A stretch of 64,000 bases of DNA from Methanobrevibacter millerae. Its GTDB lineage: Archaea > Methanobacteriota > Methanobacteria > Methanobacteriales > Methanobacteriaceae. The DNA is taken from assembly GCF_900103415.1 (NCBI RefSeq), contig NZ_FMXB01000014.1, positions 1-64,000 on the forward strand. The letters are read 5' to 3'. The notes beneath the pieces are model-generated. The model was not told the origin of the DNA, made no database searches, and saw nothing but the letters and a program-made list of their open reading frames with translations. Each line of letters begins with the position of its first letter. Within the stretch, counting starts at the first letter, position 1. The position numbers were made by a program, and so were the translations under genes. This document shows positions 1-64,000 of this stretch, one piece after another.

Positions 1-262
1 ATATTTTCCATCTACACAAATCTGCAGCGAATGCGGTGAGAAAAACGAAAACATAGCAGGAATAGGAAATATTGGAATACGGGAATGGGACTGTCCACAT
101 TGCAATGCTCATCATGATCGTGATGTTAATGCTTCAAAAAACATCCTTAAAAAAGGATTAGAAATGGCCGTAGGGACTACGGTGCAGTAAAATACCCTAA
201 AAAACATTGATATGTTTTTAGGTTTGCGAATCCCCGACCTCTAAAAGGTCGGGGAGGTTCAA
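1..262 (+). mobile_element. Right end of an IS200/IS605-family (TnpB-type) element
   Basis: The window opens inside an insertion sequence. After the tnpB stop codon there is an imperfect stem-loop (196-207 with 212-222) and then a perfect 9-bp stem with a 5-nt loop, CCCCGACCT at 232-240 pairing with AGGTCGGGG at 246-254. Subterminal hairpins and absence of terminal inverted repeats are typical of IS200/IS605 elements, whose ends are processed as single-stranded hairpins. A TCAA tetranucleotide at 259-262 lies just beyond the hairpin and matches the kind of right cleavage site known for IS608, so I place the boundary there by inference. The left end is outside the window. Confidence 0.75.
2..190 (+). 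CDS. tnpB: TnpB RNA-guided nuclease, C-terminal end only (cut by window edge)
   Basis: Only the last 62 residues are visible. They contain the TnpB/OrfB C-terminal zinc ribbon, CSEC followed about 23 residues later by CPHC, and the conserved HDRDVNASKNI segment that carries the last RuvC-type catalytic aspartate. TnpB proteins are transposon-encoded RNA-guided DNA endonucleases related to Cas12; the guiding omega-RNA normally overlaps the 3' end of tnpB and the element's right end, so the sequence from here to about 262 probably also encodes the 3' part of that RNA. The reading frame is intact up to the stop at 188-190. The 5' end lies upstream of the window, so whether the whole gene is functional cannot be judged. 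Confidence 0.85.
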   Translation, partial: YFPSTQICSECGEKNENIAGIGNIGIREWDCPHCNAHHDRDVNASKNILKKGLEMAVGTTVQ

Positions 263-619
263 AATGTTGCAGACCATTTGAAAGATTATTCTGAAGAGGA
301 AGAATATCAAAGGTCTGCTTCAGGCAGATATTATTATTCCTGTTTTGGTTTGCTTCGATATTATTATAGGAAAACTACTCATAGGCATCTTCCTTTCTCA
401 AATGCACATTCTGTTCTAATAGAACATTTAGAAAATTCTAATTTTGTTGAAGAACAAAAATTAGGTTTTAAACTAAATGCATTACGTTTAAATAGAATCC
501 ATGCCGATTATAAAGGTAATTTTGATAAGAAAACTGTTGTTGAATCTAAAGATTTGGCTACTGAAATCATTGATTCAACTAATAAATTAATTAAAAATCC
601 TTTATATTCTATTTTTTAA
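263..619 (+). pseudogene. HEPN-domain protein, 5' end apparently removed by the IS insertion
   Basis: The open frame enters directly from the IS boundary with residues NVADHLKDYSEEEEYQRSAS, then GRYYYSCFGLLRYYY. HEPN proteins have this pattern of an acidic helix, a small-residue segment and an RxYYxxF-like helix, so the sequence before the first candidate start (TTG at 278) belongs to the domain. An in-frame stop (242-244) lies in the IS hairpin. I infer that the element inserted into the first part of the gene and that the remainder is a fragment of about 117 codons. HEPN proteins are often toxin RNases paired with a nucleotidyltransferase or small antitoxin. Expression from the TTG would give 113 residues, without a good ribosome binding site. 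Confidence 0.6.
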
Positions 620-692
620 TTAATTCTTTTTATTTTTTTACTCATCACTGAAAAAAGACCTTTAATTAATTAACCATTGGAGCCGTATTAAT

Positions 693-1025
693 ATGCAAAA
701 AGAAAAGTTCAATCAATTGTATAATTTATATGAAATACCTAATCCTAAAGAAATCTACGATTTTTGTAATATCCATGAAGGTTTGGTTGAAGGTTTAATC
801 ACCGTCAAGCCAATGATTGAAAAGTATTTTCCTGATTTCGATTGTGTTCTGGAATTATTTATAGATCCGGAAGAACCTTTAGACCACATTCAAATCATTG
901 TCCAGACTGGTGAAGAGGAGTTCAATCCGGAAACTTTTCAAAAAATTAAAGATTTGGATTGCGATATCATTGACAGTAAAGATTTGCCGGTAAGTGTTCA
1001 TTCATTATTTTTAGTTGTTGATTGA
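693..1025 (+). CDS. Uncharacterised 110-residue acidic protein next to the HEPN fragment
   Basis: I do not recognise a family. The protein is acidic, has no signal peptide or membrane segment, and reads as alternating helices and strands, with a strand-rich centre near residues 50-70 (CVLELFIDPEE, HIQIIVQTGEEE). The ATG at 693 follows a GGAG sequence about 11 nt upstream. It starts 73 nt after the interrupted HEPN gene on the same strand, so it may be that gene's operon partner, in the position an antitoxin would take. It lacks the GSx10DxD motif of MNT nucleotidyltransferase antitoxins. The partner role is inferred only from position. Confidence 0.6.
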   Translation: MQKEKFNQLYNLYEIPNPKEIYDFCNIHEGLVEGLITVKPMIEKYFPDFDCVLELFIDPEEPLDHIQIIVQTGEEEFNPETFQKIKDLDCDIIDSKDLPVSVHSLFLVVD

Positions 1026-1083
1026 ATCTTTGATAACTAATTTAATATACTTGTTTTAATATATTATTCTAATAAGGGATATA

Positions 1084-2103
1084 ATGTCAGACGATAAAAT
1101 AAATATGAATCATGGTGCTGGTGGAGAGGTAATGGCTAATCTGATTGCCTCCACAGTATTGGACAACATTACAAAAAAGAGCGTTAATGGCGGAATCAGT
1201 TTAGATGCTTTAGATGACGGTGCATCTATTCCTATTGGCGATTATGAAATTGTTATGACTACAGACGGTCATACGATTGATCCTTTATTCTTCCCCGGTG
1301 GAGATATCGGTAGAATTTCAGCAGCAGGAACGATAAATGACGTTTCTGTTATGGGCGCAAAGCCGCTGGCTATTTCAAACGCAATAATCATGCAGGAAGG
1401 ATTTCCAATAGAAGATTTGGACAGGATAATGAAATCCTTAAATGAAACCTGCGAGGAAGTTGACGTTGCAGTAATTACCGGCGATACAAAGGTAATGCCT
1501 CAGGACAAGCTTGAAGGCATTGTCATGGTCACGACAGGTATCGGAATAGCCAAAAAAGGTGAGGTAATCCGGGATTCTACCCTTGAAGTTGGGGATAAAA
1601 TCATTGTTACTGGTAGCTTGGGCGACCATGGAATGAGCCTTATGTCTTTCAGGGAAGGCTTCGGCTTCGATACCGACTTGAAGTCTGATGTGGCTCCGAT
1701 GTGGAACATAATCAAAAAGGCATTGGATGTCGGCGGAGTTACGGCCATGAAAGACCCTACTCGTGGTGGTTTTGCCAACGCAATTAATGAAATGGCTTCC
1801 AAATCCGGAAACGGAATCGTTCTCGAACAGGACGCAATTCCAATAAGGGAGGAAGTGCATGCGGTTTCTGAAATGCTGGGCATCGATCCGTTTGAAGTGG
1901 CCAATGAAGGAAAGGTTGTAATGGGCGTAAAGGCCGACAAGGCCGAAGAAGTCCTTGAAGCAATCAAAGGCGAAAAGTATGGTGAAAATGCAGCCATCAT
2001 TGGCGAGGTTGTTGAGGGAGAGTATGTTATTGTCAATACTCCAATCGGCGGAGAACGTATTTTAGAGGCTCCTATTGCCGATCCAGTTCCTAGAGTTTGT
2101 TGA
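1084..2103 (+). CDS. hypE: Hydrogenase maturation protein HypE (carbamoyl dehydratase)
   Basis: HypE uses ATP to dehydrate the thiocarbamate that HypF places on its C-terminal cysteine, yielding the cyanide ligand of [NiFe] hydrogenase active sites. The 339-residue length is usual for the family. Visible signatures are the N-terminal HGAGGEVM segment, the PurM/AIR-synthetase-like ATP region with TTDGHTIDPLFFPGGDIG, the DPTRGG motif at residues 224-229, and the expected C-terminal end PRVC, whose final Cys carries the carbamoyl/cyano group. The start has TAAGGGATATA just upstream. The methanogen's hydrogenases need this enzyme; no other hyp genes are nearby. Confidence is high. Confidence 0.95.
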   Translation: MSDDKINMNHGAGGEVMANLIASTVLDNITKKSVNGGISLDALDDGASIPIGDYEIVMTTDGHTIDPLFFPGGDIGRISAAGTINDVSVMGAKPLAISNAIIMQEGFPIEDLDRIMKSLNETCEEVDVAVITGDTKVMPQDKLEGIVMVTTGIGIAKKGEVIRDSTLEVGDKIIVTGSLGDHGMSLMSFREGFGFDTDLKSDVAPMWNIIKKALDVGGVTAMKDPTRGGFANAINEMASKSGNGIVLEQDAIPIREEVHAVSEMLGIDPFEVANEGKVVMGVKADKAEEVLEAIKGEKYGENAAIIGEVVEGEYVIVNTPIGGERILEAPIADPVPRVC

Positions 2104-2114
2104 GGTGTTAAAAA

Positions 2115-2519
2115 ATGGCGACTGTATTTACAAGAAGGGTAATTGCATATGTTATAGATTTCTTTGTCGTATCCGCATTCATGTGGATTATTTCTTATCT
2201 GTTATCTTTATTCGTAAATCCGAACAATTACTATTCGGTTTATATGTATTTCCCATTTGTTGTTCCTGTTTTAGGTTTAATCTATTTCATATGTCTTGAA
2301 AAGATGAAAGGAGCTACCGTCGGAAAGGCTTTAATGTATCTGCGTGTCATTTCCAGAAACGGTAATAGAATTTCATGGATTCAGGCCATAATCAGAAACC
2401 TGACCAAGGTTTTCTGGTTCCCGGTAATCTTTGACTGGGCTATAGGCAGAATTTTAGGACGCAAAGACAGGATTTTAGGGTTGTTTACCAAGACAATCGT
2501 TGTAAACGAAATTGAATAG
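2115..2519 (+). CDS. RDD-family integral membrane protein
   Basis: A 134-residue protein with the RDD-family layout: an N-terminal arginine pair before a first membrane helix ending in an Asp (RRVIAYVIDFFVVSAFMWII), a second helix near residues 43-60, the GATVGKALMYLRVISRNG segment that joins the halves, and a third hydrophobic stretch near 90-110. RDD proteins are small membrane proteins with possible transport roles, but this one's substrate is unknown. It starts 11 nt after hypE with GAGGTG in front of the ATG, so it is probably co-transcribed with hypE. There is no indication that it takes part in hydrogenase maturation. Confidence 0.8.
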   Translation: MATVFTRRVIAYVIDFFVVSAFMWIISYLLSLFVNPNNYYSVYMYFPFVVPVLGLIYFICLEKMKGATVGKALMYLRVISRNGNRISWIQAIIRNLTKVFWFPVIFDWAIGRILGRKDRILGLFTKTIVVNEIE

Positions 2520-2528
2520 CTGATTAAA

Positions 2529-3170
2529 ATGATTAAAAGAGTTCAAGTTTTATGGTATTTAAACAAGGACGATTTGGAAAACTACTGCCTTGACTTCAAG
2601 CCCTACCAGTCACACAAGCTGGACGGTTATGAAATCTATGATGTTGACGAAGATTTGATATACGATTTGTGTGACAGGGACCCTGACAGGCTTGAGCCTC
2701 TAGGTTACTTTAAAAACAGGAAGGAAGTTGAAAACTACATCAGAGACTACATTACCAACAACGAGTTCGATTTGGAAATAGGTTCACCGGAACTTAACTC
2801 AAAAATAGACGATGCCATAAAAACCATCGATTTTACAGAAGAGGGCTATTACATTTCAGTAGGCGACGGGGATATCGGCGACGGTGAAAACAAAATTACC
2901 CACTGGTACGATACCCTCAAAAAGGTATATAACAGCTCATCAAAGGATAACGTCTGGGTATTGATGGTTACAGGTTATGATCCTTATGAACTGTCACTTA
3001 CCGGAAGAACCCTAGCCCACATTTTATCCGATATCTTAAATCTCAATGAGGCTTCACTTGACTCTTTAATTCCGAATAAGGGAAGAATCAGCGTCGAGGA
3101 ATGGAATGAAATCTTGGATAAGATGTATAAGAAAAACAAGCTCTATCTGGGATTGAATAGAGCTATCTGA
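2529..3170 (+). CDS. Uncharacterised 213-residue acidic protein
   Basis: I do not recognise a family. The protein is rich in Asp, Glu, Tyr and Lys, with no signal peptide, membrane segment or cysteine cluster. It begins with a strand-like MIKRVQVLWYLNKDDLENYC, has a Gly-rich GDGDIGDGENKITHWYDTL segment in the middle, and a helical C-terminus with EEWNEILDKMYKKNK. It starts 9 nt after the RDD gene and probably belongs to the same transcription unit. Its last 8 bases overlap the 3' end of the convergent gene on the minus strand. Likely a real cytosolic protein, because its codon use matches its neighbours. Confidence 0.65.
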   Translation: MIKRVQVLWYLNKDDLENYCLDFKPYQSHKLDGYEIYDVDEDLIYDLCDRDPDRLEPLGYFKNRKEVENYIRDYITNNEFDLEIGSPELNSKIDDAIKTIDFTEEGYYISVGDGDIGDGENKITHWYDTLKKVYNSSSKDNVWVLMVTGYDPYELSLTGRTLAHILSDILNLNEASLDSLIPNKGRISVEEWNEILDKMYKKNKLYLGLNRAI

Positions 3171-4572
3171 ATTCTTCTTCCAAATCTGCTAATAAAAGGG
3201 GATTAATCATCATTATTTTAGCCATGCACTCTTCAAAATCGTCCTCTCTGTCAAGCTGTGCCAGAGCCATTGATTTATGCAATAATGCATCTACATTTTT
3301 ACTATCTATTTCCAGGCATTTATCATAACATTCAATGGCCTCTTCGAATCTTTCTTCCATTAAGAAATATTCTCCTTTTTCACATAATAGTCCTATGTCT
3401 TTGGGATTTATCTTTTCAGCTTCACTGAAACATTTTTCCACTTTTTCATTATCATCTAAATCCATATACATATTTGCTAAATTAGTATATAGGATTATTT
3501 CTTCAGGATCAATCTCAATAGCTTTATCATAGCATTTAATTGCACTTTTATACTGATTTCTTTCAAAATAGATTATTCCTTTTTGTGACAATGCGGTACT
3601 ATTATTTGGATTAATCTTTAATGCTTTATCTAAACATTTCATTGATTTTTTATTTTTATGTAATTGATATAAAGTAATGCCTTTTGTAGTCCATAATTCA
3701 TCATTTTTCGAATCAATTTTCAATGCTTTATCAATGACATCTAATGCTTCTTTATATTCTTTTAATTCAATTAAAACGTTGGCTTTTTTATTCAATACTT
3801 CAGTTTGATTAGGCAAAATTTTCAAATATAAATCATAGTAGTGAATAGCCTTATCATAATTGCCGATATTATTATGGAATAAAGCTTCCTGAAACAGCTC
3901 TTCCGGATTATTCTCATCAATTTCTCCATTTACTATGCTTTTTATGTCCACATTTTCATTAAATTCAGACAAAAAGGCATTGAATGCTTCTGAAGATTTA
4001 TCTTTAGTCCCAGAGGCATTTAGGAAGAAGGATTTGAAGAATAATGCTTTTTCATATTCATGATTGTCCTTATCAATATCATCCAGCATTGAGATGGCTT
4101 CATCGATTTTTCCATCATCAAACAATTCATAGGCTTCATCCAAATAGTCATCCATCGGGGTATGGGCAACCATGAAACCGTTTTCATCAAATGTGAATGT
4201 AGGCAGGCTTTCCATGGTATCACAGGTTGAAAACTCCTCATCGAAATGTCCTAAATCACACATTTCCCTAATATCATGTGCTTTGTTTGAAACGGTTGAC
4301 TTCTTGGTGTTGAAATAGCTGCAGATGTCATCGGGAGTTTTATATGGCTCGAATGACTTGTCAAAAAGGAAATTGATTTGACCGATTGCATATACTATAG
4401 CACTTGCCCAGATTTCCACTTTTCCCCTTTTGAAAGGTACATCATGCTTTCTTGCAAGTTTTTTAACCAGCTTGATGCATAATTCCTTATATTCATCATT
4501 TAAATTATCATCACAGAATGATGAGACCAGCTCGATAATATGTTCTTCTCTTTCCTTTGTATTTTCATCTTT
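3163..4572 (-). CDS. DUF6398-like N-terminal domain plus tetratricopeptide repeats
   Basis: The first 140 or so residues resemble the DUF6398 type: a helical segment, KRGKVEIWASAIVYAIGQIN, then an HTH-like ICSYFNTKKSTVSNKAHDIR and a conserved CDLGHFDEEF. The rest, from about residue 140, is a run of roughly eight TPRs; clear examples read AIHYYDLYLKILPNQ, ALDVIDKALKIDSKN and AIKCYDKAIEIDPEE. Such proteins are usually scaffolds for protein-protein contacts. I start it at the ATG at 4572 rather than 4608 because GGTG sits 6 nt upstream of 4572 and because the upstream nuclease frame ends at 4587. It is convergent with, and overlaps by 8 nt, the preceding plus-strand gene. The binding partner is unknown. 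Confidence 0.75.
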   Translation of the reverse strand, partial: KDENTKEREEHIIELVSSFCDDNLNDEYKELCIKLVKKLARKHDVPFKRGKVEIWASAIVYAIGQINFLFDKSFEPYKTPDDICSYFNTKKSTVSNKAHDIREMCDLGHFDEEFSTCDTMESLPTFTFDENGFMVAHTPMDDYLDEAYELFDDGKIDEAISMLDDIDKDNHEYEKALFFKSFFLNASGTKDKSSEAFNAFLSEFNENVDIKSIVNGEIDENNPEELFQEALFHNNIGNYDKAIHYYDLYLKILPNQTEVLNKKANVLIELKEYKEALDVIDKALKIDSKNDELWTTKGITLYQLHKNKKSMKCLDKALKINPNNSTALSQKGIIYFERNQYKSAIKCYDKAIEIDPEEIILYTNLANMYMDLDDNEKVEKCFSEAEKINPKDIGLLCEKGEYFLMEERFEEAIECYDKCLEIDSKNVDALLHKSMALAQLDREDDFEECMAKIMMINPLLLADLEEEFR

Positions 4573-4586
4573 CATAATTAGCACCG

Positions 4587-5271
4587 CTAAAGCTTTGATT
4601 TTTTGCATAAACTTTTATATCTGCAGGATCTGCATTTGTTGGGGTTTTTGGTGGCCATGAAAGGCTTTATGCCATCAATCAGTGAATGCATTCTTTTAAT
4701 CGTGAATATGATTTCCTTTTCTGTGTTTTCATCGAATTCTTCAATCCAGAAAATGTTGTCCGTTCCCCTCTCCCGCAGACAGCATTTAATCTTTCTTTTA
4801 TCCATTGTCATGTCCTTGAATGCAAGAGAGTATGCCCTTACCTGATTAATCGTTGATGGATAGGCTTTTGTGCCAGGTTTGTCATCTATAATCACAATTT
4901 CATCAGGCGTCATCCATATTTCATCGATAAATCCTCTAATTCCGTATTTTTGAGACATTACAAAGCATTCCCTGGTGAGTGTGGCTTCTGACTTTGACAT
5001 TTCAACAACTTCATCGAAGCTTGCAGGCGTTGAATCCTTTCTGAAATCTCTTTCAAGCCTTTCGTGAACCTCGGTTCCCTCAAGCATTGCACCGGTAGAT
5101 TGAGTTTTTATGCCTTTTATACTTTGGAGATATCTGGTATTCACAATATCCCTGCATGTTTAACCAGCTAATTGGGAAATTGTTTTTTCCTTCAATTATT
5201 TGAATACCTTTAATGGAAGGATGTATTTTGTGAGAGTATTCCTTTAAGATAATTGACTTGTTTTCCATCAT
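4587..5271 (-). pseudogene. Cas4-like PD-(D/E)XK exonuclease gene broken by a frameshift
   Basis: Two overlapping frames together encode one Cas4/RecB-like nuclease. The upstream frame (ATG at 5271, AAGGAT ribosome binding site) supplies FPISWLNMQGYCEYQI, the first Cas4-like block with its Cys. The downstream frame supplies SIKGIKTQSTGAMLEGTEVH, the nuclease core GFIDEI followed by VIIDDKPG, and a C-terminal CRSCRYKSLC Fe-S cluster segment. The frames join best near 5120-5130, where the sequence has an ATAT run; the expected coding would need two more bases, so a 2-bp AT deletion is the simplest cause. No cas1, cas2 or repeat array is visible, so it is a solo Cas4-like gene. A sequencing error or frameshifting cannot be excluded. 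Confidence 0.7.
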
Positions 5272-5280
5272 GTTTTATCC

Positions 5281-5865
5281 TTATTTTCTTGATGGTCTCT
5301 TCAGGATAAGTCCGGTCAGCTTGGTAATTTCATCTAAAGGATAATTGTCCTTGTACATGGTTCTTGCAACTCTCTCAAGGCCCTGTTTTCTTCCGTCCTC
5401 AAGACCCTTCTGATATGAGACTTCTCCGGCTTCCTTAAGTCCTTTTTCATATCCTGCTTCACGGCCGATTTCGATTCCTTCCTTTTTTCCCTGTTCGATG
5501 CCCTGCTTCAGGCCTATTTCAATGCCTTCCTGGCGTCCCTGGGCAAGTCCGATGTCGATTCCACGTTCGTTAATGGTTTCGCCATCTTCACGGGTGTATA
5601 GAATCTCGTCAACGTCTTCAATTACCTGCTCGGCCATCTCTTCAGCCAGCTTGACTTTAATCTGGTCTTCAACCTGTTTTTGAATGATTTTTTTCACTTC
5701 GTCGCTGCGCATTCTTCGCTCAACTTCACGGTTGATGTAATCGTCATAGTTGCCAGATTCGATTCTTCTGTCTATTTCAGCTGAAATCTTGGCTTCAAGT
5801 TTTTCTTTAATTAATTCTTCGGTATTTATCTCATTAACCATGTTTTCAAGTGATGACTTATCCAT
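5281..5865 (-). CDS. Coiled-coil protein with EGxxxGxxxG tail (Rpn/PD-(D/E)XK transposase-type C-terminus)
   Basis: A 194-residue, highly charged protein. Residues 1-95 are predicted to be almost all helix (EKLEAKISAEIDRRIES). Residues 100-170 are a repetitive glycine-spaced segment such as GRQEGIEIGLKQGIEQGKKEG, ending in a short domain KDNYPLDEITKLTGL. Similar repeated tails and the LDEI-x-KLTGL end occur in the C-terminal parts of Rpn/PDDEXK-family proteins, but the nuclease domain itself is not present here. The gene lies 9 nt upstream of the broken Cas4-like gene on the same strand, suggesting an operon. The function is unknown. It may be a remnant tail or a free-standing oligomerisation protein. 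Confidence 0.6.
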   Translation of the reverse strand: MDKSSLENMVNEINTEELIKEKLEAKISAEIDRRIESGNYDDYINREVERRMRSDEVKKIIQKQVEDQIKVKLAEEMAEQVIEDVDEILYTREDGETINERGIDIGLAQGRQEGIEIGLKQGIEQGKKEGIEIGREAGYEKGLKEAGEVSYQKGLEDGRKQGLERVARTMYKDNYPLDEITKLTGLILKRPSRK

Positions 5866-5949
5866 AAAAATATCTCCATTAAGTAATTATTATATTTGTT
5901 TTGGTGATATTTAAAATTTTAAATATGAATTTTTTCAAATATTTAATTA

Positions 5950-7221
5950 ATGAATTTTGATGATTTAAATATAAATGAGGATATAAAATCAGCCATTGAT
6001 AAAATGGGTTTCAAAGAACTGACTCCCATTCAAAGCAAGGCCATTCCTGATACCTTAAAGGGCAGGGATGTTATAGGCCAGGCTCAGACAGGTTCGGGAA
6101 AGACGCTGGCCTTTGCAATACCGATATTGAACAAGATTTTCATACCTGATACATCACCTCAGGCCATTGTCCTTTGTCCGACAAGGGAGCTGTGCGTTCA
6201 GGTCGCCGAAGAGATAAAGAAACTGTCTAAGGATATGGATAAGGTAAAGGTGCTTGCAGTCTACGGCGGGCAGGCAATAGGAAGACAGATTCGCGCTCTG
6301 AACAAGGGAGTCCATATAGTTGTCGGAACCCCGGGCCGTGTAATAGACCACATCAACAGGGGAACGCTTGATTTAATCGGCGTTGAAACGGTGGTTTTAG
6401 ATGAAGCCGATGAGATGCTTGACATGGGATTTCGTGAAGACATTGAGCTGATATTAAGGTATACTCCAAAGCAAAGGCAGACCTTGCTTTATTCGGCTAC
6501 GATGCCCGGCGAGATCAAGAAATTAACTAAGTTATATCAGAAAAATCCCCGATTCATCAAGATTTCAGATACGAAAGAAACCATCCCCAAAATCAAGCAG
6601 TTCTACTTTAAAAGCGATGACAGAGATAAAATCGATGACTTGTGTAAGATAATCGAGTACTGGGATTTCAGCTTATGGCTTATCTTCTGCAATACGAGGC
6701 GCAGAGTCGATTTCGTCTACAGGAATTTAAAGCGTGAGGGCTTTCAGGTGGACAGCATTCACGGCGACATGACCCAGAAGGTTCGTGACAAGGTAATGAA
6801 CAAGTTCAGAAACGGAAACATCAATATTCTGGTTGCAAGCGACATTGCAGCCCGTGGAATCGACGTAAGCGAAGTGGAGGTTGTCGTAAACTATGACATT
6901 CCCCAGAATCCTGAAGACTACATTCACAGAATCGGGCGCACAGCACGTGCCGGAAGTTCAGGATATGCCTTCAACATTGTGGCCAGCTACGAATCCCATG
7001 ACCTGGTCAAGATAAGAAAAAAGTACAATTTATACATTAAGGAAAAGAAGGTTCCCACTTTCGCTGAAATCGAAAGGAAAAAGAATAAAAAGGTAATGGA
7101 TGAAGTTAAAAATTTAATAGAAAACAATGATTTGAGCGATTACGTTTCCGTAGTTGAGTCATCCAAAATGGACTGCATTGAAATCGCCGCCGCACTGCTT
7201 AAAATGATGAGAGAAAAATGA
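5950..7221 (+). CDS. DEAD-box ATP-dependent RNA helicase
   Basis: A complete two-RecA-domain DEAD-box helicase of 423 residues. Motifs are in order: Q motif (GFKELTPIQSKAIP, about 20-33), Walker A AQTGSGKT (45-52), PTRELCVQ, GTPGR, DEAD at 151-154, SAT in LLYSATMPG, the C-terminal helicase domain with ASDIAARGIDVSEV, and HRIGRTARAG from residue 326. The C-terminal extension is short and slightly acidic, not an RNA-binding RGG tail. The length fits bacterial RhlE/CshA-like and archaeal eIF4A-like helicases. Likely roles are RNA remodelling, ribosome assembly or cold response; the sequence does not decide which. Its stop codon directly abuts that of the convergent gene at 7222. Confidence 0.95.
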   Translation: MNFDDLNINEDIKSAIDKMGFKELTPIQSKAIPDTLKGRDVIGQAQTGSGKTLAFAIPILNKIFIPDTSPQAIVLCPTRELCVQVAEEIKKLSKDMDKVKVLAVYGGQAIGRQIRALNKGVHIVVGTPGRVIDHINRGTLDLIGVETVVLDEADEMLDMGFREDIELILRYTPKQRQTLLYSATMPGEIKKLTKLYQKNPRFIKISDTKETIPKIKQFYFKSDDRDKIDDLCKIIEYWDFSLWLIFCNTRRRVDFVYRNLKREGFQVDSIHGDMTQKVRDKVMNKFRNGNINILVASDIAARGIDVSEVEVVVNYDIPQNPEDYIHRIGRTARAGSSGYAFNIVASYESHDLVKIRKKYNLYIKEKKVPTFAEIERKKNKKVMDEVKNLIENNDLSDYVSVVESSKMDCIEIAAALLKMMREK

Positions 7222-8034
7222 TTATTTTCTTCCATCTATAATGTTGTATTTGATTTTTTCGGCTTCAAGCTCGCGAACGAATGACTTTGTCATGTCTCCG
7301 ACGCACAATGCAAGGACATTCAATCCTTTTCTTGCGGCATTTGCGGTTGCCTGAGGAGCTGCAAATTCAATGTCAACGGTCAAGCCGAGCTTATCTGCAA
7401 TGACTCTTGAAATTGTACCTGCAACAGCTATCTTGTCGATTTTCGCTCCGCTTTTAGTGCCGTTTTCATAGACGTCCTTAATCAGTGCGAAATCAGCCAC
7501 TTTGGATCCGCCTTCCTTGATGGTCGGCAGGTTAATGACCGTGGCCTCTCCGACAGTCATGTCAATCAGACCGGTGAGATTGGTCAATGCAACGTCATAT
7601 CCGCTTTCGGCATCCTCCAAAACAATGCCTGTTGCGTTTTCTTCTTTTTTGTGTGCGTATAAAATACCGTCTTCCATGTAAAGACCGACATCATCATCCT
7701 TTTTCAAGTCTTCACCAGCTATTGCCGGCCAAATTGTCTTGTAATGATTCATGGTCTCCAGAACGGAATCTGAATATTTTCTTAAGCTTATCGCATCCCT
7801 TTTGACTTTGTCAATACCCGCTTGGGTAATCTTATACGGTGATCTACCGTCTTTTGAAGTGATATAGCCTAACTCGATTAAAGTTTTGATATTTTCTGAA
7901 ACAGCCTGTATTGTGATTCCTAAAGTCTGAGCCAAATCTTTCTGTTTAAGATGAGGGTCATTTTTTGAGATTTCACTGAGAATTTGAAAGTGAGTCAGGG
8001 CACCTCTTTTTTTAAAAGCTTTCATATCATTCAT
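7222..8034 (-). CDS. Archaeal winged-helix transcriptional regulator (COG1497 type)
   Basis: The N-terminal 70 residues form a MarR-like winged helix: LTHFQILSEISKNDPHLKQK, then the recognition helix region LGITIQAVSENIKTLIELGY and wing KDGRSPYKITQAG. The remaining 190 residues are a conserved archaeal domain (VALTNLTGLIDMTVGEATVI, AVAGTISRVIADKLGL, APQATANAARKGLNVLALCV) that looks like a small-molecule binding or regulatory domain. This is the COG1497/DUF7839 architecture found widely in methanogens, with no assigned regulon that I know of. Two possible starts (8034 and 8025) are close; neither has a decisive ribosome binding site. It stands alone between convergent and co-directional genes. 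Confidence 0.8.
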   Translation of the reverse strand: MNDMKAFKKRGALTHFQILSEISKNDPHLKQKDLAQTLGITIQAVSENIKTLIELGYITSKDGRSPYKITQAGIDKVKRDAISLRKYSDSVLETMNHYKTIWPAIAGEDLKKDDDVGLYMEDGILYAHKKEENATGIVLEDAESGYDVALTNLTGLIDMTVGEATVINLPTIKEGGSKVADFALIKDVYENGTKSGAKIDKIAVAGTISRVIADKLGLTVDIEFAAPQATANAARKGLNVLALCVGDMTKSFVRELEAEKIKYNIIDGRK

Positions 8035-8066
8035 CTCTCTAAAATTATTTTGATAAATTTATAAAT

Positions 8067-9677
8067 TTACATTGATATTTTTCCATTTAATGATATATTA
8101 AACTTTTGGATAAACTCATCCTTTTTTGCAAGAGGTATGTATGCGCCGCATGCCATGGCGTGTCCCCCTCCGCTTCCTCCGACTTCACCTGAAACTTCCC
8201 GGATAATCTTTCCGAAGTGAATTCCGTCATAAGAAAGGAAACGTGAACATCTTAAAGACACCTTAAGCCCGTCTGAGTCCTCAATCTGTGTAAATCCGAT
8301 AATCGGCTTTCTCCAGTTGCAGAATCCTAAAATCATTCCGGTAATGGTTCCGACTATTTCAGGTTTTATGCCCGTTCCGTCAAAGTACTGGAGGTTTTCA
8401 AGCTCTATGATGTTGTTTCCGTCTGCAACTTTCTCCATTGAGGTTGCGAGGTTGTAGCGGTGCCTTCTGCTTATTTCCTCAAGCTCAACGAGCGCCCAGT
8501 CACGGTCGCCTTTCAATACTTCCATGGCAATTCTTTCCTCATGGTTTCTTCCGCATGCGTTCATCGCCGTTGAAAACTCGGAACCGTCCCTTAAAAAGCT
8601 CGCAGGATCTTCCATCAGGAACGTATATGAGTCACCGATTAGTATTTTTGGAATGTGCTCGTGATACCTTGGAGGAACCTCGTTTAAAATCATCCTGTTC
8701 AAGGCGTTGTAAAGCTTTCCCTTTTCAGCGTCCGTTAATTCGGATAAGGTTTTTCTTCTGATTCTCTGCTGAATCTGGTATAAAATCATGAATTCGTCCT
8801 TGTCCAGATAGCTCGGCAGTGCCTGAGCCTTTCTGATTGCGTCAATTTCGCCGTTCAATATTGCCCTGTCCTGTCTTGTTAAGGTATAGTTTTTGGATTC
8901 CTCACATAAAATTCCGATTTTTTCCAAAACGTCCTTTTCTTCAGGGCTTACCCTTTCAAGAGTTGAGTCAATGCCCAGTTCATCAAGAAGGGCCTTTGCC
9001 TCATTCTGGTTGTTTGTAATCGGCAGCTTGACGTCGCTGAAGTATGATAACGCGATGAAGAGTTCCCTGGTGTTTCGCCCGTAAATGTTTAAGTCATTTT
9101 CGATTAATTCCAAATAGCCTTCGTTTATTGCGTCATCCTGAATGATTCTGTTCAATCCTTCAAAGTGTCCCGTGCTTGTGTTCTGCATGTCTCCGATTGC
9201 TGATAAAACCCCAATCCAGCTTAAATCACTATATCCAAATTCTTTTGCAAGAAAATAGCACAAACCTCCGCCGCATACGTAATATGACCCGTCGATGCCG
9301 TGATGAATCGGATTGATTTCAAGGTAAGTGTAGTCCTTGTCGTCTTTATAATCTAAGTCTCTTAAGGGAGGATGATGGTCTAAAATCAGAATGCTGTTGT
9401 TTTCAGTGGCTTTGGTATCAATCAACTGGCCTGAACCCAAATCGGAAAAAATCGTCAGTTCATGATTTAATTCAATGTTGTCTAAAACGTCCAAGTTGAC
9501 GAATTCGATTTCATGGGGCTTGCTTAATCGATCAAGAATCGTTGAAAGGATTGCTCCAGAACAGATTCCGTCACAGTCGATGTGTGAATATACTTTAATG
9601 CTTTTAGAATTTTCAATCAGCTCTTTTGCCTGCCTGTACTGCTTTTGCATCAGCTCAGGAATTTCCATTTCAATCAT
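8067..9677 (-). CDS. Archaeal RecJ/GAN-like DHH-family phosphoesterase
   Basis: A 536-residue DHH/DHHA1 protein. The phosphoesterase motifs are HIDCDGICSGAI near residue 33, FSDLGSG, LDHHPP near residue 99, and a later GVLSAIGDM. The C-terminal DHHA1 signature is the GGSGGGHAMACGAYIP near residue 505. This matches archaeal RecJ homologues, which include the GINS-associated nuclease GAN; they are Mg/Mn-dependent exonucleases tied to CMG replication complexes or RNA processing. The ATG at 9677 overlaps the srp19 stop (ATGA). A second ATG at 9668 sits 9 nt from AGGAA and may be the real start. The operon neighbours are SRP19 and Glf, which give no functional clue. Confidence 0.85.
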   Translation of the reverse strand: MIEMEIPELMQKQYRQAKELIENSKSIKVYSHIDCDGICSGAILSTILDRLSKPHEIEFVNLDVLDNIELNHELTIFSDLGSGQLIDTKATENNSILILDHHPPLRDLDYKDDKDYTYLEINPIHHGIDGSYYVCGGGLCYFLAKEFGYSDLSWIGVLSAIGDMQNTSTGHFEGLNRIIQDDAINEGYLELIENDLNIYGRNTRELFIALSYFSDVKLPITNNQNEAKALLDELGIDSTLERVSPEEKDVLEKIGILCEESKNYTLTRQDRAILNGEIDAIRKAQALPSYLDKDEFMILYQIQQRIRRKTLSELTDAEKGKLYNALNRMILNEVPPRYHEHIPKILIGDSYTFLMEDPASFLRDGSEFSTAMNACGRNHEERIAMEVLKGDRDWALVELEEISRRHRYNLATSMEKVADGNNIIELENLQYFDGTGIKPEIVGTITGMILGFCNWRKPIIGFTQIEDSDGLKVSLRCSRFLSYDGIHFGKIIREVSGEVGGSGGGHAMACGAYIPLAKKDEFIQKFNISLNGKISM

Positions 9678-9943
9678 TTCCTGATTTCAGCAATCTTCAA
9701 GCTGACCTCTTTTAGAAGCTCAAGCTTTGTGCCTTCATACTCCACAAGGGCACGGCCTGATTTCTCATACCATTTGCCAGGATACGCTCTTTCCTTATCG
9801 AGAGTGTATGTAAAGCCCAGTCTTTTTAAGGCTCTTTCGATTTCGGATAGCGTAGGGCTTGAAACGGCAATTTCCTTTGATACTTTTCTTCCCTGGGATA
9901 AACTCAGGTCCTTATCTAAATATTGTGGCCATATAGTAATCAT
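9674..9943 (-). CDS. srp19: Signal recognition particle subunit SRP19
   Basis: SRP19 binds the tips of helices 6 and 8 of the 7S RNA and prepares it for SRP54, a step in co-translational membrane targeting found in archaea and eukaryotes. The 89-residue length is typical for archaea. Recognisable blocks are TIWPQYLDKDLSLSQGRKVS at residues 3-22, AVSSPTLSEIERALKRLGF, and AYPGKWYEKSGRALVEYEG. The start codon overlaps the glf stop codon (TAATG) and an AAGGAG lies 8 nt upstream, so translation is coupled to glf. The 3' end overlaps the RecJ-like gene by 4 nt. Confidence 0.92.
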   Translation of the reverse strand: MITIWPQYLDKDLSLSQGRKVSKEIAVSSPTLSEIERALKRLGFTYTLDKERAYPGKWYEKSGRALVEYEGTKLELLKEVSLKIAEIRK

Positions 9944-11037
9944 TATTTAATCTCCTTTTCAAATATTTCCAGTGCGTCCTTTACAACCAAATCCATATTA
10001 TAGTATTTGTATTTGGCCAGACGGCCTGCAAAGATAACGTTTTCCTCTTTTTCCATTTCTGCTTCGTATAATTTAAACTTATCCAGATATTCCTGTGTAG
10101 GATAAGGATAACATTTCTCACCGTTAAAACCGGGATATTCACGCATGATAGCGGTTTTGCCGTCAATCTTTTGTGAGGTGAGCTTTTTAAACTCGGTAAT
10201 GCGCGTAAAGTACGGGTCATTCGGATAGTTGACGACTGCAACTTCCTGATAGGAATCCTCATCAACGATTTCCCAGACAAAGTTCAGGCATCTGTATAAG
10301 AGCTCTCCATACTTGTAATCGTAAAAGTAATCGATAGGACCGGTGTAGATTAATTTCTTATCGTATTTGATTCTATCGATGTAGTCTTTATAGTCTGACT
10401 TGAGCCCGACATGGATATTGTCCGATTCGATCATGCGCTCGCACATTTTTGTAAATCCGTCTTTGGGCATTCCCTGATAGGCGTCTTCAAAATACCTGTC
10501 GTCATGATTGAACCTGAAGGGAATCCTTGATATAACGTCAGAGCTTAGGTTGGCCGCTGATGTTCCCCACTGCTTTTCAGTGTAGTTTTTAAACAATTTA
10601 TTGTAAATGTCCCTTCCGGCATTTGCTAAAACGACGTCTTCAGATGACTTAATCTCTTTAATGTCTTCCTTGTGCTCGTCAATCCATTCCTGCATGGAGT
10701 TTTCATCCAAATCCAAATCATATAATGCATTTAAAGTATCAATACAGATTGGCATAGGGACGAGCTTTCCGTCAACGCAGCTTAAGACCCTGTGCTCATA
10801 GTCGATCCATTCGGTAAACTGTGAGAGGTAATCGTAAACTTTCTTTTCTTTTGTGTGGAAGATGTGCGGTCCGTATTTTTGAATTAGAATATCATTTTGA
10901 TAGTAATCATAAACGTTTCCGCCTATGTGGTCTCTTTTTTCGATTATAAGTACCTTTTCATCCAGTTCATTGGCAATCCTTTCGGCTAAGGTAAGGCCTG
11001 AAAGACCTGCTCCAACTATAACATAATCAAATTCCAT
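9943..11037 (-). CDS. glf: UDP-galactopyranose mutase
   Basis: Glf is an FAD enzyme that interconverts UDP-galactopyranose and UDP-galactofuranose for surface glycans. The N-terminal dinucleotide-binding motif VIVGAGLSG is at residues 6-14, followed by IEKRDHIGGNVYDYY. Further family blocks are YGPHIFHTKEKKVYDYL, NAGRDIYNKLFKNYTEKQW, and GPIDYFYDYKYGELLYR near the active site, and the C-terminal FAGRLAKYKYYNMD. I choose the ATG at 11037, because AGGCGTGAT, close to the 16S anti-SD complement, ends 5 nt upstream; a GTG at 11046 is in frame but has no such site. It follows a GT2 gene by 5 nt, which suggests a galactofuranose-containing glycan. Confidence 0.95.
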   Translation of the reverse strand: MEFDYVIVGAGLSGLTLAERIANELDEKVLIIEKRDHIGGNVYDYYQNDILIQKYGPHIFHTKEKKVYDYLSQFTEWIDYEHRVLSCVDGKLVPMPICIDTLNALYDLDLDENSMQEWIDEHKEDIKEIKSSEDVVLANAGRDIYNKLFKNYTEKQWGTSAANLSSDVISRIPFRFNHDDRYFEDAYQGMPKDGFTKMCERMIESDNIHVGLKSDYKDYIDRIKYDKKLIYTGPIDYFYDYKYGELLYRCLNFVWEIVDEDSYQEVAVVNYPNDPYFTRITEFKKLTSQKIDGKTAIMREYPGFNGEKCYPYPTQEYLDKFKLYEAEMEKEENVIFAGRLAKYKYYNMDLVVKDALEIFEKEIK

Positions 11038-11042
11038 TAGTA

Positions 11043-12146
11043 TCACGCCTTTGAAGTGTAAATTGCAGTTTCCAGTGCAGTTGTCATTGAAGACAAAAGC
11101 ATCTTTGTTTTCATATCGGTCTGGTGAATCTTTTTAAGCTTGTTTACTTTGCTTAAAAGCAGCCTGTTTTCATCCTTGGTAAACGGCGAATGCTTCCATG
11201 TATTCATCCAGTGCAGGAGATGGGGATTGACCGAAACGTTCTTGACATCCTTTGAAAAGCCTTCGGTTTTCTTTCTGCAGTAAATGTAGGATTCCATTAA
11301 TTCATCAAGCAGCCTGACGTTGACGGTATTGGTAATTGACTTGTCGTCAGGCAGATCCCTAATGTAGTAATCGTAGCACATGAAATTGTTTAGATAAACG
11401 ATTCCCTTTGCGTTTAGGAGGGCTTCCAGGGTAAATGCCATGTCGTCACCTGAAATGAAAGGCTGAAAACGGATGTTATTATCCATGATTAATTCTCTTT
11501 TATAGATTTTACTCCATACTGAAGGAGCCATTTTCAATAAATCAGGTTCCTGTTCTATATTGTCGATTATGATTCTGTCAATCGGACCGTCCCTTTTATA
11601 GGTCACTTCCAGGTCTTTACCGTAGAGAATCCTTTCGATGAAGTTGTCCCATACAAAGTCAGATACATTTAAGAAATTCGGGTTTTCAAAGGTCTCATCG
11701 GGATAGGCATGCTCCAAATCGTCCTCATACGGTGAATAGGACTTCTGGACGTATCCTCCGTATTCGAATATTCTTCTGAACCTTGCAAAGGCCATGTCCG
11801 CATCGTTTTCCTTGACCGCATTGTATAAGGTTTCACAGGAATCCGGAGTGTATCTGTCGTCCGGGTCTAAAAACATGATGTAATCGCCGGTGCACGCTTC
11901 AATTCCGGTATTTCTTGGCGTGTATGCCGCTCCAGAGTTTTGTTCATGATGTATTGCAATGCAGCAGTCGTATTTTTCTGCGTATTCGTCAATGATTTTA
12001 TCTGATCCGTCCGTTGAGCAGTCATTGACCATTATTATTTCCAAGTTCTCATTTCCGATTGTCTGATTTATTAAAGAGTCGATTCCTCCTCTAAGGTGGT
12101 CTCCAACATTAAAAATTGGCAGGATTATGCTTATCTTATCCTCCAT
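11043..12146 (-). CDS. Family 2 glycosyltransferase
   Basis: A GT-A fold glycosyltransferase of 367 residues. The N-terminal half contains the usual blocks: ISIILPIFNVGDHLRGGIDS, IIMVNDCSTDGS, NSGAAYTPRNTGIEACTGDY and the metal/sugar-nucleotide binding MFLDPDDRY, with an ISGDDMAFT segment after residue 230. No membrane segment is present. The C-terminal 130 residues are helical and may bind the acceptor. It overlaps the 3' end of hemD by 11 nt and is followed directly by glf, so it may use UDP-galactofuranose or act in the same glycan pathway; the sugar cannot be told from sequence. It is a paralogue of the GT2 genes at 32045 and 33077. Confidence 0.88.
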   Translation of the reverse strand: MEDKISIILPIFNVGDHLRGGIDSLINQTIGNENLEIIMVNDCSTDGSDKIIDEYAEKYDCCIAIHHEQNSGAAYTPRNTGIEACTGDYIMFLDPDDRYTPDSCETLYNAVKENDADMAFARFRRIFEYGGYVQKSYSPYEDDLEHAYPDETFENPNFLNVSDFVWDNFIERILYGKDLEVTYKRDGPIDRIIIDNIEQEPDLLKMAPSVWSKIYKRELIMDNNIRFQPFISGDDMAFTLEALLNAKGIVYLNNFMCYDYYIRDLPDDKSITNTVNVRLLDELMESYIYCRKKTEGFSKDVKNVSVNPHLLHWMNTWKHSPFTKDENRLLLSKVNKLKKIHQTDMKTKMLLSSMTTALETAIYTSKA

Positions 12147-12912
12147 TAGAATCTCTCCAGCTATTGAATAGTAGTTCCATCATATCGGGAACAGTGTAAG
12201 TGTCAGGGTAAATGTGGGTAACGTTGTATTCATCAAGGACATTGGCAGTAATTGGGCCGATTGCAACGGTTAAAAGATTATCTGATAACAATTCAGCTAT
12301 TTTTTCATTGTCGTCGGATATCTTAAAGAAGTTGTGAACCGTCAGAGGGCTTGTAAAAGTAATCGCATCGATTTTTCCGTTTTCGATTTTATTTATTAAA
12401 TCCTTCACGCTTTCATCGTCCATCGGAAAGAGTGACTGATAGGCTTCAGCCAGAATCACTTCGTTTCCAAGTTCCTCTAATCCTTTAGGTAAAGTGTCCC
12501 TTGCAGAGGCAGTCCTTGGAATGCCAATTACTTTTCTTGTAATGTTTCTTTTCTTGAACTCCTCAAGAAGGCCTTCGGCGGTAAAGTCATCAGGCATCAA
12601 ATCAGGTTCGATTCCCTCTTTTTTTAGCAAGGAACCTGTCTTATTTCCGATAACGGCAACTTTACATTCCAGTTCATTAAAGAAATCAGGGTAGAATTTG
12701 TTGAAGGAATCAATGGTTGTTGGAGAGGTGAAGACAATCCAGTCCAGTGAATCCTTGTTTTTAACCAGTTCTTTTAATGAATCGGTATTTACAGGCTTTA
12801 AATCCAATGTCGGTGCAAGCACTGCACTTCCACCTAAGTTTTCTACAATTTCACAAGCTTTTTTAGCTCTGTCAGCAGGTCTTGTAATTGCAACAACAGG
12901 TTTTTTCGTCAT
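12136..12912 (-). CDS. hemD: Uroporphyrinogen-III synthase
   Basis: HemD closes hydroxymethylbilane to uroporphyrinogen III, the precursor of siroheme, cobalamin and F430 in methanogens. The protein has 258 residues and the bilobed HemD layout: VAITRPADRAKKACEIVENL, the interdomain crossing LDWIVFTSPTTIDSFNKF near residue 58, the second-domain start VIGIPRTASARDTLP, and the late ITFTSPLTVHNFFKI and LTVAIGPITANVLDEY motifs. Overall conservation of this family is low, but the paired TSPxTxxxF motifs are convincing. AAGGGTAA is 4 nt before the ATG. The partner SUMT gene lies far away, at 50326. HemD and the glycosyltransferase overlap, an unusual functional pairing. Confidence 0.88.
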   Translation of the reverse strand: MTKKPVVAITRPADRAKKACEIVENLGGSAVLAPTLDLKPVNTDSLKELVKNKDSLDWIVFTSPTTIDSFNKFYPDFFNELECKVAVIGNKTGSLLKKEGIEPDLMPDDFTAEGLLEEFKKRNITRKVIGIPRTASARDTLPKGLEELGNEVILAEAYQSLFPMDDESVKDLINKIENGKIDAITFTSPLTVHNFFKISDDNEKIAELLSDNLLTVAIGPITANVLDEYNVTHIYPDTYTVPDMMELLFNSWRDSNGG

Positions 12913-13048
12913 GATTTACCCTTTTTGATAATTTATTAATGTTATATATTTTAATTTTGTTTGCTTATATTATTTTTGCAATTTTTAATATTGGTTAATG
13001 ATGAACGTTATTTTTATTAGGTGGAATGGTTTTAATTTGATGATATGG

Positions 13049-13255
13049 TTAATCAAGGCCTAAAGCTTCGTTAATTTCTTTTAATTCTTCTTCTGAGTGA
13101 AGCTCTTCTAATTGGTCTCGATCGAAACTATCTTCCATTAATCCTCTGTTAACATATCTCCAAATTAATTCATCAACATCAATTTTGAATTCTTCAGCCT
13201 TTCTTTCTGCCAATTCTTTAAGTTTTTTATTTTTGATTTCATATTTTAAATACAT
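13049..13255 (-). CDS. Small VapB/RHH-like antitoxin, copy 2
   Basis: A 68-residue charged helical protein located directly downstream of the PIN toxin; its start overlaps the end of the toxin frame by 17 nt. Its central segment IDVDELIWRYVNRGLMEDSF matches that of the upstream antitoxin (ISLDELINHYIRRGLYVDYG) and both continue with an acidic QL-EEEL tail. I therefore treat it as a second antitoxin of the same family, probably binding the toxin or operator DNA through the N-terminal helices. Having antitoxins on both sides of one PIN gene is unusual. The function is inferred from context and the paralogy. Confidence 0.65.
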   Translation of the reverse strand: MYLKYEIKNKKLKELAERKAEEFKIDVDELIWRYVNRGLMEDSFDRDQLEELHSEEELKEINEALGLD

Positions 13256-13670
13256 TTAAAGTCTCCTTTAAAGTGTGGATATTATCAATCACTTTAAACC
13301 CTTTAATTTTTTTAAAATCCCCGTCAAATGAAATGATTCTATTAAGATGTTCATTCAACATTGTGTTAATAATTGTACAATCGCTGTAATTAATGTTATT
13401 TCCATACCATCCATTAACTTTTAAAGATTCTAGATAATCCTTTTTTGATAATTCCACGAATTTATTGTCAGTTATAAGATTATTATAAAGTTGTTTTATG
13501 GATATGTCTGTTCCAGCAGTCCAGTTTATTGTTTCAATAAGAATAGTAGTATTAATTAAAGTACGTTCATCATGTTTTCTAAGATATTTTTCAATTTTTA
13601 ATGCTTCTTTATGATGTCTGTCTCTATTATCCATCAAACCTTTGAAAAATCCTGTATCTAGAACTATCAT
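13239..13670 (-). CDS. vapC: PIN-domain toxin RNase (VapC type)
   Basis: A 143-residue PIN domain. Acidic active-site residues are in the expected places: Asp5 in MIVLDTGFF, Glu46 in TTILIETINW, Asp97 in NINYSDCTII and Asp116/Asp118 in ISFDGDF. PIN toxins are Mg-dependent RNases that cleave tRNA or rRNA when the antitoxin is degraded. The gene is flanked on both sides by related small antitoxin-like genes; the 15-nt gap to the upstream one and the 17-nt overlap with the downstream one indicate one operon transcribed on the minus strand. All four acidic positions are intact, so it is probably active. The target RNA is unknown. Confidence 0.88.
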   Translation of the reverse strand: MIVLDTGFFKGLMDNRDRHHKEALKIEKYLRKHDERTLINTTILIETINWTAGTDISIKQLYNNLITDNKFVELSKKDYLESLKVNGWYGNNINYSDCTIINTMLNEHLNRIISFDGDFKKIKGFKVIDNIHTLKETLNVFKI

Positions 13671-13685
13671 TTAATCTCCTCCAGT

Positions 13686-13964
13686 TCAGTCATTGGAGTT
13701 GTGAATTAATCCAATGTATTTTTCAAAGTTATGTTTTCTTGGAAGAATTCCTCTTTTCTTATCTTTTTCTACTTCTTTTCTACTTTTTTCTAATAATTCT
13801 TCTTCACTTAGTTGCTTTGGTTCATAGTAGCCATAATCCACGTATAGTCCTCTTCGAATATAGTGATTGATTAATTCATCAAGGCTGATGTTTAATTCAT
13901 TTGCCACTTCTTTTAATTGTGTTTCTAACATCTTATCACTTATTATTGTTTTTTTATCTGACAT
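13686..13964 (-). CDS. VapB-type antitoxin, copy 1
   Basis: A 92-residue protein just upstream of the PIN toxin. Residues 10-40 form the predicted DNA-binding/dimerisation part (MLETQLKEVANELNISLDEL then INHYIRRGLYVDYGYYE), and the acidic-basic C-terminus (EEELLEKSRKEVEKDKKRG) likely wraps the toxin. It is related to the smaller gene at 13049. The first gene of the operon, it probably autoregulates it, as VapB proteins do. The nucleotides upstream (to about 14040) are AT-rich and could hold its promoter, but I see no clear operator. Confidence 0.72.
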   Translation of the reverse strand: MSDKKTIISDKMLETQLKEVANELNISLDELINHYIRRGLYVDYGYYEPKQLSEEELLEKSRKEVEKDKKRGILPRKHNFEKYIGLIHNSND

Positions 13965-14296
13965 TAAAACACCTCTATTAGTTAATTATGTTTTTCAAAT
14001 AATTAATATTTATGAGACGGTTTTTTCCAAGTTTTATACTTGAAATTATACTTTTTAATGCAGACAGTTAATTAGATAATATTATGTTTTAATGGTATAT
14101 AAAATTTTTTAATTTATGTAATTATAAATAATGTTATATATTAGATTAAAATACTTAAATTATGCTAAATTATCCTATTTTCAATAAACTAATTGAAAAT
14201 TGTATGGTTTCAAGTGTATTCATCCAGAATCAAATAATTGTTGCGATTGTAAACAATTATATATGATGAAAATCAATATCTATTCAGGTGATTATT
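13965..14296. other. Divergent AT-rich intergenic region between vapB and flavodoxin
   Basis: Contains no convincing gene. It holds back-to-back promoters for the minus-strand toxin-antitoxin operon and the plus-strand flavodoxin pair. TATA-like sequences occur near 14094-14104 (GGTATATAAAA) and 14256-14265. A perfect inverted repeat at 14234-14260 is listed separately. Confidence 0.5.
14234..14265 (+). promoter_or_regulatory. Inverted-repeat operator overlapping a TATA box, upstream of the flavodoxin gene
   Basis: ATAATTGTT at 14234-14242 is repeated as its exact reverse complement AACAATTAT at 14252-14260, with a 9-nt spacer. The right arm runs into ATTATATATG (14256-14265), which is well placed as the TATA box for the gene starting at 14297. 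A two-fold site touching the TATA box is a typical binding place for a dimeric archaeal repressor, so the flavoprotein pair may be controlled by redox or metal state. The regulator is unknown. Confidence 0.5.
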
Positions 14297-14758
14297 ATGG
14301 CAAATGTTTTAATTGCATATTTCTCAGCAAGCGGCGTTACAAAAGGCATCGCCGAAAAGATAGCTGATGAAAACGGTTATGATATCTTTGAAATCGTTCC
14401 AGAAGAGATATACACTCCGGCGGATTTGGATTGGACAGACAAGAACTCAAGGTCAACTAAGGAGATGAATGACAAGTCATTCCGCCCTCCAATCGCTGAA
14501 ACAGTTGATGTAAGTGGCTATGATACTGTCGTAATCGGGTTTCCGGTATGGTGGTATACGGCACCTACAATCATCAATACTTTCATTGAAAGCGTTGACT
14601 TAAAGGGAAAAACGATAAAGCTTTTCTGCACTTCCGGAGGATCAGGAATAGATAAATGCGTAAGCGACCTGGCTGATGCATACCCGGAACTCAGCTTCGC
14701 AAAAGGAATGAGATTTACGGGTGACGTTTCAAGAGCAAAAGAATGGATTGAGGGATAA
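14297..14758 (+). CDS. Flavodoxin
   Basis: A flavodoxin-fold protein of about 153 residues. The N-terminal phosphate-binding loop reads AYFSASGVTKGIAEKIA; the later segments IGFPVWWYTAPTIINTFIES and KTIKLFCTSGGSGIDKC are typical of the flavodoxin_4 group, where the aromatic WW segment stacks on FMN. There are no cysteine clusters or membrane segments. I use the ATG at 14297, because GGTG lies 6 nt upstream; the GTG at 14288 is part of that ribosome binding site. The next gene, another flavoprotein, starts 1 nt after its stop, so they form an operon, probably in low-potential electron transfer or stress response. Confidence 0.85.
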   Translation: MANVLIAYFSASGVTKGIAEKIADENGYDIFEIVPEEIYTPADLDWTDKNSRSTKEMNDKSFRPPIAETVDVSGYDTVVIGFPVWWYTAPTIINTFIESVDLKGKTIKLFCTSGGSGIDKCVSDLADAYPELSFAKGMRFTGDVSRAKEWIEG

Positions 14759-14759
14759 T

Positions 14760-15275
14760 ATGGCAAAAAAAGTAGTGGTAATCAGCTCTTCACCTAGAAA
14801 GGGCGGAAACTCAGACACGTTATGCGATGAATTCGTTAAAGGAGCAGTCGACGGCGGAAATGAAGCGGTCAAGTATTTCCTTGAAGACTTTGAATTCGGC
14901 TCATGCAAGGCGTGCATGGCCTGTAAAACCCCTGAAAGGGAATGTTTCCAGGAGGATGAACTGTCCATAATACTAGATGACATGATGGCGGCTGACGTTA
15001 TAGTCTATGCCACGCCGATATATTACTATTCAATGACCGGAACACTGAAAAGGTTCTTTGACAGGTGTTATCCGATTTTCAATCATTTGAAGGACAAGGA
15101 TTACTATATCATTACCTCAGCAGGTTCATCAAATGGAAATGCCTTAACTGGAATTCGTGATTTCATAGGCTTTTCTCAAAATCCGACAGAAAAAGCGGTA
15201 TTCACGGTTATCGGGGACGTTTCATCACAGGATGATTTAAAATCTGAAGTGTATGATGCAGGTAAATCCTGCTGA
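14760..15275 (+). CDS. Iron-sulfur flavoprotein / NADPH-dependent FMN reductase family
   Basis: A 171-residue flavodoxin-like FMN protein. It starts with the reductase loop ISSSPRKGGNSDTLCDEF and has a compact cysteine cluster GSCKACMACKTPEREC (C-x2-C-x2-C-x6-C) like the [4Fe-4S] site of archaeal Isf proteins, followed by ATPIYYYSMTGTLKRFFDR, the FMN isoalloxazine loop. Isf proteins accept electrons from ferredoxin and reduce O2 or peroxide in methanogens. It is the second gene of the flavodoxin operon and ends just before a strong nested hairpin. I start it at the ATG at 14760; a longer in-frame extension overlaps flavodoxin and has no support. Confidence 0.82.
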   Translation: MAKKVVVISSSPRKGGNSDTLCDEFVKGAVDGGNEAVKYFLEDFEFGSCKACMACKTPERECFQEDELSIILDDMMAADVIVYATPIYYYSMTGTLKRFFDRCYPIFNHLKDKDYYIITSAGSSNGNALTGIRDFIGFSQNPTEKAVFTVIGDVSSQDDLKSEVYDAGKSC

Positions 15276-15282
15276 TTTTATT

Positions 15283-15337
15283 CACACCCAATGCACCCAA
15301 TTTTTGATTGGGTGTATTGGCAATTTTATTGGGTGTG
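15283..15337 (+). terminator. Nested hairpin built from four CACCCAAT/ATTGGGTG units
   Basis: CACACCCAAT at 15283-15292 pairs with ATTGGGTGTG at 15328-15337, and inside it CACCCAAT at 15294-15301 pairs with ATTGGGTG at 15307-15314. The structure lies 7 nt after the flavoprotein stop codon and is followed by T-rich DNA, so it most simply acts as a transcription terminator or mRNA-stabilising hairpin. The four-fold use of the same 8-mer is unusual. Confidence 0.6.
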
Positions 15338-15725
15338 TTAAATTTGATTTTGTGATTAATTTTTTTGATAGTTATTTAATTATTTTATGTTTTATTTAAT
15401 TATATTTTTAATTATTATTACTTTATATATAAATAAAAATTTAATTATTATTTTATGATTTTTTATGAATGTTATAAATAACATACCCAATTTTTTCTAC
15501 ATTTTATTGATTTGTATTTTACATTTGAAATATTTATTAAATTAATTTTTTTTATTAAATAAGTATTATAAAGATTTAATTTTTAATATAAATTATTTAT
15601 ATGATTTATTAAATATATATTTAATCAAAAATTTTATATACTTTAAAAATATATATTAAAATTGTTTTTATAAATTTTTATTAATTCAACCATTTCAAAT
15701 GTAAATGTATTATTGAGGTTTTTTC
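15338..15725. other. Very AT-rich intergenic region with a TATA box
   Basis: About 390 bases of nearly pure A/T with no open frame of note. TTTATATACTTT at about 15633-15644 is the best TATA-box candidate for the DUF4062 gene at 15726, giving a leader of roughly 60 nt. The strong base bias is common for promoters of acquired genes in this genome. I see no repeats or RNA gene. Confidence 0.45.
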
Positions 15726-17117
15726 ATGAAATATAAAATTTTTCTAAGTAGTACCAGAGAATTTGAAAAAGAAAGGAATTTCATTAAACAGGAAATCGAA
15801 AATGATTATTTATTAAATCGATTTTTTGAAATTTTTGCATTTGAGCAAAAATCTGCATCAGGAGATTCTCCAGAAAAATTGTACTGTGAAGAGGTTGTTA
15901 ATTCAGATATTTACGTTGGTTTAATTGGTTCGGATTATGGGAGTATATTGGAATCCGGAATATCTCCTACGGAACTTGAATATGATTTGTATAATAAAGC
16001 TCATAATGATGCTTTAATTTATATTAAAAATGCTAATTTCAGGGATGATAAAACAAATGAATTCATTAAAAAAGTTAGTAATGAGCACAGTTATCAAAGA
16101 TTTAATGATCAATATGGATTATTTAAACAGGTTCGTAGAAGTTTAGGTGATTTCATCCTTAAAAATTTAAAAAACTATAAATCATTTGACTCAGAGATAT
16201 TATCTAATTCATCATGTGATGATGTTGATGTGGAAGCATTAGAATTATTTTTTAATGTTTTAGATTATAATCCTATTGAAAAAATAAGGGATGAAAAAGG
16301 TTTAACAAAAGTATTATCAACTATCAAAGCAGGAGATTATGAAAATGGTGAGTTCAGATTAAATAATAGTGGCGCATTATTCTTTGCTAAAGATATATCT
16401 AAATTTAATATTGCTCATGAAGTTAAAATGGTTCGTTTTTTTGATAATGAAGGAATAAAAACGTTTGAAAAAACCGAATTAAATTCTTCATTATTAAAAA
16501 TTTTGAAAGAAGCAGAAACATTTTTCTATAAGGTAACAATCAATATTTCTGAAATTAATGGATTTGAACGAGAAACTACTCATGAATATCCTTTTGAAGC
16601 TATTAGGGAAGCATTAGTCAATGCTTTAGCCCATAGGGATTATTCTATAACTACTGCTCCAATTACATTTTACATTTATAATGATAGGATTGAAATTACA
16701 AGTCCCGGACGTTTAGTATATCCATTAAAAGTTTCTGATTTGGAAGATAATGATCCAGTCCATAGAAATGAGCTTATATGCAATATATTTTCAAAAACAA
16801 AGTATATGGAACATGTAGGTACTGGTATTCGCAGAATGAAAGATGCAATGATTAATCATGGTTTAAATGAACCTGAATTCATTGAATCCGGTGAATTTTT
16901 TAAAGTAATTTTCTGGTTAAATTCGAGTGATAATATTCTTAATTCAAGACAAAAAATGCTTTTAAGATTGAATATTGATGAAATCAATAAAACGGAGTAT
17001 ATGAAATTATTTGATGTTTCTGTAAATACTGCATCTTCGGATTTAAATCAATTGGTTGGATACGGCTATTTTGATAGAATTAAAAATGGCCGTGCCGTTA
17101 TTTTCAAAAGAAAATAA
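15726..17117 (+). CDS. DUF4062 - GHKL-type ATPase (HATPase_c_4) - wHTH protein
   Basis: A 463-residue three-part protein. Residues 1-100 are DUF4062: YKIFLSSTREFEKERNFIK and VVNSDIYVGLIGSDYG. Residues about 190-400 correspond to the region that usually follows an AlbA_2/Schlafen nuclease: LNNSGALFFAKDISKFN, then the ATPase segment EAIREALVNALAHRDYS, DRIEITSPGRL and MEHVGTGIRRMKDAM. The C-terminus is a winged helix (FDVSVNTASSDLNQLVGYGY). The AlbA_2 nuclease is absent and DUF4062 takes its place. Such AlbA-type ATPases are often linked to regulation or phage defence, and this gene lies between toxin-antitoxin and TIR genes. The GAGG before the ATG is a good ribosome binding site. The defence role is inferred. 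Confidence 0.75.
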   Translation: MKYKIFLSSTREFEKERNFIKQEIENDYLLNRFFEIFAFEQKSASGDSPEKLYCEEVVNSDIYVGLIGSDYGSILESGISPTELEYDLYNKAHNDALIYIKNANFRDDKTNEFIKKVSNEHSYQRFNDQYGLFKQVRRSLGDFILKNLKNYKSFDSEILSNSSCDDVDVEALELFFNVLDYNPIEKIRDEKGLTKVLSTIKAGDYENGEFRLNNSGALFFAKDISKFNIAHEVKMVRFFDNEGIKTFEKTELNSSLLKILKEAETFFYKVTINISEINGFERETTHEYPFEAIREALVNALAHRDYSITTAPITFYIYNDRIEITSPGRLVYPLKVSDLEDNDPVHRNELICNIFSKTKYMEHVGTGIRRMKDAMINHGLNEPEFIESGEFFKVIFWLNSSDNILNSRQKMLLRLNIDEINKTEYMKLFDVSVNTASSDLNQLVGYGYFDRIKNGRAVIFKRK

Positions 17118-17121
17118 GGTA

Positions 17122-17143
17122 GGATAGAAAAATAATTCTATCC
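17122..17143. terminator. Bidirectional stem-loop between convergent genes
   Basis: GGATAGAA at 17122-17129 pairs with TTCTATCC at 17136-17143. It lies 5 nt after the DUF4062 gene stop and overlaps the last codons of the convergent beta-helix gene, so it can terminate transcription from both sides. Confidence 0.5.
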
Positions 17144-18571
17144 CTTATATTCCTGGCCGTTAACCAAAAGCTTATGGCCGTTTAAATCGATTTTTCCTGA
17201 GTTTTCAAGGCTTGAAACAGAACTGTCACCTGTAAGCGTCCAGGTTGAGCCGCTGTCAATGACGAGTGTTGTGTTTCCGGTTGAGTTGATTGCACCTTCG
17301 AATTTAGCGTTTTTCATGTTGAATGCAAGGGAGCTGATTGAATCGACGATGATGTTTCCTTTAAGCTCCTGATTGCTTGCCGTCAGGTTAACGTCTCCTC
17401 CGTTTGAGCCTTCAGTTCCCCACTGGTTCTGGCCTGAAATGTCAAAGAGTATTCCGCTTCCAAAGTCAAATGTGGAGGATTCAAGGATGATGTTTGCCTT
17501 TGTGTTTGTTACGTGAAACATCGGAACTTCCTTGTAATAGTTTGAAGACGGATCGACTGAGAGCTTGGAGTCTTTACAGTTAAAGACGGAGGTTCCCACA
17601 TCAGCATCTCCGCTCATGCTCTGATAGATGAAGACTCCTGCAAGGTCAACGTAGTTATCGCCGTCCTTACGGTTTCCTTCACCGAAAGCGTTCAGCTGGC
17701 AATTTTCAAGGGTAATTGAGTTTTTACCTTCAATGCAGGCAATCTGTGAAACGTATGCCGTACCCATTGATTCTTTAACGGTGATGTTTCCCGTCGAATA
17801 GATTATCGGTGAGCCACGTCCGGACTCCTTGCTGACACCTGTGTTTATGATTGAATTTTTAACGGTAACGTTACCTTCTCCACGGTCGGTTGCAAGGCCT
17901 GCGCAGCTGTTTCCGTCAGTGTTTATTATCACGTTTTCGGCGTTGATGATTCCTCCGAAGGTTGAGTCAAGCCCACGGGATTTGTCCTGATGGGTCGTAA
18001 TCTTTACGTTCTTGATGTTTGCTGTAGTCTGGTTTGTTCCCTCAGCGGTCTTTTGAAGCTGTTCCGGTGGCTTTTCAGGAGCTTCTCCGCTTCCTGCATC
18101 TGGTGGGGTTCCTCCTCCCATGCCTCCAGGTGAGCCCTGTCCGGTATCTGTATTGGTTACGAATATTCCGTTTGATCCCTTGGAGTTGGTATTTATTTCA
18201 CAGTTTTCAATCGTCAATTGGCTTTTGTCCTTAACTAAAACGGCCGAATTGACACCGTAAAAGTCAGCGTCGTCACCTGAGCTTTGCGTGTCTCCGGTCT
18301 TGTTTATCATGGAGTTTGTTAACTTCAATATTCCTGAATTGTTTACAAAAATTGTGTTCTCGTCACTTTTGTCGGATTTGAAAAGTCCCTTGTCGGCGCT
18401 TTGGCTGTCGCTTTCCACCTTAAGGACTCCCTTTTCATCCAGAGCGTTCGCATCAACAATAACGCTGTCGGCAGTCATTGAGGATGTACCTGTTCCCGAA
18501 AATGTTAAATAGCCCGCTAGTATGATTAATACAACGGCTATCGCTGCAAGTATCAATATTTTTCTGTTCAT
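17138..18571 (-). CDS. Secreted or membrane-anchored beta-helix surface protein
   Basis: A protein of 477 residues from the ATG at 18571, with one N-terminal hydrophobic helix (LILAAIAVVLIILAGYLTF) acting as signal or anchor. The rest shows right-handed parallel beta-helix character, with many short strands carrying N-x-(T/S) sites (TIENCEINTNSKGSNGIFV, NVTVKNSIINTGVS, SITLENCQLNAFGEGN). A Gly/Pro linker SPGGMGGGTPPDAGSGEAP interrupts the helix near residue 150. It resembles the large adhesin-like proteins of gut methanogens and the DUF of bacterial cell-surface autotransporter-like helices. Likely role: surface contact. No cell-wall anchoring domain is visible at the C-terminus. A TTG start at 18592 is possible but has no ribosome binding site. 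Confidence 0.7.
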   Translation of the reverse strand: MNRKILILAAIAVVLIILAGYLTFSGTGTSSMTADSVIVDANALDEKGVLKVESDSQSADKGLFKSDKSDENTIFVNNSGILKLTNSMINKTGDTQSSGDDADFYGVNSAVLVKDKSQLTIENCEINTNSKGSNGIFVTNTDTGQGSPGGMGGGTPPDAGSGEAPEKPPEQLQKTAEGTNQTTANIKNVKITTHQDKSRGLDSTFGGIINAENVIINTDGNSCAGLATDRGEGNVTVKNSIINTGVSKESGRGSPIIYSTGNITVKESMGTAYVSQIACIEGKNSITLENCQLNAFGEGNRKDGDNYVDLAGVFIYQSMSGDADVGTSVFNCKDSKLSVDPSSNYYKEVPMFHVTNTKANIILESSTFDFGSGILFDISGQNQWGTEGSNGGDVNLTASNQELKGNIIVDSISSLAFNMKNAKFEGAINSTGNTTLVIDSGSTWTLTGDSSVSSLENSGKIDLNGHKLLVNGQEYKG

Positions 18572-18626
18572 GGTAATTAGTTTATTGTTCAATATTTTTA
18601 ATTATTTTGAAATGCAATAGTTAACC

Positions 18627-19733
18627 ATGAGTAAAAATTTCAGCTATCTTGATGAGATGATTCATGGCGGTGAAGAGGAGATTGTTCTGGAATGTGATAT
18701 CATTTTGGACAATACTGAAGAGATGAAATATCTTGAGGGTATTGATTTAGACGTTGACGATATCGTAATTGACGGCAATGGCTTTAGCATTGATGCCCGT
18801 GGAAGGACACGGATATTCCTTTGTAGCGGTGAGAATCTTACTATTCGAAATATCGTGTTTAAAAACGGATTTGCCCGTGAAAGCGGCGGGGCGATAATGC
18901 TTGAAGGCGGTGAGGTGGTTCTTGAAGAAGCTAGATTTTCTTTTAATTCCTGCGGTGAGGATGGAGGAGCTATACACAATGATGAAGGTTCCTTGACTGT
19001 AAGGAAATGTGAGTTTAGTGATAATAATGCCGGAGACTTTGGCGGAGCTATCAACAACTGGGGCGATTTGGCTATAATTGGATCGGTGTTTAAGGAGAAT
19101 AAGGCAAATTACGGTGGTGTTTTGTTTAATGCCGGTGATTTAAACGTAAAGGAGTCAGTATTTTCTTTAAATAATGCAAATCGTGGTGCGGTGATATACA
19201 ATGAGGACGGTGATTTAACTATTTGTGAATCATCATTTAATGATAATGTTGCTAGTGAATGCGGAGGTGCTATAATTAACAGAAACTGTGACATGAGCAT
19301 TTCCAAGTCTATTTTTAATGCTAACAGGGCAAATGACGGCGGTGCAGTGCATACTACCGGTGAAGTGAGGGTTATTGAATCTTCATTTGAGGATAATGTG
19401 GCTTCCAGTAATGGCGGAGCGATTTTTGCCGGCAGGGCTGATTTGGCCGTTAAGGATTGTGAGTTTTCAGGTAATGCGGCTGGTGGCAACGGCGGAAGTT
19501 TGTATGCATATGATGGTGAAGCAAGTGTTTTGAAATCTTTATTTAAGGCCAATAAGGCAGATTTTGGAGGAGCTTTCAGTAACGTTAAAAACGTGATTGA
19601 TATTTCAGATTCTGAGTTTATTGATAATTTAGCTAATGAATCAGGAGGGGCAATTTATCTGGAGAAATCCGATTGTGAAGCTAGTGATTTAGCTTTTAGT
19701 GAAAACAAGCCCGATGATGTCTTTGAAAAATAG
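18627..19733 (+). CDS. Intracellular right-handed beta-helix repeat protein
   Basis: A 368-residue protein made of about eleven Pmp-like beta-helix repeats with the pattern GGAI-x-N...S-x-F-x-x-N-x-A, for example ESGGAIMLEGGEV, DFGGAINNWGDLAIIGSVF and SSNGGAIFAGRADLAVKDC. The first 70 residues form a cap with EEEIVLECDIILDN and a DIVIDGNGFSIDARGRTR segment like the start of surface beta-helices. Unlike those, there is no signal peptide or membrane helix, so it should stay in the cytoplasm. It is followed after 40 nt by a tandem-TIR gene on the same strand. A sensor or scaffold role for the TIR protein is a hypothesis. The divergent secreted beta-helix gene begins only 55 nt away. Confidence 0.7.
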   Translation: MSKNFSYLDEMIHGGEEEIVLECDIILDNTEEMKYLEGIDLDVDDIVIDGNGFSIDARGRTRIFLCSGENLTIRNIVFKNGFARESGGAIMLEGGEVVLEEARFSFNSCGEDGGAIHNDEGSLTVRKCEFSDNNAGDFGGAINNWGDLAIIGSVFKENKANYGGVLFNAGDLNVKESVFSLNNANRGAVIYNEDGDLTICESSFNDNVASECGGAIINRNCDMSISKSIFNANRANDGGAVHTTGEVRVIESSFEDNVASSNGGAIFAGRADLAVKDCEFSGNAAGGNGGSLYAYDGEASVLKSLFKANKADFGGAFSNVKNVIDISDSEFIDNLANESGGAIYLEKSDCEASDLAFSENKPDDVFEK

Positions 19734-19773
19734 GATATTAGTATTTTTGGTTAATAATTAAGAGGTGTTGGTC

Positions 19774-20619
19774 ATGAGATTAGGTGAGAGGATTAATGGC
19801 TTATTTAAAAAAAGGGATGATGAAATTAATGCAGATATTATGGAAGAGGATAACGGGGGTTTCGTATTCATTTCCCACTCCCACAAGGACATTAAAAAAG
19901 TCCGCAAGATTAGAAACATGATGGAGCATTCCGGATTTGAGCCGATATGCTTCTTTTTGAAATGCCTTACCGATGATGATGAGGTTGAAGATTTAATCAA
20001 GCGTGAAATCGATGCAAGGGAATGGTTCGTTTATGTCGACAGCCCAAATTCCCGGAAGTCCAAGTGGGTTAAAACGGAAAGGGACTACATAGAATCGATT
20101 GGAAGCAAAAAGGTCATAAACGTGAAACTGGATTCAAACGCACCGATGGAAAGCGTTTCAAAAATCCTATCTAAAGGATTGACGATTTTCATCAGTTATT
20201 GTGCTAAGGACGGTGAAATCGTATGGTCGCTATATCACAAGCTGGTTGAAAAGGAATTTCGGGTTTTCTGCGCTCCTCTTTCACTTGAAGAGGATTCTTA
20301 TGTGGAGGAAATAATTGACAATATGGAGTGTGCATGTGAATTGGGACTGATTCTTGCGGTCTTTTCTAAGGATTCCGTTAATTCCTCATACTTTAAAAGG
20401 GAAATTGACACTGCTTTTGGCAGCAATGGATTAATAGTTCCCCTCTACATTGGTGATGTTACGGATAATCTGCCTGAGGAGTATGAATTATATCTTGGTG
20501 ATGTGGATGGCATTGAGGTTGAAGGCGAGATTACAGAAGAGGTCCTTGATGATGTTGCAGAGCAAATTGCAGTCATTGCACGAGACCTAATTCAGTCACA
20601 GCTGGATGAGCTTGATTGA
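19774..20619 (+). CDS. Tandem TIR-domain protein
   Basis: A 281-residue protein with two TIR domains back to back. TIR1 (about 28-130) starts GGFVFISHSHKD and contains SKWVKTE, with the putative catalytic Glu102. TIR2 (about 134-260) starts GLTIFISYCAKD and contains SSYFKRE with Glu210. These glutamates match the NADase catalytic position (WVHKE in SARM1). GAGGTG lies 6 nt before the ATG at 19774; the GTG at 19765 is part of that site. There is no signal peptide. TIR domains cleave NAD+ or make signalling nucleotides in bacterial, archaeal and plant immunity. Its partner is probably the beta-helix gene just upstream. Confidence 0.85.
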   Translation: MRLGERINGLFKKRDDEINADIMEEDNGGFVFISHSHKDIKKVRKIRNMMEHSGFEPICFFLKCLTDDDEVEDLIKREIDAREWFVYVDSPNSRKSKWVKTERDYIESIGSKKVINVKLDSNAPMESVSKILSKGLTIFISYCAKDGEIVWSLYHKLVEKEFRVFCAPLSLEEDSYVEEIIDNMECACELGLILAVFSKDSVNSSYFKREIDTAFGSNGLIVPLYIGDVTDNLPEEYELYLGDVDGIEVEGEITEEVLDDVAEQIAVIARDLIQSQLDELD

Positions 20620-20921
20620 TGTTTGTGTTTTTGGTATTGAATAATTGATTTTGGACTGAATTATTTTGATGGTTGGTTCTTTTTTGTTAATTTAATTAAA
20701 GTTACTTTTGATAATTTTGACACTTTATGTTCAATTGTAATTTTAATCATCATGTTATCTACATTAACATCAAAAATCATAATATAATGTTGGTTAAGGA
20801 GACCCGATTGAATACTATGACAATTTTAGGGTTCTTGCAATGTTTTTGTTTATGGTATGGATTTTAATCAAGATTCTTTTTGTTGGAAGTATTGCAGCTG
20901 ATGGATTGGGGATAAATCAGA
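20620..20921. other. Intergenic region with a doubtful small hydrophobic ORF
   Basis: No supported gene. An ATG at 20840 opens a 32-codon hydrophobic frame (MFLFMVWILIKILFVGSIAA) that ends at 20938 inside the 3' end of the convergent zinc-ribbon gene. It lacks a good ribosome binding site and could be chance or a relic. The remainder is AT-rich without notable repeats. Confidence 0.3.
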
Positions 20922-21374
20922 TTAATCCATCATTATGATGCTTTTTGAAATTAATTTTCCCCTTTTGCATTTTGGACATTTGGATTTATGTATTAACTCT
21001 TTAATTTTATTCCTGCATGCAGGACACTTTTGCGGGATTTTTTCTGAAAACATTGTGTTGTCCGATTCATCAAATTCAATAATTTTTATGCTGTTATCAT
21101 ATTTTTCAATATCTTTAATAATGTCATCTTTTTTGAATCCTTCAATATTGTCCCAAATTCCTTTAATTATAAATATTTTAACAAATTTATTGCAATGGTA
21201 GCAATAACGTTCATAATAAAAACCATTTGCAGGATGGGCTCCCATTTGCATTGACGTTAACATTAAATGGGGAGTAACCTTAATGTTATGCTTTTCATCA
21301 ATCATAAATATGTCATTTTCACGAATATATGTCCATCCGCAATTATTACATTCATAGTCTATTCTTTCACCCAT
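20922..21374 (-). CDS. Zinc-ribbon protein of unknown function
   Basis: A 150-residue protein with four pairs of cysteines suggesting two zinc ribbons: CNNCGWTY near residue 9, CYHCNKF near 58, CPACRNK near 117 and CPKCKRG near 133. The part between, with DIIKDIEKYDNSIKIIEFDES, is helical and acidic. No membrane segment or known catalytic motif is visible, so it may bind nucleic acid or protein. It is transcribed on the minus strand just after the acyltransferase gene (20 nt), possibly the same operon. I do not recognise a family name. Confidence 0.65.
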   Translation of the reverse strand: MGERIDYECNNCGWTYIRENDIFMIDEKHNIKVTPHLMLTSMQMGAHPANGFYYERYCYHCNKFVKIFIIKGIWDNIEGFKKDDIIKDIEKYDNSIKIIEFDESDNTMFSEKIPQKCPACRNKIKELIHKSKCPKCKRGKLISKSIIMMD

Positions 21375-21394
21375 AAAATCACCAATTAATTTAA

Positions 21395-22393
21395 TTAAAC
21401 ACCGCTAACAATTTTTAAATACGGAATCTTGCTCATGATGTATGGTATTAGCCAGCTTAAAAATACTATTAACACGAACATCAAAGGGAAGAGCAGGTTT
21501 GATCCTGGATTATGGTAGGATAGTGCCTTAACGACTATTACGTGTGAAAAGTACATGCCGTAACTGCAGACACTTAAGGAAATGATTGCTTTTCCAATGA
21601 AATTGTCTTTTATTGTGTTAAACACGTTTAATTTATCAAGATACATGATGAATAGGAACATGCCGATTCCCATGAATATGTTTGTAATGTTGAGATATCT
21701 TGGTGACAACAAATCGATTTTTGAATAATTAAAGTATACGAAAACAGCCAGTGAAACTAATAGTATTAATAATCCCAGAATGCACATGCTTTTATCACTT
21801 AACTTGAATTTCTTGTTGGCCAGGTAATATCCGAGCAATGGGTATCCGACAAAGCCTGCAAACATGTCCAGGTTGAAATACATCCATAAGGGATAGCTGT
21901 GGAAAGTGTTTAAAATCATGATGAAAGACCAGATTGCTAAAAAGTATTCAACTCCTTTTAGCTTGTAATCCTTTACGAATGAGTTAATAATTGGAATGAA
22001 AAGGTAGATACCTATTAATGTCCAGAAATACCATGTGATTGAAGGCTCTCCGATGAAAACGTTCCAGATGAATTTTGAGTTGTATCCATGGAGATAAAGC
22101 TGGCCCAGAATTAATATTATCCAAAAGATGAATGGATAGATGATTCTGGCAAATCTCTTTTTCAGGAAAGCTCCCAGACTTGGATACTCTCTGTTTAATA
22201 GTAATGCTCCACTAATCATTAGGAAAATTGGCACACCGATGTCTCCAATGTCGTGGAAGGTTAATTGAGCTATTACCTGTGCTTGTGTTGTTAAAGGTCC
22301 AAAAAAGTGATCTACATGACAGATTATAACAGCTATTATTGCAAAAGCTCTTAGTAAATCGTAATAGAAGATTCTTTCTTTTTTGGTTTTCAT
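21395..22393 (-). CDS. Acyltransferase family 3 (OafA/YrhL-like) membrane protein
   Basis: A 332-residue integral membrane protein with about ten hydrophobic helices. The N-terminus has the family signature FYYDLLRAFAIIAVIICHVDHFFG (R and the catalytic-type His near residue 26), followed by GDIGVPIFLMISGALLLN and KKRFARIIYPFIFWI, the conserved second block. Such enzymes transfer acetyl or other acyl groups onto sugars of surface polysaccharides or lipids. A decayed copy of its 3' end is found near 25580. It is near, but outside, the polymer island and could modify that glycan. The acyl donor and acceptor are not predictable from sequence. Confidence 0.85.
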   Translation of the reverse strand: MKTKKERIFYYDLLRAFAIIAVIICHVDHFFGPLTTQAQVIAQLTFHDIGDIGVPIFLMISGALLLNREYPSLGAFLKKRFARIIYPFIFWIILILGQLYLHGYNSKFIWNVFIGEPSITWYFWTLIGIYLFIPIINSFVKDYKLKGVEYFLAIWSFIMILNTFHSYPLWMYFNLDMFAGFVGYPLLGYYLANKKFKLSDKSMCILGLLILLVSLAVFVYFNYSKIDLLSPRYLNITNIFMGIGMFLFIMYLDKLNVFNTIKDNFIGKAIISLSVCSYGMYFSHVIVVKALSYHNPGSNLLFPLMFVLIVFLSWLIPYIMSKIPYLKIVSGV

Positions 22394-22549
22394 AATATTT
22401 TATATGGTTAAGTATACTATTTATTAGTTTTTCAAGGAATTTGATGCAAAATTATATTTGTTTAGATTCAAAAAATTATATTTGGAAGATTATTTATCAC
22501 ACCCAATTTTGATAATTGTCTTCGGCTAATGATTATTAGGTGATTTTTT

Positions 22550-23800
22550 ATGAGTAAAGTAAAGGATATGTCTCTTGCGCCGGAAGGTGTCAGGAAAATC
22601 GAATGGGTTCAAAAACACATGCCTGTTTTGGAACACATCAAAAAGGAATACGAAGAAACCCAACCATTTAAAGGGATTACTATTGGGTCATGTTTACACT
22701 TGGAACCTAAAACAATCAATTTGGGATTAACATTAATGGCTGGTGGAGCTGAAGTTGCTATGACCGGATGCAATCCACTGTCCACTCACGACGATGCAGT
22801 GGCAGGGGCTGCTGATTTAGGTTTAAATGTCTACGGGTGGAGAGAACAGGATGATGAAGAATATTATCAGACCATTAACATGGTGCTTGACCACAAGCCT
22901 GATATAATCATCGACGACGGAGCAGATATGATTATGGTTCTTCACAACGAAAGAAAAGAGCTGTTGAGCCATATTAAAGGAGCATGTGAAGAAACCACAA
23001 CTGGTGTGCACAGATTGCAGGCAATGCATGCTGACGGGGCGTTAAAATTCCCTGTAATCGCAGTTAATGACGCTTACACAAAATACTTATTCGACAACAG
23101 ATATGGTACTGGACAGTCCAGTTTTGACGCTATAATGGGAACCACCAACATGGTAATCGCAGGTAAAACCGTTGTGGTCTGTGGATATGGCTGGTGTGGC
23201 CGTGGACTTGCGTTAAGGGCAGCAGGGTTAGGTGCCGATGTCATCGTAACCGAAGTCGATCCAATCAGAGCTTTAGAAGCAAGAATGGATGGATACAGGG
23301 TAATGACCATCCGCGAAGCCGTAAAACAGGCTGACTTGATTATTACTGTAACTGGAAACGCAGACATTATCTGTGGTGATGACTTCAAATACATGAAAGA
23401 TGGCTGTATGCTCGCAAACTCAGGACACTTCAACGTTGAAATTAATAGGTTTGATTTGGAAGCCATTTCAAGTGAAGTTAAAGAGGTAAGGGAAAGTATC
23501 GAAGAATTTACTACTAAAGACGGACGTAAGCTTTATTTATTGGCTGATGGCCGTTTGGTTAACTTGTCAGCAGCACGTGGACAGGGACACCCTGCTGAAA
23601 TCATGGACATGAGCTTTGCCGTACAGGCATTGTCCGCAAAACATATTCTTGAAAATGATTTATCTGTTGGGGTAACCAAGGCTCCTGATGAAATTGATTA
23701 CAATGTCGCAACCATGAAGTTAAAAGCAATGGGAATCGAAATCGATTCATTAACTGACAAACAGAAAGCTTATATGGCAAACTGGCAGGAAGGAACATAA
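22550..23800 (+). CDS. ahcY: S-adenosylhomocysteine hydrolase (or S-inosylhomocysteine hydrolase)
   Basis: A 416-residue NAD-dependent hydrolase of the AhcY family, which recycles the by-product of SAM-dependent methylation to homocysteine. Visible blocks are [34 protein letters not shown], the NAD-binding GYGWCGRG starting at residue 212, [15 protein letters not shown] and the C-terminal [12 protein letters not shown]. Some methanogen enzymes of this family (for example MJ1388) act on S-inosylhomocysteine, after deamination of SAH; that could apply here and cannot be excluded by reading. The next gene, SAM synthetase, starts 14 nt later, forming a methyl-cycle operon. The ATG follows AGGTGA, a standard site. 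Confidence 0.93.
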
Positions 23801-23814
23801 ATATTGGTGATAAT

Positions 23815-24990
23815 ATGAGTGAAGTACACAGAACATTCACATCAGAATCTGTAACCCAAGGGCATCCTGATAAGGTTGCTGACATTATTTCTGATGCAAT
23901 ATTGGACGCATACATGATGCAGGATAAAAATTCACACGTAGCATGTGAAACCTGTGTAACAACAGACTTTTGTATGGTATTTGGTGAAATAACATCCACT
24001 GCAGATATATCTGATGAAGAAATAGAAAAAATCATAAGGGACACAATCATTGAAATCGGATACGATAATCCTGATTTGGAATTTGATGGCCATAAATGTG
24101 AAGTCGTAAACAGACTCCATTCACAATCTCCTGATATTAATCAGGGCGTAGACCGTGGAGATGATGAATCAGGAGCCGGAGACCAGGGTATGATGTTCGG
24201 TTTCGCAACTAATGAAACGGAATCATTAATGCCTTATCCAATTGACTTAGCACGTAAATTAACTAATAAGTTAACAGAACTTAGAGAAAGCGGTGAAATC
24301 CCATATTTAAGGCCTGATGGTAAAGCACAGGTATCTGTTAATTATGATGGGGAAGGCAATGTCGTTTCATTGGATGCAGTAGTTTTGTCAACCCAGCATG
24401 ATGAAACAATGTCAGACAATCAGGAACAATTAAAAGAAGACATTCGTGAAAAGCTCTTTAAAGCAGTCATTCCGAATGAATTAATGACTGAAGATACCAA
24501 AGAACACATTAATCCGACCGGAAAATTTGAAATAGGTGGTCCTCACGGAGATGCAGGCCTCACTGGCCGTAAAATCATCGTGGACACCTATGGTGGTTAT
24601 GCTCGCCATGGGGGAGGAGCCTTCTCAGGAAAAGACTGCACTAAAGTGGACAGAAGTGCATGTTATATGGCAAGATACATTGCAAAAAATATTGTAGCAA
24701 GCGGTCTTGCTGAAAAATCTGAAATCCAGCTATCTTATGCAATAGGAGTAGCAGAACCGACTTCCATTATGGTAGATACCTTTGGAACCGGAGCAGATAT
24801 TGGAGATAAGGCGATGGAAGAAATCGTACGTGAAAACTTTAAATTAACTCCTGATGGAATCATTGAAACTCTAAATTTAAGAGATACTGGCTATAAACAA
24901 ACGGCTAAATATGGTCATTTCGGTATTGAAGGTCTTCCTTGGGAAGAAACGGATAAAATTGAAGATTTAAAGAAATATATTAAAGACTAA
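23815..24990 (+). CDS. metK: S-adenosylmethionine synthetase, bacterial/eukaryotic type
   Basis: MetK forms SAM from methionine and ATP. The 391 residues carry the bacterial-type signatures: [11 protein letters not shown] (His17), [13 protein letters not shown], the second conserved block [13 protein letters not shown] at 241-253, and [20 protein letters not shown]. Most archaea use a divergent MAT family lacking these motifs; the presence here suggests that an ancestor acquired a bacterial gene. It forms an operon with ahcY (14-nt gap) and ends at a strong terminator, so both steps of the SAM cycle are expressed together. Base use resembles neighbouring genes, so any transfer is not recent. 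Confidence 0.95.
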
Positions 24991-25020
24991 ACTTACTTTT
25001 TAAAGTAAGTTTTCTATTTT
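24991..25020 (+). terminator. Terminator after metK
   Basis: ACTTACTTT at 24991-24999 pairs with AAAGTAAGT at 25002-25010 and is followed by TTTCTATTTTTTTA. It begins directly after the stop codon, so it ends the ahcY-metK operon. Confidence 0.75.
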
Positions 25021-25068
25021 TTTATTTATAACTATTTTTTGATTTAAAAAAGGAAATTGGTTCGAAAT

Positions 25069-25447
25069 TTAGTCGTCTGCTAAATTATCGAAGTATCCTT
25101 GAATGAATATAACTGGTGTTCCCGTATCTCCAGAACCACAGGTCAAGTCACATAGAGAACTGATTAAATCTCTTAATTTTATTGGTGTCGTACCTTCTGT
25201 AATATTTTGTCAAGTTAAATCCTTATCTTAATGTCTGATTTATTCTTTAATTGCTTCTTTTAATTCATCATCTTTTAAATTGGTGAATTTATTATCAAAA
25301 ATATTTAATTTGATTTTATTTGGAGTTCCTACTAATCCTGTGTATGTGCTAGGAAACAACAGGATTGGCTAATTCTCAAATCTGTCCTACAGAATCCTTA
25401 AATACTCTGTCACCATAAACCATTATTTTTGTCTTTCTATTACTCAT
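25069..25447 (-). pseudogene. Decayed small genes of unknown function
   Basis: On the minus strand an ATG at 25447 opens MSNRKTKIMVYGDRVFKDSV, stops after 23 codons, and a continuation in a shifted frame reads STYTGLVGTPNKIKLNIFDN and ends with a stop at 25240-25242. A further frame fragment ends at 25069-25071 with TPIKLRDLISSLCDL and GTPVIFIQGYFDNLADD. Each fragment is sensible protein-like sequence, but stops and frame changes break it. I read this as one or two former small genes that have decayed, at the border of the surface-polymer island. No family recognised. Confidence 0.5.
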
Positions 25448-25579
25448 GGTTAATGTTATCGGAAATGTAGTGAATTAACGTTTTTTAACTATTCTGAAAA
25501 GAATGGAGAATCTTAAAATTATTGTTAATAAAAAAGATTCTCCAATTCATAATATACTTTCATTTAATAAAAATTTTTG

Positions 25580-25715
25580 ATTAAACACCCTAACAGTTTT
25601 ACATAATAGATTCTGATTATAATGTATGGTAGCAAATAGTTTAAAATACATTAACACGAACAGGCAAAATAAAAAATTAGATTTTAAATCATATAAGGCA
25701 GTTCTTAATATAAAT
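25580..25715 (-). pseudogene. Relic of a second acyltransferase 3' end
   Basis: The DNA from about 25580 onwards matches the 3' end of the acyltransferase gene at 21396-21530 along its whole length, for example TTAAACACCxxTAACA at the stop end, then AATGTATGGTA and TTAACACGAACA at the same spacing. The match has indels and no open frame, and the rest of the gene is missing. It is therefore a degraded copy, perhaps left from a duplication or from replacement of an acyltransferase when the island changed. The boundary toward 25715 is approximate. Confidence 0.6.
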
Positions 25716-25728
25716 AAACTTTGTTTAT

Positions 25729-26592
25729 CTAGTATTCTCCAAAATCAATTATTTTCCAGTTATGATTAAATCTTTCAGAAATAGGTGGGATTTCCATATA
25801 ATTACCATAAAAAACTTTTAAAACTTCATCATATCCAACAGGAATATTTGCACATGTGTCTTCAAATTTAACTTTTAAAGCCTGATTAAAGCAAGATTTA
25901 TGGAAATCTCTTTCTATCCAAACTCCTTCCCCCGGACTACAAAGCATTTCACATTTTCCCTGATATTTTTTTATTAATTTAGTAAATATTTTTAAAGCAA
26001 TGTTTGGAATATTAAAATGTCCAAATAAAAATTTTATTCTGTGTCCTATAAATTCATTGGTTTTGGAAGTGTATACATCACATTCAACAGAATGAGTAAG
26101 GAATATTAAGAATTTTACAAAATAAACTGTTTTTATAAATAAAAATCTTTCAATCTTCTTTTCTGGAATTTCATCTAATACATTAATATCGATATATATT
26201 CCAAAATCATATAGAGTACATTCTTGTTCTTGTTGTTTTAATTTGGTATTTTTTAAACAGAGTAATGTTTTTGGAGTATAATTGTCATCATCAATTTTAA
26301 ATCGTTTTTTCAAGTTTGATATATAATATTTTCCGTTTTCTTTATCTAAAATTTTTAATAATTTCTCATAATCCTCTCTAAGCATAGCTACATCAATTTC
26401 ATCATCCCATGGGATAAATCCTCCATGACGTACTGCACCAATAGTTGTTCCCGCATGGAGAAAATACTGTATATCATTTTCATCACAAATTTCAATAAAA
26501 TCTTTAAATATATCCATTATTACAGTTTGCAAGTGTTTTAATGTATCTGGGTCATAATCTTTATAGTTAGTGTTATTTTCATTCATGGACAT
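25729..26592 (-). CDS. LicD-family phosphotransferase
   Basis: A 287-residue LicD/fukutin-like nucleotidyltransferase-fold protein. The core is GTTIGAVRHGGFIPWDDEID, the diagnostic G-x-R-H-x-G-FIPWDDDID-type motif at residues 49-68, with the metal-binding Asp pair. Bacterial LicD proteins transfer phosphocholine from CDP-choline to teichoic acid or lipopolysaccharide sugars; related eukaryotic enzymes transfer ribitol phosphate. Both types of activated donor could be made in this island (CDP-ribitol from genes 34753-36497, a CDP-aminoalcohol from 38580), so LicD is a natural last step. It is the first gene in the minus-strand side of the island. Substrate is inferred only. Confidence 0.88.
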   Translation of the reverse strand: MSMNENNTNYKDYDPDTLKHLQTVIMDIFKDFIEICDENDIQYFLHAGTTIGAVRHGGFIPWDDEIDVAMLREDYEKLLKILDKENGKYYISNLKKRFKIDDDNYTPKTLLCLKNTKLKQQEQECTLYDFGIYIDINVLDEIPEKKIERFLFIKTVYFVKFLIFLTHSVECDVYTSKTNEFIGHRIKFLFGHFNIPNIALKIFTKLIKKYQGKCEMLCSPGEGVWIERDFHKSCFNQALKVKFEDTCANIPVGYDEVLKVFYGNYMEIPPISERFNHNWKIIDFGEY

Positions 26593-26773
26593 TAAAAAAA
26601 CACCTTATAATTTTAATTTAGGTAAATTTTTTCACATATGTATTATAAAGTTTAGAGCATTATTTTATTTAAAAGTTATTGTTAAATATTGTTTTTTATT
26701 TTTTAGGTTCTTTTAAAAATTATTTATGGATTCGGAAAAACTATTTTTTTTTATTTTAATTGATATTATGTGT

Positions 26774-27829
26774 TTAACCCCGTATTTTATCTAATATTGG
26801 TTTTTCAATTAAAAACCAACTTATCGTTGCAAAGATAATTGTTAAAATCATGCAAATGAATGAATATATCAGTAAATTGTGTGGAATTGAGTGTGTATTC
26901 CAAAAACATGCAACTACAACTTGAATTGGCCAAGCATATATGTAAATTCCGTAAGAAATATCATTTTCCTGTATCCATCGTGGTGACTTTAATTTTACTG
27001 AAATAAATAATAGTATATATATCATAGGAATTGCGCAGATTTCCATAGCAATAAAATAAGGCATAAATCTCATTATTATAAAACAAAAAATTAGCATTAT
27101 ACTTAATATCTTCCATGAAGTTTGTAGATTCTCACTTATTAGATAAACTGTTGATCCTCCTAGAAATATTGATAAGAAATAGATAGCATAAGTATATAAA
27201 TGCTTATTAAAATAATTATCATTGTATTTTCCATTAATAGCAAAATCTAATATGGATAATATTGTTAATAGGATATATAATCCAAATATAATTTTAACAT
27301 AATTTTTTTTTAAAATTTTTAACTTATTTAAAAGCAATATTATAATTGCAATTACAATGTAACATCCAAATTCATATTTTAATGTCCATGCAGAACCGTT
27401 CCATGTAGTTGCAGGAGTATTTATTAATGTTGTTCCTAAATTCTGAAAACCAAATGGAAGGGAGTATATGAAAAATTTAATTAAGTCTGAATCTTTAAGA
27501 AAAGAAATTATATCAAAAGTTCCACTATTATTTATTGAAAATGTTAGGGGAGCAAATAAAATCATTGTCATAATTATTGAACACAAAAATGCAGGATAAA
27601 TTCTAGCAAAACGCTTTTTAAAGTAAGATTTAACATCATTTTTTATTGCAGATGAAATAATTAAATAACCAGAAATAACAAAGAAACAAGGAACTGCTAA
27701 TCTTAGGATATATGCATAATTATTTGTTTCAAATCCCAAAAAAAAATAAGAATGATAAATCAGAACAAAAGACGCTAAAATTAATCTTATTAAATTCAAT
27801 GAATTATTTCTATTTTTTAATCTCAACAT
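26774..27829 (-). CDS. Acyltransferase family 3 membrane protein
   Basis: A membrane protein of about 351 residues with some ten helices and the acyltransferase-3 pattern: LRLKNRNNSLNLIRLILASF at the N-terminus, a YHSYFF segment with the likely active-site His, LAVPCFFVISGYLI, and SYFKKRFARIYPAFL. It likely adds acetyl or another acyl group to the polymer assembled by the island. I use the ATG at 27829; a GTG at 27838 also fits. It is separated from licD by about 180 nt and probably has its own promoter. It is distinct from the paralogue at 21395. Confidence 0.82.
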   Translation of the reverse strand: MLRLKNRNNSLNLIRLILASFVLIYHSYFFLGFETNNYAYILRLAVPCFFVISGYLIISSAIKNDVKSYFKKRFARIYPAFLCSIIMTMILFAPLTFSINNSGTFDIISFLKDSDLIKFFIYSLPFGFQNLGTTLINTPATTWNGSAWTLKYEFGCYIVIAIIILLLNKLKILKKNYVKIIFGLYILLTILSILDFAINGKYNDNYFNKHLYTYAIYFLSIFLGGSTVYLISENLQTSWKILSIMLIFCFIIMRFMPYFIAMEICAIPMIYILLFISVKLKSPRWIQENDISYGIYIYAWPIQVVVACFWNTHSIPHNLLIYSFICMILTIIFATISWFLIEKPILDKIRG

Positions 27830-27942
27830 AATTGTCACTTTTGATATTTCAGAGAAAGTATTAATTTAAAACTAATAAATTTATCCCAGATACTTATTTA
27901 ATTAATTTATTTTTCTTATTTTAAAAAATTATCATATAGTAC

Positions 27943-28890
27943 TTATTCATTTAATAAAACTTTTTTATAATATGTATCATTTTTATTTGTTTTTTCATCA
28001 TCAAATTTATATGTTAATTTGTGGAAACAAACACTATTCTGAAGTGAATCCCAAATTGAATGGTCATATATTTCAAATAACTTACTCTGTAATATATGTG
28101 GTGTTGAATTGTCCACGGGAACAATTTTGTTCCAAGTTTCAGGATAAAACTCCAAGACGATAGTCATAAAATGATGTAAAATAAAATAATCAATTTGATA
28201 ATCATTTTTTTCCCAATATTTATAAAGAAGATATCTGGTTGCTAGCAATACCTTGTTATTACTTTTAGCACTAATCAACCAACTTGAGTTAAATGTTGAT
28301 CGAGCATATTTATTTAAAGTTAAATGTTGATAAAAAAATAAATTTGAATTATTTATATAATCTGGAATGTTTGAACTTGAACAAAATACAGTAGCATCTA
28401 ACCATAATCCCCCATATTTTATTAATAATTCTAATCGAAGTAAATCAGAGATATGGGTATTTGATATGATTCCTTTTTTCCATTTTTCTATTATGAACTG
28501 TGGAAATGTAATATAGTCAAACATGTTTTCTTCTGTAATTAGAATTACTTCTTTATCTTTTAAGTTATCTTTTGCAGAAGTATAACAAATTTTAACAATT
28601 TCGGGTGCATTTTCAATCCCTTGAAACCAACAAAACCACACTTTATTGGATTTTTCATGAAAAACATTTTCATCGTAGTTTTCATCGAATTCAATTAAAT
28701 TTGCATAATACTTATTTTTTAATTGTCTTTTAATTTTGTATTCAACACATAATCCCATTATTTCGTATGATTTCTGATTTTTACCTAATAATATTGTTTC
28801 AACAGCCATAGTAGTTATGGTGTGGTTTTTAATATGGTGTTTTATTAGATTTAAATAATGTATTGACATTTGTTTTAAAGAATTTTCCAT
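27943..28890 (-). CDS. Capsular-polysaccharide-type glycosyltransferase (GT32-like)
   Basis: A protein of about 315 residues containing KVWFCWFQGIENAPEIVKIC near residue 82 and SDLLRLELLIKYGGLWLDAT near 145. These two blocks are those of the Caps_synth / glycosyltransferase sugar-binding DXD family (here LDAT follows the GG.W motif). It is probably a retaining glycosyltransferase for a surface glycan. No signal peptide or membrane helix is present. Of two close ATGs (28899 and 28890), I choose 28890 because AGGAA lies 9 nt before it. It sits alone, 110 nt beyond the acyltransferase. Confidence 0.78.
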   Translation of the reverse strand: MENSLKQMSIHYLNLIKHHIKNHTITTMAVETILLGKNQKSYEIMGLCVEYKIKRQLKNKYYANLIEFDENYDENVFHEKSNKVWFCWFQGIENAPEIVKICYTSAKDNLKDKEVILITEENMFDYITFPQFIIEKWKKGIISNTHISDLLRLELLIKYGGLWLDATVFCSSSNIPDYINNSNLFFYQHLTLNKYARSTFNSSWLISAKSNNKVLLATRYLLYKYWEKNDYQIDYFILHHFMTIVLEFYPETWNKIVPVDNSTPHILQSKLFEIYDHSIWDSLQNSVCFHKLTYKFDDEKTNKNDTYYKKVLLNE

Positions 28891-29434
28891 TTTAATCATT
28901 TCCTATAATATTAATATAGCTAATTATTACACATAGATGATTAATTATAGTATAAATCAAATATTTCAATATTATTTATTTTCATTAGTTTTCCAGTATT
29001 TTAACTTTATTTATATGTTAAAAAGTATAAAAATTAAACTCTAAATTGTATTATATCAAATAAACAATATATATTTTAGGATTAATTATATATCTGATGA
29101 ATATAATTTATAGTAATATTCTTTGGTATTATATTTAATTGTTAATTGTTTTTTACAAAGTTTGTGGGAATAATTCCTGTAAAATAATGCATAGAATAAC
29201 TAAAGAATAAAAAAATTATTATGGTCTTATAATGGGATTATATATGACTTGATTCAGAATCATTTTTTTGGGTTGTTTTGATTACGCACAACAGTAAGAA
29301 TCTATTTCTTCATTGTTTTGTCCATTGACATTTTAAAGATTATTCAAAAAAATATTTTTTCATTGAATTCTTAAACTTTAAGTTGGTGGAATATTAGTAA
29401 ATTTTATTAAGTAATATGTTAAATATCTTTATGT
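28891..29434. other. AT-rich divergent intergenic region
   Basis: Over 500 bases with no credible gene. It separates the minus-strand glycosyltransferase from the plus-strand FkbM methyltransferase. TATA-like stretches (for example 29068-29075 and 29100-29110) occur but none is decisive. Near 29280-29340 the minus strand reads NNEEIDSYCCA before a stop and could be a relic peptide gene; it has no ribosome binding site and I do not call it. Confidence 0.35.
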
Positions 29435-30340
29435 ATGTTAATGAAACTTAAATATCTTTTTGATTATTTTAAATATTTAGAAAATCCGTTTGAAGCTCTA
29501 AAATTTAAATTTGGGGTTTCTGAAAATTACACCATTAAAGTTAAAAATATTGATTCAACAGTTACTTTAAATAATGTAAAAGTACTTAATCATTTAATGG
29601 CTAATTTACCAAAGATAAAACCAGATAAAATTCCTAATTTTTTAATTTATATTAAAAATAGAGATAATGATGATAAATATTTGGAGATTGGGGATATTAA
29701 ATTTATTAATATATATAATTCTGATTTTATTAAAAATCATGGGGATGAATTTTATAGTCATTTAATAGAATTTTTCACTGATGATGTTTTTGAAATATTA
29801 GATTATAAAGGTAGGCATGTTGTTGACATTGGAGGTAATATTGGAGACACTCCTTTATTTTTTGCTAAAGCAGGTGCAGACGTTATTAGCTTTGAACCAA
29901 TTAAACATTTATATGACTTAGCTGTTGAAAATGTTGAACTAAATGGAGATGTTAAAAACAAAATTATATTAGTTAATAAAGCAATTGGTGGGAAAAGAGG
30001 CATACTTCATTTTGATGATTCCTCAATTATTGAGTATGTGGGAAATGATCAGAATCATGTCATGGAAGTGATAACTATATCTGATTTATTAGAACAATTT
30101 GATTTTACACCAGATATTTTAAAAATGGATTGTGAAGGTTGTGAATTTGAAATTATATTAAACAGTGATTTATCCATGTTTAATGATATAATTTTTGAAC
30201 ATCATCAAAGAATTGTTGATAAAGATTATAATCTTCTTGTAAATGAACTCAAAAAACAAGGTTTTGAAATACAACTCTTCGAATTAGAAGGAAGTGATTG
30301 TAAATTTGAAGAACAAGGTATGATATATGCCCACAAATAG
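29435..30340 (+). CDS. FkbM-family SAM methyltransferase
   Basis: A 301-residue protein. After about 120 residues of unclear function, the class I methyltransferase core begins with VVDIGGNIGDTPLFFAKAGA (SAM-binding motif I), VISFEPIKHLYDLAVENVEL and DILKMDCEGCEFEIIL. These are hallmarks of FkbM methyltransferases, which O-methylate sugars or other metabolites in surface glycan and secondary metabolite clusters. Its place in the island suggests methylation of a surface sugar. Two in-frame ATGs (29435, 29441) are possible, without a clear ribosome binding site. It is the only plus-strand gene in this part of the island and has its own promoter. Confidence 0.85.
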   Translation: MLMKLKYLFDYFKYLENPFEALKFKFGVSENYTIKVKNIDSTVTLNNVKVLNHLMANLPKIKPDKIPNFLIYIKNRDNDDKYLEIGDIKFINIYNSDFIKNHGDEFYSHLIEFFTDDVFEILDYKGRHVVDIGGNIGDTPLFFAKAGADVISFEPIKHLYDLAVENVELNGDVKNKIILVNKAIGGKRGILHFDDSSIIEYVGNDQNHVMEVITISDLLEQFDFTPDILKMDCEGCEFEIILNSDLSMFNDIIFEHHQRIVDKDYNLLVNELKKQGFEIQLFELEGSDCKFEEQGMIYAHK

Positions 30341-30504
30341 TATTTTTCTTATTCTTTATTTTTTGTTATATAATTTTTATTATTATATGGATATTTCAAA
30401 AATTTATTTATATGTACCTTAATCGTGAATTGGAGGGCAAAACACATATACTTACCCAGGAATGTGGAAAATATTAGAGAAGTTTCTCTCTTTAAATATT
30501 TAAA

Positions 30505-31935
30505 TTAATTTTTACCTAAAATTTCTTTTATTACATATTTATCATCCTTATCAAATAGTTTTAATAAGTAAAGAGTTGCAAAGTAAATAATTATTCCAAC
30601 TGGTAGGGCTAGCCACATATTTAAGTTTAATAAGTGGAGTGCAATTGCTAGTATTGTTGAACCTATTATTATTTTTCCAATATCATAATATAATTTTTTA
30701 TTTGGCTTTTGACCGGATTTATATATTACATAGAATTGAATAATTAAGATTAATAAATCACTTAATACTGTTGTAATTGCTGCACCGGTATATGTTAAAT
30801 ATGGAATCATGATGAGATTTAAAGTAAAATTAAATGCCGCTGCAATAAGATAAATTTTTGTAACGCTTACTTCTTTGTGTGATGCATTTAATAGACTATT
30901 ACAAGGACCATTAATAAATAACAAACACACCGTCCAGATTAAAATAGATAATGGTGCAGAAGCAGCATCGTATTTATGACCATAAATTAATCGTATAATG
31001 TCCAATGAGTAGAGCACGGTTCCAACAGCTATTGGGACCATTATAAGTGTTAGATATTTGATAGATTTCTCAAAACTAACAATGAGTAACTTTTCATTAT
31101 TTTTATAAAGTCTACTCATTACAGGGAAAATAACTGATCCATAAACTGAGTAAAATAATGTTAAAACTGAGATTAACTTATAAGTTGCATTATAAACTCC
31201 AGTTTCATAATTTCCAACAAGATGCGTTAACATTATCATATCAATGGAGTAATAAATTGAAAATAAAAGTCCAGTTACTGCGAAAGGGATGGATACTTTA
31301 GTAATTTTTTTACAAAAATTTTTATTTATTTCATATTTTGGTTTGGTAATATGTTTTACTAAAACATAATATGAATAGATGCATGTAATAACATTAGCCA
31401 GAAGATAAGCGAATGTAATTCCATAAATTCCCAAATCACTGAATATAGCAATGAGTATAAAAATTAATTGTAATAGATTTAATATTGTATTTCGAATTCC
31501 TTGATATTTTCCTTCTTCAAATGCTTGAAAACAACCGATTATTAATTCATTTAATGATAAAACAATTCTTTGAATTAAAAAAAGCAATGTTACACATATA
31601 GTTACTTCATCTGATTTCATTAAGATTAAAATAACTAGTGTTAAAAAGATTGTTCCAATACTAAAAATACCCTTTAATGGAATAGCATTGCCAACATATT
31701 TAGGAGCGGAAGAATGATCTGTTGAAATGTGCCGAACAATATGGGTACTAATCCCCCAATCCATTGTAAAACTTATTATTCCAGTTAATGAAATAGCAAA
31801 GCCTAAAATACCATATTCACTAACACTCATGTATCTGGCTATTAAAACAGTCCAAATAAATCCACAAATACATGCAATAATTTGTGAAACCAGTATCCAA
31901 CTCATATTTTTAAATATTGTTTGCACTTGACTCAT
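30505..31935 (-). CDS. Polysaccharide flippase (Wzx/MATE-like)
   Basis: A 476-residue membrane protein with about fourteen hydrophobic helices. It starts with the polysaccharide-biosynthesis signature IFKNMSWILVSQIIACICGFI and LIARYMSVSEYGILGFAISL, the RfbX/Wzx family pattern, and later contains PFAVTGLLFSIYYSIDMIML. Flippases move undecaprenyl- or dolichyl-linked glycans across the membrane. As the last gene on the minus-strand run that starts at tagF-like, it is the plausible exporter of the lipid-linked polymer precursor, although teichoic acids themselves usually leave by an ABC transporter. No ABC transporter is visible in the island. Confidence 0.88.
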   Translation of the reverse strand: MSQVQTIFKNMSWILVSQIIACICGFIWTVLIARYMSVSEYGILGFAISLTGIISFTMDWGISTHIVRHISTDHSSAPKYVGNAIPLKGIFSIGTIFLTLVILILMKSDEVTICVTLLFLIQRIVLSLNELIIGCFQAFEEGKYQGIRNTILNLLQLIFILIAIFSDLGIYGITFAYLLANVITCIYSYYVLVKHITKPKYEINKNFCKKITKVSIPFAVTGLLFSIYYSIDMIMLTHLVGNYETGVYNATYKLISVLTLFYSVYGSVIFPVMSRLYKNNEKLLIVSFEKSIKYLTLIMVPIAVGTVLYSLDIIRLIYGHKYDAASAPLSILIWTVCLLFINGPCNSLLNASHKEVSVTKIYLIAAAFNFTLNLIMIPYLTYTGAAITTVLSDLLILIIQFYVIYKSGQKPNKKLYYDIGKIIIGSTILAIALHLLNLNMWLALPVGIIIYFATLYLLKLFDKDDKYVIKEILGKN

Positions 31936-32044
31936 AAAATCATTTTATTATATTTATTTTATAAATATTTTTTTTTAAATTCACAGTTTATTTAAAACTT
32001 AATTAATATAAGTATGAATATTATGATAATTACATATAAAATTA

Positions 32045-33067
32045 TTAATTAGTATTTCGTTTAATTTTTCTAATGAATGTTATTTTCCTAATTGTATTCA
32101 ATGTTTTTAAACTTATAATTGCATATTTAAATTTTTTATCCAATATAAATTGATTAATAATATTCGCCCATTTTTCATCTAATTTAATTTTGAAATCAAT
32201 TTCTATTTCAAACTCATGAATTTTTTTTAAGAGATCTATAAATTCTTTATTAGTTACATTAAGATAAGAACATTGAACTAATAGATAAACAATATTGTCT
32301 TTAAAAATGTCATTTGCTAAATGAAGTTTATTTTCATTTTTTAATATATTTATTATAATGTAATTTGCAGATAACATTTCTTCAACATATCCTATTGAAC
32401 TAACATGAGATAATGAATCTGATTTAATATTCCAATAATATCCAAAATAGTTTTTTAAATAGATTAATTTTTTTGATTTTAAAAAGTATTGTATCATGAA
32501 AATAAAATCATCTGCTGATGTGTTTTCTTTGAATTTAAGTTCATTTTCTATTATAATTTGTTTTTTGTAGATTTTATTCCATACAGAAATATTGTTAAAA
32601 AGTAAAATGTCATCATTTTCAATGATTATATGGTCATTATTTTCAATTCCGTTAACATAATCAATATTGCTTTTTATCTCACTTAATGAATCTACAATGA
32701 CTCTGTCACAGCATACTACATCAGCTTTTTCATTAATCATGGTTTCATATAATTTTTTACACATATCAACATCAATTTCATCATCATTATCCATAAACAT
32801 TATATAATCGGCGGTTGCTTTTTCTAAACCAATATTTCTACCGAAACCTGGGAAACCATGATTTATTTCAGAATAATATGGGATAATATTATCGTATTTT
32901 TCAGCATACTGTTCAATAATTTTTTTAGATTCATCTTTTGAGTTATCATCAACTAAAATCAATTCAATATTATTAAATCCTATACTTTGATTAATTACTG
33001 AGTTAATTGTGTTATCTAAAAATTCCTCTGCATTGTAAATTGGAATAATTAATGAAATTAAATACAT
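32045..33067 (-). CDS. Family 2 glycosyltransferase
   Basis: A 340-residue GT-A glycosyltransferase. Blocks in order: LIIPIYNAEEFLDNTINSVI, LVDDNSKDESKKIIEQYA, GFPGFGRNIGLEKATADYIM, MDNDDEIDVDMCKKLYE (metal-binding region) and a WNKIYKKQIIIEN acceptor segment. No membrane helix. It is closely related to the neighbour at 33077 and to the gene at 11043, so the three share ancestry. It starts 9 nt after the upstream gene's stop, in a tight operon. It likely adds one sugar to the linkage unit or to the polymer. The sugar is unknown. Confidence 0.88.
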   Translation of the reverse strand: MYLISLIIPIYNAEEFLDNTINSVINQSIGFNNIELILVDDNSKDESKKIIEQYAEKYDNIIPYYSEINHGFPGFGRNIGLEKATADYIMFMDNDDEIDVDMCKKLYETMINEKADVVCCDRVIVDSLSEIKSNIDYVNGIENNDHIIIENDDILLFNNISVWNKIYKKQIIIENELKFKENTSADDFIFMIQYFLKSKKLIYLKNYFGYYWNIKSDSLSHVSSIGYVEEMLSANYIIINILKNENKLHLANDIFKDNIVYLLVQCSYLNVTNKEFIDLLKKIHEFEIEIDFKIKLDEKWANIINQFILDKKFKYAIISLKTLNTIRKITFIRKIKRNTN

Positions 33068-33076
33068 AAAACACCT

Positions 33077-34078
33077 CTATAATGATTTTCGATATAATGT
33101 TAATATAGGGCTATTTCTCAACATATTCAAAAAATTCATATAATAACTTGCGATTGTAAATTGTTTTTTCATTATTAATTTATTTAATATTTTTAACCAT
33201 GTTTGCTCCATATTCAACTCAACATTTAAACTTTTTTCAAATTCATAAAATTTCTTTAAATATTTCTTTTTATCCCCATTATAATTCAATAAGCGCAAAA
33301 AGAATGGGACTGACCTTTTTGAAAATAAATGATACAAAATATCCGGCCGATTTTTACTTTCAATAACTTCTTTTGTTTTTATAAAAGAACATAATGCAGA
33401 TTCAATGTTTTTTTCATTTGACTTCATGGAATGTGAAGTTTCTTCATTAGTATGATATTTATATCCATGATAATTATTTAAGTAAATCATTTTTTTAGCA
33501 TTTAAAAATTCAGTAATTGAAAATAATATGTCTTCACCGGATGGGAGCTCTTCAAAATATAAATTATTGTTTTTTAAAAATTGATGGTTATGAATCACAT
33601 TACATACAGAGACTTTATCACAAGGAAGATCTTTACTGCAGTCTAGTTCAAGTTCTTCAATATTTTTATCATAATGATAATCTAATCTTGAGAAGTTTGT
33701 ACCTATCATTTGATGATTACATTTAACTAATTCAACATTTTTTTCTTCAATTTTATTAAATAATGTTTCACACATATCTTCTGCATATTCATCGTCAGGG
33801 TCTAAAAACATTATGTATTTGCCCGATGCTTTTTTAAGACCAGTATTTCTAGGTCTTGCAGCACCTCCTGAATTAACATCATGGTAGATTGCAATAAAAT
33901 TGAAATATTTGTCTGCATATTCTTTAATAATATTTTTTGAATTATCTGTAGAACAATCATCAACCATTATTACCTCAATATCATCTAAATCCATAGTTTG
34001 ATTCAATATTGAATTTAAAGCTCTTCTAAGATAGTTATCTACATTAAATATAGGGATTATTATTGAAATTTCATACAT
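33077..34078 (-). CDS. Family 2 glycosyltransferase
   Basis: A glycosyltransferase of 333 residues when started at the ATG at 34078, where GGTGG lies about 10 nt upstream. The longer frame from 34114 overlaps the epimerase gene and has no support. Motifs: IIIPIFNVDNYLRRALNS, IMVDDCSTDNSKNIIKE, NSGGAARPRNTGLKKASGKY and MFLDPDDEY (the DxD-like donor-binding site), followed by LPSGEDILFSITEFL. It follows the Rpe-like gene after 4 nt. Its role is probably glycosylation of the polymer backbone or linkage unit; donor and acceptor cannot be read from sequence. Confidence 0.88.
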   Translation of the reverse strand: MYEISIIIPIFNVDNYLRRALNSILNQTMDLDDIEVIMVDDCSTDNSKNIIKEYADKYFNFIAIYHDVNSGGAARPRNTGLKKASGKYIMFLDPDDEYAEDMCETLFNKIEEKNVELVKCNHQMIGTNFSRLDYHYDKNIEELELDCSKDLPCDKVSVCNVIHNHQFLKNNNLYFEELPSGEDILFSITEFLNAKKMIYLNNYHGYKYHTNEETSHSMKSNEKNIESALCSFIKTKEVIESKNRPDILYHLFSKRSVPFFLRLLNYNGDKKKYLKKFYEFEKSLNVELNMEQTWLKILNKLIMKKQFTIASYYMNFLNMLRNSPILTLYRKSL

Positions 34079-34082
34079 TAAA

Positions 34083-34760
34083 TTACTTCCACCCAATAAC
34101 TTTCCGTTTTTCAATAATTATTTCTTTAATTGGTTTTTCTGAATTCATAAATAAACTTGAAGTTCCAGAGACGAAAATTGTTGATCCTTGAGCATACAAT
34201 TTTTCTGCATGTTCTATAGATACGTTACCATCAGATTCAATTTCTAAATCTAGATTAATTTCATTCAAATATTTTCTCAAATCACCCACTTTTTCTATTG
34301 TTTCTGGAATTAATTTTTTTCCAGCGAAACCTGGGGGGGTGTGCATAACTAAAATACCATCTATTTGTGGGAAATATTCATCTAATTCATGAAAATTAGT
34401 TTTAGGATTAATTGCAATAAATTTACGTGCACCAAGTCTTGTTAAATAATCAATGCACTCTTGAATTTTATCATTATTTTCAAAGTGAAATGATACTTGG
34501 TCTCCTTCACGTATGTCGAACCAACTCATTTTTTCTAATGGATTATTTACTAAAAAATGGTAATCAAAAGGGATTTCTGTAATTCTTCTCAAGCTTTTTA
34601 CATAATCTGTTCCTAAAGCAAAGTTTGGAACAAATTGACCATCCATAATATCAATATGTAAATATTCCAAGTTCACTTCTTTAAATTCTGTTAAAAAGTA
34701 AAATAATTTGTCTAATCCAGCACACATCATTGATGCTGAAAGTTTTCCTTTTTTATTCAT
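34083..34760 (-). CDS. Ribulose-phosphate 3-epimerase-like protein in the CDP-ribitol operon
   Basis: A 225-residue TIM-barrel epimerase of the Rpe family. The metal-binding LHIDIMDGQFVPNFALG block is intact; MHTPPGFAGKKLIPET takes the place of the usual VNPGFGGQxF, ESDGNVS that of the DGG(V/I)N strand, and VSGTSSLF of the VAGS site. It therefore keeps the acid/metal residues but has changes in the phosphate loop, so the substrate may be a related pentulose or hexulose phosphate. In the operon, an Rpe supplying ribulose-5-phosphate from xylulose-5-phosphate fits with the next gene, a ribulose-5-phosphate reductase. The 3' end of the upstream gene overlaps its start by 8 nt. Confidence 0.78.
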   Translation of the reverse strand: MNKKGKLSASMMCAGLDKLFYFLTEFKEVNLEYLHIDIMDGQFVPNFALGTDYVKSLRRITEIPFDYHFLVNNPLEKMSWFDIREGDQVSFHFENNDKIQECIDYLTRLGARKFIAINPKTNFHELDEYFPQIDGILVMHTPPGFAGKKLIPETIEKVGDLRKYLNEINLDLEIESDGNVSIEHAEKLYAQGSTIFVSGTSSLFMNSEKPIKEIIIEKRKVIGWK

Positions 34761-35784
34761 TTTTAAACATAACCTTTAATTTTTTTTCATTAGCATCTCT
34801 TAAATAATCAAATGCTTCAGCATATTCATTCATAGAGAACTCTTTACTTATCAAGGATTCAAATGAGATATTTCCTCTAACCATCAAATCTAAAATTTCT
34901 TTCCAATCATTAACACTAGTATTATAACTTGAATTCCAAATTCCTTTTAAAATAATTTGTTTTCTTAAAATTTTCCAATATATTTGTTTGTCTAAATAAA
35001 CATCATCTTTTGGGTTTCCAACTAAAATAACAGTTCCAAAATTGCCTGTTAATCCAATTGATTGATTTATTGATTCATTGTTTCCAACAACTTCAAATAC
35101 TTTATCAAAGTTTTTATCTTCAAGTTCATTTGTTAATAATGTATTTAATCCTAATTCTTTTGAAAATTCTAAACTTTTAGATGATCTTCCAATTACAGTA
35201 ACAGTAGCTCCTTTACCTTGTGCAACTAATGCTATCATCATTCCAATTGTTCCAGTTCCACTGATAGCTATTTTTTCTCCTTTTTTAATGTTCCCTATGT
35301 TTACGGAGTGTATTGCAACTGCTCCAGGTTCGCAAAGTGCAGCAATTTTATAGTCAAGTGAATCATCAAATAAAACCAAGTTCCATTTTGGAACAAGCAA
35401 ATATTCTGAATATCCTCCATCACATCTGGACCCAAAATAATTGTAATCAGAGCATTGTGCATATTGTCCTTCTTTACAAGCATCACATTCAAAACAAGGC
35501 ATTAACGGAAATATTGCAGTCTTTTTACCTAACAAATCTTCATCTTCATCGTTCACTGCTACAATCTGACCAGACATTTCGTGACCAGGAATAGTTGGAA
35601 AATGATAAGTTCCATTTACAAATACCCTTTCAATGTCACTAGAACATATTCCACAATATTTAATTTTAACTAAAACATTATCTTTTTCAAGTTTATATGT
35701 TTCTTTTTTCTCAAACCTCAAATCTCCAATTCCGTATAAATTTAATACATCCATAGTTTTTGGAATCTCTTCAATTGTTTTCAT
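34753..35784 (-). CDS. TarJ-like ribulose-5-phosphate reductase (zinc alcohol dehydrogenase family)
   Basis: A 343-residue medium-chain zinc dehydrogenase. Catalytic Zn ligand Cys47 is in YCGICSSDIE, followed by PGHEMSG; the structural zinc site MPCFECDACKEGQYAQC is complete; the Rossmann motif is SGTGTIGMM. In gram-positive bacteria a close relative, TarJ, reduces ribulose-5-phosphate to ribitol-5-phosphate with NADPH. The call rests mainly on context: its ATG overlaps the next upstream gene, a TarI-like cytidylyltransferase, by 4 nt (ATGA), the same pairing seen in bacterial tarIJ. The substrate is inferred; another sugar phosphate or polyol dehydrogenase is possible. Confidence 0.75.
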   Translation of the reverse strand: MKTIEEIPKTMDVLNLYGIGDLRFEKKETYKLEKDNVLVKIKYCGICSSDIERVFVNGTYHFPTIPGHEMSGQIVAVNDEDEDLLGKKTAIFPLMPCFECDACKEGQYAQCSDYNYFGSRCDGGYSEYLLVPKWNLVLFDDSLDYKIAALCEPGAVAIHSVNIGNIKKGEKIAISGTGTIGMMIALVAQGKGATVTVIGRSSKSLEFSKELGLNTLLTNELEDKNFDKVFEVVGNNESINQSIGLTGNFGTVILVGNPKDDVYLDKQIYWKILRKQIILKGIWNSSYNTSVNDWKEILDLMVRGNISFESLISKEFSMNEYAEAFDYLRDANEKKLKVMFKNE

Positions 35785-36497
35785 AATCCACCTTTCTTTA
35801 GTATTATGTGTTCAGCAAGTTCTAAATCCGCATCAGTTGTTATTTTAAAGTTTATAGTATCTCCTTCAATCATTTTAATTGGATAATTATTTAAAGTACA
35901 AACCTGTGATGTTCCAGTAATAATTTCTTTTTGTTCTTCAGTTAATTTATTCTCAAGTTCAATAAATGTTTTTAGATTAAAGCTATCTGGGGATTGGCCA
36001 TTAAATAACGTTTTTCTAATTGGAATTCTATCAACATAATCTCCATCTGTTGATAATAATATTGTATCATTAACAGGTACTGATGTTACAGTTGCACCAT
36101 ATTCTTTTGCCCCTTCAATATTATCTAAAATAATTTTTTCAGTAACAAATGGTCTTACACTGTCATGAATTACAATAATATCATTATCATAAATTTCATT
36201 TAACTCAATAAGTTTAATAACATTGTGAATTGAATCGATTCTTTCATTTCCTCCTTTTACAAGAGTAATTTTAGATATAACATCTTTATTAAAATATTTT
36301 TCAAGTAATGAATTCACATAATCTTTGTAACAATCATCTATGGCGATATAAATATAATCAAAGCAATTAATTTCCACAAAAGTTTTTAATGTATAGATTA
36401 TTATGGGTGTTCCTTCGATTTCATAATATTGTTTTGGAACTTTGATACTCTTCATTCTGCTCCCAGTACCGCCCGCTAATATTACTGCATAATTCAT
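35781..36497 (-). CDS. TarI-like ribitol-5-phosphate cytidylyltransferase (IspD family)
   Basis: A 238-residue cytidylyltransferase with the IspD/TarI pattern: VILAGGTGSRMK and PKQYYEIEGTPIIIY, VKGGNERIDSIHNVI, IVIHDSVRPFV, and DTILLSTDGDYVDRIPIRKT. These residues bind CTP and the phosphate substrate. Archaea make isoprenoids by the mevalonate route (HMG-CoA synthase and thiolase are in this window), so a true MEP-pathway IspD is not expected. TarI is the better reading: CTP plus ribitol-5-phosphate gives CDP-ribitol. It pairs with the TarJ-like gene by a 4-nt overlap, and the TagF-like polymerase is 80 nt upstream. Confidence 0.82.
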   Translation of the reverse strand: MNYAVILAGGTGSRMKSIKVPKQYYEIEGTPIIIYTLKTFVEINCFDYIYIAIDDCYKDYVNSLLEKYFNKDVISKITLVKGGNERIDSIHNVIKLIELNEIYDNDIIVIHDSVRPFVTEKIILDNIEGAKEYGATVTSVPVNDTILLSTDGDYVDRIPIRKTLFNGQSPDSFNLKTFIELENKLTEEQKEIITGTSQVCTLNNYPIKMIEGDTINFKITTDADLELAEHIILKKGGL

Positions 36498-36577
36498 ATA
36501 AACATCTTCTAATTATATTTTAGTTTTACTAAAATTAGTTATATATTAATATTAATTATATTTACTTAAAAATGTTA

Positions 36578-37669
36578 TTATTCCAAATACCCCATAATTA
36601 AATTTACAACTTTTTCAGTGGAATGACCATCACAAGATTCCATGTATTTATCTTTAAATTCTTTGTAATTCACTTCGTTTTCTAAATTATTCAATGTGTC
36701 TAAAAGTTCATTAAATGTTTTGCAGTAATGTCCTGGAAGGTCTTCTGGAAATTTAAGATATATTCCTGTTTTTGATATGTATTCTTCAGAATCAGTACAA
36801 TAAAATATAATTGGTTTGTCTAAAAGTAAATAATCAAAAAATGCTGAGGAATAATCTGTTATAAATACATCTGCTCCCACCATTAATGAGAGGTAAGAAA
36901 CATCGCCCAGATCTATTATTCGTTCATAATTTTTAGGTACAAATTCAATTTTATCATGTATCTGTAACGGATGTCTTTTAACTAAGAAAACAGAATGGGT
37001 TTCGGTTAAATACTGGTTTAATTGCTCCCAATCGATTCCATAATCAAAGTCTAATAACTCCATATGTTCATATCTTCTATAAGTTGGTAAATACAATATT
37101 ATATTTTTATTTTCTAGTTCTGGAAATTTCTCTAAGAATTCATGTTTTAATTCGGTTTTGTTATTTATAAGTAAATCGGACAATGGATAACCTAATGGTT
37201 TAATACGATTTGGTGAAAGTTTAAAACAATTTTCAAAATGGTCTGAAACGTGAGGAGAACTAATAATAAATGCATCATACTGGGCATGAGTATATTCTTC
37301 AATAATTGGATGATTAGGTAACGCTAATGCAACTTTTTTAAATGCTCCTGGCCCATGCCATAATTGGACTAATTTTTGATTATTTTTTAATGGAATATAT
37401 GCAAAATAACGATAATTATCATCCAGAACAATTACTTTGCTTGTCATTATAAAAAAAGATATATGAAAAATGTCTCTAAGAGTGTGGGGCATAGGTTTTA
37501 TTATAACTTTTTTATCACAAGTTAAAGCATCATATACTAATTGATCGTTTTCCATTAATGTTGCATTTCTAGGACTTCCTAAAAATAAAACTCTTCTCTT
37601 TACAGGTAAAATTGAGCTAATTATTTTAAATATTGAATTAATTATTTTTAGTGAAAAAGGTTTACTCAT
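36578..37669 (-). CDS. TagF/TarL-like glycerol/ribitol phosphate polymerase domain protein
   Basis: A 363-residue member of the CDP-glycerol glycerophosphotransferase family (Glyphos_transf). Diagnostic segments are RVLFLGSPRNATLMENDQ, VQLWHGPGAFKKVAL, ILYLPTYRRYEH and FITDYSSAFFDYLLLDKPI, with IFYCTDSEEY. The family transfers polyol-phosphate units from CDP-glycerol or CDP-ribitol onto a growing teichoic acid. The protein is shorter than TagF of Bacillus, lacking its N-terminal extension, and has no membrane span. First gene of the minus-strand run: TagF/TarL-like, TarI, TarJ, Rpe-like, two GT2, flippase. Start at 37669 is divergent from the methyltransferase gene, 187 nt away. Confidence 0.85.
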   Translation of the reverse strand: MSKPFSLKIINSIFKIISSILPVKRRVLFLGSPRNATLMENDQLVYDALTCDKKVIIKPMPHTLRDIFHISFFIMTSKVIVLDDNYRYFAYIPLKNNQKLVQLWHGPGAFKKVALALPNHPIIEEYTHAQYDAFIISSPHVSDHFENCFKLSPNRIKPLGYPLSDLLINNKTELKHEFLEKFPELENKNIILYLPTYRRYEHMELLDFDYGIDWEQLNQYLTETHSVFLVKRHPLQIHDKIEFVPKNYERIIDLGDVSYLSLMVGADVFITDYSSAFFDYLLLDKPIIFYCTDSEEYISKTGIYLKFPEDLPGHYCKTFNELLDTLNNLENEVNYKEFKDKYMESCDGHSTEKVVNLIMGYLE

Positions 37670-37856
37670 AGTATCAATTTAGATTTTGTATTTTATATTA
37701 TTTAATAATTATAATTTTTATGGTGTGAGTTAAATTTTTTAATTGAACAAAAAGATATATAGTAAATTAATAAAATATATTTATTAAACTACATAATGGA
37801 GAATATAAAGTAATAAGTTAGTTTTATTTATTATAATTAAAGTAGGAGACTTTGAA

Positions 37857-38564
37857 ATGGCACGATTATATGGTGACAATGAAGATATTAACTCAGAAAA
37901 AGTAAAAGATTTTTTCAACGAAAGAGCTAATAAAAAAGTGGATAGTGATTTATCTATTGTTTTATTCCAAGATAAAGAAAATTCTGAAAGAAGAAACAGT
38001 GAAGAAAATGCATTGTTTTTAGAAAATATTGATTGTTCTGATAAAAAGGTTCTTGAAATCGGTTGTGGAATTGGCAGATGGGCCGAATTTTTTAAAGATA
38101 AATGCCAATGTTACTTAGGTTTGGATTATTCTGAAAATCTTGTTGGCATTGCTAAAAATTCTCATAATTTTGATAACTGTAATTTTCAGGTAATGTCTGC
38201 TTTTGATATTAAAATTGATGAATTGCTTGTTGAACCACCTTTTGATGTTATTTTAATTAGTCAAGTTTTAATGTATATCAATGATGATAATTTGAAAGTT
38301 TTGATAAATGAGATTAATACTGTAATTTCAGATGATACTCAATTATTTATAACTGAACCAATTTCATGTATGGATTCAAGATTAACCCTTAAAGACTTTT
38401 ATTCTGATGAGTTAGAAGCAGATTATAATGCAATTTATAGGACAGAAAATGAATATCGAGAATTTTTCCAAAAGTTAAATTGCAATGAAATTAACTCTTT
38501 TGATATATTTATGGAATTGAATGAACGATCTGAAACTCAATATATGTCATTTGTCATTAAATAA
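37857..38564 (+). CDS. Class I SAM-dependent methyltransferase
   Basis: A 235-residue methyltransferase. Motif I is VLEIGCGIGRWAEFF (residues about 64-78), then YLGLDYSENLVGIA, and VILISQVLMYINDD as the motif IV region. There is no signal peptide. The gene has AGGAG before its start and is followed after 15 nt by the fused cytidylyltransferase/PLP enzyme, so they form an operon. In that context a methyltransferase acting on an amino group (making N-methylated ethanolamine-like phosphates) or on the sugar is plausible. The substrate is not given by sequence. The ATG at 37857 is divergent from the polymer operon. Confidence 0.82.
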   Translation: MARLYGDNEDINSEKVKDFFNERANKKVDSDLSIVLFQDKENSERRNSEENALFLENIDCSDKKVLEIGCGIGRWAEFFKDKCQCYLGLDYSENLVGIAKNSHNFDNCNFQVMSAFDIKIDELLVEPPFDVILISQVLMYINDDNLKVLINEINTVISDDTQLFITEPISCMDSRLTLKDFYSDELEADYNAIYRTENEYREFFQKLNCNEINSFDIFMELNERSETQYMSFVIK

Positions 38565-38579
38565 ACATGGGATGATTGA

Positions 38580-40403
38580 ATGGACGCTATTATATTGGCT
38601 GCGGGAATGGGTAAACGTTTAAAAGGCCTAACAAAGGATAAAACAAAATGTATGATTACTGTAAATGATGTCACATTAATCGAAAGAATGCTTACTCAGC
38701 TGGATAATTTAAATCTTGAAAAAATTGTTTTAGTTGTAGGATATCATGCTGATAAATTAAAGGAGTTTATTTCTACTTTAGATATCAAAACAAAAATAGA
38801 TTATGTTTCAAATGAAATTTTTGACAAAACGAATAACATCTATTCTCTATTTTTGGCAAAGGATTATTTGGAAAAATCAGACTGTTTGATATTGGAATCC
38901 GATTTGATTTTTGATGATGGAATTCTTGAAGATTTAGTTGGTGATGAAAGGCCTAATTTAGCTGTTGTGGCCAAATTTGAAAGCTGGATGGACGGAACTG
39001 TAGTTACAATTGATGATGAAGATAATATTGTAAATTTCTTGTCAAAAAATCAGTTTTCATTTGAAGAGATTACGGAGTATTATAAAACAGTAAACATTTA
39101 CAAATTCTCAAAAGATTTTTCCAAAAATTTCTATATTCCATTTTTAGAAGCATATACTAAAGCTTTGGGATTAAATGAATACTATGAACAAGTTTTAAAA
39201 GTAATAGCTAATTTTAAAGAGTCTAATATTAAAGTTAAAAAATTGGATGATGAAAAATGGTATGAAATTGATGATATTCAGGATTTAAATATTGCAGAAA
39301 GCATTTTTGCAGATTATGATGAGAAATTAGAAAAATATTCATTAAGATATGGTGGATATTGGAGATATCCACACATGATTGATTATTGTTATCTTGTAAA
39401 CCCTTATTATCCACCAAAATTTTTAATAGAGGAGTTAAAATCCAATTTTGAAGATTTACTTGTAAATTATCCTTCAGGCATGGATATTAATTCATTGCTT
39501 GTAGCCAAGTATTTCGGTTTGGATGTTGAGAATATATGTGTGGGTAATGGTGCATCAGAAATTATCAAATCATTAATTGAACATGTTTTGGGTGAAGATT
39601 CTAAATTAGGTGTTATAATACCTACTTTTGAAGAATATCCCAATAGGATGAATCCAAAAAATATCATAGCCTTTGATTCTTCTGTCAATGATTATAAATA
39701 TGGTTCCGAAGACATTATTGATTTCTTTGATGATAAAGATATTTCCATGTTGGTGTTAATCAATCCAGATAATCCTTCGGGTAATTATATTTTTAAAGAA
39801 GATGTCTTTAAATTAATTGAATGGTCAGATGAAAAAGGTATTTTATTGGTAGTTGATGAATCTTTCATTGACTTTGCTGATGCAGAAGAGGATGCCACAT
39901 TTTTAAATCAAGCAATTTTAGATGAAAACCCTAATTTTATTGTTGTTAAAAGTATATCTAAGTCATTCGGAGTTCCAGGATTAAGATTGGGAATTTTAGC
40001 ATCTTCAAATTTAGAATTAATTGATTATATTAAGAAAGATTTATCTATTTGGAATATTAATTCTTTTGCAGAATATTATCTTCAGATATTTGAAAAATAT
40101 AAATCAGATTATGAAATTGGTTTGGAAAAATTTAAAAATGCTAGAAATAAGTATGTTGATGATTTAAAAGCTATTTCTAATTTAAAAATCTATCCTTCAC
40201 AAGCCAATTATATAATGTGCGAAGTTTTATGTGATATTAGTAGTTATGAACTAACAAATATCTTATTGAACGATTATAATTTATTTATAAAAGATTTATC
40301 AGATAAAAAAGGTTTTAATGGTGAATCATTCATTAGAATAGCTGTTCGTGATGAAGAAGATAATTTATTGTTAGTTAATGCATTAAAAGAGATTTTGAAT
40401 TAA
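38580..40403 (+). CDS. Fused cytidylyltransferase and CobD/HisC-like PLP enzyme
   Basis: A 607-residue two-domain protein. Residues 1-240 are a LicC/PntC-like nucleotidyltransferase, with LAAGMGKRLKGLTKDKTKCM and ESDLIFDDG. From about residue 250 a class I/II PLP enzyme begins: YGGYWRYPHMIDYCYLVNPY, VGNGASEIIKSL, NPDNPSGN, VVDESFIDFAD and SISKSFGVPGLRLG with the PLP Lys461. PGLRLG and DESFIDF are close to CobD (threonine-phosphate decarboxylase). Known relatives include phosphoserine decarboxylase-like CobD proteins and the fused PntC-transaminase of Treponema. It may form a phospho-aminoalcohol and activate it with CTP. The pairing is inferred, not demonstrated. Confidence 0.82.
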   Translation: MDAIILAAGMGKRLKGLTKDKTKCMITVNDVTLIERMLTQLDNLNLEKIVLVVGYHADKLKEFISTLDIKTKIDYVSNEIFDKTNNIYSLFLAKDYLEKSDCLILESDLIFDDGILEDLVGDERPNLAVVAKFESWMDGTVVTIDDEDNIVNFLSKNQFSFEEITEYYKTVNIYKFSKDFSKNFYIPFLEAYTKALGLNEYYEQVLKVIANFKESNIKVKKLDDEKWYEIDDIQDLNIAESIFADYDEKLEKYSLRYGGYWRYPHMIDYCYLVNPYYPPKFLIEELKSNFEDLLVNYPSGMDINSLLVAKYFGLDVENICVGNGASEIIKSLIEHVLGEDSKLGVIIPTFEEYPNRMNPKNIIAFDSSVNDYKYGSEDIIDFFDDKDISMLVLINPDNPSGNYIFKEDVFKLIEWSDEKGILLVVDESFIDFADAEEDATFLNQAILDENPNFIVVKSISKSFGVPGLRLGILASSNLELIDYIKKDLSIWNINSFAEYYLQIFEKYKSDYEIGLEKFKNARNKYVDDLKAISNLKIYPSQANYIMCEVLCDISSYELTNILLNDYNLFIKDLSDKKGFNGESFIRIAVRDEEDNLLLVNALKEILN

Positions 40404-40449
40404 ATAATTTCAATAAATTATTTAATTTTTAATATTTTAGATTTTTAAG

Positions 40450-40886
40450 ATTTTAATTGAGTTCAATGAAATAAATCTCTTTGAAACTGCATTGTTTGTA
40501 AGTGAAAACTTGGTAAAAATGGCCAATGAATATGCAGACGAATTAATTGTTGACATAAGATGCTAAACCCTGAAAACGCTAAAAATGTCTTGGGCGGAAA
40601 CATTATCCAGTTCCTCTCCAATCTGGATTTTCTGGATTTAAGCAAGGTCACTTTCAGAATTCTGGTTAATAAATACAGTCTTGCAGATACTAAAGAAATC
40701 AGTGATTTAATAAAACAATATTCCCCCAAAAAAATTGAAATTTTTAAACTTCACAATCTGGCTAAAAGAAAGTATGAACTTTTAGAAAAGGATTTCTACT
40801 CTGAAAGGGTCACGGATTCCCAAATCAGCGATTTTAAAAATCAGTTACAAAAAATCTTTGAAAATGTGGAAATCATTGAATTTTAA
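40450..40886 (+). pseudogene. Remnant of a radical-SAM activating enzyme, C-terminal part
   Basis: Two frames together resemble the C-terminal half of a glycyl-radical-enzyme activating protein. The first reads ETALFVSENLVKMANEYADE and LIVDIRC, then a stop (TAA at 40563); the second, one base shifted, starts at the ATG at 40560 and continues LNPENAKNVLGGNIIQFLSN, VTFRILVNKYSLADTKEI and KIEIFKLHNLAKRKYELL. The N-terminal CxxxCxxC cluster is absent, and the frame is broken at the join. It is therefore a truncated, shifted relic. It lies between the fused enzyme and the SNF transporter, both on the plus strand. Confidence 0.7.
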
Positions 40887-40935
40887 CAAAATGCCAATCG
40901 CAAACATTATACCTACCAAAATATAACTAATAATT

Positions 40936-42423
40936 ATGACAGATAAAAATGAGTGGGGAAGCAACCTGTCATTCGTTTTTGCAATGATAGGTTCGGCAGT
41001 CGGACTTGGAAACATTTGGAGATATCCTTACGTGCTCTATTCAAACGGGGGAGGAGCCTTTTACATCCCGTACATCGTAGCAATTCTCATAATGGGAATT
41101 CCATTCTTAATCCTTGAGTATGGCGTCGGATACAATTTCAAGTCTTCATTTGCAAAAGCGGCAAGAAAAATCAATTCCAAATGCGAATATCTGGGCTGGT
41201 TTCTGCCGGTTGCCGTATTCATGATAATGATTTACTACTCAGCCATTCTCGGATGGGACGGAATCTATATGATGCTAAGCTTCACCAAGGGCTGGGGAGC
41301 CGATCCTAACAATTTCTTTACCACAACGCTTCTTCAGTCTTCAGACTCATTCATGGGACTTTTGAACTTCATTCCGGTAATAGCTGTTGCAATGCTTGCC
41401 GGATGGATTATAATCTGGTTTATCTCACACAGGGATTTGGAGCAAGGTCTGGGAAAGGTATCAAAGATTTTAGTCCCATTATTATTCATAATAATGATTA
41501 TAATTGTGGCATTTTCACTTACATTGCCCGGTGCGTCAATCGGCCTTGCAGAGCTTTTCAATCCGGACTGGTCGCTTCTGACTCATTTTGAAATCTGGAT
41601 GGCTGCATTCGGCCAGATCGTGTTTTCCTTAAGCCTCGGCATGTCAATAGCGTTTACCTATGCAAGCTACGTTAAAGATGACGCCGATTTGATAACAAAC
41701 ACAATTTCAATAGCTCTTGCAAACTCATTATTTGAAAACTTCGCAGCTTTAGGGGTCTTTTCCATTCTGGGCTACATGTCACTTCAGTCAGGAACTCCGG
41801 TGGCGGATCTGGTTTCACAGGGAACCGGTCTGGTATTTATTGTCTATCCGACGGTTTTCAACGTTTTAGGCCAGTGGGCATACGTTTTAGGACCGCTATT
41901 CTTCCTGACAGTTTATCTGGCAGGCCTTACAAGCATCCTCTCCACAATCGAGCCTTTGTCATTTTCAATACAGAACAAGTTCGCATCTACAAGGTCAAGA
42001 ACCATGACTGCGCTCATCATAGTCGCTGCGGCAATATCCATGATTTATGCAACCTCGTTCGGAGGGTCCCTTTTAGGCTTTGTCGATACCTTCATCAACC
42101 AGATTGCATTGCTTTTGGGTGTTGTCATTGAATGCATTGTCTTTGCCTGGATATTCAAGGTCGAAAAGCTAATCGATTTTTTAAATTCCAAAAGCAAAAC
42201 AATAAAATTAGGCAAATGGTGGCTTATTATCGTCAAGTACATCCTTCCGATTTTCATTTCAATCATCTGGATTGGGGGAATGTTTGACGTTGCAAAAAGC
42301 GGTTCATATGAGCAGCTGACGTTCACGGTTATCTCAGCGGCAATACTTCTTTCGGCCACTTTAATCTTCACGATTCTTCCCGCAAAGAACCCCGACTGGG
42401 ATGAGGCTGAAGAAAGGGTTTGA
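40936..42423 (+). CDS. Sodium-dependent transporter (SNF/NSS family)
   Basis: A 495-residue membrane protein of the neurotransmitter:sodium symporter family, with about twelve helices. The first two helices carry the family signature WGSNLSFVFAMIGSAVGLGN and IWRYPYVLYSNGGGAFYIPY, the Na+ and substrate site. The loop GIPFLILEYGVGYNFKSS and TM8 region SLSLGMSIAFTYASYV are also typical. Prokaryotic members take up amino acids with Na+. The substrate is unknown. It stands after a radical-SAM relic with its own TATA region (AAAATATAACTAATAATTATG). An unusual palindrome pair follows its stop. Confidence 0.93.
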   Translation: MTDKNEWGSNLSFVFAMIGSAVGLGNIWRYPYVLYSNGGGAFYIPYIVAILIMGIPFLILEYGVGYNFKSSFAKAARKINSKCEYLGWFLPVAVFMIMIYYSAILGWDGIYMMLSFTKGWGADPNNFFTTTLLQSSDSFMGLLNFIPVIAVAMLAGWIIIWFISHRDLEQGLGKVSKILVPLLFIIMIIIVAFSLTLPGASIGLAELFNPDWSLLTHFEIWMAAFGQIVFSLSLGMSIAFTYASYVKDDADLITNTISIALANSLFENFAALGVFSILGYMSLQSGTPVADLVSQGTGLVFIVYPTVFNVLGQWAYVLGPLFFLTVYLAGLTSILSTIEPLSFSIQNKFASTRSRTMTALIIVAAAISMIYATSFGGSLLGFVDTFINQIALLLGVVIECIVFAWIFKVEKLIDFLNSKSKTIKLGKWWLIIVKYILPIFISIIWIGGMFDVAKSGSYEQLTFTVISAAILLSATLIFTILPAKNPDWDEAEERV

Positions 42424-42446
42424 TTTAAAAGTAAAATTAATTGATT

Positions 42447-42501
42447 TAGTGTTCAAATGGTTGAACACTAGTTTATAAATAACTGTTCAAATACTTGAAC
42501 A
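42447..42501. repeat. Pair of palindromes GTTCAAN4TTGAAC between convergent genes
   Basis: TAGTGTTCAA at 42447-42456 and its reverse complement TTGAACACTA at 42461-42470 form a perfect 10-bp palindrome with ATGG between. A second, TGTTCAA (42484-42490) and TTGAACA (42495-42501), repeats the same core with ATAC in the middle; centres are 34 bp apart. They could be terminator hairpins for the converging genes or a two-site binding element for a dimeric regulator. Confidence 0.6.
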
Positions 42502-42523
42502 CTATATTCAAAAATTGATATTT

Positions 42524-42745
42524 CTAAAATTGAATGTCTATTTTGAATTTCTGTGTTTTAAGGATTTTTTCAAGTGGTATGTCGTATTGTGCGCTTATTT
42601 CTTCGGGTGTGTTTTTTTCAAGGAGTTTTAGCATGATGTTTTCTTCTCCTTGTTCTATTCCTCTTTTTTCGGCTTGGTCTAATTTGTTTGCAAGCAGTAC
42701 GTTTGCAAATTGTTCTTCAAATGGCCTTAATTTTAATGCTGACAT
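42524..42745 (-). pseudogene. Duplicated C-terminal fragment of the neighbouring Rpn-like gene
   Basis: The 73 codons repeat the C-terminal end of the gene at 42787: SALKLRPFEEQFANVLLANK, LDQAEKRGIEQGEENIMLKL and EEISAQYDIPLEK are nearly identical to it, and the DNA is close to the same from about 42550 to 42745. The N-terminal part is not duplicated. The copy lost 24 nt of the EQGKEQGI repeat and diverges at its end. AAAGGG lies 7 nt before the ATG, so it may still be translated as a short protein able to interfere with or cap the full-length protein. Confidence 0.7.
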
Positions 42746-42786
42746 GTTGAAACCCTTTAATATGTTGAATATCTAAATTGGTGTAT

Positions 42787-43692
42787 CTATTTAGATTCTT
42801 CTATTTTGCGAATTTTTTCAAGTGGTATGTCGTATTGTGCGCTTATTTCTTCGGGACTGTTTTTTTTAAGGAGTTTTAGTATGATGTTTTCTTCTCCTTG
42901 TTCTATTCCTTGTTCTTTTCCTTGTTCTTTTCCTCTTTTTTCGGCTTGGTCTAATTTGTTTGCAAGCAGTACGTTTGCAAATTGTTCTTCAAATGGTCTT
43001 AATTCTAATGCTGACATATCTAAACCTCCAACTGCTTCTATTAATTGTTCTTCATCTTCCACATGCCTTCCAACCCATAGTCTCAGGCATTTCTTTGCTA
43101 CATATAATACCCATTCGTCGCCAATTACATGTTTGTATAATTTAACGCATTCAAGTATTGTATCAACAAAGTTTATATCATTTTGGTACTTTGGAAGCCA
43201 AATCAAATCAAGAATCTCAAATGCACTGCATTTTTCTTGTTTTTCTATTTTGTATTTGAGATTATTTAATCTTATGCTTCCACATCTTTCTTTTGATTTA
43301 ATCCATTTTGGATTAAAAAACATTAAATCATTGGCGAAATCAACTTCTTTGATGGGTAAGTCTCCTGTGTAGAATATGAATGGTTCCACATATCTTTTTG
43401 TTGCTGCGTGTGTGCTGATGCAGTACTCATAATCCCTTCTCATCAAATCAGCATCAATGCTTGAATGATGTTCAATATTTATCAGATTCCCGTTTTTTCT
43501 TTGTCTGACGGAATCTAAATTCAGGTTCTTATATCTTTCGGATACAAATCTTGACTCATATCCTCCAACAATATCATCTAATTTCGTTAGATATTCCGGA
43601 TATTCCTCTAATTGGGACATGCAAATGATATGAATCTCATCTTCAGCATCACTTCGAACAGGGACATATTTGCCTTTAATTTCTTTTGCCAT
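42787..43692 (-). CDS. Rpn-family / PD-(D/E)XK transposase-like nuclease protein
   Basis: A 301-residue protein. The N-terminal region shows the PDDEXK pattern in LNLDSVRQRKNGNLINIEHH, where D-x-R and NIEHHSS are the usual D...ExQ/H-type core of recombination-promoting Rpn proteins. Later blocks are YVEPFIFYTGDLP and FEILDLIWLPKYQND, and the C-terminus has the variable repeat EKRGKEQGKEQGIEQGEEN and EEISAQYDIPLEKIRKIEES. Rpn-like proteins resemble transposase nucleases but act on DNA in repair or defence. Start at the ATG at 43692 is clear. The catalytic role is likely but the exact residues were not verified. Confidence 0.72.
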   Translation of the reverse strand: MAKEIKGKYVPVRSDAEDEIHIICMSQLEEYPEYLTKLDDIVGGYESRFVSERYKNLNLDSVRQRKNGNLINIEHHSSIDADLMRRDYEYCISTHAATKRYVEPFIFYTGDLPIKEVDFANDLMFFNPKWIKSKERCGSIRLNNLKYKIEKQEKCSAFEILDLIWLPKYQNDINFVDTILECVKLYKHVIGDEWVLYVAKKCLRLWVGRHVEDEEQLIEAVGGLDMSALELRPFEEQFANVLLANKLDQAEKRGKEQGKEQGIEQGEENIILKLLKKNSPEEISAQYDIPLEKIRKIEESK

Positions 43693-43974
43693 ATGTATTC
43701 CTCATTTTAATTTTACACATGTTTATATTGGATTTAAAGCCTTATAAACCTTTGTTTTTTCAATTAAATTATGTTGTGAGGTAAATATTGCTTTTACTGA
43801 GTAAAATTGTCCTGTGTTTGTAAAATTGACCTCATCGAGTAATATTTCATTAAATGGTAATTATTGTCATCACAAGTAAAAGTCATTTCAAGCAATAATT
43901 TAATAACATAGTAAAATCAAATTACTCATCAAGGATACTAATTATCTTGTTAAAGCATTCTATGGAGGTCTGTA

Positions 43975-44211
43975 ATGAACGGTAAAAATCCAAATGATTC
44001 AAGCGTTTTAGTATCTAACTTGACAGATTACGATTCAGAAGATGAAAATATAGTTTCAGAAGAAATTAAATTCAATCATCAGGCCGGAAGCGGACATTAT
44101 AGGGAAATCCAATATAAAGACGGCGGATTCAGACAATTCGACGTTGATACCGGCAAGCTGATTGGCTCGTCTTACGAATCAGACCAGAAATATCTGCCTA
44201 AAATGGAATAA
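43975..44211 (+). CDS. Uncharacterised 78-residue acidic protein
   Basis: A small, charged, cytosolic-looking protein without signal peptide, cysteine cluster or repeat; its middle part QAGSGHYREIQYKDGGFRQF and DVDTGKLIGSSYES looks like a short beta-rich domain. It starts with AUG after a GGAGG-like site (TATGGAGGTCTGTA) and ends 13 nt before the start of a secreted protein on the same strand, so both are probably co-transcribed. Family unknown to me. Its real status as a gene is supported by the ribosome binding site. Confidence 0.6.
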   Translation: MNGKNPNDSSVLVSNLTDYDSEDENIVSEEIKFNHQAGSGHYREIQYKDGGFRQFDVDTGKLIGSSYESDQKYLPKME

Positions 44212-44224
44212 TCGAGGTGAAAAT

Positions 44225-44584
44225 GTGAATAAAAAGATTATCTTTGCGCTATTGATATTTGTGTTTGCATGTTCCTTTGCATATGCCGCTCAGGCAAGCC
44301 AAATTGAGATTACAAGTCCGGATACCCTTAAAAACGGTGATTTCTTTAACTTAACCTTAACTGCAAAAGACGGTTCTCCAATTGCCGATCAGGTAGTTGA
44401 CATTATCGTAATTGCAGAAAGCGGTGAGCAAAACCATATTAACTTCACCACTGATAAGGACGGTAAGTTAGGATTTGGTATTGCAGGCGTAAATCCTGGC
44501 CAATACACTTTCAACTGTACCTTCAACGGTACCGCTGACTTTGAAACCTGCAATGCATCTCAAAAATTAACTGTGACCGCATAG
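44225..44584 (+). CDS. Small secreted protein with one Ig-like domain
   Basis: A 119-residue protein starting at GTG 44225, with GAGGTGA a few bases upstream. A typical signal peptide (KIIFALLIFVFACSFAYAAQ) covers residues 4-23. The mature part is one Ig-like beta-sandwich with EITSPDTLKNGDFFNLTLTA, VNPGQYTFNCTFNGTADFET and a few N-x-T sequons, as in the Big domains of methanogen adhesin-like proteins. No membrane anchor or wall-binding domain follows, so it is released or bound by partners. It directly follows the 78-residue gene. Confidence 0.7.
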   Translation: MNKKIIFALLIFVFACSFAYAAQASQIEITSPDTLKNGDFFNLTLTAKDGSPIADQVVDIIVIAESGEQNHINFTTDKDGKLGFGIAGVNPGQYTFNCTFNGTADFETCNASQKLTVTA

Positions 44585-44616
44585 TTAATTTTTAAATTTT
44601 TTATTTTTTGATTTTT

Positions 44617-44892
44617 ATGATTTTAAAGGACATATTGGATTATTTTGACATTAATGTCAAGCTGCCCGAATACCTGTACTGTGAGACGTTCAGCGACGTT
44701 TTCCTAAGGGGCGAGCTTAAAAAGGAGAATGGCAGATATATTATCGTTGCCGAAACCCGAAAGGATGTTATCCACACCATGATTATCGATTCAGGTGATG
44801 ACTATCCCGTTGTAATATCATCCGAGCTTCCAAACGGCAAAACCAACGGCATCAAGTTTTCTAAAACCGAAGGCGATTTGACCTACATTTAA
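44617..44892 (+). CDS. Uncharacterised 91-residue protein
   Basis: A short protein with the strands FLRGELKKENGRYIIVAETR and VIHTMIIDSGDDYPVVISSE and no signal peptide or membrane helix. It starts with ATG at 44617, 33 nt after the Ig-like gene, on the same strand; no strong ribosome binding site is seen, so a leaderless or weak start is possible. I do not recognise a family. A beta-sheet-rich fold is suggested. Confidence 0.5.
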   Translation: MILKDILDYFDINVKLPEYLYCETFSDVFLRGELKKENGRYIIVAETRKDVIHTMIIDSGDDYPVVISSELPNGKTNGIKFSKTEGDLTYI

Positions 44893-44939
44893 CTTATTTT
44901 GCAAAAGCTTATTAAAGTGTAATTCGAATAATTAGAATT

Positions 44940-45872
44940 ATGAGAAAATCTAGTTTATTTTTAATGTTTTTAATTTTCCTTCTGGCTTTGGGTTTTGCGG
45001 CCAGTGAGGAAGTTAAGGATGAAAAAATGTCTTTTGATTTGATTTTTAATACGAACGTCTTAAATGATACTTTAGAGATTCATGTTGTCCTGCCCCATGA
45101 TGCGACAGGAAGCGTCCTCTATACAATCGACGGCAAGGATTACAGGGTCAACGTCAAAAACGGTGATGCACCATTGAACGTCAGCGATTTGAATCCGGGC
45201 AAATATGAGCTTAAGGCCAATTATTCCGGTAATGGAAACTACTCTGATATTGAAAATAAGACAATGGTTACGATTCCTGAAGTGGGTAAGCTTGCGCTGG
45301 GTGACAATTCCACAAATAACGATACCAATCCGGTAAAAAACGTTACAAATAAAACTAATAATGTAACCAATAAGACGGATTCCAAGAATGTCACGAATAA
45401 CGTTACAAATAAGACTGATTCCAAAAATGTTACAAATAACGTTACTAATAAGACCAATACTAAAAATGCTACTAATCTGTTAAATAGCGTTACCAATAAG
45501 ACTAAAAATACTACTAATCTGTTAAATAACGTTACCAATAAGACAGATTCCAAAAATAACACAAATCCGTTGAAAAACATTACAAACAACACTGCCAATC
45601 TCTTAAATAACGTTACCAACAAGACTAACAATACAGTTATAAACAATAATACGACTGTTGTTGTCACGGACAATCAGACCGCAAACAATACTGCAACCGG
45701 CAACGATAAAGGAGTTGATAATATTTCAGAAGTGGCCCATAATTCGCCAAAGAAACCTAAGATCAATCAAAATAATAACCCGTACAAGCTGGATGCTAAA
45801 ACGGGTATTCCAATCGCATTAGTTATACTCGCTATAGCTATATTCTTAGGAGTTAAAAGATATAATTTGTAA
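44940..45872 (+). CDS. Surface stalk protein with dense N-glycosylation sequons and a C-terminal anchor
   Basis: A 310-residue protein with a signal peptide (SLFLMFLIFLLALGFAASEE), then an Ig-like domain (residues about 30-110, VLYTIDGKDYRVNVKNGDAP and KYELKANYSGNGNYSD). From about 120 to 255 it is a low-complexity stalk built of N-x-(T/S) units such as NVTNKTDSKNVTNN, giving roughly thirty sequons. It ends with a membrane helix and KRYNL (IPIALVILAIAIFLGVKRYN). If N-glycosylated by AglB, the stalk would be a glycan-coated extended rod holding the Ig domain away from the membrane. A terminator hairpin follows. Confidence 0.75.
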   Translation: MRKSSLFLMFLIFLLALGFAASEEVKDEKMSFDLIFNTNVLNDTLEIHVVLPHDATGSVLYTIDGKDYRVNVKNGDAPLNVSDLNPGKYELKANYSGNGNYSDIENKTMVTIPEVGKLALGDNSTNNDTNPVKNVTNKTNNVTNKTDSKNVTNNVTNKTDSKNVTNNVTNKTNTKNATNLLNSVTNKTKNTTNLLNNVTNKTDSKNNTNPLKNITNNTANLLNNVTNKTNNTVINNNTTVVVTDNQTANNTATGNDKGVDNISEVAHNSPKKPKINQNNNPYKLDAKTGIPIALVILAIAIFLGVKRYNL

Positions 45873-45879
45873 AAAATGA

Positions 45880-45920
45880 ATCGAAATTATCATATTAATT
45901 TCGATACTTCTTTTTTTATT
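45880..45920 (+). terminator. Terminator after the sequon-rich gene
   Basis: ATCGAAATTA at 45880-45889 pairs with TAATTTCGAT at 45896-45905; loop TCATAT; followed by a T-run (CTTCTTTTTTTATTT). A good intrinsic-style terminator. Confidence 0.7.
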
Positions 45921-46446
45921 TCAACAAAAAATGAGCCGGTGGGTGGTTTACTGATTTTACTTGCTTTTTAGAGTATTGATTTTGGAAGGTAATTTTTTGC
46001 TGATTTTTAAAGTTTCAACAGTTTGCTTTTAATAATTTTCAACATCTACATGTCTTAGATGAAAAATATTGATTTTACATGATGATGTTTTCAAATAGCA
46101 TTTTGCTGTTATGATTATGGGTTATTTTTTTAGAGTATGCTATTTAATTGAAGCTAATTTGATTTAATTTGAGTGTTTTTCTTTTCGGATTTTCTAATGT
46201 ATTATAATGTCTGTTTTGATTTGAAGTATTTTAATCTTTTTTTCCCTGCTGATTAAATTTTCACCTTTTCATTAGAATATTGATTTAAGGAGGTTATATT
46301 ATCTGAAAAGAAACTAGCTACTTTATATACTACTTTGGAATTATATATTTTCGTAAATTTGATATTTGCTGGCATTTGCATCTTGACTTTTAATGGTCTT
46401 GATGTTTATCAAATCTTGATATTAATTAGTTTAAAAGCGTGATAAT
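45921..46446. other. AT-rich intergenic region upstream of the Ntn-hydrolase gene
   Basis: No gene supported. The most useful element is a TATA box TTTATATACTACTTT at 46322-46336, with CTAGCTA in front. The first TATA-based start would lie about 25 nt downstream of it, leaving a leader of about 85-90 nt. The same 15-mer occurs at 57069. Confidence 0.5.
46322..46336 (+). promoter_or_regulatory. TATA box (boxA) of the Ntn-hydrolase gene
   Basis: TTTATATACTACTTT is a strong archaeal TATA box. Its exact recurrence at 57069 upstream of another gene suggests a preferred promoter sequence in this organism. Confidence 0.5.
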
Positions 46447-47634
46447 ATGACATCAGAAGTGTTAACTATGAATAAAAGCGCTATTGCTATGGCGGCTGAT
46501 AGTGCGGTGACGGTAAATGGAAGTAAAACATATAATGGAGTAAATAAATTATTCATGCTCTCTCAGGATAATCCTCCAATGGGCATGATGATTTACGGAT
46601 CAGCGGATTTTGAAAAGATTCCGATGGAAACATTAATTAAAGAATATCGCAAAAGAACAGATTTTGAGGAAAAAGATATTATTTCAATTAAAGATGATTT
46701 CTTAGAATTTTTGGGCAAAAATACTCCAAATTCGGATTTCGAATCAATGATTGAATCAGGATTAGAATTATTCAAACCCCTTATTGTTCGTCAGATGGAA
46801 AATTATGAAGGTTCTTTGGTTGATTTTTTAAAATCCAGAGTTACTCAAGATTTGCCGGACTTTTTAAATGACTATAATCAGATTATAAAACAATACGATA
46901 ATGAATTTGAAGAAATCATTCCTGATTATGTTGAAGATGAGCATCATGATGAAATTGTAACTTTATTGAAAAATATCTTTTTCAATTATTTAATGAGAAT
47001 GGGCACTGGTATTGTTATTTCCGGTTTTAATACTCAAGATCTCTTTCCTTCAGTTGTAAAATTTAACATATGTCTAAATAATTCTGGGAAAATAGAAATT
47101 GTTGATTATGAAGAATTGATTAATTATGATGGAAGTGGAATATTTCCTTTTGCCCAAAAAGATGTTATAAATACCTTTTTAACAGGCATTGATTCAACTA
47201 TGGAGAATGCAATTGTAGAACTATTTAGTAATTTTCTTGATAATCATCTGGAAAAAATACGTGTAGAGTTTAATTCAAATGATGAAATTAAAAATAATTA
47301 TCTATCTCTAGTTAATCAAATTTTAGATAATTTTTCTATGAGTTCTGATATTGGGGTGGAGGAGTTTATAAGAGATATTGCAAAATTAAAAGATAATTAT
47401 GCATATCCTATTTTAAATTCTGTGGCAGTATTACCAAAGGAGGAATTAGCTAACATGGTAGAATCTCTAATTCGCATTACATCTTTAAAGCGTAAAATGG
47501 ATTCAAATTTGGAAACTGTTGGTGGGGATATAGATGTATCTATTATTTCTAAAGGAGATGGTTATATTTGGAAAAAGAAAAAACATTATTTTGATGTGGA
47601 GTTGAATCCGCAATTTTTTAATAAAAATAAGTAA
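46447..47634 (+). CDS. Large proteasome-beta/HslV-like Ntn hydrolase
   Basis: A 395-residue protein whose first 40 residues match the active-site frame of 20S proteasome beta subunits. After Met removal, Thr1 (TSEVLTMNKSAIAMAADS) aligns with the nucleophile; Asp17 in AADS and Lys33 in VNKLFML are exactly where the proteasome triad has them. Later GTGIVISGFNTQDLFPSVVK resembles the second half of the Ntn fold (AGFD...P.VY). An insert of some 150 residues (EEIIPDYVEDEHHDEI region) separates the two. It is not the organism's own proteasome, being far longer. The role may be peptidase or amidase. It has no signal peptide. Confidence 0.75.
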   Translation: MTSEVLTMNKSAIAMAADSAVTVNGSKTYNGVNKLFMLSQDNPPMGMMIYGSADFEKIPMETLIKEYRKRTDFEEKDIISIKDDFLEFLGKNTPNSDFESMIESGLELFKPLIVRQMENYEGSLVDFLKSRVTQDLPDFLNDYNQIIKQYDNEFEEIIPDYVEDEHHDEIVTLLKNIFFNYLMRMGTGIVISGFNTQDLFPSVVKFNICLNNSGKIEIVDYEELINYDGSGIFPFAQKDVINTFLTGIDSTMENAIVELFSNFLDNHLEKIRVEFNSNDEIKNNYLSLVNQILDNFSMSSDIGVEEFIRDIAKLKDNYAYPILNSVAVLPKEELANMVESLIRITSLKRKMDSNLETVGGDIDVSIISKGDGYIWKKKKHYFDVELNPQFFNKNK

Positions 47635-47699
47635 ATAATATAATTTAAATAATATTGTATTCATATAGAAACATAATGATATATATTTAAGGTGATTAA

Positions 47700-47834
47700 A
47701 TGGTAATATATTATGCAAAAGAGGATCCTAAATATGAATTTTTTGATGAAATAGCTTTTATAAATTTAGCTATAAAATTATCTAATGAATCATTTGAGAA
47801 ATTTATTGAAGAGTTTGATAAGAGGAAACATTGA
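47700..47834 (+). CDS. 44-residue microprotein, copy 1
   Basis: A short gene with a strong AAGGTGATTAA ribosome binding site and start at 47700. The protein is MVIYYAKEDPKYEFFDEIAF, continuing into a helix with SFEKFIEEFDKRKH. It is mostly helical, charged and without signal peptide or Cys. A near copy of the gene, its ribosome binding site and its terminator follows at 48025. It lies just after the Ntn-hydrolase gene (gap 65 nt). No family recognised; a toxin-antitoxin or regulatory peptide role is possible. Confidence 0.6.
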   Translation: MVIYYAKEDPKYEFFDEIAFINLAIKLSNESFEKFIEEFDKRKH

Positions 47835-47855
47835 GTATTTTAGTGTTTTTTTTAG

Positions 47856-47882
47856 AGTATGATATGTTATTTCATACTTTTT
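47856..47882 (+). terminator. Terminator after microprotein 1
   Basis: AGTATGA at 47856-47862 pairs with TCATACT at 47872-47878, followed by a T-rich run. The same hairpin follows copy 2, at 48180-48201, so it was duplicated along with the gene. Confidence 0.6.
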
Positions 47883-48024
47883 AATAATTTTTGCTTGTTT
47901 TTTTGTGTTTTAGTAAAGTATTAATATTGCTTGAAATATAATTTATTTGGTGATAATTTTCTTTTTTAAGAATTATGCCATTACCATAGATTTTGTGTTT
48001 AATTAATAGTTTTTAGGTGATTAC

Positions 48025-48159
48025 ATGGTAATATATTATGCGAAAGAGGATCCTAAGTATCAATTTTTTGATGAAATAGCATTTAGAAATTTAGCAATTA
48101 AAATATCTAATGAATCTATTGAAAATATTAGAAAAGAGTTGGATAAGAGGAAAGATTGA
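48025..48159 (+). CDS. 44-residue microprotein, copy 2
   Basis: A paralogue of the preceding microprotein: the first 20 residues differ in only one place (Glu to Gln at residue 13), and later residues differ more (ISNESIENIRKELDKRKD at the end). AGGTGATTAC lies before the ATG. The pattern of a conserved N-terminal half with a drifting C-terminal half suggests that both copies are maintained and translated. The two genes are about 190 nt apart, with T-rich DNA between. Function unknown. Confidence 0.6.
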   Translation: MVIYYAKEDPKYQFFDEIAFRNLAIKISNESIENIRKELDKRKD

Positions 48160-48179
48160 GTATTTTAGTGTTTTTTTAG

Positions 48180-48201
48180 AGTATGATTGTTATGTCATAC
48201 T
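48180..48201 (+). terminator. Terminator after microprotein 2
   Basis: AGTATGA at 48180-48186 pairs with TCATACT at 48195-48201. It is the copy of the hairpin after the first microprotein gene. Confidence 0.5.
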
Positions 48202-48658
48202 TGTTATCTATTTCATAAACAAGTGATATTGATAAAAAAATTAACAAGTCTGATTTAGCAATGCTCCCAAAAATGGACTCTTCACGACCTATCGTCAAAT
48301 CAAAACTACACTTAATAATTTTGATACTTTTTTTATTATCTATTAATTTAATTAATCCTATATTTCAGTTACTTGATTTCAGCAGAAATTTCCAAAAGAT
48401 GGGCTCTTTTTACAGCTTAAATGGATAATAATAAGCACTTAATTTAAACAAATAAGGATATATTTAATTTTATATGCTAATCAAGCAATAATTAAAATTG
48501 AATGGCTAAAACAACGAATATATCATCCATAAAAACGGAATTTTTTTTCAAAAATCAGATTTCAAATCAGCAAGTCCGAATTATCCATTAATTAATATTA
48601 TATAAGATTTAAAACAAAGTTAATTGTATAATAATTCAAAAATTAATTTGTTGATATC
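48202..48658. other. Intergenic region upstream of the pur operon
   Basis: No gene is seen in these 457 bases. A TATA-like ATTATATAAGATTT at 48597-48610 is the probable promoter of purC, about 50 nt before the ATG at 48659. A weakly repeated motif (AAAATGGACTCTT near 48272 and AAAGATGGGCTCTTT near 48396) is present, without known meaning. Confidence 0.4.
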
Positions 48659-49387
48659 ATGGAGAAAAAAGAGTTAATTAACCAGGGTAAAGTGAAAAGT
48701 GTTTTCACCACGGATAATGCCGATGAGGTCATTATCGAGTTTCGTGACGATATGACTGCCGGTGACGGCGCTAGAAAAGAGGTCATGACCAATAAGGGCG
48801 CTTACAATGCAGTCATTTCAGCTAAAATCTTCAAGGTTTTGGAAAATGAAGGTGTTGAAACGCAGTTCATCGATTTACCAGAAAACAATGTAATGTTAGC
48901 TAAAAAGCTTGAAATGATTCCTATTGAAGTCATTGTAAGAAACATAGCTACCGGAAGTTTAGTTCGTAAATATCCGATTGAAGAAGGTAAAAAACTGGAT
49001 CCTCCAATCGTGCAGATGGATTTCAAGGATGATGAGTACCACGATCCTATGCTTAACGATTCGCTGATTCAGGCATTGGGCATTGCCACTCCCGAAGAGG
49101 TCGACATCCTGACCGAAAAGGCATTGAAAATCAATGATGTCCTGACTGAATTTTTCAAGGATGCAGGCATCATTCTGGTCGATTTCAAGGTTGAATTCGG
49201 TAAGGATTCACAAGGTAACATCCTATTGGGTGATGAGATTTCCCCTGACGGATGCAGGCTCTGGGATGCTGAAACCCTGGAAATGCTTGATAAGGAACTG
49301 TTCAGAGAAGGCAAGGATTCAGAAGTCATGGATGCCTACGTTGAAGTTTACAATAGAATTATTCCCGATGATGAAAAGGTGATTTAA
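48659..49387 (+). CDS. purC: SAICAR synthetase (phosphoribosylaminoimidazole-succinocarboxamide synthase)
   Basis: PurC ligates aspartate to CAIR with ATP, in purine biosynthesis. The 242-residue length is usual. Signature blocks are LINQGKVKSVFTTDN near the start, FRDDMTAGDGARKEVMTNKG, PIEVIVRNIATGSLVRKYP and VDFKVEFGKDSQGNILLGDE with ISPDGCRLWD, all PurC motifs that hold ATP and substrate. It is the first gene of a five-gene plus-strand run; purS starts at the base after its stop. AAG before the start is weak. The call is very secure. Confidence 0.97.
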   Translation: MEKKELINQGKVKSVFTTDNADEVIIEFRDDMTAGDGARKEVMTNKGAYNAVISAKIFKVLENEGVETQFIDLPENNVMLAKKLEMIPIEVIVRNIATGSLVRKYPIEEGKKLDPPIVQMDFKDDEYHDPMLNDSLIQALGIATPEEVDILTEKALKINDVLTEFFKDAGIILVDFKVEFGKDSQGNILLGDEISPDGCRLWDAETLEMLDKELFREGKDSEVMDAYVEVYNRIIPDDEKVI

Positions 49388-49654
49388 ATGTTATTTGATA
49401 TAGAAGTTAAAATTTCTCTTAAAAGCGGTATGTTGAACCCTGAAGCCAGTACAATCGAAAGGTCTTTAGCCTTATTGGGCTATGAAGTCAAAAACGCCAA
49501 GACCGTTGACATTATCAAGTTCCAGATGGAAGGCGAAGACAGGGAAGTAATCCGTGAAAACGTCGTTGACATGTGTGAAAGGCTTTTGTGCAATCCTGTA
49601 ATTCACAATTATAAGATCAACGTTATCCCACAGAATATGGCCTGCGGTAAATAA
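49388..49654 (+). CDS. purS: FGAM synthase subunit PurS
   Basis: PurS is the small subunit joining PurL and PurQ into an active formylglycinamidine ribonucleotide synthase. This 88-residue protein begins [20 protein letters not shown], followed by the short helix and strand pattern [20 protein letters not shown] and a C-terminal [17 protein letters not shown] strand. It starts directly after the purC stop and lies 10 nt before purQ. The order purC-purS-purQ is a common archaeal arrangement. purL is not in this window. Confidence 0.93.
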
Positions 49655-49664
49655 GGTGGTTTAA

Positions 49665-50309
49665 GTGAAAATCGGAGTAATTAGATTTCCCGGAACCAAT
49701 TGTGACAGGGACGTGGCCCACGCCATAGAACTGGTCGGCATGCAGGCAGAATACGTCTGGTGGAACAGCGACGATTTGACTGACTTTGACGGCGTTGTCA
49801 TTCCCGGTGGATTTTCATACGGAGACTACTTAAGGGCCGGCGCAATGGCATCAATAACTCCCGTAATCGATGGAATCAAGGCGCTGGTTAAAGAGGAAAA
49901 GCCTGTTTTGGGAATCTGTAACGGAGCTCAGATATTGGGTGAAATCGGACTTGTTCCAGGAATTTTCATCACGAATGAAAACCCTAAATTCAACTGCGAA
50001 TGGGTTGACCTGAAGGTTTCCTCAACAAGAACTCCCTTCACAAAGGATTTCAAGAAAGGACAGACCGTCAAGATTCCTATTGCCCATGCGGAAGGCAGGT
50101 TCTACACCGAAAACATTGACCTGTTAAAGGATCAGGACCAGATTGTATTGCAGTTCAAGGACAGAAACCCTAACGGTTCAATGGAAGCAATCACAAGCGT
50201 CTGTGACGAATCAGGACTTGTATGCGCAATGATGCCTCACCCTGAAAGGGCCTGTGAAGAGATTTTGGGCTCAACGGACGGATTGAATTTCTTTAAGGGA
50301 TTTTTATAG
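49665..50309 (+). CDS. purQ: FGAM synthase glutaminase subunit PurQ
   Basis: PurQ hydrolyses glutamine and passes ammonia to PurL. The 214-residue class I glutamine amidotransferase domain has [15 protein letters not shown] and the nucleophile Cys in [12 protein letters not shown], plus the catalytic His/Glu pair in [15 protein letters not shown]-terminus [20 protein letters not shown] is typical. It uses a GTG start at 49665 with AAGGTGG about 6 nt before it. It sits in the operon with purC and purS, and the SUMT gene follows after 16 nt. Very secure. Confidence 0.96.
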
Positions 50310-50325
50310 ACAAAAAGTGATTTAA

Positions 50326-51036
50326 ATGGTAGTTTATTTAATCGGTGCCGGACCCGGAGATGCGGACCTGATAACTCTAAAGGCGGTAAAGGCTTTAAAC
50401 AAGGCCGATGTTGTTTTATACGATTATCTGGCCAATGAGGAAATATTGGCACATGCTCCTGAAGACGCTGAAAGGATTTATGTCGGAAAGAAAGCCGGTG
50501 AACACTACAAGACCCAGGATGAAATCAACGAGTTAATTATCGATGAGGCCAAAAAGCATGAAAACGTTGTAAGGCTTAAGGGCGGTGACCCATTTGTCTT
50601 CGGCCGTGGCGGAGAAGAGATACTGGCATTAATGGAACATGATATCAAGTTTGAAGTTATTCCTGGCGTAACCTCAGCTATCGGTGCGCCAACGTCACTG
50701 GGACTTCCTGTAACTCACAGGGCGGTTGCAACGTCACTTACAATCGTAACCGGTCATGAAGACCCGACCAAGCCTGAAAGTCAGGTGCACTGGGACTATA
50801 CTGCCGACACGTTAGTTATATTAATGGGAATAGGCAATATTAAAGAAAATACTTCTGAGATTATGAAGTACCGTGACAAGGACACTCCGGTATGCGCTAT
50901 AGAAAGCGGCACCCTGCCTGATGAAAACGTTATATTTGGCACGTTAGAAAATATTTCCGAAAAGGAAATCAGGACTCCGGCCATTTTAATCATAGGGGAA
51001 GTCGTAAAGCTTTATGAGGATATTTATAATTATTAA
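50326..51036 (+). CDS. cobA: Uroporphyrinogen-III C-methyltransferase (SUMT)
   Basis: SUMT methylates uroporphyrinogen III twice with SAM to precorrin-2, at the branch to cobalamin, siroheme and coenzyme F430. The 236-residue protein has [20 protein letters not shown] at the start, [37 protein letters not shown] and [13 protein letters not shown], the typical SUMT blocks. It is a stand-alone form, not fused to HemD, whose gene is at 12136. Being in the purine/glmS operon is a quirk of position rather than function. SAM comes from MetK. Confidence 0.95.
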
Positions 51037-51047
51037 TTGGTGTTAAC

Positions 51048-52835
51048 ATGTGTGGTATTGTTGGTTGTATATTGAAGGATAATGATAGTAATGCTGCCCC
51101 TATTTTATTTGACTGCATTTCAAAGCTTGAATACAGGGGATACGATTCCATAGGGCTGGCTACTTATGAAAATGAAAATATTTACGTTAAAAAGGACGAA
51201 GGTAAAATCAATGAGGTTAACAAAAAGCTTGATTTGCCGGACATGCCGGGAAGTTTTGGCATAGCTCACGTAAGGTGGGCTACACATGGCGACCCTTCAA
51301 AGCTTAACGCTCATCCTCAGCTTGACGAGGAAAATGAGATTGCAGTGGTTCACAACGGAATCATTGAAAACAATACGAAGCTTAAAGAGGAGCTTATGGC
51401 TGAAGGACACACTTTCAGATCTGATACCGATACCGAAGTAATTCCTCATCTGATTCAGAAGTTCATGGATGAGGGCCTTGATTTGGAGCATGCGGTTAGA
51501 AAAACCATAGAAAAGCTTGAAGGGGCTTACGCAATAGCTGCAATATCCTTAAGGGAACCTGACAAGATTGTTGCAACCCGTAAGGACTCTCCATTGATTG
51601 TGGGGCTTGGTGAAGACGGATATTACCTTGCATCCGATTCTCCCGCAATATTAAAATACGCAAGAGACATAATCTATCCTGAAAAGGGAGAAATCGTCAT
51701 TTTGGATAAAAGCGGTGCTGTCGTTCACGACGAATTCGACAATGTAGTTAACAAGGAGATTGACACCATCAACTGGACGCCTGAAATGGCTGAAAAGGAA
51801 GGATACGACCACTTCATGATTAAGGAAATCAACGAACAGGCAACTGCTGTTAGAAACACCCTAACCCAAAGGGAAAACATCGAAAATATAATTAAAGACT
51901 TTGATGACATCACAAGAATTTGCTTTGTGGCCTGCGGAACCTCATATCACGCTTCACTTACTGGAAAGTACTTGATTGAATCTCTTGCCGGAATCCCGAC
52001 TGACGTGATTTTAGCATCAGAGTTCAAGTTCTCACAAAAGACATTGAATGAAAATACATTGGTCATTTTCATTTCTCAGTCCGGTGAAACTGCAGATTCT
52101 CTGAAGGCGCTGGACGTTGCAAACGAAACATCAAAGACTCTAGGTATCGTTAACGTTGCAGGTTCATCAATCACAAGAAGAGCACAGTATGTCATACAGA
52201 CCCAGGCAGGTCCTGAAATAGGCGTTGCCGCAACGAAAACCTACGTTTCACAGCTGACGGCAATCTATTTATTTGCTGCACTGATGGCAAAGGACGAAAA
52301 CCTATTAAACGAGCTCAATAATGTTCCTGATTTCATTGATGAGGTATTAAAAGACGTTGAGTCAATAAAGTCAATGTCTAAAAGGTACAATTACGCAAAG
52401 GACTTCTTCTACCTTGGAAGGGGCTACTCATACCCGACTGCTCTTGAAGGAGCCTTGAAATTAAAGGAAATCTCATACATTCACGGCGAAGGATACGCTG
52501 CAGGAGAGCTCAAGCACGGCCCTCTGGCACTGATTGATGAGGGAATACCTGTTGTTGTCGTTATTCCTCCGGGAGATTCCCACAAAAAGACAATGAGCAA
52601 TCTTGAGGAAGTGAAATCACGCGGTGCAAGGGTATTGGCATTCGGTGCAGCTGATGATGAGGAACTTGCCCTGAAGGCTCCTGAAGTCTTTAAAATCAAC
52701 CCTGAAGTTTCTGAAATTATCGCGCCCCTGGTCTATATTGTGCCGCTTCAGTTATTGTCATACTATATTACAATCGAGAAGGGCTTTGACCCTGATAAAC
52801 CAAGGAATTTGGCGAAATGTGTAACTGTGGAATAA
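51048..52835 (+). CDS. glmS: Glutamine-fructose-6-phosphate aminotransferase (isomerising)
   Basis: GlmS makes glucosamine-6-phosphate from fructose-6-phosphate and glutamine, the first step to UDP-GlcNAc for pseudomurein and glycans. The 595-residue protein has the N-terminal Ntn glutaminase (Cys2 in [13 protein letters not shown], then RWATHG, AHPQ and HNGIIENN), and two SIS isomerase domains with [32 protein letters not shown] and [20 protein letters not shown]. Both parts are complete. It closes the five-gene run. The gene feeds sugars to the wall and likely to the surface polymers encoded in this window. Confidence 0.97.
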
Positions 52836-53208
52836 GGACTTTAATTTCCAATTCCATTAATTTCCTTTTTTTATTTTCATTTTAAAATAATATTATCTCT
52901 TTTTTATCCAATTCTTTTTTTCGAATATGGTCAATAAGCCAGTCATTGAACATTATTCAGTCATTTCAGATTTAATAAATAAGCACTAAATGACTTTAAA
53001 ATTGATAAATACTCATTAATTGATTGTTTCTATAAACTACATAAAATATGCTATATATCAATTCCCTTTAATTTTGCTTTATTTGGGCTATTTGGCTTTA
53101 TTTATCGGCTTTTTGAAAATAAAAAGCTTTTTATAAGAAAACCTTCAAACACTTTATGTACCCGATACAAAACCAGATTTTGTATTGATATGTTAACGAG
53201 GTTAATAC
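52836..53208. other. AT-rich promoter region upstream of a surface protein
   Basis: No gene seen. A TATA-like AAGCTTTTTATAAGAAAA lies near 53123-53141, which would give a leader of about 45 nt to the ATG at 53209. The remainder is AT-rich, with no convincing repeats beyond short poly-T runs. Confidence 0.4.
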
Positions 53209-54855
53209 ATGTTTAACAGAAAAATTAATTTATTATTTATAACGCTTGTTTTCATGTTGTCAATATCAGCTGTTGCAGCAGTTGACATAACTAACAGCAC
53301 TGATGATATTGAAACAAGTGATGCGGATGAAGAACCCCCATCGGGGATTTCTTTAAATGTATCAGATAAGATATCCATTAGTCAGGACGACTATTCTTTA
53401 GAGACTATGGATTTATTAATGTATTATAAGAACGGATCAAGGTATCAGGTAACATTAACGCAAGGCGATAATCCTTTGCAAAACGCTACAGTGATTATCA
53501 ACGTTGCAGGTGTCGATTATGCCAGGGTCACTGATTCTAATGGTGTTGCATCTCTTGCAATCAATCTGAATCCGGGAAACTATTCCGTTTCCACCAGATA
53601 CAATTATGAATTGAGCTACATCAGTCTGGACAGTGACATTGAGATTCTGCCTACATTATCCGGTGGAGATGTAGTTAAGGTCTTTAAAAACGACACTCAA
53701 TACTATGCCAGCTTCTTGGACAGGAACGGAAATCCTTTAGCCAACACTGAAGTTACTTTCAACATCAACGGCGTATTCTACACCCGTAAGACCAACGAAA
53801 ACGGTGTTGCACGATTGAACATCAACCTTAACTCCGGTGAATACATATTGACTGCGATTCATCAAAACGGTCTGATGTGTTCCAACAGGATTACGGTTCT
53901 TCCTTCAGTAAGCGGATCCGACGTTACGAAGTTTTATAAAAGCCAGACTCAATATTATGCAGGCTTTTTGGATGCCACAGGCAATCCTCTGGCCAATAGT
54001 GATGTTACTTTCAACATCAACGGCGTGTTCTACACAAGAACTACCAACGAATACGGACTGGCAAAGCTGAATATCAATCTCTTGCCCGGCCTTTACGTTT
54101 TAACTGCAATTAATCCGATAAACGGTGAAATGACATCAAACATTGTAAGCGTGCTTCCGACGATGATTACTTCAGACGTTGAAAGCGACAGCTTTAACTG
54201 TTCATTCAACGTTATTCTGATTAACGATGACGGTTCTGTGGCTTCAAACAAGGAAATGAAGATTTGCGTTGACGGTGAAGAATACTACGTCACAACCAGC
54301 GCATACGGTATCGCTTCCCTTGAGCTGAACCTGTCAAGTGGAGTTCATGACGTTAAATCCTGTGATTTATCAAATGGGCTTGAAATATGTAATATAATTA
54401 ATATAACCGCTGTAGAGGAAATTGAAGAGGAAAACGAAACTGTTGTAGTTCATGAAACTCTGTATTACTCAATTTACGGTGTTTCACCTGACAACAAAAC
54501 CATAATGGCTATCGGAAGACCTTCAGCTCCCGGCGAGCTTTCAGAATACGGATACAAGTTCTACGTGACAGTATTTGAAAGGGTATGTCCATACTGCGGA
54601 AGCTCAGAGCTCTACTGGAGCATTTTCTGGGCAGGTGATGAAACCACAGATTATGGTGTTTTCCCTGCAACCGGATATAAGGAAGGCGGAAGCGCCGAAG
54701 GCCATATCTTCTGTGCAAACTGTGACGCCGACTGGAGTATTTTCGGAAACGAGCACGTATATGACGGAACAACATTGAATGTCATATCCGAATCAGTTTT
54801 ATCCTCAAAAGCAGCAGCTTACATGTTAAAAAATGGTGAGATGATTTACGAATAA
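53209..54855 (+). CDS. Secreted Ig-like repeat protein with a C-terminal zinc-ribbon-like domain
   Basis: A 548-residue exported protein with a signal peptide (INLLFITLVFMLSISAVAAV). It has four Ig-like repeats of about 80 residues; the two central ones are nearly identical (NPLANTEVTFNINGVFYTRK against NPLANSDVTFNINGVFYTRT). After residue 400 comes a different domain: FYVTVFERVCPYCGSSELYW followed by GHIFCANCDADWS, two CxxC pairs forming a likely zinc ribbon outside the cell. No membrane helix follows, so the protein is probably released or attached by another route. The 3' end overlaps the convergent methyltransferase by 10 nt. Such proteins are common adhesin-like proteins in these methanogens. 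Confidence 0.75.
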   Translation: MFNRKINLLFITLVFMLSISAVAAVDITNSTDDIETSDADEEPPSGISLNVSDKISISQDDYSLETMDLLMYYKNGSRYQVTLTQGDNPLQNATVIINVAGVDYARVTDSNGVASLAINLNPGNYSVSTRYNYELSYISLDSDIEILPTLSGGDVVKVFKNDTQYYASFLDRNGNPLANTEVTFNINGVFYTRKTNENGVARLNINLNSGEYILTAIHQNGLMCSNRITVLPSVSGSDVTKFYKSQTQYYAGFLDATGNPLANSDVTFNINGVFYTRTTNEYGLAKLNINLLPGLYVLTAINPINGEMTSNIVSVLPTMITSDVESDSFNCSFNVILINDDGSVASNKEMKICVDGEEYYVTTSAYGIASLELNLSSGVHDVKSCDLSNGLEICNIINITAVEEIEEENETVVVHETLYYSIYGVSPDNKTIMAIGRPSAPGELSEYGYKFYVTVFERVCPYCGSSELYWSIFWAGDETTDYGVFPATGYKEGGSAEGHIFCANCDADWSIFGNEHVYDGTTLNVISESVLSSKAAAYMLKNGEMIYE

Positions 54856-56063
54856 TCGCCGTTTTTTACTTCTTTTAATTTTTTAGCCATATCCAATATT
54901 CTATTTCTTGAATTCTTTTCTAAATCCTGTTTTTCTGAGTATGTGTTTTCTATTTCGACGATGTATTTGGCTTCAGCAGATGTCGTTGAAGGAATGTTCA
55001 TTTTAGCGAGATTTCTCTCGACGCGCCTTTTAAGCTTCTCGTCATCCATTTCCTGTGCCAGAAATATAGGCGTTTTAACCGCTGATGAAATCTTTTCCGT
55101 GTGCCTTTTGGCGTGCCTTTCCTCGGTTCTTTTATCCAGAATGTATTCGCTTGAGTTGTCAAGACCGGGATCTCTGAACGGTATTCCAACGTCTGATAGG
55201 GCAATTCTTATCTCATCGTTTTTAGGAAGTGCCGTATCAAGCATTTCCTGGGAGGGGCTTGCAAGGGTTCCTCCCTGCTTTCTGCCGAAAATGGGTCCAA
55301 GGCCGATATAAAAGTCAGCCTTAATGAAACCCGCCCTTACCGGCGCTGCTGATGTATAGGTTGCAACAATGCCCGTGTCTTTAATTATCCTTCTGAACTG
55401 CTTAAAGAATTCAAGCGAGAACAGTTCCGGAGCCATGTTCTGGCTGAAGGGATCAAGAAATATTGCGTCATAGCTTTTATCATCAAGCCTTTGGACGGTT
55501 TTTCTGGCATCCTCGATGTAGACGTTAATGTCAATGTTAGATGGAATCTCTGCCGTTTCAAGTTCCAATGTTGCATAATCTTGTTTAATCAATTCATTTT
55601 CAATGGCCTTTCGGGTAATGTCATGTGCTTTAATCGGTGACGGCACCAGAAGCCCGCAGGCTAAAGTGGCGGCTGAAATCTCAACCATGTCTATTTTTAG
55701 GTTGGAGTCCTCAGAGTGCTTTAAAAAGTCATCAATCGCCGCTGAGCTGTTGTATCCGAGTCCTGCGCAGATGTCTAAAATGGTGATGTCTTTGGTGTAG
55801 TCGAATTTCATCGGTTTGATAAATTTCTCAAATGCCTCACTAATTGCACCTGTAGATGTATGTAGCGTTTCAATTTTATGATTTATTTCCTTTGAGTTAA
55901 TAGAATAGGATCCATCGTCCGTTAAAACAAAGTAATTGTTGTAAGTATCAAAAAAATTGAGCCTACTTTCATTATTTCGACTACTTCTTTCCTCATCGAA
56001 ACATCGATTAATCAAATCGAAGATATCGTCATTAATTACCCGGGCGTTTTTTTCATAATCCAT
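54846..56063 (-). CDS. MnmC-like SAM-dependent methyltransferase (tRNA-modification family)
   Basis: A 405-residue protein resembling MnmC's methyltransferase domain (COG4121): an N-terminal FDTYNNYFVLTDDGSYSINS followed by KEINHKIETLHTSTGAISEA, SAM-binding ITILDICAGLGYNSSAAIDD, DAIFLDPFSQNMAPELFSLE and GIVATYTSAAPVRAGFIKAD. In bacteria MnmC completes mnm5U at tRNA position 34; the archaeal protein lacks the FAD oxidase half, so it would only methylate. The target in archaea is not known. The C-terminal 120 residues are charged helices. It stands alone between convergent and divergent neighbours. Confidence 0.8.
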   Translation of the reverse strand: MDYEKNARVINDDIFDLINRCFDEERSSRNNESRLNFFDTYNNYFVLTDDGSYSINSKEINHKIETLHTSTGAISEAFEKFIKPMKFDYTKDITILDICAGLGYNSSAAIDDFLKHSEDSNLKIDMVEISAATLACGLLVPSPIKAHDITRKAIENELIKQDYATLELETAEIPSNIDINVYIEDARKTVQRLDDKSYDAIFLDPFSQNMAPELFSLEFFKQFRRIIKDTGIVATYTSAAPVRAGFIKADFYIGLGPIFGRKQGGTLASPSQEMLDTALPKNDEIRIALSDVGIPFRDPGLDNSSEYILDKRTEERHAKRHTEKISSAVKTPIFLAQEMDDEKLKRRVERNLAKMNIPSTTSAEAKYIVEIENTYSEKQDLEKNSRNRILDMAKKLKEVKNGDYS

Positions 56064-56121
56064 TGTATCAATTATAATTTTAACTTCAACTGTTAAATAG
56101 TTTTATTTACATAGTAATGTT

Positions 56122-56439
56122 ATGGCTTCGGAAATAATTGAAAATATTGCGGAACTTTTTGAAAAGCTGGTGCTTTGGGGATGTCACTTTGTTGTTTCAA
56201 GCGTAGAAAACCGTGATAACAAATCATTCGCTTTAATTCTTTCATTTCTCTTCCCGGGAATCGGAATTTTATATTTGGGAAACCTTCCTAAAGGTCTTAC
56301 AATATTTTTCGTAACAGTCATTCTTGTTCCGTTAAGGATTTACTCAAGCTTCGGTCTGATGTTTTCGGTATTATCCTTCGTAATTTGGCTTTACGGTTTG
56401 TATGCAACCAATATGGAGTACAAAAAACTTTATGGATAA
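56122..56439 (+). CDS. TM2-like small membrane protein
   Basis: A 105-residue protein with an N-terminal amphipathic helix and two to three membrane helices. The FALILSFLFPGIGILYLGNL segment matches the TM2-domain pattern (ALxSFFxPGxGxxYxG), followed by KGLTIFFVTVILVPLRIYS. Archaeal TM2-like proteins have no assigned function. It begins 58 nt from the divergent methyltransferase gene, so a shared promoter region lies between. The ATG at 56122 follows ACATAGTAATGTT without a strong site; the start is uncertain but the domain is clear. Confidence 0.75.
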   Translation: MASEIIENIAELFEKLVLWGCHFVVSSVENRDNKSFALILSFLFPGIGILYLGNLPKGLTIFFVTVILVPLRIYSSFGLMFSVLSFVIWLYGLYATNMEYKKLYG

Positions 56440-57198
56440 TCAGTTATCTTAATGAAAACATTTCTTAAAGCGATTGTTTATTAATTAGAGTCATGTCAAT
56501 TAATGTTTGCTGATTTTAATTTAAATTACATTTTATATTTTAGTGTTAATCATCCTTAGGCCTTTAGAATTATTTTTCGATTATCAAGCTTAATCTGGTT
56601 AAATCAGGTTTAAACTAAGTTGTTTTTGATAAATTAAGCTCCATTAATCCGATTTTGGCTGAAATTAACTTAAAGTTTACTGATGTTACTTTTATCACCG
56701 AAACATTAATGGCTTTAATTTTGGCTTTTGGGTTTCTTAAAGTTTTCAGATTCCTTTAATTTAACTGAATCCCTTTAAAAAAGCTTTTCAATTTTAAGGG
56801 CTTTTTAAGATTGATTCGGTATTTTTCAATAAATTTTCAAATAAATGAGAAATCAACGTTAATATCTGATTAAAAAAAGCTTAATTAGGCGATAATTAAC
56901 TTGATAAAGTAATCAATGCCTATTTCACCATCGGCACAATTAATCAAAGATACTCCCAAATTAACTAACTTCAGGTTACTAAAACAGGATTTGGGGACTT
57001 TTAAGACATTTGATTTTTCGCCTGAAATCGTTTTTTAGGCATTTTTAGCCCATTTTTAAATGAAAAACTTTATATACTACTTTTTTACTAAGGATTACTA
57101 ACAATCTTAAGAAAATTCAAGGATTTGAGAAAAATTCTTTGATAAAATTTCATGATAAATCATGATTAATTCTTGAGGTTGGAGTTAAAAAAAGCGAG
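56440..57198. other. Long intergenic region with a strong TATA box near its end
   Basis: About 760 bases with no gene supported on either strand; frames are short and lack ribosome binding sites. The sequence is a mixture of AATTTAA-type runs. The clear element is the TATA box at 57069-57083, identical for 15 bases to the one at 46322. Transcription from it would give a leader of about 90 nt. I see no tRNA or CRISPR structure. Confidence 0.45.
57069..57083 (+). promoter_or_regulatory. TATA box (boxA) for the gene at 57199
   Basis: TTTATATACTACTTT repeats the box at 46322 exactly; its location about 115 nt before the coding start, with an A-rich stretch before it, is consistent with a promoter having a long leader. 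Confidence 0.5.
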
Positions 57199-58077
57199 GT
57201 GAAAAGCATAAGAAATAACAGAAATATTGTACTGATGTTTTTGATTGTTATGTTATCTTTCGCTATAATCTCGGAGGTTTCAGCTGCTGCGCTTGACGAC
57301 GCTGAACCTGAAGAGTCGGGATTGAAAGTTCCTATTGAATCAGAGGGAACTTCATGCGAAAGATTAATTGATGTTCCTGGCGAACATTCAATGGACGACA
57401 TTCACTCCCATAATGATCAAACTTCATTTGGTTGCGCTCCGCTGGAGCGTGAAAACAAGAATCTATACGAACTCAAACCGGCAGCTCATGAAGCTGAAAT
57501 AAATAATGCAATTGAAGGTGAAAAGATGAATAATTCTCCTATAATCGATTTAAACGTCTCCCATTCAGGATTTGATGAAAATATTCCTCCTATCAAAGAA
57601 GAGACTAATGATATCATGTCTGTATTAATCGGACTGGACAACATCTGCGTTGCATTCAAAAACAGCAGAAACAATACGCACAATATATTGAAGGAATTCA
57701 ATGGGGTCTTGCCTCAGGAATTATCTAAAGACATTGTTTTTGATGATAATTTCACTTCACAAAACAATCCTGCCGGAAAAAGGAGTAGCCTGTCTCAATT
57801 TGGAGGGGATTTGCCATTCAAAAACATAACTCATAATGATTTTCTCCCCTTAGAAAACATCTCCCTTGCAAAAAGCGGGTTACCTGAAGTTGAAAATGCT
57901 CTTTCCAATGGTGTTTCTACCTATTTTCCCAACATATGCATTTTTCCATTTAGATTTGATAATTTCCTCCCAGAAATTAATAAAACAAGGACAAACACGT
58001 TTCCTTCAAAAACACACCTAAATTTAAGTGAAATGCCTGACGGAAAAAGCATGGCTTCAAAGATGTATTTGATGTAA
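57199..58077 (+). CDS. Secreted protein of unknown function
   Basis: A protein of about 292 residues with a signal peptide (NIVLMFLIVMLSFAIISEVS, then AAALDD). The mature part is polar, rich in Asn, Asp, Glu and Ser, with no recognised domain, one Cys pair (FGCAPLERE and TSCERL region) and a few N-x-(T/S) sequons such as DLNVSHSG and NISLAK. It has no C-terminal anchor. The start is uncertain: a GTG at 57199 lies inside a GAGGTG site, and the codon that would be best spaced from that site is ATA; the first ATG is at 57235 inside the signal peptide. It ends at a terminator. Confidence 0.6.
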   Translation: MKSIRNNRNIVLMFLIVMLSFAIISEVSAAALDDAEPEESGLKVPIESEGTSCERLIDVPGEHSMDDIHSHNDQTSFGCAPLERENKNLYELKPAAHEAEINNAIEGEKMNNSPIIDLNVSHSGFDENIPPIKEETNDIMSVLIGLDNICVAFKNSRNNTHNILKEFNGVLPQELSKDIVFDDNFTSQNNPAGKRSSLSQFGGDLPFKNITHNDFLPLENISLAKSGLPEVENALSNGVSTYFPNICIFPFRFDNFLPEINKTRTNTFPSKTHLNLSEMPDGKSMASKMYLM

Positions 58078-58112
58078 AGGTTTAGATTTATTTTAAACCT
58101 TTTTTCTATTTT
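58076..58112 (+). terminator. Terminator after the secreted protein gene
   Basis: AAAGGTTTA at 58076-58084 pairs with TAAACCTTT at 58094-58102, followed by T-rich TTTCTATTTTTTTT. It overlaps the last base or two of the coding frame. Confidence 0.7.
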
Positions 58113-58210
58113 TTTTACAATTTAAAAGCAATACTCTTTTGAAAATGAGTTAAATTTAAATAATTTCCATTAAATAAATTAATTCTAACTAACTGTTTTT
58201 AGGTAATTAC

Positions 58211-60190
58211 ATGTTTGAGATAAAAGCTAAAGATATGAGAGGAAGAGTCGGTGTTTTAAAGACAAAGCATGGAAACGTTAAAACGCCTGCATTAATGCCT
58301 GTAATCCATCCGCGAAAACAAGCAATTGACGTGAAAAAGTATGGAGCAGACATTGTAATAACTAACGCTTATTTAATTTATAAGGATGATGATTTAAAAC
58401 AGAAAGCCATTGATGAGGGTCTGCACAAGCTGATTAACTTTGACGGACCTATAATGACCGATTCAGGTTCATTCCAGCTTTCAGTTTACGGTGATGTGGA
58501 CATTACAAATGAGGAAGTAATCAAGTTTCAGGATTTAATCAAATCCGACATCGGAACAAGCCTTGACATTCCAACGGCACCTTTCGTTGACCGCCAGAAG
58601 GCCGAAGAGGACTTGAAAATCACTCTTGAACGGGCAAAGGAAGCAGTCAAAATCAAAAAGGAAAATGACATAGGGATGCTTTTGAACTCTGTGGTTCAGG
58701 GTTCCACATTCATGGACCTGAGGCAGAAATGCGCAGCTGAACTGTCTCAATTGGATGCTGATTTGTATCCGATTGGCGCTGTGGTTCCGCTAATGGAGTC
58801 CTATCACTACAAGGAGCTTGTTGACGTTGTCATGAACTCAATGATGTGTCTTCCGGACAACACTCCCCGCCATCTTATGGGAGCAGGCCATCCGATGATT
58901 TTCGCCCTTGCTGTGGCGATGGGATGCGATTTATTCGATTCAGCGGCCTATATATTATATGCTGAAGACGACAGGCTTTTGTCAACCAGAGGAACTTTCA
59001 AGCTTGAAAACCTTCAGGAAATGCCGTGTTCATGTGAAGTCTGCTCAAAATACACTCCGGATGACTTGAGGGCAATGCCTAAAGAGAAAAGAAGGGATTT
59101 GATTGCGCAGCACAACCTTCATGTTTCATTTGCAGAGCTCAGGTTAATCCGGCAGGCGATTTATGAAGGAAGCCTTATGGAGCTTGTTGAGGAACGCTGC
59201 AGAGCCCATCCTGCCCTTCTTGACGGAGTCCGCCAGCTTGCAAACTACAGCGAGGATATGGAAAAATACGATCCTAGAAGCAAGAAATCTGCATTTTTCT
59301 ACACCGGTCCGGAATCATTGGGAAGGTCTGAAGTCCTAAGGCATCAGCGCAAACTTCTTGAAATGCCTAAAAAGCGCGATCTGGTGATTCTGCCTCCAAG
59401 CAGAAAACCTTACTCAAAGTTCATTTCAGGACATCTCGGAGAGTTCTACATCTACGGCGCTGAACAGGAATTCGATATGGAAAACACTGACTTCATGGTC
59501 CTTGACGTTCCATTCGGTCTCATTCCTCTTGAAATCGATGAATTGTATCCTTTAAGCCAGAGCGCAGCTCCAAGAATCCGTGACGTTGACAGCACTGAAT
59601 TCATTACAAATTTCATGTCAGATTTCATTGAAAACTATGAGCAGGTGCTGATACATTCCAAGGTCATTAAGGATTTGGATATCGGACTTTACAACAAGTC
59701 AATAGAATCAGATGAAATAAAATACGTTCGGGATGACCTTAAAAAAATCAAGGCGATAGCTGATTACCAGTTCGGTGTCGGCGCCGGTGAAGCGCTGTTT
59801 AAAGGCAACATAAAAATAGAAAAAAGCAAGAAAACAGGTAAAATCCGCCACATCTATGACGGAAAAGTCTTAATTGTTAACATGAGGGCCTCAGATTCAT
59901 ATCTCGTATTGTCAAAGGAAGGCGCAAGAAGGCTTCACAAGGCACTGCCGTATCCTAAAAACAGAGTTGTCGTAAATGAGGACTCAGAACCTTTCGCCCT
60001 GGAGGGAAAAAGCGTATTCTCAAAATTCGTCATTGAATGCGATGAAAACATAAGAACAAGGGATGAAGTATTGATAGTTAATGAGGCCGATGAGCTCCTG
60101 GCCTACGGAAAATCACTGTTATCAGCAGTTGAAATCAATAATTTCCAGACAGGACAGGCCATAAAGACAAGAAAAGGATTTAAAAAATAG
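58211..60190 (+). CDS. tgtA: Archaeosine tRNA-guanine transglycosylase
   Basis: TgtA exchanges guanine-15 in the D-loop of archaeal tRNAs for preQ0, the first step to archaeosine. The 659 residues contain the TGT barrel with MTDSGSFQLSVYGDV (catalytic Asp region), LNSVVQGSTFMDLRQKCA, HLMGAGHPMIFALAVAMGCD and the zinc site CSCEVCSKYTPDD, then the C2 domain with FFYTGPESLGRSEVLRHQR and a C-terminal PUA domain from about 570 (RASDSYLVLSKEGARRLHKA). This three-domain form is archaeal. The following methyltransferase starts 8 nt after it, so they are co-transcribed. Confidence 0.96.
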   Translation: MFEIKAKDMRGRVGVLKTKHGNVKTPALMPVIHPRKQAIDVKKYGADIVITNAYLIYKDDDLKQKAIDEGLHKLINFDGPIMTDSGSFQLSVYGDVDITNEEVIKFQDLIKSDIGTSLDIPTAPFVDRQKAEEDLKITLERAKEAVKIKKENDIGMLLNSVVQGSTFMDLRQKCAAELSQLDADLYPIGAVVPLMESYHYKELVDVVMNSMMCLPDNTPRHLMGAGHPMIFALAVAMGCDLFDSAAYILYAEDDRLLSTRGTFKLENLQEMPCSCEVCSKYTPDDLRAMPKEKRRDLIAQHNLHVSFAELRLIRQAIYEGSLMELVEERCRAHPALLDGVRQLANYSEDMEKYDPRSKKSAFFYTGPESLGRSEVLRHQRKLLEMPKKRDLVILPPSRKPYSKFISGHLGEFYIYGAEQEFDMENTDFMVLDVPFGLIPLEIDELYPLSQSAAPRIRDVDSTEFITNFMSDFIENYEQVLIHSKVIKDLDIGLYNKSIESDEIKYVRDDLKKIKAIADYQFGVGAGEALFKGNIKIEKSKKTGKIRHIYDGKVLIVNMRASDSYLVLSKEGARRLHKALPYPKNRVVVNEDSEPFALEGKSVFSKFVIECDENIRTRDEVLIVNEADELLAYGKSLLSAVEINNFQTGQAIKTRKGFKK

Positions 60191-60198
60191 GTGATTTA

Positions 60199-60861
60199 AT
60201 GAGTGACGATAAGGTCAACACTGGCCACAACATTGAAGATAAGGAACTGATTAAAAACGCAAGAAAGCCTGTGGGCGAATTAGGAGAAAAGATTCTTGAC
60301 CGTATGAACGAATCCCACGAATCAATGGCTGTATGGGGCGTCAGCCACTTTGAAGTTAATGAAGATGATATCATTTTAGACATCGGCTGCGGAGGCGGAA
60401 GAAACCTTGAACGCTTCGCAGAACAGATTGATTCAGGAAAGGTCGTTGGAATTGATTACTCCGTAGTCAGCGTTGAAAAGTCAGCTGATCTAAACGAAAA
60501 GGCAATTGAAGAAGGAAAGGTCGAAGTTATTCAGGGCTCAGTTTCCGAAATGCCCTTTGATGATGACGTCTTCGATATAGTAACCGGTTTTGAGACAATC
60601 TATTTCTGGCCGGATTTCATCAATGACTTAATGGAAGTCAATAGGGTTCTCAAGAAGGACGGACTTGTATTTTTCTGCAATGAAGCGGTCTACAGGGAAG
60701 GCGAAATGGAAAAATACGATGATTTGGTTGAACTTCTGGATATGAAAATATATTCCGAGGACGTATTGAGACAATCCCTTGAAAAGACGGGCTTTAAGGA
60801 TTTCAAGGCCTATATCAATGATGAGAAGGATTGGATTTGCGTTACTGCAAGAAAAGCCTGA
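60199..60861 (+). CDS. Class I SAM-dependent methyltransferase (UbiE-like)
   Basis: A 220-residue methyltransferase with SAM motif I IILDIGCGGGRNLERFAEQI, then VVGIDYSVVSVEKSADLNE and motif IV FDIVTGFETIYFWPDFINDL. It resembles the small molecule methyltransferase group (UbiE/COQ5-like). Neighbour tgtA suggests a tRNA-modification link, but this is only positional. The ATG at 60199 is preceded by TAGGTGATTTA, a strong site. Substrate unknown. Confidence 0.85.
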   Translation: MSDDKVNTGHNIEDKELIKNARKPVGELGEKILDRMNESHESMAVWGVSHFEVNEDDIILDIGCGGGRNLERFAEQIDSGKVVGIDYSVVSVEKSADLNEKAIEEGKVEVIQGSVSEMPFDDDVFDIVTGFETIYFWPDFINDLMEVNRVLKKDGLVFFCNEAVYREGEMEKYDDLVELLDMKIYSEDVLRQSLEKTGFKDFKAYINDEKDWICVTARKA

Positions 60862-60982
60862 TTGGATTTGAAGATGCCAATAAATCTTTAAATTCATTTT
60901 TTCAAATCCTTAAAAAGGATGCATTAAAACAAAAAATTTATATATAATAATCGTTCAATATAATATTGTTGTTTATTTTCAT

Positions 60983-61056
60983 GCGGTGTTAGTCCAGCCT
61001 GGTTAAGACTCTAGCCTGCCACGTTAGAGACCCGGGTTCAAATCCCGGACGCCGCA
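60983..61056 (+). tRNA. tRNA-Gly (anticodon GCC)
   Basis: A full cloverleaf: acceptor stem GCGGTGT paired with ACGCCGC, an anticodon stem CTAGC/GTTAG with loop CTGCCAC giving anticodon GCC, and a T-arm CCGGGTTCAAATCCCGG. Discriminator base A at 61056; CCA is not encoded. A TATA box TTTATATATAATAA lies about 40 nt upstream. It is followed after 12 nt by a second glycine tRNA. Confidence 0.95.
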
Positions 61057-61068
61057 CTTTTTACTTTT

Positions 61069-61142
61069 GCAGCTGTGGTATAGTCTGGTTATTACTTGGG
61101 CCTTCCAAGCCTACAACCCGGGTTCGAATCCCGGCAGCTGCA
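61069..61142 (+). tRNA. tRNA-Gly (anticodon UCC)
   Basis: Acceptor stem GCAGCTG pairs with CAGCTGC; the anticodon stem TGGGC/GCCTA has loop CTTCCAA giving anticodon TCC; T-arm CCCGGGTTCGAATCCCGG is standard. Discriminator A at 61142; no encoded CCA. It is in tandem with the GCC isoacceptor, probably from one precursor transcript. Confidence 0.95.
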
Positions 61143-61294
61143 TACAAAAAATTCTTTTTTTCAAATTAATTTCAAAACTTTTATTAAAATTCTTATTTTT
61201 AGTAGATATCTTTATATAATAATTAAAAACATATATTAATTAATTATAATACTTTTTATAATATTATTTTATAACATAACTTTATGGTGATTTA

Positions 61295-62332
61295 ATGGTA
61301 GGAATTGTAGGATATGGGGCCTATGTGCCTTCATATAGAATAAAGGTAGAAGAAATAGCTAAAGTATGGGGAGATGACCCTGTAGCTTTATCCAACGGTT
61401 TGGTCGTTAATGAAAAATCCGTTCCTTCTGCCGACGAAGATACTGCAACTATTGCAGTTACCGCTGCTAGATATGCTCTAGCAAGAGCTCAAATAGATCC
61501 GCAGAAAATCGGTGCCGTTTACGTCGGTTCCGAATCACATCCTTATGCAGTAAAGCCGACAGCAACAATCGTTGCAGAAGCCGTAGGCGCAACGCCTGAC
61601 TTGACTGCAGCAGATTTGGAATTTGCATGTAAGGCAGGAACCGCAGGCATTCAGATGTCAATGGGTCTTGTTGAAAGTGACATGATTGAATACGGATTGG
61701 CCATAGGTGCCGATACCTCACAGGGCGCTCCGGGAGATGCTTTGGAATACACAGCATCCGCAGGCGGTGCGGCCTACGTCATAGGTAAGAAAAACACCCT
61801 GGCTGATATAGAAGAGACTTACAGTTTTACAACAGACACTCCCGACTTCTACAGAAGGGAAGGCGAAGATTATCCGTCCCACGGAGGACGTTTCACAGGT
61901 GAACCTGCATACTTCAAGCACGTATTGAGCGCAGCCAAAAACTTATTTGAAATAACTGGCACTCAGGCAAGCGATTATGATTACGCATGTTTCCATCAGC
62001 CTAACGGTAAATTCTACTTAAGGGCAGCAAATAAACTTGGATTCACTCCTGAACAATACTCTCAAGGATTATTGACTCCTAACATCGGAAACACTTACTC
62101 CGGTGCTGTTCCTCTTGCATTATCCAACATTCTGGATGTTGCAGAGCCTGGAGACAAGATATTTGTCGTATCCTACGGTTCAGGTGCAGGAAGTGACGGA
62201 TTTGTCCTTGAAGTGACTGACGAAATAACCGAAAGAAGAGATCTGGCTCCTAAAACAGAAGAAATCATATCCAAAAAGTCATATGTCGATTACGCTGTTT
62301 ACGCCAAGTTCAAAGGTAAAATTAAAATGTAG
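61295..62332 (+). CDS. Hydroxymethylglutaryl-CoA synthase
   Basis: HMG-CoA synthase condenses acetoacetyl-CoA with acetyl-CoA in the mevalonate pathway for archaeal isoprenoid lipids. The 345-residue protein is of the archaeal type. Blocks are [19 protein letters not shown], the nucleophile Cys112 in [45 protein letters not shown] with catalytic His and [24 protein letters not shown]-like TCTTTATATAATAAT is about 80 nt upstream. The thiolase starts 12 nt after it, giving a two-gene operon. Confidence 0.95.
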
Positions 62333-63502
<1,170 letters not shown>

Positions 63503-63526
63503 TCTCTTTTAAATTTTCTTTTTTTT

Positions 63527-63916
63527 ATGATAATCAATACTGGTCTTAGAACAGATATTCCCGCATTTTTTTCCGAATGGTTTTTTAATAGAATTAAAGA
63601 TGGTTATGTTTTAGTCAGAAACCCGTATTCAAGAAATCAGCTTTTCAAATACAGATTAACGCATGACGTGGTTGACTGCATCTTGTTTTGCACCAAAAAT
63701 CCGAAGCCGATGCTTGAAAGGCTTGATGAGATTTCCGATTTTTCCCAGCTATGGTTTGTAACGATAACTCCATATGGAAAAGACATTGAAAGAAACGTCC
63801 CTGCATATTCTAAAGTTATTGAAAGCTTTAAGGAATTATCCGATAAATTATCTCCAAAACAGGTCATGTTAAGGTATGATCCGATTTTTATTATTAATCA
63901 TATTCTTTCACATTAA
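63527..63916 (+). pseudogene. Truncated DUF1848-like protein
   Basis: The 129 codons match the first half of DUF1848 proteins: IINTGLRTDIPAFFSEWFFN, IKDGYVLVRNPYSRNQL, DCILFCTKNPKPMLERLDE and WFVTITPYGKDIERNVP, KQVMLRYDPIF. The usual protein continues for another 130 or so residues with a cysteine-rich end, but here the frame drifts into INHILSH and stops. I therefore read it as a gene cut short by mutation; the rest of the window (63917-64000) shows no continuation. DUF1848 resembles radical-SAM-related spore photoproduct lyase-like proteins in some annotations, not checked here. Confidence 0.7.
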
Positions 63917-64000
63917 TATTTGTTCACTTTAATATTTAAATTTTTAGTCATGCCTAAATGTTTATTATGGCATGATATCATATTACATTGCCTCATTTAA

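What the first reader, a model, noticed from the sequence alone, without database searches (positions are those of the whole stretch)
18627..20619. Cytosolic beta-helix protein paired with a tandem-TIR protein
A Pmp-like beta-helix protein, normally exported, lacks any signal peptide and is followed after 40 nt by a protein with two TIR domains, each with the catalytic glutamate in place (Glu102 in WVKTE, Glu210 in YFKRE). This looks like a two-gene immune module: an extended repetitive scaffold or sensor and an NAD-consuming or signalling effector. I know of no described defence system with this composition.
Basis: partly seen in the sequence, partly recalled or inferred. Interest (0 to 1): 0.7.

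Follow-up and report, generated by a model that had tools for sequence, protein, structure and literature searches.

The report
Archaeal beta-helix and tandem-TIR gene pair
A gut-type methanogen carries an inside-the-cell ladder-shaped repeat protein beside a protein with two enzyme-like TIR domains, and because relatives repeatedly fuse these two parts into one protein, the pair probably works together as a sensor-and-effector switch that consumes NAD, although nobody has tested it.

Summary
Gene A (18627-19733) is a right-handed beta-helix with no signal peptide. Gene B (ATG 19774-20619) starts 40 nt later, behind a Shine-Dalgarno-like motif, and has two TIR_2 domains with Glu102 and Glu210 in the catalytic column.

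The pair itself is not conserved. Four ~50% relatives of gene A have no adjacent TIR, and gene B's only close relative (41%, broken by a TAG) follows a secreted protein.

The association of the two parts is recurrent. In 138 Methanobacteriaceae genomes I found nine ORFs that fuse the same beta-helix family to TIR. Both domain orders and at least two TIR clades occur, and one fusion lies elsewhere in this genome. The same beta-helices also sit beside, or fuse with, DUF4062, a TIR-like NADase domain (7 of 13 TEP1-like genes).

Best reading: a beta-helix sensor/oligomeriser coupled to TIR-type NAD chemistry. 'Immune' is plausible but untested; surface-contact signalling is a serious rival, because many membrane TIRs here neighbour secreted adhesins. 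It is neither complete Thoeris nor Swarozyc. I found no description of beta-helix-TIR systems in the open-access library searched.

The parts
18627..19733 (+). Gene A: cytosolic PMP-repeat right-handed beta-helix, 368 aa, with conserved N-terminal cap (residues ~3-85)
19762..19767 (+). Shine-Dalgarno-like GAGGTG, 6 nt before the ATG of gene B, inside the 40-nt intergenic gap
19774..20619 (+). Gene B: tandem TIR protein, 281 aa, with an N-terminal stretch MRLGERINGLFKKR of amphipathic pattern
19864..20145 (+). TIR domain 1 (TIR_2), WxxxE motif WVKTE
20077..20079 (+). Codon of Glu102, the predicted catalytic Glu of TIR1
20185..20478 (+). TIR domain 2 (TIR_2), motif YFKRE
20401..20403 (+). Codon of Glu210, the predicted catalytic Glu of TIR2
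15726..17117 (+). Neighbour: DUF4062 (TIR-like NADase family) plus HATPase_c_4 protein, two genes upstream; membership in the module not shown
17138..18592 (-). Neighbour: protein with an N-terminal hydrophobic (signal-like) segment, divergent from gene A; a similar-looking gene lies near the gene A relative in G057

Best explanation
Genes A and B are probably one small operon encoding a sensor/scaffold plus a TIR effector. A is a rigid cytosolic beta-helix that recognises a trigger and/or arrays its partner. B carries two TIR domains that, once brought together, cleave NAD+ (depletion, or an ADP-ribose-type signal), leading to growth arrest or downstream signalling. B may sit at the membrane through its N-terminal helix. 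Shown here: the two ORFs, their folds by sequence (A also by a model), the Glu residues, and recurrent fusion of homologues of A and B. Inferred: co-transcription, physical contact, the trigger, catalysis, and the outcome for the cell.
For: Nine ORFs fuse the cap-type beta-helix with TIR in nine genomes of three genera, in both orders: G000, G019, G055, G069, G078, G081, G084, G095, G113 (Pfam). One of them (C5:97531-98535) lies in the same genome as the window. By blastp the beta-helix halves match gene A (E 6e-55 to 1e-14) and some of the TIR halves match gene B (best E 1e-5). The TIR tree puts the fusions in at least two TIR clades. Cytosolic TIR genes are fused or adjacent to cytosolic beta-helices in 11 of 46 cases, against 4 of 195 nearby genes (Fisher p 3e-6). 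The same beta-helices adjoin or fuse with TEP1-like DUF4062 genes in 7 of 13 cases, three as same-strand pairs 12-47 nt apart, one of these in this genome. DUF4062 is a TIR-like NADase (PMC13174449). The catalytic Glu is kept in 124 of 129 TIRs and in 11 of 11 fused TIRs. TcpO of M. olleyae is a working TIR NADase dependent on its Glu (PMC10022894, PMC10937652).
Against: The exact pair was found once. Gene A's four closest relatives lie in TIR-free neighbourhoods, and one of those genomes (G057) has no TIR_2 match at all, so A can work without B. Most cytosolic beta-helices have no TIR partner. No phage link was found. The structure prediction of gene B failed (pLDDT 34). Related genomes make the counts partly non-independent, and the background sample came from TIR-selected loci.
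Confidence: 0.5

Rival explanations
1. The module is not antiviral but senses the cell surface or contact with other cells: TIR proteins of these archaea report on secreted beta-helix adhesins, and cytosolic beta-helices are their inner counterparts.
For: The fusion in this genome and three others forms a conserved three-gene operon: beta-helix-TIR, a multi-TM protein of about 140 aa, and a secreted beta-helix of about 300 aa (38-57% and 55-74% identity between members). 18 of 65 membrane TIR genes lie next to a secreted beta-helix, against 2 of 195 background genes (p 2e-10). Gene A lies near a signal-bearing surface-type protein and polysaccharide genes.
Against: The window pair contains no secreted or membrane-spanning part itself; four other fusions sit in operons with a ClpB-like ATPase and a Ser/Thr kinase rather than adhesins.
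Confidence: 0.3
2. Chance neighbours: gene A is an ordinary member of a large beta-helix family acting alone, and gene B is an acquired orphan TIR gene that happens to sit behind it.
For: Relatives of A have no TIR beside them; the nearest relative of B follows a secreted Ig-like protein; cap-type beta-helices are abundant (57 cap matches in this genome), so a chance neighbour costs only a few per cent.
Against: Same strand, 40-nt gap with a Shine-Dalgarno-like motif and no terminator-like site called in the gap; repeated A-B homologue fusions, including one in the same genome.
Confidence: 0.25
3. The TIR domains act as protein-protein adaptors without catalysis; A and B form a structural scaffold.
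For: TIR1 departs from the usual BB-loop region (ICFFLKCL in place of the VWYD..I..G form); TIR2 has Tyr where TIR1 has Trp of WxxxE.
Against: Both Glu residues are kept, as in 124 of 129 related domains; a Methanobrevibacter TIR has proven NADase activity.
Confidence: 0.12
4. A degenerate Thoeris system: B is ThsB, with its ThsA partner elsewhere.
For: PADLOC ThsB profiles hit B at E 7e-11.
Against: No SIR2-SLOG or other ThsA gene beside it; gene A matches no PADLOC profile; many TIRs hit ThsB profiles weakly.
Confidence: 0.04

Closest known systems
Swarozyc / TEP1 DUF4062 NADases (PMC13174449, preprint 2026)
   Same: TIR-like NADase with an auxiliary domain for sensing and oligomerisation; the same cytosolic beta-helix family is fused or adjacent to TEP1-like DUF4062 genes in these archaea, including this genome
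   Different: Gene B has canonical TIR_2 domains, not DUF4062; Swarozyc is a single bacterial protein with another auxiliary domain, triggered by phage portal
Thoeris (ThsA/ThsB)
   Same: TIR protein with catalytic Glu; ThsB_TIR profile hit
   Different: No ThsA; the partner is a beta-helix
TcpO, TIR NADase of Methanobrevibacter olleyae (PMC10022894)
   Same: Same archaeal group, active TIR, v-cADPR (2'cADPR) product, Glu-dependent
   Different: Single C-terminal TIR (residues 204-341 of 341)
Adhesin-like proteins of Methanobrevibacter (e.g. PMC11532034)
   Same: Right-handed beta-helix, PMP repeats
   Different: Those are surface proteins; gene A has no signal peptide and cannot have one
NTP-dependent conflict systems (PMC7159879)
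   Same: TIR combined with repeat domains, and in relatives with ClpB-like ATPase and Ser/Thr kinase
   Different: No vWA-MoxR or STAND core beside the window pair; the terms beta-helix and Methanobrevibacter do not occur in that paper

Membership tests
TIR NADase family | TIR fold by profile | tested here: met
   PF13676 E 5.6e-23, two stretches; AF2 model failed, so not confirmed by structure
TIR NADase family | Catalytic Glu (WxxxE region) | tested here: met
   Glu102 and Glu210 in the conserved column
TIR NADase family | NAD+ cleavage | not testable with these tools
   needs assay
Thoeris | ThsB TIR protein | tested here: inconclusive
   weak profile hits E 7e-11 and above
Thoeris | ThsA partner gene adjacent | tested here: not met
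   gene A is a beta-helix with no PADLOC hit
Swarozyc | DUF4062 domain in the protein | tested here: not met
   gene B: DUF4062 only E 0.009, below cut-off; a separate DUF4062 gene lies at 15726-17117
Cytosolic cap-type beta-helix family (defined here) | Conserved N-terminal cap, PMP repeats, no signal peptide | tested here: met
Beta-helix-TIR systems of Methanobacteriaceae (defined here) | Cap-type beta-helix linked to TIR by fusion or tight operon | tested here: met
   operon-like pair here; nine fusions elsewhere
Beta-helix-TIR systems of Methanobacteriaceae (defined here) | This two-gene arrangement conserved between species | tested here: not met
   no relative of A has a TIR next to it; relative of B differs
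Anti-phage defence system | Protection against a virus | not testable with these tools
   no viral link found

The most novel reading that the evidence does not exclude
Methanobacteriaceae have a large intracellular receptor repertoire in which right-handed beta-helices, descended from or shared with surface adhesins, play the part that leucine-rich repeats or WD40 domains play elsewhere, and switch on TIR, DUF4062-STAND and TIR-RyR nucleotide signalling; the window pair is the split form of such a receptor.
Probability: 0.3. Interest if true: 0.85.

Novelty: new variant of a known kind. Interest (0 to 1): 0.62.

Why it matters
TIR effectors are controlled by sensor or oligomerising modules, and archaeal ones are barely known. 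If the beta-helix is such a module, gut methanogens hold dozens of candidate intracellular receptors built on an adhesin fold, which would link the unexplained excess of beta-helix genes in Methanobrevibacter to NAD-based immunity or contact signalling, and give testable handles in organisms that matter for methane emission and the human gut.

Tried and rejected
AlphaFold of gene B with a two-row alignment failed (pLDDT 34). A phmmer search of PDB sequences with gene B found nothing. Viral, phage and plasmid searches with gene B or the cap found nothing usable, so a viral origin was set aside. Genome contigs gave only one distant Methanoperedens TIR. I first took the ~750-aa neighbours of the TIR-TIR-RyR genes for ClpB; blastp showed they are RyR-protein paralogues. 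Sigma-70 promoter matches were ignored (archaeon). The N-terminal MGFxD[RK] tag regex was written after seeing examples, so its enrichment (13/68 against 7/766) is only suggestive. Several 'cytosolic' beta-helix neighbours of membrane TIRs are cut at contig or locus ends, so their signal peptides cannot be judged; I did not use them.

Full report
WHAT IS THERE. Gene A (18627-19733, +) encodes 368 aa of Chlamydia-PMP-type repeats (PF02415, E 4e-20). A single-sequence AlphaFold model has pTM 0.73 with short strands at regular spacing, and its best structural matches are right-handed beta-helices, the surface adhesin PfbA and chondroitinase B (Foldseek E only 0.007-0.008 because the model is of moderate confidence). 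The in-frame codons upstream are TAG TTA ACC ATG, so there is no room for a signal peptide. Gene B begins at ATG 19774, 40 nt after gene A stops, with GAGGTG six bases before it, and encodes 281 aa with two TIR_2 domains (E 5.6e-23). Glu102 and Glu210 fall in the same alignment column as the Glu of 124 of 129 TIR domains of this archaeal family.

THE PAIR ITSELF IS NOT CONSERVED. In 138 genomes of its family gene B has one good relative, G094:C75 (41%), interrupted by a TAG and sitting behind a secreted Ig-like protein. The four closest relatives of gene A outside this genome (48-52%, in G057, G063, G048, G085) have no TIR gene beside them. G057:C84 shares several genes with the window neighbourhood (SAM synthetase, acyltransferase, NADPH reductase, a similar signal-bearing protein; compare), and G057 has no TIR_2 match at all. 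So gene A does not need gene B in these relatives.

THE ASSOCIATION IS RECURRENT. I built a profile of the conserved N-terminal cap of gene A. It occurs in 96 of 151 genomes of the phylum sample, none of the listed matches lying outside the family. I then took every TIR_2 match in the 138 genomes, fetched most of the surrounding DNA, and looked for both domains. Nine ORFs in nine genomes of three genera carry both (Pfam confirms TIR in eight of those nine; the ninth, G081, is nearly identical to the G078 one). Orders differ: TIR-TIR-helix in G078 and G081, TIR-helix in G055, G084 and G095, helix-TIR in G000, G019, G069 and G113. The G000 case (C5:97531-98535) is in the window's own genome. Gene A matches the helix halves at E 6e-55 to 1e-14 and gene B matches some of the TIR halves at E 1e-5 or weaker, so these are fusions of homologues of the two window genes. 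In the TIR tree the fused TIRs fall in at least two clades, and the window's two TIRs fall in neither, so the window pair is best seen as a further, separate association.

A SECOND TIR-LIKE PARTNER. A 2026 preprint (PMC13174449) shows that DUF4062 is a TIR-like NADase, active in the bacterial defence system Swarozyc and in eukaryotic TEP1. In the family I examined 13 DUF4062 proteins of this TEP1-like or a related large kind in genomes with cap-type helices: seven are fused with (G019, G074) or directly adjacent to (G000, G087, G095, G078, G089) a cytosolic beta-helix; in G000, G087 and G095 the two genes are on one strand 12-47 nt apart. Two further 1,403-aa DUF4062 proteins of another type have no such neighbour. 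The window also holds a DUF4062 plus HATPase_c_4 gene at 15726-17117.

COUNTS. Cytosolic TIR genes are fused or adjacent to cytosolic beta-helices in 11 of 46 cases, against 4 of 195 other genes from the same loci (Fisher p 3e-6); TEP1-like DUF4062, 7 of 13 (p 2e-7). These tests ignore relatedness and the background is small, so the fusions are the stronger evidence.

OPERON CONTEXTS IN RELATIVES. Type I: TIR(-TIR)-helix, ClpB-like AAA+, Ser/Thr kinase, coiled-coil protein, conserved at 44-71% among G055, G078 and G084 (G081 is nearly identical to G078). Type II: helix-TIR, a multi-TM protein of ~140 aa, a secreted helix of ~300 aa, conserved in G000, G019, G069 and G113. Separately, membrane TIR gene pairs lie beside secreted beta-helix proteins in 18 of 65 cases. 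G086 and G113 have TIR-TIR-RyR proteins beside RyR paralogues; a phage RyR-domain protein degrades cyclic ADP-ribose signals (PMC13232231), which fits nucleotide signalling in this group.

MECHANISM. Most likely A arrays or gates the TIRs of B: TIR enzymes need oligomerisation (stated in PMC13174449), and an extended solenoid is suited to ligand binding and to ordering partners. The product and outcome are open. TcpO from M. olleyae makes a cyclic ADPR variant and depletes NAD+ in a Glu-dependent way (PMC10022894), so the chemistry exists in the genus. Gene B's first 14 residues have an amphipathic pattern (moment 0.52) shared with several cytosolic beta-helices of the family, hinting at membrane association; this is weak. 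Whether the trigger is a virus or a surface event cannot be told from sequence; type I contexts lean to conflict systems, type II and the membrane TIRs lean to the cell surface.

KNOWN OR NEW. Full-text searches found no paper on beta-helix-TIR proteins in archaea; the library is open-access only. PADLOC has no model that takes gene A and only ThsB-like hits for gene B; ThsA is absent. I class it as a new variant of TIR-effector systems.

Noticed in passing
L132, L134, L135, L141: Conserved four-gene operon: TIR(-TIR)-beta-helix fusion, ClpB-like AAA+, Ser/Thr kinase, coiled-coil protein.
   Followed up: partly
G000:C5:95945-98535; L074, L143, L145: Conserved three-gene operon: cytosolic beta-helix-TIR fusion, small multi-TM protein, secreted beta-helix.
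   Followed up: partly
G000:C5:131056-138714; L158, L164, L165, L166, L080, L162: Cytosolic beta-helix adjacent to or fused with TEP1-like DUF4062 proteins (NTPase, and WD40 in several).
   Followed up: partly
L133, L139: TIR-TIR-RyR proteins of about 1080 aa beside RyR paralogues, a possible maker-and-reader pair for ADP-ribose signals.
   Followed up: partly
L081, L083-L085, L089, L091, L108 and others: Membrane TIR gene pairs (one of CWIAPR type, one of CWIKSR or CWMKSR type) beside secreted beta-helix adhesins in Methanobrevibacter-type genomes.
   Followed up: partly
L126, L129: TIR domains fused to DUF285-type repeats, another repeat partner.
   Followed up: no
L069 (G095:C11:8164-11966): Two neighbouring proteins with four TIR domains each.
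   Followed up: no
window 15726-17117: DUF4062 plus HATPase_c_4 protein; a ~490-aa DUF4062 class occurs in many genomes of the family, function unknown.
   Followed up: no
L147 (G094:C75:684-1460): Closest relative of gene B is split by a TAG stop, either a pseudogene or an assembly error.
   Followed up: no

What the first reader, a model, noticed from the sequence alone, without database searches (positions are those of the whole stretch)
30505..37669. CDP-ribitol and polyol-phosphate polymer pathway in an archaeon
A tight operon codes for an Rpe-like epimerase, TarJ-like reductase, TarI-like cytidylyltransferase, TagF/TarL-like polymerase, two GT2 enzymes and a flippase. Because archaea use the mevalonate route, the IspD-family enzyme must serve another pathway, and its pairing with a zinc dehydrogenase is the bacterial tarIJ arrangement. 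The cells may therefore carry a ribitol-phosphate (teichoic-acid-like) polymer outside or within the pseudomurein wall.
Basis: partly seen in the sequence, partly recalled or inferred. Interest (0 to 1): 0.75.

Follow-up and report, generated by a model that had tools for sequence, protein, structure and literature searches.

The report
Swappable sugar-alcohol coat genes in archaeon
A methane-making archaeon carries a cassette of bacterial-style genes that probably activates a five-carbon sugar alcohol other than ribitol for its surface coat, inside a genome island where relatives carry different cassettes, much like capsule types in bacteria.

Summary
All seven genes are present and form a tight operon. 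The IspD-family enzyme does not serve isoprenoids: no IspF in the genome, HMG-CoA synthase in the window. The tarIJ reading fails: a canonical tarIJ pair lies on contig C25, and TarJ occurs in 83 of 150 Methanobacteriales genomes. The window reductase is 19-26% identical to TarJ, groups with galactitol/arabitol-phosphate dehydrogenases and has an NADP-type motif; its cytidylyltransferase lies outside the TarJ-paired clade. The reductase occurs in 2 of 150 genomes, each time beside the Rpe homologue. The genome has no transketolase, so xylulose-5-P has no evident other use. Best reading: Ru5P to Xu5P to D-arabinitol-1-P (or xylitol-5-P) to CDP-pentitol, transferred by the TagF-family enzyme into a Wzx-flipped glycan; a hexitol route is not excluded. 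The operon sits in an AT-rich hypervariable hemD-SNF island whose alleles carry at least three kinds of IspD-reductase module. Teichoic-acid-like genes in Methanobrevibacter were in print; the island and non-ribitol module were not found in 10 library searches.

The parts
36578..37669 (-). PF04464 TagF-family polyol-phosphate transferase (363 aa), nearest solved relative TarL
   Evidence: Pfam 219 bits; PDB 8va1 TarL 134 bits against 76 for TagF 3l7i; histidine motifs LWHG and KRHP present
35781..36497 (-). IspD/TarI-family cytidylyltransferase, predicted CDP-polyol synthase, not of the TarJ-paired clade
34753..35784 (-). zinc MDR polyol-phosphate reductase, GatD/arabitol-P-dehydrogenase-like, NADP-type motif VIGRS
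34083..34760 (-). Rpe-like ketose-phosphate 3-epimerase; the only full PF00834 match of the genome
33077..34114 (-). family 2 glycosyltransferase (listed with a TTG start; an internal ATG 12 codons in is likelier)
32045..33067 (-). family 2 glycosyltransferase
30505..31935 (-). Wzx/MOP flippase, also present in other island alleles
   Evidence: 66-71% in L029, L030, L047, L084 and 50-53% in L046, L089
25729..26592 (-). LicD-family phosphotransferase of the same island
   Evidence: PF04991 131.9 bits
37857..40403 (+). divergent arm: methyltransferase (37857-38564) and fused PntC-like nucleotidyltransferase / CobD-like PLP enzyme (38580-40403)
12136..12912 (-). uroporphyrinogen-III synthase (hemD), conserved left border of the island
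   Evidence: 74% to the L028 copy; best NCBIfam match 130 bits, below its cut-off of 246
40936..42423 (+). SNF-family symporter, conserved right border of the island
   Evidence: 86-90% in L028, L029, L040, L045, L085

Best explanation
The core (35781-36497, 34753-35784, 34083-34760) is a dedicated CDP-pentitol pathway other than canonical TarIJ. Predicted steps: the Rpe homologue converts D-ribulose-5-P to D-xylulose-5-P; the NADPH-type zinc reductase reduces it to D-arabinitol-1-P (second choice xylitol-5-P); the IspD-family enzyme makes CDP-arabinitol (or CDP-xylitol); the TagF-family enzyme transfers the pentitol phosphate onto a lipid-linked glycan built by the two GT2 enzymes and exported by the Wzx flippase. 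The operon is one allele of a hypervariable surface-glycan island between hemD and an SNF symporter in Methanobrevibacter. Shown by computation: gene identities, operon layout, clade and motif differences, co-occurrence, no transketolase, island alleles. Inferred: every substrate, product, direction and the final polymer. The confidence is for a CDP-pentitol other than ribitol; arabinitol specifically would be about 0.35.
For: (1) A separate canonical tarIJ pair in the same genome; TarJ in 83 of 150 genomes of the order. (2) Reductase in 2 of 150 genomes; epimerase in 3 of 150, the same two plus one 28% hit whose contig looks bacterial; in both true cases epimerase-reductase-IspD are contiguous. 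(3) No transketolase N domain in the genome while M. jannaschii is detected as control, so Xu5P has no evident other use; Ru5P can come from a Fae-Hps-like protein on C8 (naming recalled). (4) NADP-type GRS motif in 2 of 2 archaeal reductases against Asp in 6 of 6 bacterial GatD-type relatives: reductive direction. (5) Arabitol-phosphate dehydrogenase activity of Bacillus methanolicus extracts reduces Xu5P with Km 0.03 mM (passages of PMC6685057). (6) Bacterial parallel: Parabacteroides distasonis plasmid with IspD-SDR-Rpe-TagF-TagF-GT2, whose Rpe is the nearest outside kin of the window's (95/94). (7) TagF-family protein nearer to the ribitol-P enzyme TarL than to glycerol-P TagF.
Against: The phosphate-binding loops of the epimerase (PGFAG, GTSxLF) resemble AlsE and accessory Rpe-like proteins more than canonical Rpe (FGG, GS), and its score is below the rpe equivalog cut-off (160.8 against 212.6). 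The nearest reductase in 'plasmids' (E. raffinosus, 39%) lies beside an AlsE-like epimerase, which points to hexitols. The window enzyme still passes the NCBIfam model named D-ribitol-5-phosphate cytidylyltransferase (245 against 166). No arabinitol or xylitol is known to me from archaeal walls.
Confidence: 0.5

Rival explanations
1. One reading: the pair makes CDP-ribitol from Ru5P and the operon builds a poly(ribitol phosphate) teichoic-acid-like polymer; the reductase is a non-orthologous replacement of TarJ and Rpe is incidental.
For: The IspD enzyme passes NF001183 and its four best solved relatives are TarI-type sequences; TagF-family protein closest to TarL; reductases other than TarJ do occur with CDP-ribitol (Bcs1-type fusion of Haemophilus; recalled).
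Against: NF001183 is passed by TarI-family proteins with four different kinds of reductase, so the name does not discriminate; a full tarIJ already exists in the genome; without transketolase Rpe has no evident Xu5P to turn into Ru5P; clade and motif differ.
Confidence: 0.2
2. CDP-hexitol route: the epimerase is AlsE-type (fructose-6-P to allulose-6-P), the reductase gives an allitol/altritol phosphate and the IspD enzyme activates it.
For: AlsE-like loop motifs; PDB search scores AlsE (120.1 bits) as high as Rpe (120.6); the E. raffinosus neighbour epimerase is AlsE-like (100/98); the reductase scores best against galactitol-1-P dehydrogenase.
Against: The NCBIfam Rpe subfamily is passed (168.9 against 165) while the AlsE model is far below cut-off (144.9 against 271); the nearest epimerase kin sits in another IspD-TagF locus, not a hexitol operon; TarL-like transferase.
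Confidence: 0.2
3. The module makes another CDP-polyol or CDP-ketose (for example CDP-xylulose or a tetritol), or the epimerase works apart from the pair.
For: Sister IspD enzymes pair with an extended SDR of unknown product; no substrate was measured.
Against: Overlapping genes and joint occurrence in the same 2 of 150 genomes.
Confidence: 0.1

Closest known systems
TarI/TarJ CDP-ribitol pathway of Gram-positive bacteria
   Same: IspD-family cytidylyltransferase overlapping a medium-chain reductase, near a TagF-family enzyme
   Different: reductase not TarJ, cytidylyltransferase outside the TarJ-paired clade, extra Rpe homologue; the genome has its own true tarIJ elsewhere
CDP-D-arabinitol pathway AbpA/AbpB of Streptococcus pneumoniae 17F/24 capsules (title of Wang 2012 seen in a reference list; paper not held)
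   Same: short IspD-sized enzyme plus a second enzyme in a capsule locus (abpA 720 bp)
   Different: sequences not available here; an Rpe gene in that locus is not known to me
PTS pentitol/arabitol catabolic operons (Listeria L064, Bacillus methanolicus atl)
   Same: GatD-type dehydrogenase overlapping an rpe gene (Listeria L064)
   Different: catabolic, NAD-type Asp motif, PTS genes, no cytidylyltransferase
Parabacteroides distasonis plasmid polysaccharide locus (L070)
   Same: IspD + reductase + Rpe + TagF + GT2 in one run
   Different: reductase is an extended SDR; two TagF; a bacterium
Teichoic-acid homologues reported in Methanobrevibacter ruminantium M1 (PMC2812497)
   Same: genus-level precedent, high wall phosphate
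   Different: no pathway, polyol or island was resolved in the passages read

Membership tests
TarIJ (CDP-ribitol synthase pair) | TarI-family cytidylyltransferase with IspD catalytic residues | tested here: met
   PKQ, HDSVRP, DTI, R of IPIRK and K of NFKIT kept (residue roles recalled); NF001183 passed
TarIJ (CDP-ribitol synthase pair) | cytidylyltransferase inside the TarJ-paired clade, motif YQGQTPQ | tested here: not met
   FNGQSPD; clade with SDR-paired enzymes 100/99; joining it to the TarJ/GpsA clade rejected, p-AU 0.003
TarIJ (CDP-ribitol synthase pair) | partner orthologous to TarJ | tested here: not met
   19-26% to seven TarJ; true TarJ at C25
TarIJ (CDP-ribitol synthase pair) | product CDP-ribitol | not testable with these tools
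   needs enzyme assay
Wall teichoic acid system | PF04464 transferase | tested here: met
   219 bits
Wall teichoic acid system | full-length TarL/TagF polymerase | tested here: not met
   363 aa; TarL 141.7 bits against cut-off 1000, TarF 102 against 550, TarB 96.6 against 500
Wall teichoic acid system | TagGH-type ABC exporter in the locus | tested here: not met
   Wzx flippase instead; an ABC-2 permease and TagH-like ATPase lie on C13
Wall teichoic acid system | linkage-unit enzymes (TagO, TagA, TagB) | not tested
   not searched
Ribulose-phosphate 3-epimerase (PF00834) | catalytic/metal residues | tested here: met
   HxD of HIDIMDG, H of DYHFL, D of ESDGN kept (roles recalled)
Ribulose-phosphate 3-epimerase (PF00834) | rpe equivalog score and canonical phosphate loops | tested here: not met
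   TIGR01163 160.8 against 212.6; FAG and GTS loops
Galactitol-1-P / arabitol-P dehydrogenase | zinc ligands of the family | tested here: met
   C47, H68, E69 and the four-Cys site aligned with relatives; TarJ lacks the four Cys (ligand roles recalled)
Galactitol-1-P / arabitol-P dehydrogenase | equivalog score and NAD-type Asp | tested here: not met
   194.3 against 550; GRS instead of Asp
CDP-arabinitol pathway (AbpA/AbpB) | sequence relationship to AbpA/AbpB | not testable with these tools
   sequences not at hand, papers not held
MEP pathway IspD | accompanying MEP enzymes | tested here: not met
   no PF02542 IspF in the genome, 9 of 14 controls positive; IspF is the only MEP partner searched

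The most novel reading that the evidence does not exclude
Methanobrevibacter has a capsule-serotype-like locus between hemD and an SNF symporter in which modules for activating different polyols are exchanged: a predicted CDP-arabinitol/xylitol set (ADH+Rpe), IspD+SDR, IspD+GpsA and probably IspD+SDR+GatZ, alongside exchangeable phosphonate or phospho-amino-alcohol arms. The window would be the first archaeal CDP-pentitol pathway other than ribitol, on top of a TarIJ-type CDP-ribitol pair found in about half of the Methanobacteriales genomes searched.
Probability: 0.4. Interest if true: 0.72.

Novelty: new variant of a known kind. Interest (0 to 1): 0.5.

Why it matters
Methanobrevibacter species are major rumen and human-gut methanogens, and their surface is a target for vaccines against methane (PMC2812497). 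If the cell coat varies by exchange of phospho-polyol modules, antibodies and viruses would face serotypes, as in pneumococci. It also gives specific, assayable predictions for archaeal CDP-polyols: CDP-ribitol from the core tarIJ and a second CDP-pentitol from this cassette.

Tried and rejected
The genome-contig scan with a two-sequence reductase alignment used poor peptide patterns and gave only G099's record plus distant oxidoreductases; it spent the only scan, so bacterial kin came from 'plasmids', a biased sample. A viral-contig scan with Rpe found nothing; a phage-collection search with the Parabacteroides Rpe listed only records without annotation among the rows shown and was not pursued. 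The C. difficile 'ispD' plasmid hit looked at is a real IspD next to ispF and was set aside. The third Rpe hit (G029) lies on a contig whose neighbouring ORFs look bacterial (PASTA-, RsgA-, NrdR-like by eye) and is not counted as a true case. A first clade test asked the wrong question, since it left out the nested GpsA-paired rows; one search is the fair one. In the tree, eleven of 51 rows were dropped: ten as second names of loci, and with them one locus (L011 = L089, TarJ-paired) was left out altogether. I considered and rejected IspD as a MEP enzyme. No structure prediction was run, since a fold would not settle pentulose against hexulose.
Full report
OBSERVATION. The seven genes exist at the given coordinates on the minus strand. 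Pfam identifies a flippase, two GT2 glycosyltransferases, a PF00834 epimerase, a zinc alcohol dehydrogenase, a PF01128 (IspD) enzyme and a PF04464 (TagF) enzyme; best-family E-values run from 9e-34 to 9e-65, the dehydrogenase 1.6e-23. IspD/ADH and ADH/Rpe overlap by 4 and 8 bp. The nearest genome with the same cassette, G099, is of the same genus as the window's and is recorded as an uncultured Methanobrevibacter (L060).

THE IspD ARGUMENT. The genome has no IspF (0 matches; 9 of 14 control genomes positive), and the window itself carries archaeal HMG-CoA synthase (630 bits against cut-off 353) and a thiolase. It keeps the IspD/TarI catalytic residues, and its four best solved relatives are TarI-type enzymes.

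NOT tarIJ. The own genome has a second copy at C25:12921-13613. It overlaps a gene that is 46-54% identical to four bacterial TarJ genes, and TarJ is present in 83 of 150 genomes of the order. The window reductase is 19-26% identical to the seven TarJ proteins aligned and 32-39% to six GatD/arabitol-P-type dehydrogenases. It has the four-cysteine site that TarJ lacks. In 36 distinct archaeal IspD loci read here (35 plus the window) the partners are TarJ 16, GpsA-like 8, NTP-transferase/choline-kinase fusion 4, SDR 3, SDR+GatZ 2, this ADH 2, and one cut by a contig end. These loci were chosen to cover classes and are not a random sample. The motif tracks the partner: TarJ-paired enzymes have YQGQTPQ, window and G099 have FNGQSPD, GpsA-paired have H(A/S)QTPQ. 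In the tree of 45 rows the window enzyme groups with G099 and the three SDR-paired methanogen enzymes (100/99), outside the clade of TarJ- and GpsA-paired enzymes; forcing window and G099 into that clade is rejected (p-AU 0.003). The NCBIfam name D-ribitol-5-phosphate cytidylyltransferase is passed by the TarJ-paired (377 bits), window (245), G099 (238), SDR-paired (220) and GpsA-paired (278) proteins, cut-off 166, so it does not tell ribitol from other polyols.

WHY AN EPIMERASE. Of 150 genomes of the order the reductase occurs in 2. The Rpe homologue occurs in 3, the same 2 plus a 28% hit on a bacterial-looking contig. In both true cases the order is Rpe-ADH-IspD, with 89, 84 and 81% identity between the two genomes, although in G099 a LicD-family gene stands where the window has TagF. 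It is the only full PF00834 match of the genome; the second is a 22.5-bit hit in a protein that reads as Fae-Hps (naming recalled). No transketolase N domain is found, while M. jannaschii rings as control. So Rpe is not part of a pentose-phosphate cycle here and most simply makes the ketose phosphate that the reductase uses. Both archaeal reductases have VIGRS at the cofactor-ribose position, like the NADP(H)-dependent ketose reductase 1e3j (TARS), whereas 6 of 6 bacterial GatD-type relatives have Asp: this suggests NADPH and the reductive direction. Bacterial catabolic kin pair the same two families: Listeria has rpe overlapping a galactitol-1-P-type dehydrogenase within a PTS operon. In Bacillus methanolicus extracts arabitol-phosphate dehydrogenase activity reduces Xu5P with Km 0.03 mM (PMC6685057, abstract and found passages read). 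Reduction of Xu5P at C2 gives D-arabinitol-1-P or xylitol-5-P (chemistry, recalled).

BACTERIAL PARALLEL. A Parabacteroides distasonis plasmid has IspD-SDR-Rpe-TagF-TagF-GT2 in one run. Its Rpe is the best plasmid hit to the window's (43%) and groups with it (95/94 in a 14-row tree with long branches). This supports a functional link of Rpe-like epimerases with IspD/TagF loci independent of the archaea.

AGAINST. The epimerase keeps H, D, H, D but its loops (PGFAG, GTSxLF) look like AlsE and accessory enzymes, and AlsE and Rpe structures score alike (120.1 and 120.6 bits). The nearest reductase, of E. raffinosus, lies near an AlsE-like epimerase. A hexitol is therefore a live rival. The TagF-family protein is nearer TarL (134 bits) than glycerol-P TagF (76 bits), which weakly favours a pentitol. 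It is short and below all named cut-offs, so single transfer is as likely as polymerisation.

ISLAND. GC is 25% over 25729-40403 against 39% in 1-12000 and 38% in 40936-64000. hemD and the SNF symporter both border the region in the window, G099 and G046; most other fetched alleles show one of the two borders, and L030, L046, L047 and L084 show neither within the stretch fetched. Alleles with a border seen carry IspD+ADH+Rpe, IspD+SDR, or IspD+GpsA-like (GpsA subfamily model 262 against cut-off 257); IspD+SDR+GatZ (L046, L047) has the same island genes around it but no border in view. The opposite arm is PEP mutase plus phosphonopyruvate decarboxylase (411 against 320 and 463 against 313 bits), or class V aminotransferase plus TagD-Gfo fusion, or, in the window, methyltransferase plus a fused nucleotidyltransferase/CobD-like enzyme. 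The TarIJ pair of C25 and an ABC-2 permease, TagH-like ATPase and two GT2-TagF fusions on C13 are better candidates for a ribitol teichoic acid in this genome than the window.

LITERATURE. Leahy et al. 2010 (PMC2812497, passages) already report high wall phosphate and teichoic-acid gene homologues in M. ruminantium; PMC5816558 (passages) names one CDP-glycerol glycerophosphotransferase. Ten library searches (listings seen) showed no paper on archaeal CDP-ribitol, CDP-arabinitol or such an island; the library lacks most subscription journals. The CDP-D-arabinitol pathway of S. pneumoniae 17F is known to me from a reference title and recall only.

Noticed in passing
window 37857-40403 (+): Methyltransferase followed by a fused PntC-like nucleotidyltransferase (6pd1, 61 bits) and threonine-phosphate-decarboxylase-like PLP enzyme (6oux, 174 bits); the fusion is in 7 of 150 genomes, all one genus. 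It could make CDP-ethanolamine or a methylated form for a LicD transferase; not tested.
   Followed up: partly
L026 8894-10617 (G000:C25): Canonical tarIJ pair near argB/argJ-like genes; TarJ in 83 of 150 Methanobacteriales genomes, implying widespread archaeal CDP-ribitol.
   Followed up: yes
L028 11124-17292 and L044, L046-L049: PEP mutase fused to a cytidylyltransferase domain, phosphonopyruvate decarboxylase and a DUF6564 protein: phosphonate genes in the same island position in several Methanobrevibacter.
   Followed up: partly
L040 1067-2733, L041-L045, L048, L049: Bacterial-type GpsA (glycerol-3-P dehydrogenase) beside a TarI-family enzyme, odd for archaea, whose lipids use glycerol-1-P; may give CDP-glycerol by an IspD-type enzyme.
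   Followed up: partly
L050-L053: IspD-family gene next to a 532-aa NTP-transferase/choline-kinase fusion: possible CDP-choline-type module outside the island.
   Followed up: no
L058 3459-12767 (G000:C13): ABC-2 permease, TagH-like ATPase and two GT2-TagF fusion proteins (877 and 1380 aa): candidate teichoic-acid-like polymer locus.
   Followed up: partly
L088 (G029:C212): Contig with Rpe and neighbours that look bacterial (RsgA-, PASTA-, NrdR-like by eye): probable contamination of that assembly.
   Followed up: no
L102 3992-5762: Lactiplantibacillus plasmid capsule locus with IspD plus the same kind of extended SDR (33% to the methanogen SDR): a pair of unknown product seen in archaea and bacteria.
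   Followed up: no

Follow-up and report, generated by a model that had tools for sequence, protein, structure and literature searches.

The window (the whole 64,000-nucleotide stretch of Methanobrevibacter millerae DNA that was analysed) contains an operon that encodes a SAM methyltransferase and a fusion of a cytidylyltransferase with a PLP-dependent domain. The best explanation, which we consider probable, is that the fusion leads from phosphoserine through phosphoethanolamine to CDP-ethanolamine in one polypeptide, and that N-methylation and transfer by LicD follow. In the scheme that we infer, with all its reactions, its order of methylation and its acceptor, the PLP domain would decarboxylate O-phospho-L-serine to phosphoethanolamine, which the N-terminal domain would couple with CTP to give CDP-ethanolamine. 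N-methylation of the ethanolamine by the methyltransferase would come next; its most likely substrate is the CDP-linked form, and most likely one or two methyl groups would be added, not three. LicD would finally hand over the resulting zwitterionic group, phospho-(N-methyl)ethanolamine, to a polymer of the cell surface, which may be of the neighbouring ribitol-phosphate type. In bacteria and in sister Methanobrevibacter, a reductase of the octopine dehydrogenase or ornithine cyclodeaminase/mu-crystallin type would modify the same nitrogen to yield N-carboxyalkyl (opine-like) head groups.

Lic-1 (LicA, LicB, LicC, LicD), the known CDP-based bacterial route, depends on imported choline. Like the system proposed for the window, it employs a LicD transferase and a zwitterionic head group activated by CDP, but it uses choline import and a kinase, whereas here the amine is proposed to be made de novo from an amino-acid phosphate. 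The lack of a choline kinase gene, remarked upon in the sequence-only reading, extends to the whole genome, in which LicD is present and the search for the LicA-type Choline_kinase family (PF01633) gave no match. Choline-like and ethanolamine phosphate surface groups are read by host proteins and antibodies. If our proposal is true, a methanogen and gut commensals would be able to make choline-like surface groups with no need for choline import, gene order would reveal the surface chemistry through the exchangeable nitrogen-modifying gene, and swaps of this third gene would change that chemistry between close relatives. Each of the enzyme types is already known; the combination of a phosphoserine-decarboxylase-type and LicC-type fusion with an exchangeable partner is undescribed in the literature searched. 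There we found no description of a LicD-linked phosphoserine-decarboxylase fusion or of an exchangeable nitrogen-modifying partner of such a fusion, and searches on AEP N-methyltransferases and on the occurrence of LicD or phosphocholine in Methanobrevibacter gave nothing on the fusion protein.

The operon and the cytidylyltransferase half of the fusion

The methyltransferase gene (37857..38564, + strand, 235 aa) precedes the fusion gene (38580..40403, + strand, 607 aa) with a gap of 15 bp, in agreement with the operon originally proposed, and AGGAG ahead of the first ORF is a plausible ribosome-binding site. Pfam assigns the first product to the class I methyltransferases (Methyltransf_25/31); we propose it to be the head-group N-methyltransferase. 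The second product has the two-domain architecture that had been claimed for it, with NTP_transferase/NTP_transf_3 at residues 3-133 and Aminotran_1_2 at residues 308-601; we delimit a LicC/PntC-type cytidylyltransferase domain (residues 1-242, 38580 to 39305, + strand) and a PLP domain of the SMUL_1544/CobD type (residues 250-607, 39327..40403, + strand). The dN/dS ratio against the copies in a Methanobrevibacter thaueri MAG is ~0.13 for both genes, indicating purifying selection, and they are therefore real, maintained genes.

The divergent neighbour of the operon encodes a CDP-glycerol/ribitol-phosphate-transferase-like protein (Glyphos_transf, 36578..37669, - strand; PF04464, 9e-65; TarL-like, 142 bits), and a TarI-like D-ribitol-5-phosphate cytidylyltransferase is encoded at 35781..36497 (- strand; NF001183, 245 bits, cut-off 166). 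Both products are possible polymer backbone enzymes, judging from their families. The whole set at 34083-37669 (- strand) consists of Rpe-like, TarJ-like dehydrogenase, TarI-like (above cut-off) and TarL-like genes and is by sequence of the ribitol-phosphate teichoic-acid type, in an archaeon. As these genes adjoin the operon, a ribitol-phosphate polymer is a plausible acceptor of the head group. The LicD-family phosphotransferase gene previously noted at 25729 is indeed present (25729..26592, - strand; PF04991, 132 bits), and we propose that its product transfers the head group to the surface polymer. No more than two LicD genes exist in the genome, and the second belongs to a phosphonate locus; the one in the window lies in the same polysaccharide locus as the fusion but ~11 kb away and outside the operon, which counts against our explanation.

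The proposed activation by CTP is supported by the best PDB matches of the N-terminal domain, PntC Tde1415 (6pd1, 62 bits) and LicC (1jyk, 54 bits). Its N terminus, AAGMGKRLKGLTKDKTK, exhibits the G-x-G-x-R...K signature of the NTP-transferase fold, with G9, G11, R13 and K23 invariant in the fusion relatives. The substrate amine is contacted by Glu104/Glu196 in PntC, whose preferred substrate is the small primary amine AEP, and by Asp105/Asp192 in the phosphocholine-accepting LicC (PMC6697681). By sequence alignment, the pocket of the fusion combines Glu106/Glu203 with LicC-like aromatic residues; the phosphocholine-specific mark of LicC (D105/D192, with room for a trimethylamine) is absent. 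E106, W136, Y201, Y202 and E203 are the same in all 55 relatives compared, irrespective of which enzyme is encoded alongside. Since the Glu pair and W136/Y201/Y202 are retained regardless of the tailoring gene, the cytidylyltransferase half would always meet the same small primary-amine substrate, phosphoethanolamine, and the nitrogen would be modified later. The same architecture, a LicC-like N-terminal cytidylyltransferase followed by a C-terminal PLP enzyme, and Glu at the amine-binding positions are found in PntC-AEPT of Treponema denticola (Tde1415; PDB 6PD1/6PD2; PMC6697681); however, the PLP half of the latter is a class V AEP transaminase, whereas that of the fusion is CobD-like, of the decarboxylase type (Aminotran_1_2), and PntC-AEPT is tied to PEP mutase, whereas the fusion mostly occurs in genomes without it.

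The methyltransferase and its acceptor

A profile of 14 members of the methyltransferase family identified phosphoethanolamine N-methyltransferases as the four best matches in the PDB (among them Arabidopsis PMT1, 5wp4, 67 bits), while two control methyltransferases gave no such match. With the AF2 model (pLDDT 81, with low confidence at the N terminus) as query, the first eight PDB matches were Plasmodium phosphoethanolamine methyltransferases and the ninth was the phosphonate methyltransferase DhpI, the fold matches being moderate (TM ~0.6, identity ~15-17%). Thus, the plant, nematode and Plasmodium enzymes are the nearest solved relatives in both sequence and fold, and the (L)LMY-x-(S/N)D motif of the PMT1 MT1 domain is common to both, but the protein in the window is a single, short, archaeal domain with only ~15-17% identity in the fold alignment, and a putative member of this group.

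PMT1-type domains carry out the first methylation only. The motif VLMYIND of the window protein resembles those of first-step PMT1 domains, which favours one methyl group over three, so that the product is probably mono- or dimethylethanolamine rather than choline. The PntC-type Glu pair of the cytidylyltransferase half points in the same direction: ethanolamine, mono- or dimethyl-ethanolamine phosphate appears more likely as the product than choline, and we abandon the phosphocholine endpoint of the sequence-only reading, which fits neither Glu106/Glu203 (in place of the LicC Asp pair) nor a single-domain, PMT1-like methyltransferase.

Head-group genes of four kinds accompany the methyltransferase gene in 12 of the 14 loci analysed: the fusion (the window and L002), a class V aminotransferase with a TagD-like/dehydrogenase fusion and LicD (7 loci), a small LicC-like protein (2 loci) and a complete AEP operon (L097). 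The last, from a sister species (7509-13612, - strand), encodes PEP mutase, PntC::AEP transaminase (TIGR03301, 368 bits, above cut-off), the methyltransferase, Ppd and LicD; here the methyltransferase lies between PntC::AEP transaminase and Ppd, and by analogy its obvious acceptor would be the amine of AEP, making the operon a candidate N-methyl-AEP route. The cassettes of the second kind (L087, 5819-9784; also L088 and L091-L095), in which the dehydrogenase is of the GFO type, are a third head-group cassette in Methanobrevibacter and possibly a CDP-amino-glycerol route; the TagD-like::GFO dehydrogenase fusion also occurs near the decarboxylase fusion in Akkermansia.

Could the methyltransferase be an unrelated sugar or other methyltransferase, adjacent by chance to a fusion that makes CDP-ethanolamine? 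Of 56 fusion loci, only 3 have a member of its family next to the fusion (4 have one of another methyltransferase family), the family is present in many genomes without the fusion, and in G123 and G110 it lies away from any head-group cassette. The rarity of the pairing and these two isolated copies count against our explanation, but a chance neighbour is hard to reconcile with the association with CDP/CMP head-group genes of four kinds, the AEP operon included, or with phosphoethanolamine methyltransferases as the nearest solved relatives, and we consider it unlikely, though the strongest of the alternatives. The window genome was also searched for the TagD-like::GFO cassette, which is absent, and hydroxyethylphosphonate (the probable product of another cassette of this genome, see below) has no amine; the fusion product is therefore the best candidate for the methyl acceptor here. 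N-methylation of the head group, as suggested initially, thus appears well supported by the nearest solved relatives and by the copy inside the AEP operon.

The PLP-dependent half of the fusion

The best PDB match of the PLP domain is 6oux (~174-175.6 bits; CobD: 69-71 bits; HisC: 46 bits), which precedes 3ftb, CobD and HisC in the sequence search. The family profile confirmed this order with a higher score (6oux: 222.6 bits; CobD: 130 bits). The predicted structure of the fusion (mean pLDDT 90) matches 6oux at TM 0.78-0.84 with 33% identity, as the first single-domain structural match. This entry is SMUL_1544, listed as a decarboxylase of Sulfurospirillum multivorans; the enzyme acts on phosphoserine. 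A 34% identical Sulfurospirillum homologue in the plasmid collection bears the name "norcobamide biosynthesis serine-O-phosphate decarboxylase". SMUL_1544 and the PLP half of the fusion (33-34% identity) have the motifs YPS, DESF, KS-SK, WNIN and RIA-R in common, but the former is a stand-alone protein of norcobamide synthesis, whereas the latter is joined to a cytidylyltransferase. Among 85 PLP-domain columns invariant in the fusion family, 52 are common to SMUL_1544 and 37 to plant HisC; K461, the proposed PLP lysine, is invariant as well. Taken together, sequence and predicted fold make a phosphoserine decarboxylase type, closest to SMUL_1544, the best reading of this domain. The NCBIfam cut-offs failed to separate decarboxylase from transaminase, as the CobD model (TIGR01140, 158 bits, curated cut-off 290.55) and the HisC model (154 bits) score nearly equally and below their cut-offs, and this counts against our reading. 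A cobamide role was considered and rejected: a separate CobD candidate elsewhere in the genome scores better (209 vs 160 bits), so the fusion is not simply a cobamide enzyme.

The step proposed for the fusion has a precedent in a surface polymer: Cj1436 of Campylobacter jejuni is a PLP-dependent enzyme that converts phosphoserine to ethanolamine-phosphate for surface polysaccharide (PMC12409886), which supports our reading, although in that system the ethanolamine is attached through an amide bond, and neither CTP activation nor LicD is involved.

The decarboxylating CobD relative foreseen in the sequence-only reading could have acted on either phosphoserine or phosphothreonine. The former holds up, SMUL_1544 being nearest by sequence and fold, while the latter fares less well, CobD being further off. 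A route from O-phospho-threonine to CDP-(R)-1-amino-2-propanol, otherwise identical to our scheme, is quite improbable: the threonine-phosphate decarboxylase CobD is the next characterised decarboxylase relative, but at 130 bits in the family-profile search it is clearly more distant than the phosphoserine-type SMUL_1544, and phosphoserine is a general intermediate of the serine pathway, whereas threonine kinase is specialised. We give slightly less credence still to a transaminase that makes an amino-alcohol phosphate, for instance serinol phosphate from dihydroxyacetone phosphate, giving CDP-serinol. Cj1437, from the same capsule cluster as Cj1436, makes serinol phosphate from a dihydroxyacetone precursor (PMC12409886), and the CobD and HisC models do not distinguish the two activities; however, the nearest solved relative is a decarboxylase, and the invariant columns agree better with it than with HisC (52 vs 37 of 85).

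A dependence on phosphonates was assessed by searching for PEP mutase, with the curated family cut-off, in the whole M. millerae genome and in 50 + 13 other genomes. PEP mutase above cut-off is present in 7 of the 50 other fusion genomes and missing from 43 (42 if a truncated match is counted as present), some of these being MAGs in which single absences may be assembly gaps. It is absent from the complete Oceanirhabdus chromosome, from the M. thaueri MAG and from 5 of the 6 other Methanobrevibacter fusion genomes (one of the five a single contig) and present in the sixth. The fusion thus shows no dependence on phosphonate genes. M. millerae itself also encodes a phosphonate pathway, which counts against our explanation; its PEP mutase lies on another contig, in a separate cassette with a stand-alone cytidylyltransferase, Ppd, an Fe-alcohol dehydrogenase and LicD. 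This cassette (L060, 4271-11572 on contig C13) comprises LicD, an unidentified gene, a stand-alone PntC-like gene, PEP mutase with a cytidylyltransferase domain, Ppd and the Fe-alcohol dehydrogenase and is, from its gene content, a probable CMP-hydroxyethylphosphonate surface route. PEP mutase/Ppd genes near the fusions of relatives, named beforehand as a sign in favour of phosphonates, do occur in two Lachnospiraceae loci (L042 and L050, adjoining the fusion; L050 carries a complete hydroxyethylphosphonate set of its own) and in L029 (Ppd only), but the genome-wide absences speak against this as a rule. That the PLP domain is a transaminase converting phosphonoacetaldehyde to 2-aminoethylphosphonate, from which the first domain would make CMP-AEP as in Treponema PntC-AEPT, is very improbable: the two-domain plan of Tde1415, the three loci just named and the PEP mutase and Ppd of the genome itself favour it, but the PLP fold class differs (Aminotran_1_2 here, Aminotran_5 in Tde1415-type proteins), PEP mutase is missing from most fusion genomes, and the PEP-mutase cassette of M. 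millerae, like that of L050, is of the hydroxyethylphosphonate type, with its own PntC and Fe-alcohol dehydrogenase and no need for a transaminase.

The exchangeable third gene and the spread of the fusion

Clustering of the genes that surround the fusion at 56 loci showed that 29 loci have LicD no more than 6 kb away, 8 have a TagF-like/YidC fusion and 36 have either of them. LicD and TagF-like enzymes both use CDP-activated alcohols. This comparison supports the proposed transfer by LicD, as does the LicD-family enzyme Mf1, which transfers phosphoethanolamine from CDP-ethanolamine in vitro (PMC11982090).

An enzyme of an amine-acting type is encoded directly beside the fusion in 31 of the 56 loci, often followed by LicD: 14 loci have a member of the ornithine cyclodeaminase/µ-crystallin family, 11 have one of the octopine dehydrogenase family, with both present at one locus, and 7 have a methyltransferase. 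In 30 of the 31 the slot gene is within -37 to +90 bp of the fusion, and in all but one it is on the same strand. Octopine dehydrogenase proper (3c7a, 107 bits) is the closest match of the octopine dehydrogenase-type protein. When the three slot types are mapped onto a tree of 32 fusions, no fewer than 11 changes are required, and the distribution of the two reductase types is about as random as that of shuffled labels. Near-identical loci differ only in the slot gene (L004 vs L007; in Akkermansia, L024 vs L021 and L049), and Methanobrevibacter has all three types: methyltransferase in the window and L002, ornithine cyclodeaminase type in L003 and L072, octopine dehydrogenase in L073. The simplest reading is that one common amine is dressed in different ways across loci; from the enzyme families, the reductase types would carry out N-carboxyalkylation.

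The sequence-only reading had missed this wider arrangement, in which the slot of the methyltransferase is usually held by an ornithine cyclodeaminase- or octopine dehydrogenase-family enzyme. We tentatively propose, with some doubt, a widespread module that combines a phosphoserine-to-CDP-ethanolamine fusion, an exchangeable nitrogen-modifying enzyme and LicD, and that would provide gut microbes with variable zwitterionic head groups, N-methylated in some archaea and clostridia and N-carboxyalkylated (opine-like) where the slot enzyme is of the octopine dehydrogenase or ornithine cyclodeaminase type.

Several loci show further variation around the fusion. In the complete genome of a sister (G091:C1:1533932-1534639), a copy of the methyltransferase gene with an in-frame stop lies ~5 kb from the fusion, whose slot now holds an ornithine cyclodeaminase-type gene, perhaps a recent switch. 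In Bacillus, Faecalimonas and Fusobacterium (L009 9860-10957, L039, L061 9820-10869), a gene adjoining the fusion encodes a DUF1015 protein, perhaps a further tailoring enzyme, and an Asp/Glu-type racemase gene (cysteate-racemase-like, below cut-off) is directly upstream of one Methanobrevibacter fusion (L074 8261-9001).

The fusion is not peculiar to the window, since 58 related fusion loci were found; its nearest relatives are from M. thaueri (80%) and another Methanobrevibacter MAG (77%). It is common among gut bacteria, and carriers include Bacteroidales, Akkermansia, Clostridia, Fusobacterium, Spirochaetes and Methanobrevibacter. Among 139 genomes of the archaeal family it is found in 7, all of one genus, and the archaeal copies group with full support in a single clade surrounded by bacterial sequences, which suggests that they were gained from gut bacteria. 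The annotated plasmid records of fusion relatives label them only as PLP-dependent aminotransferase-like enzymes. Distant fusions on plasmids of Priestia, Rahnella and Bradyrhizobium (32-35% identity), set among a DXR-like gene, a CDP-alcohol phosphatidyltransferase and PEP mutase, were left out of the functional inference. The copy on Priestia megaterium plasmid pBM700 (L062 8992-12638, 35% identity) is accompanied by a DXP-reductoisomerase-like gene and two ATP-grasp genes, and this region resembles a gene cluster for a small molecule that may include a resistance copy.
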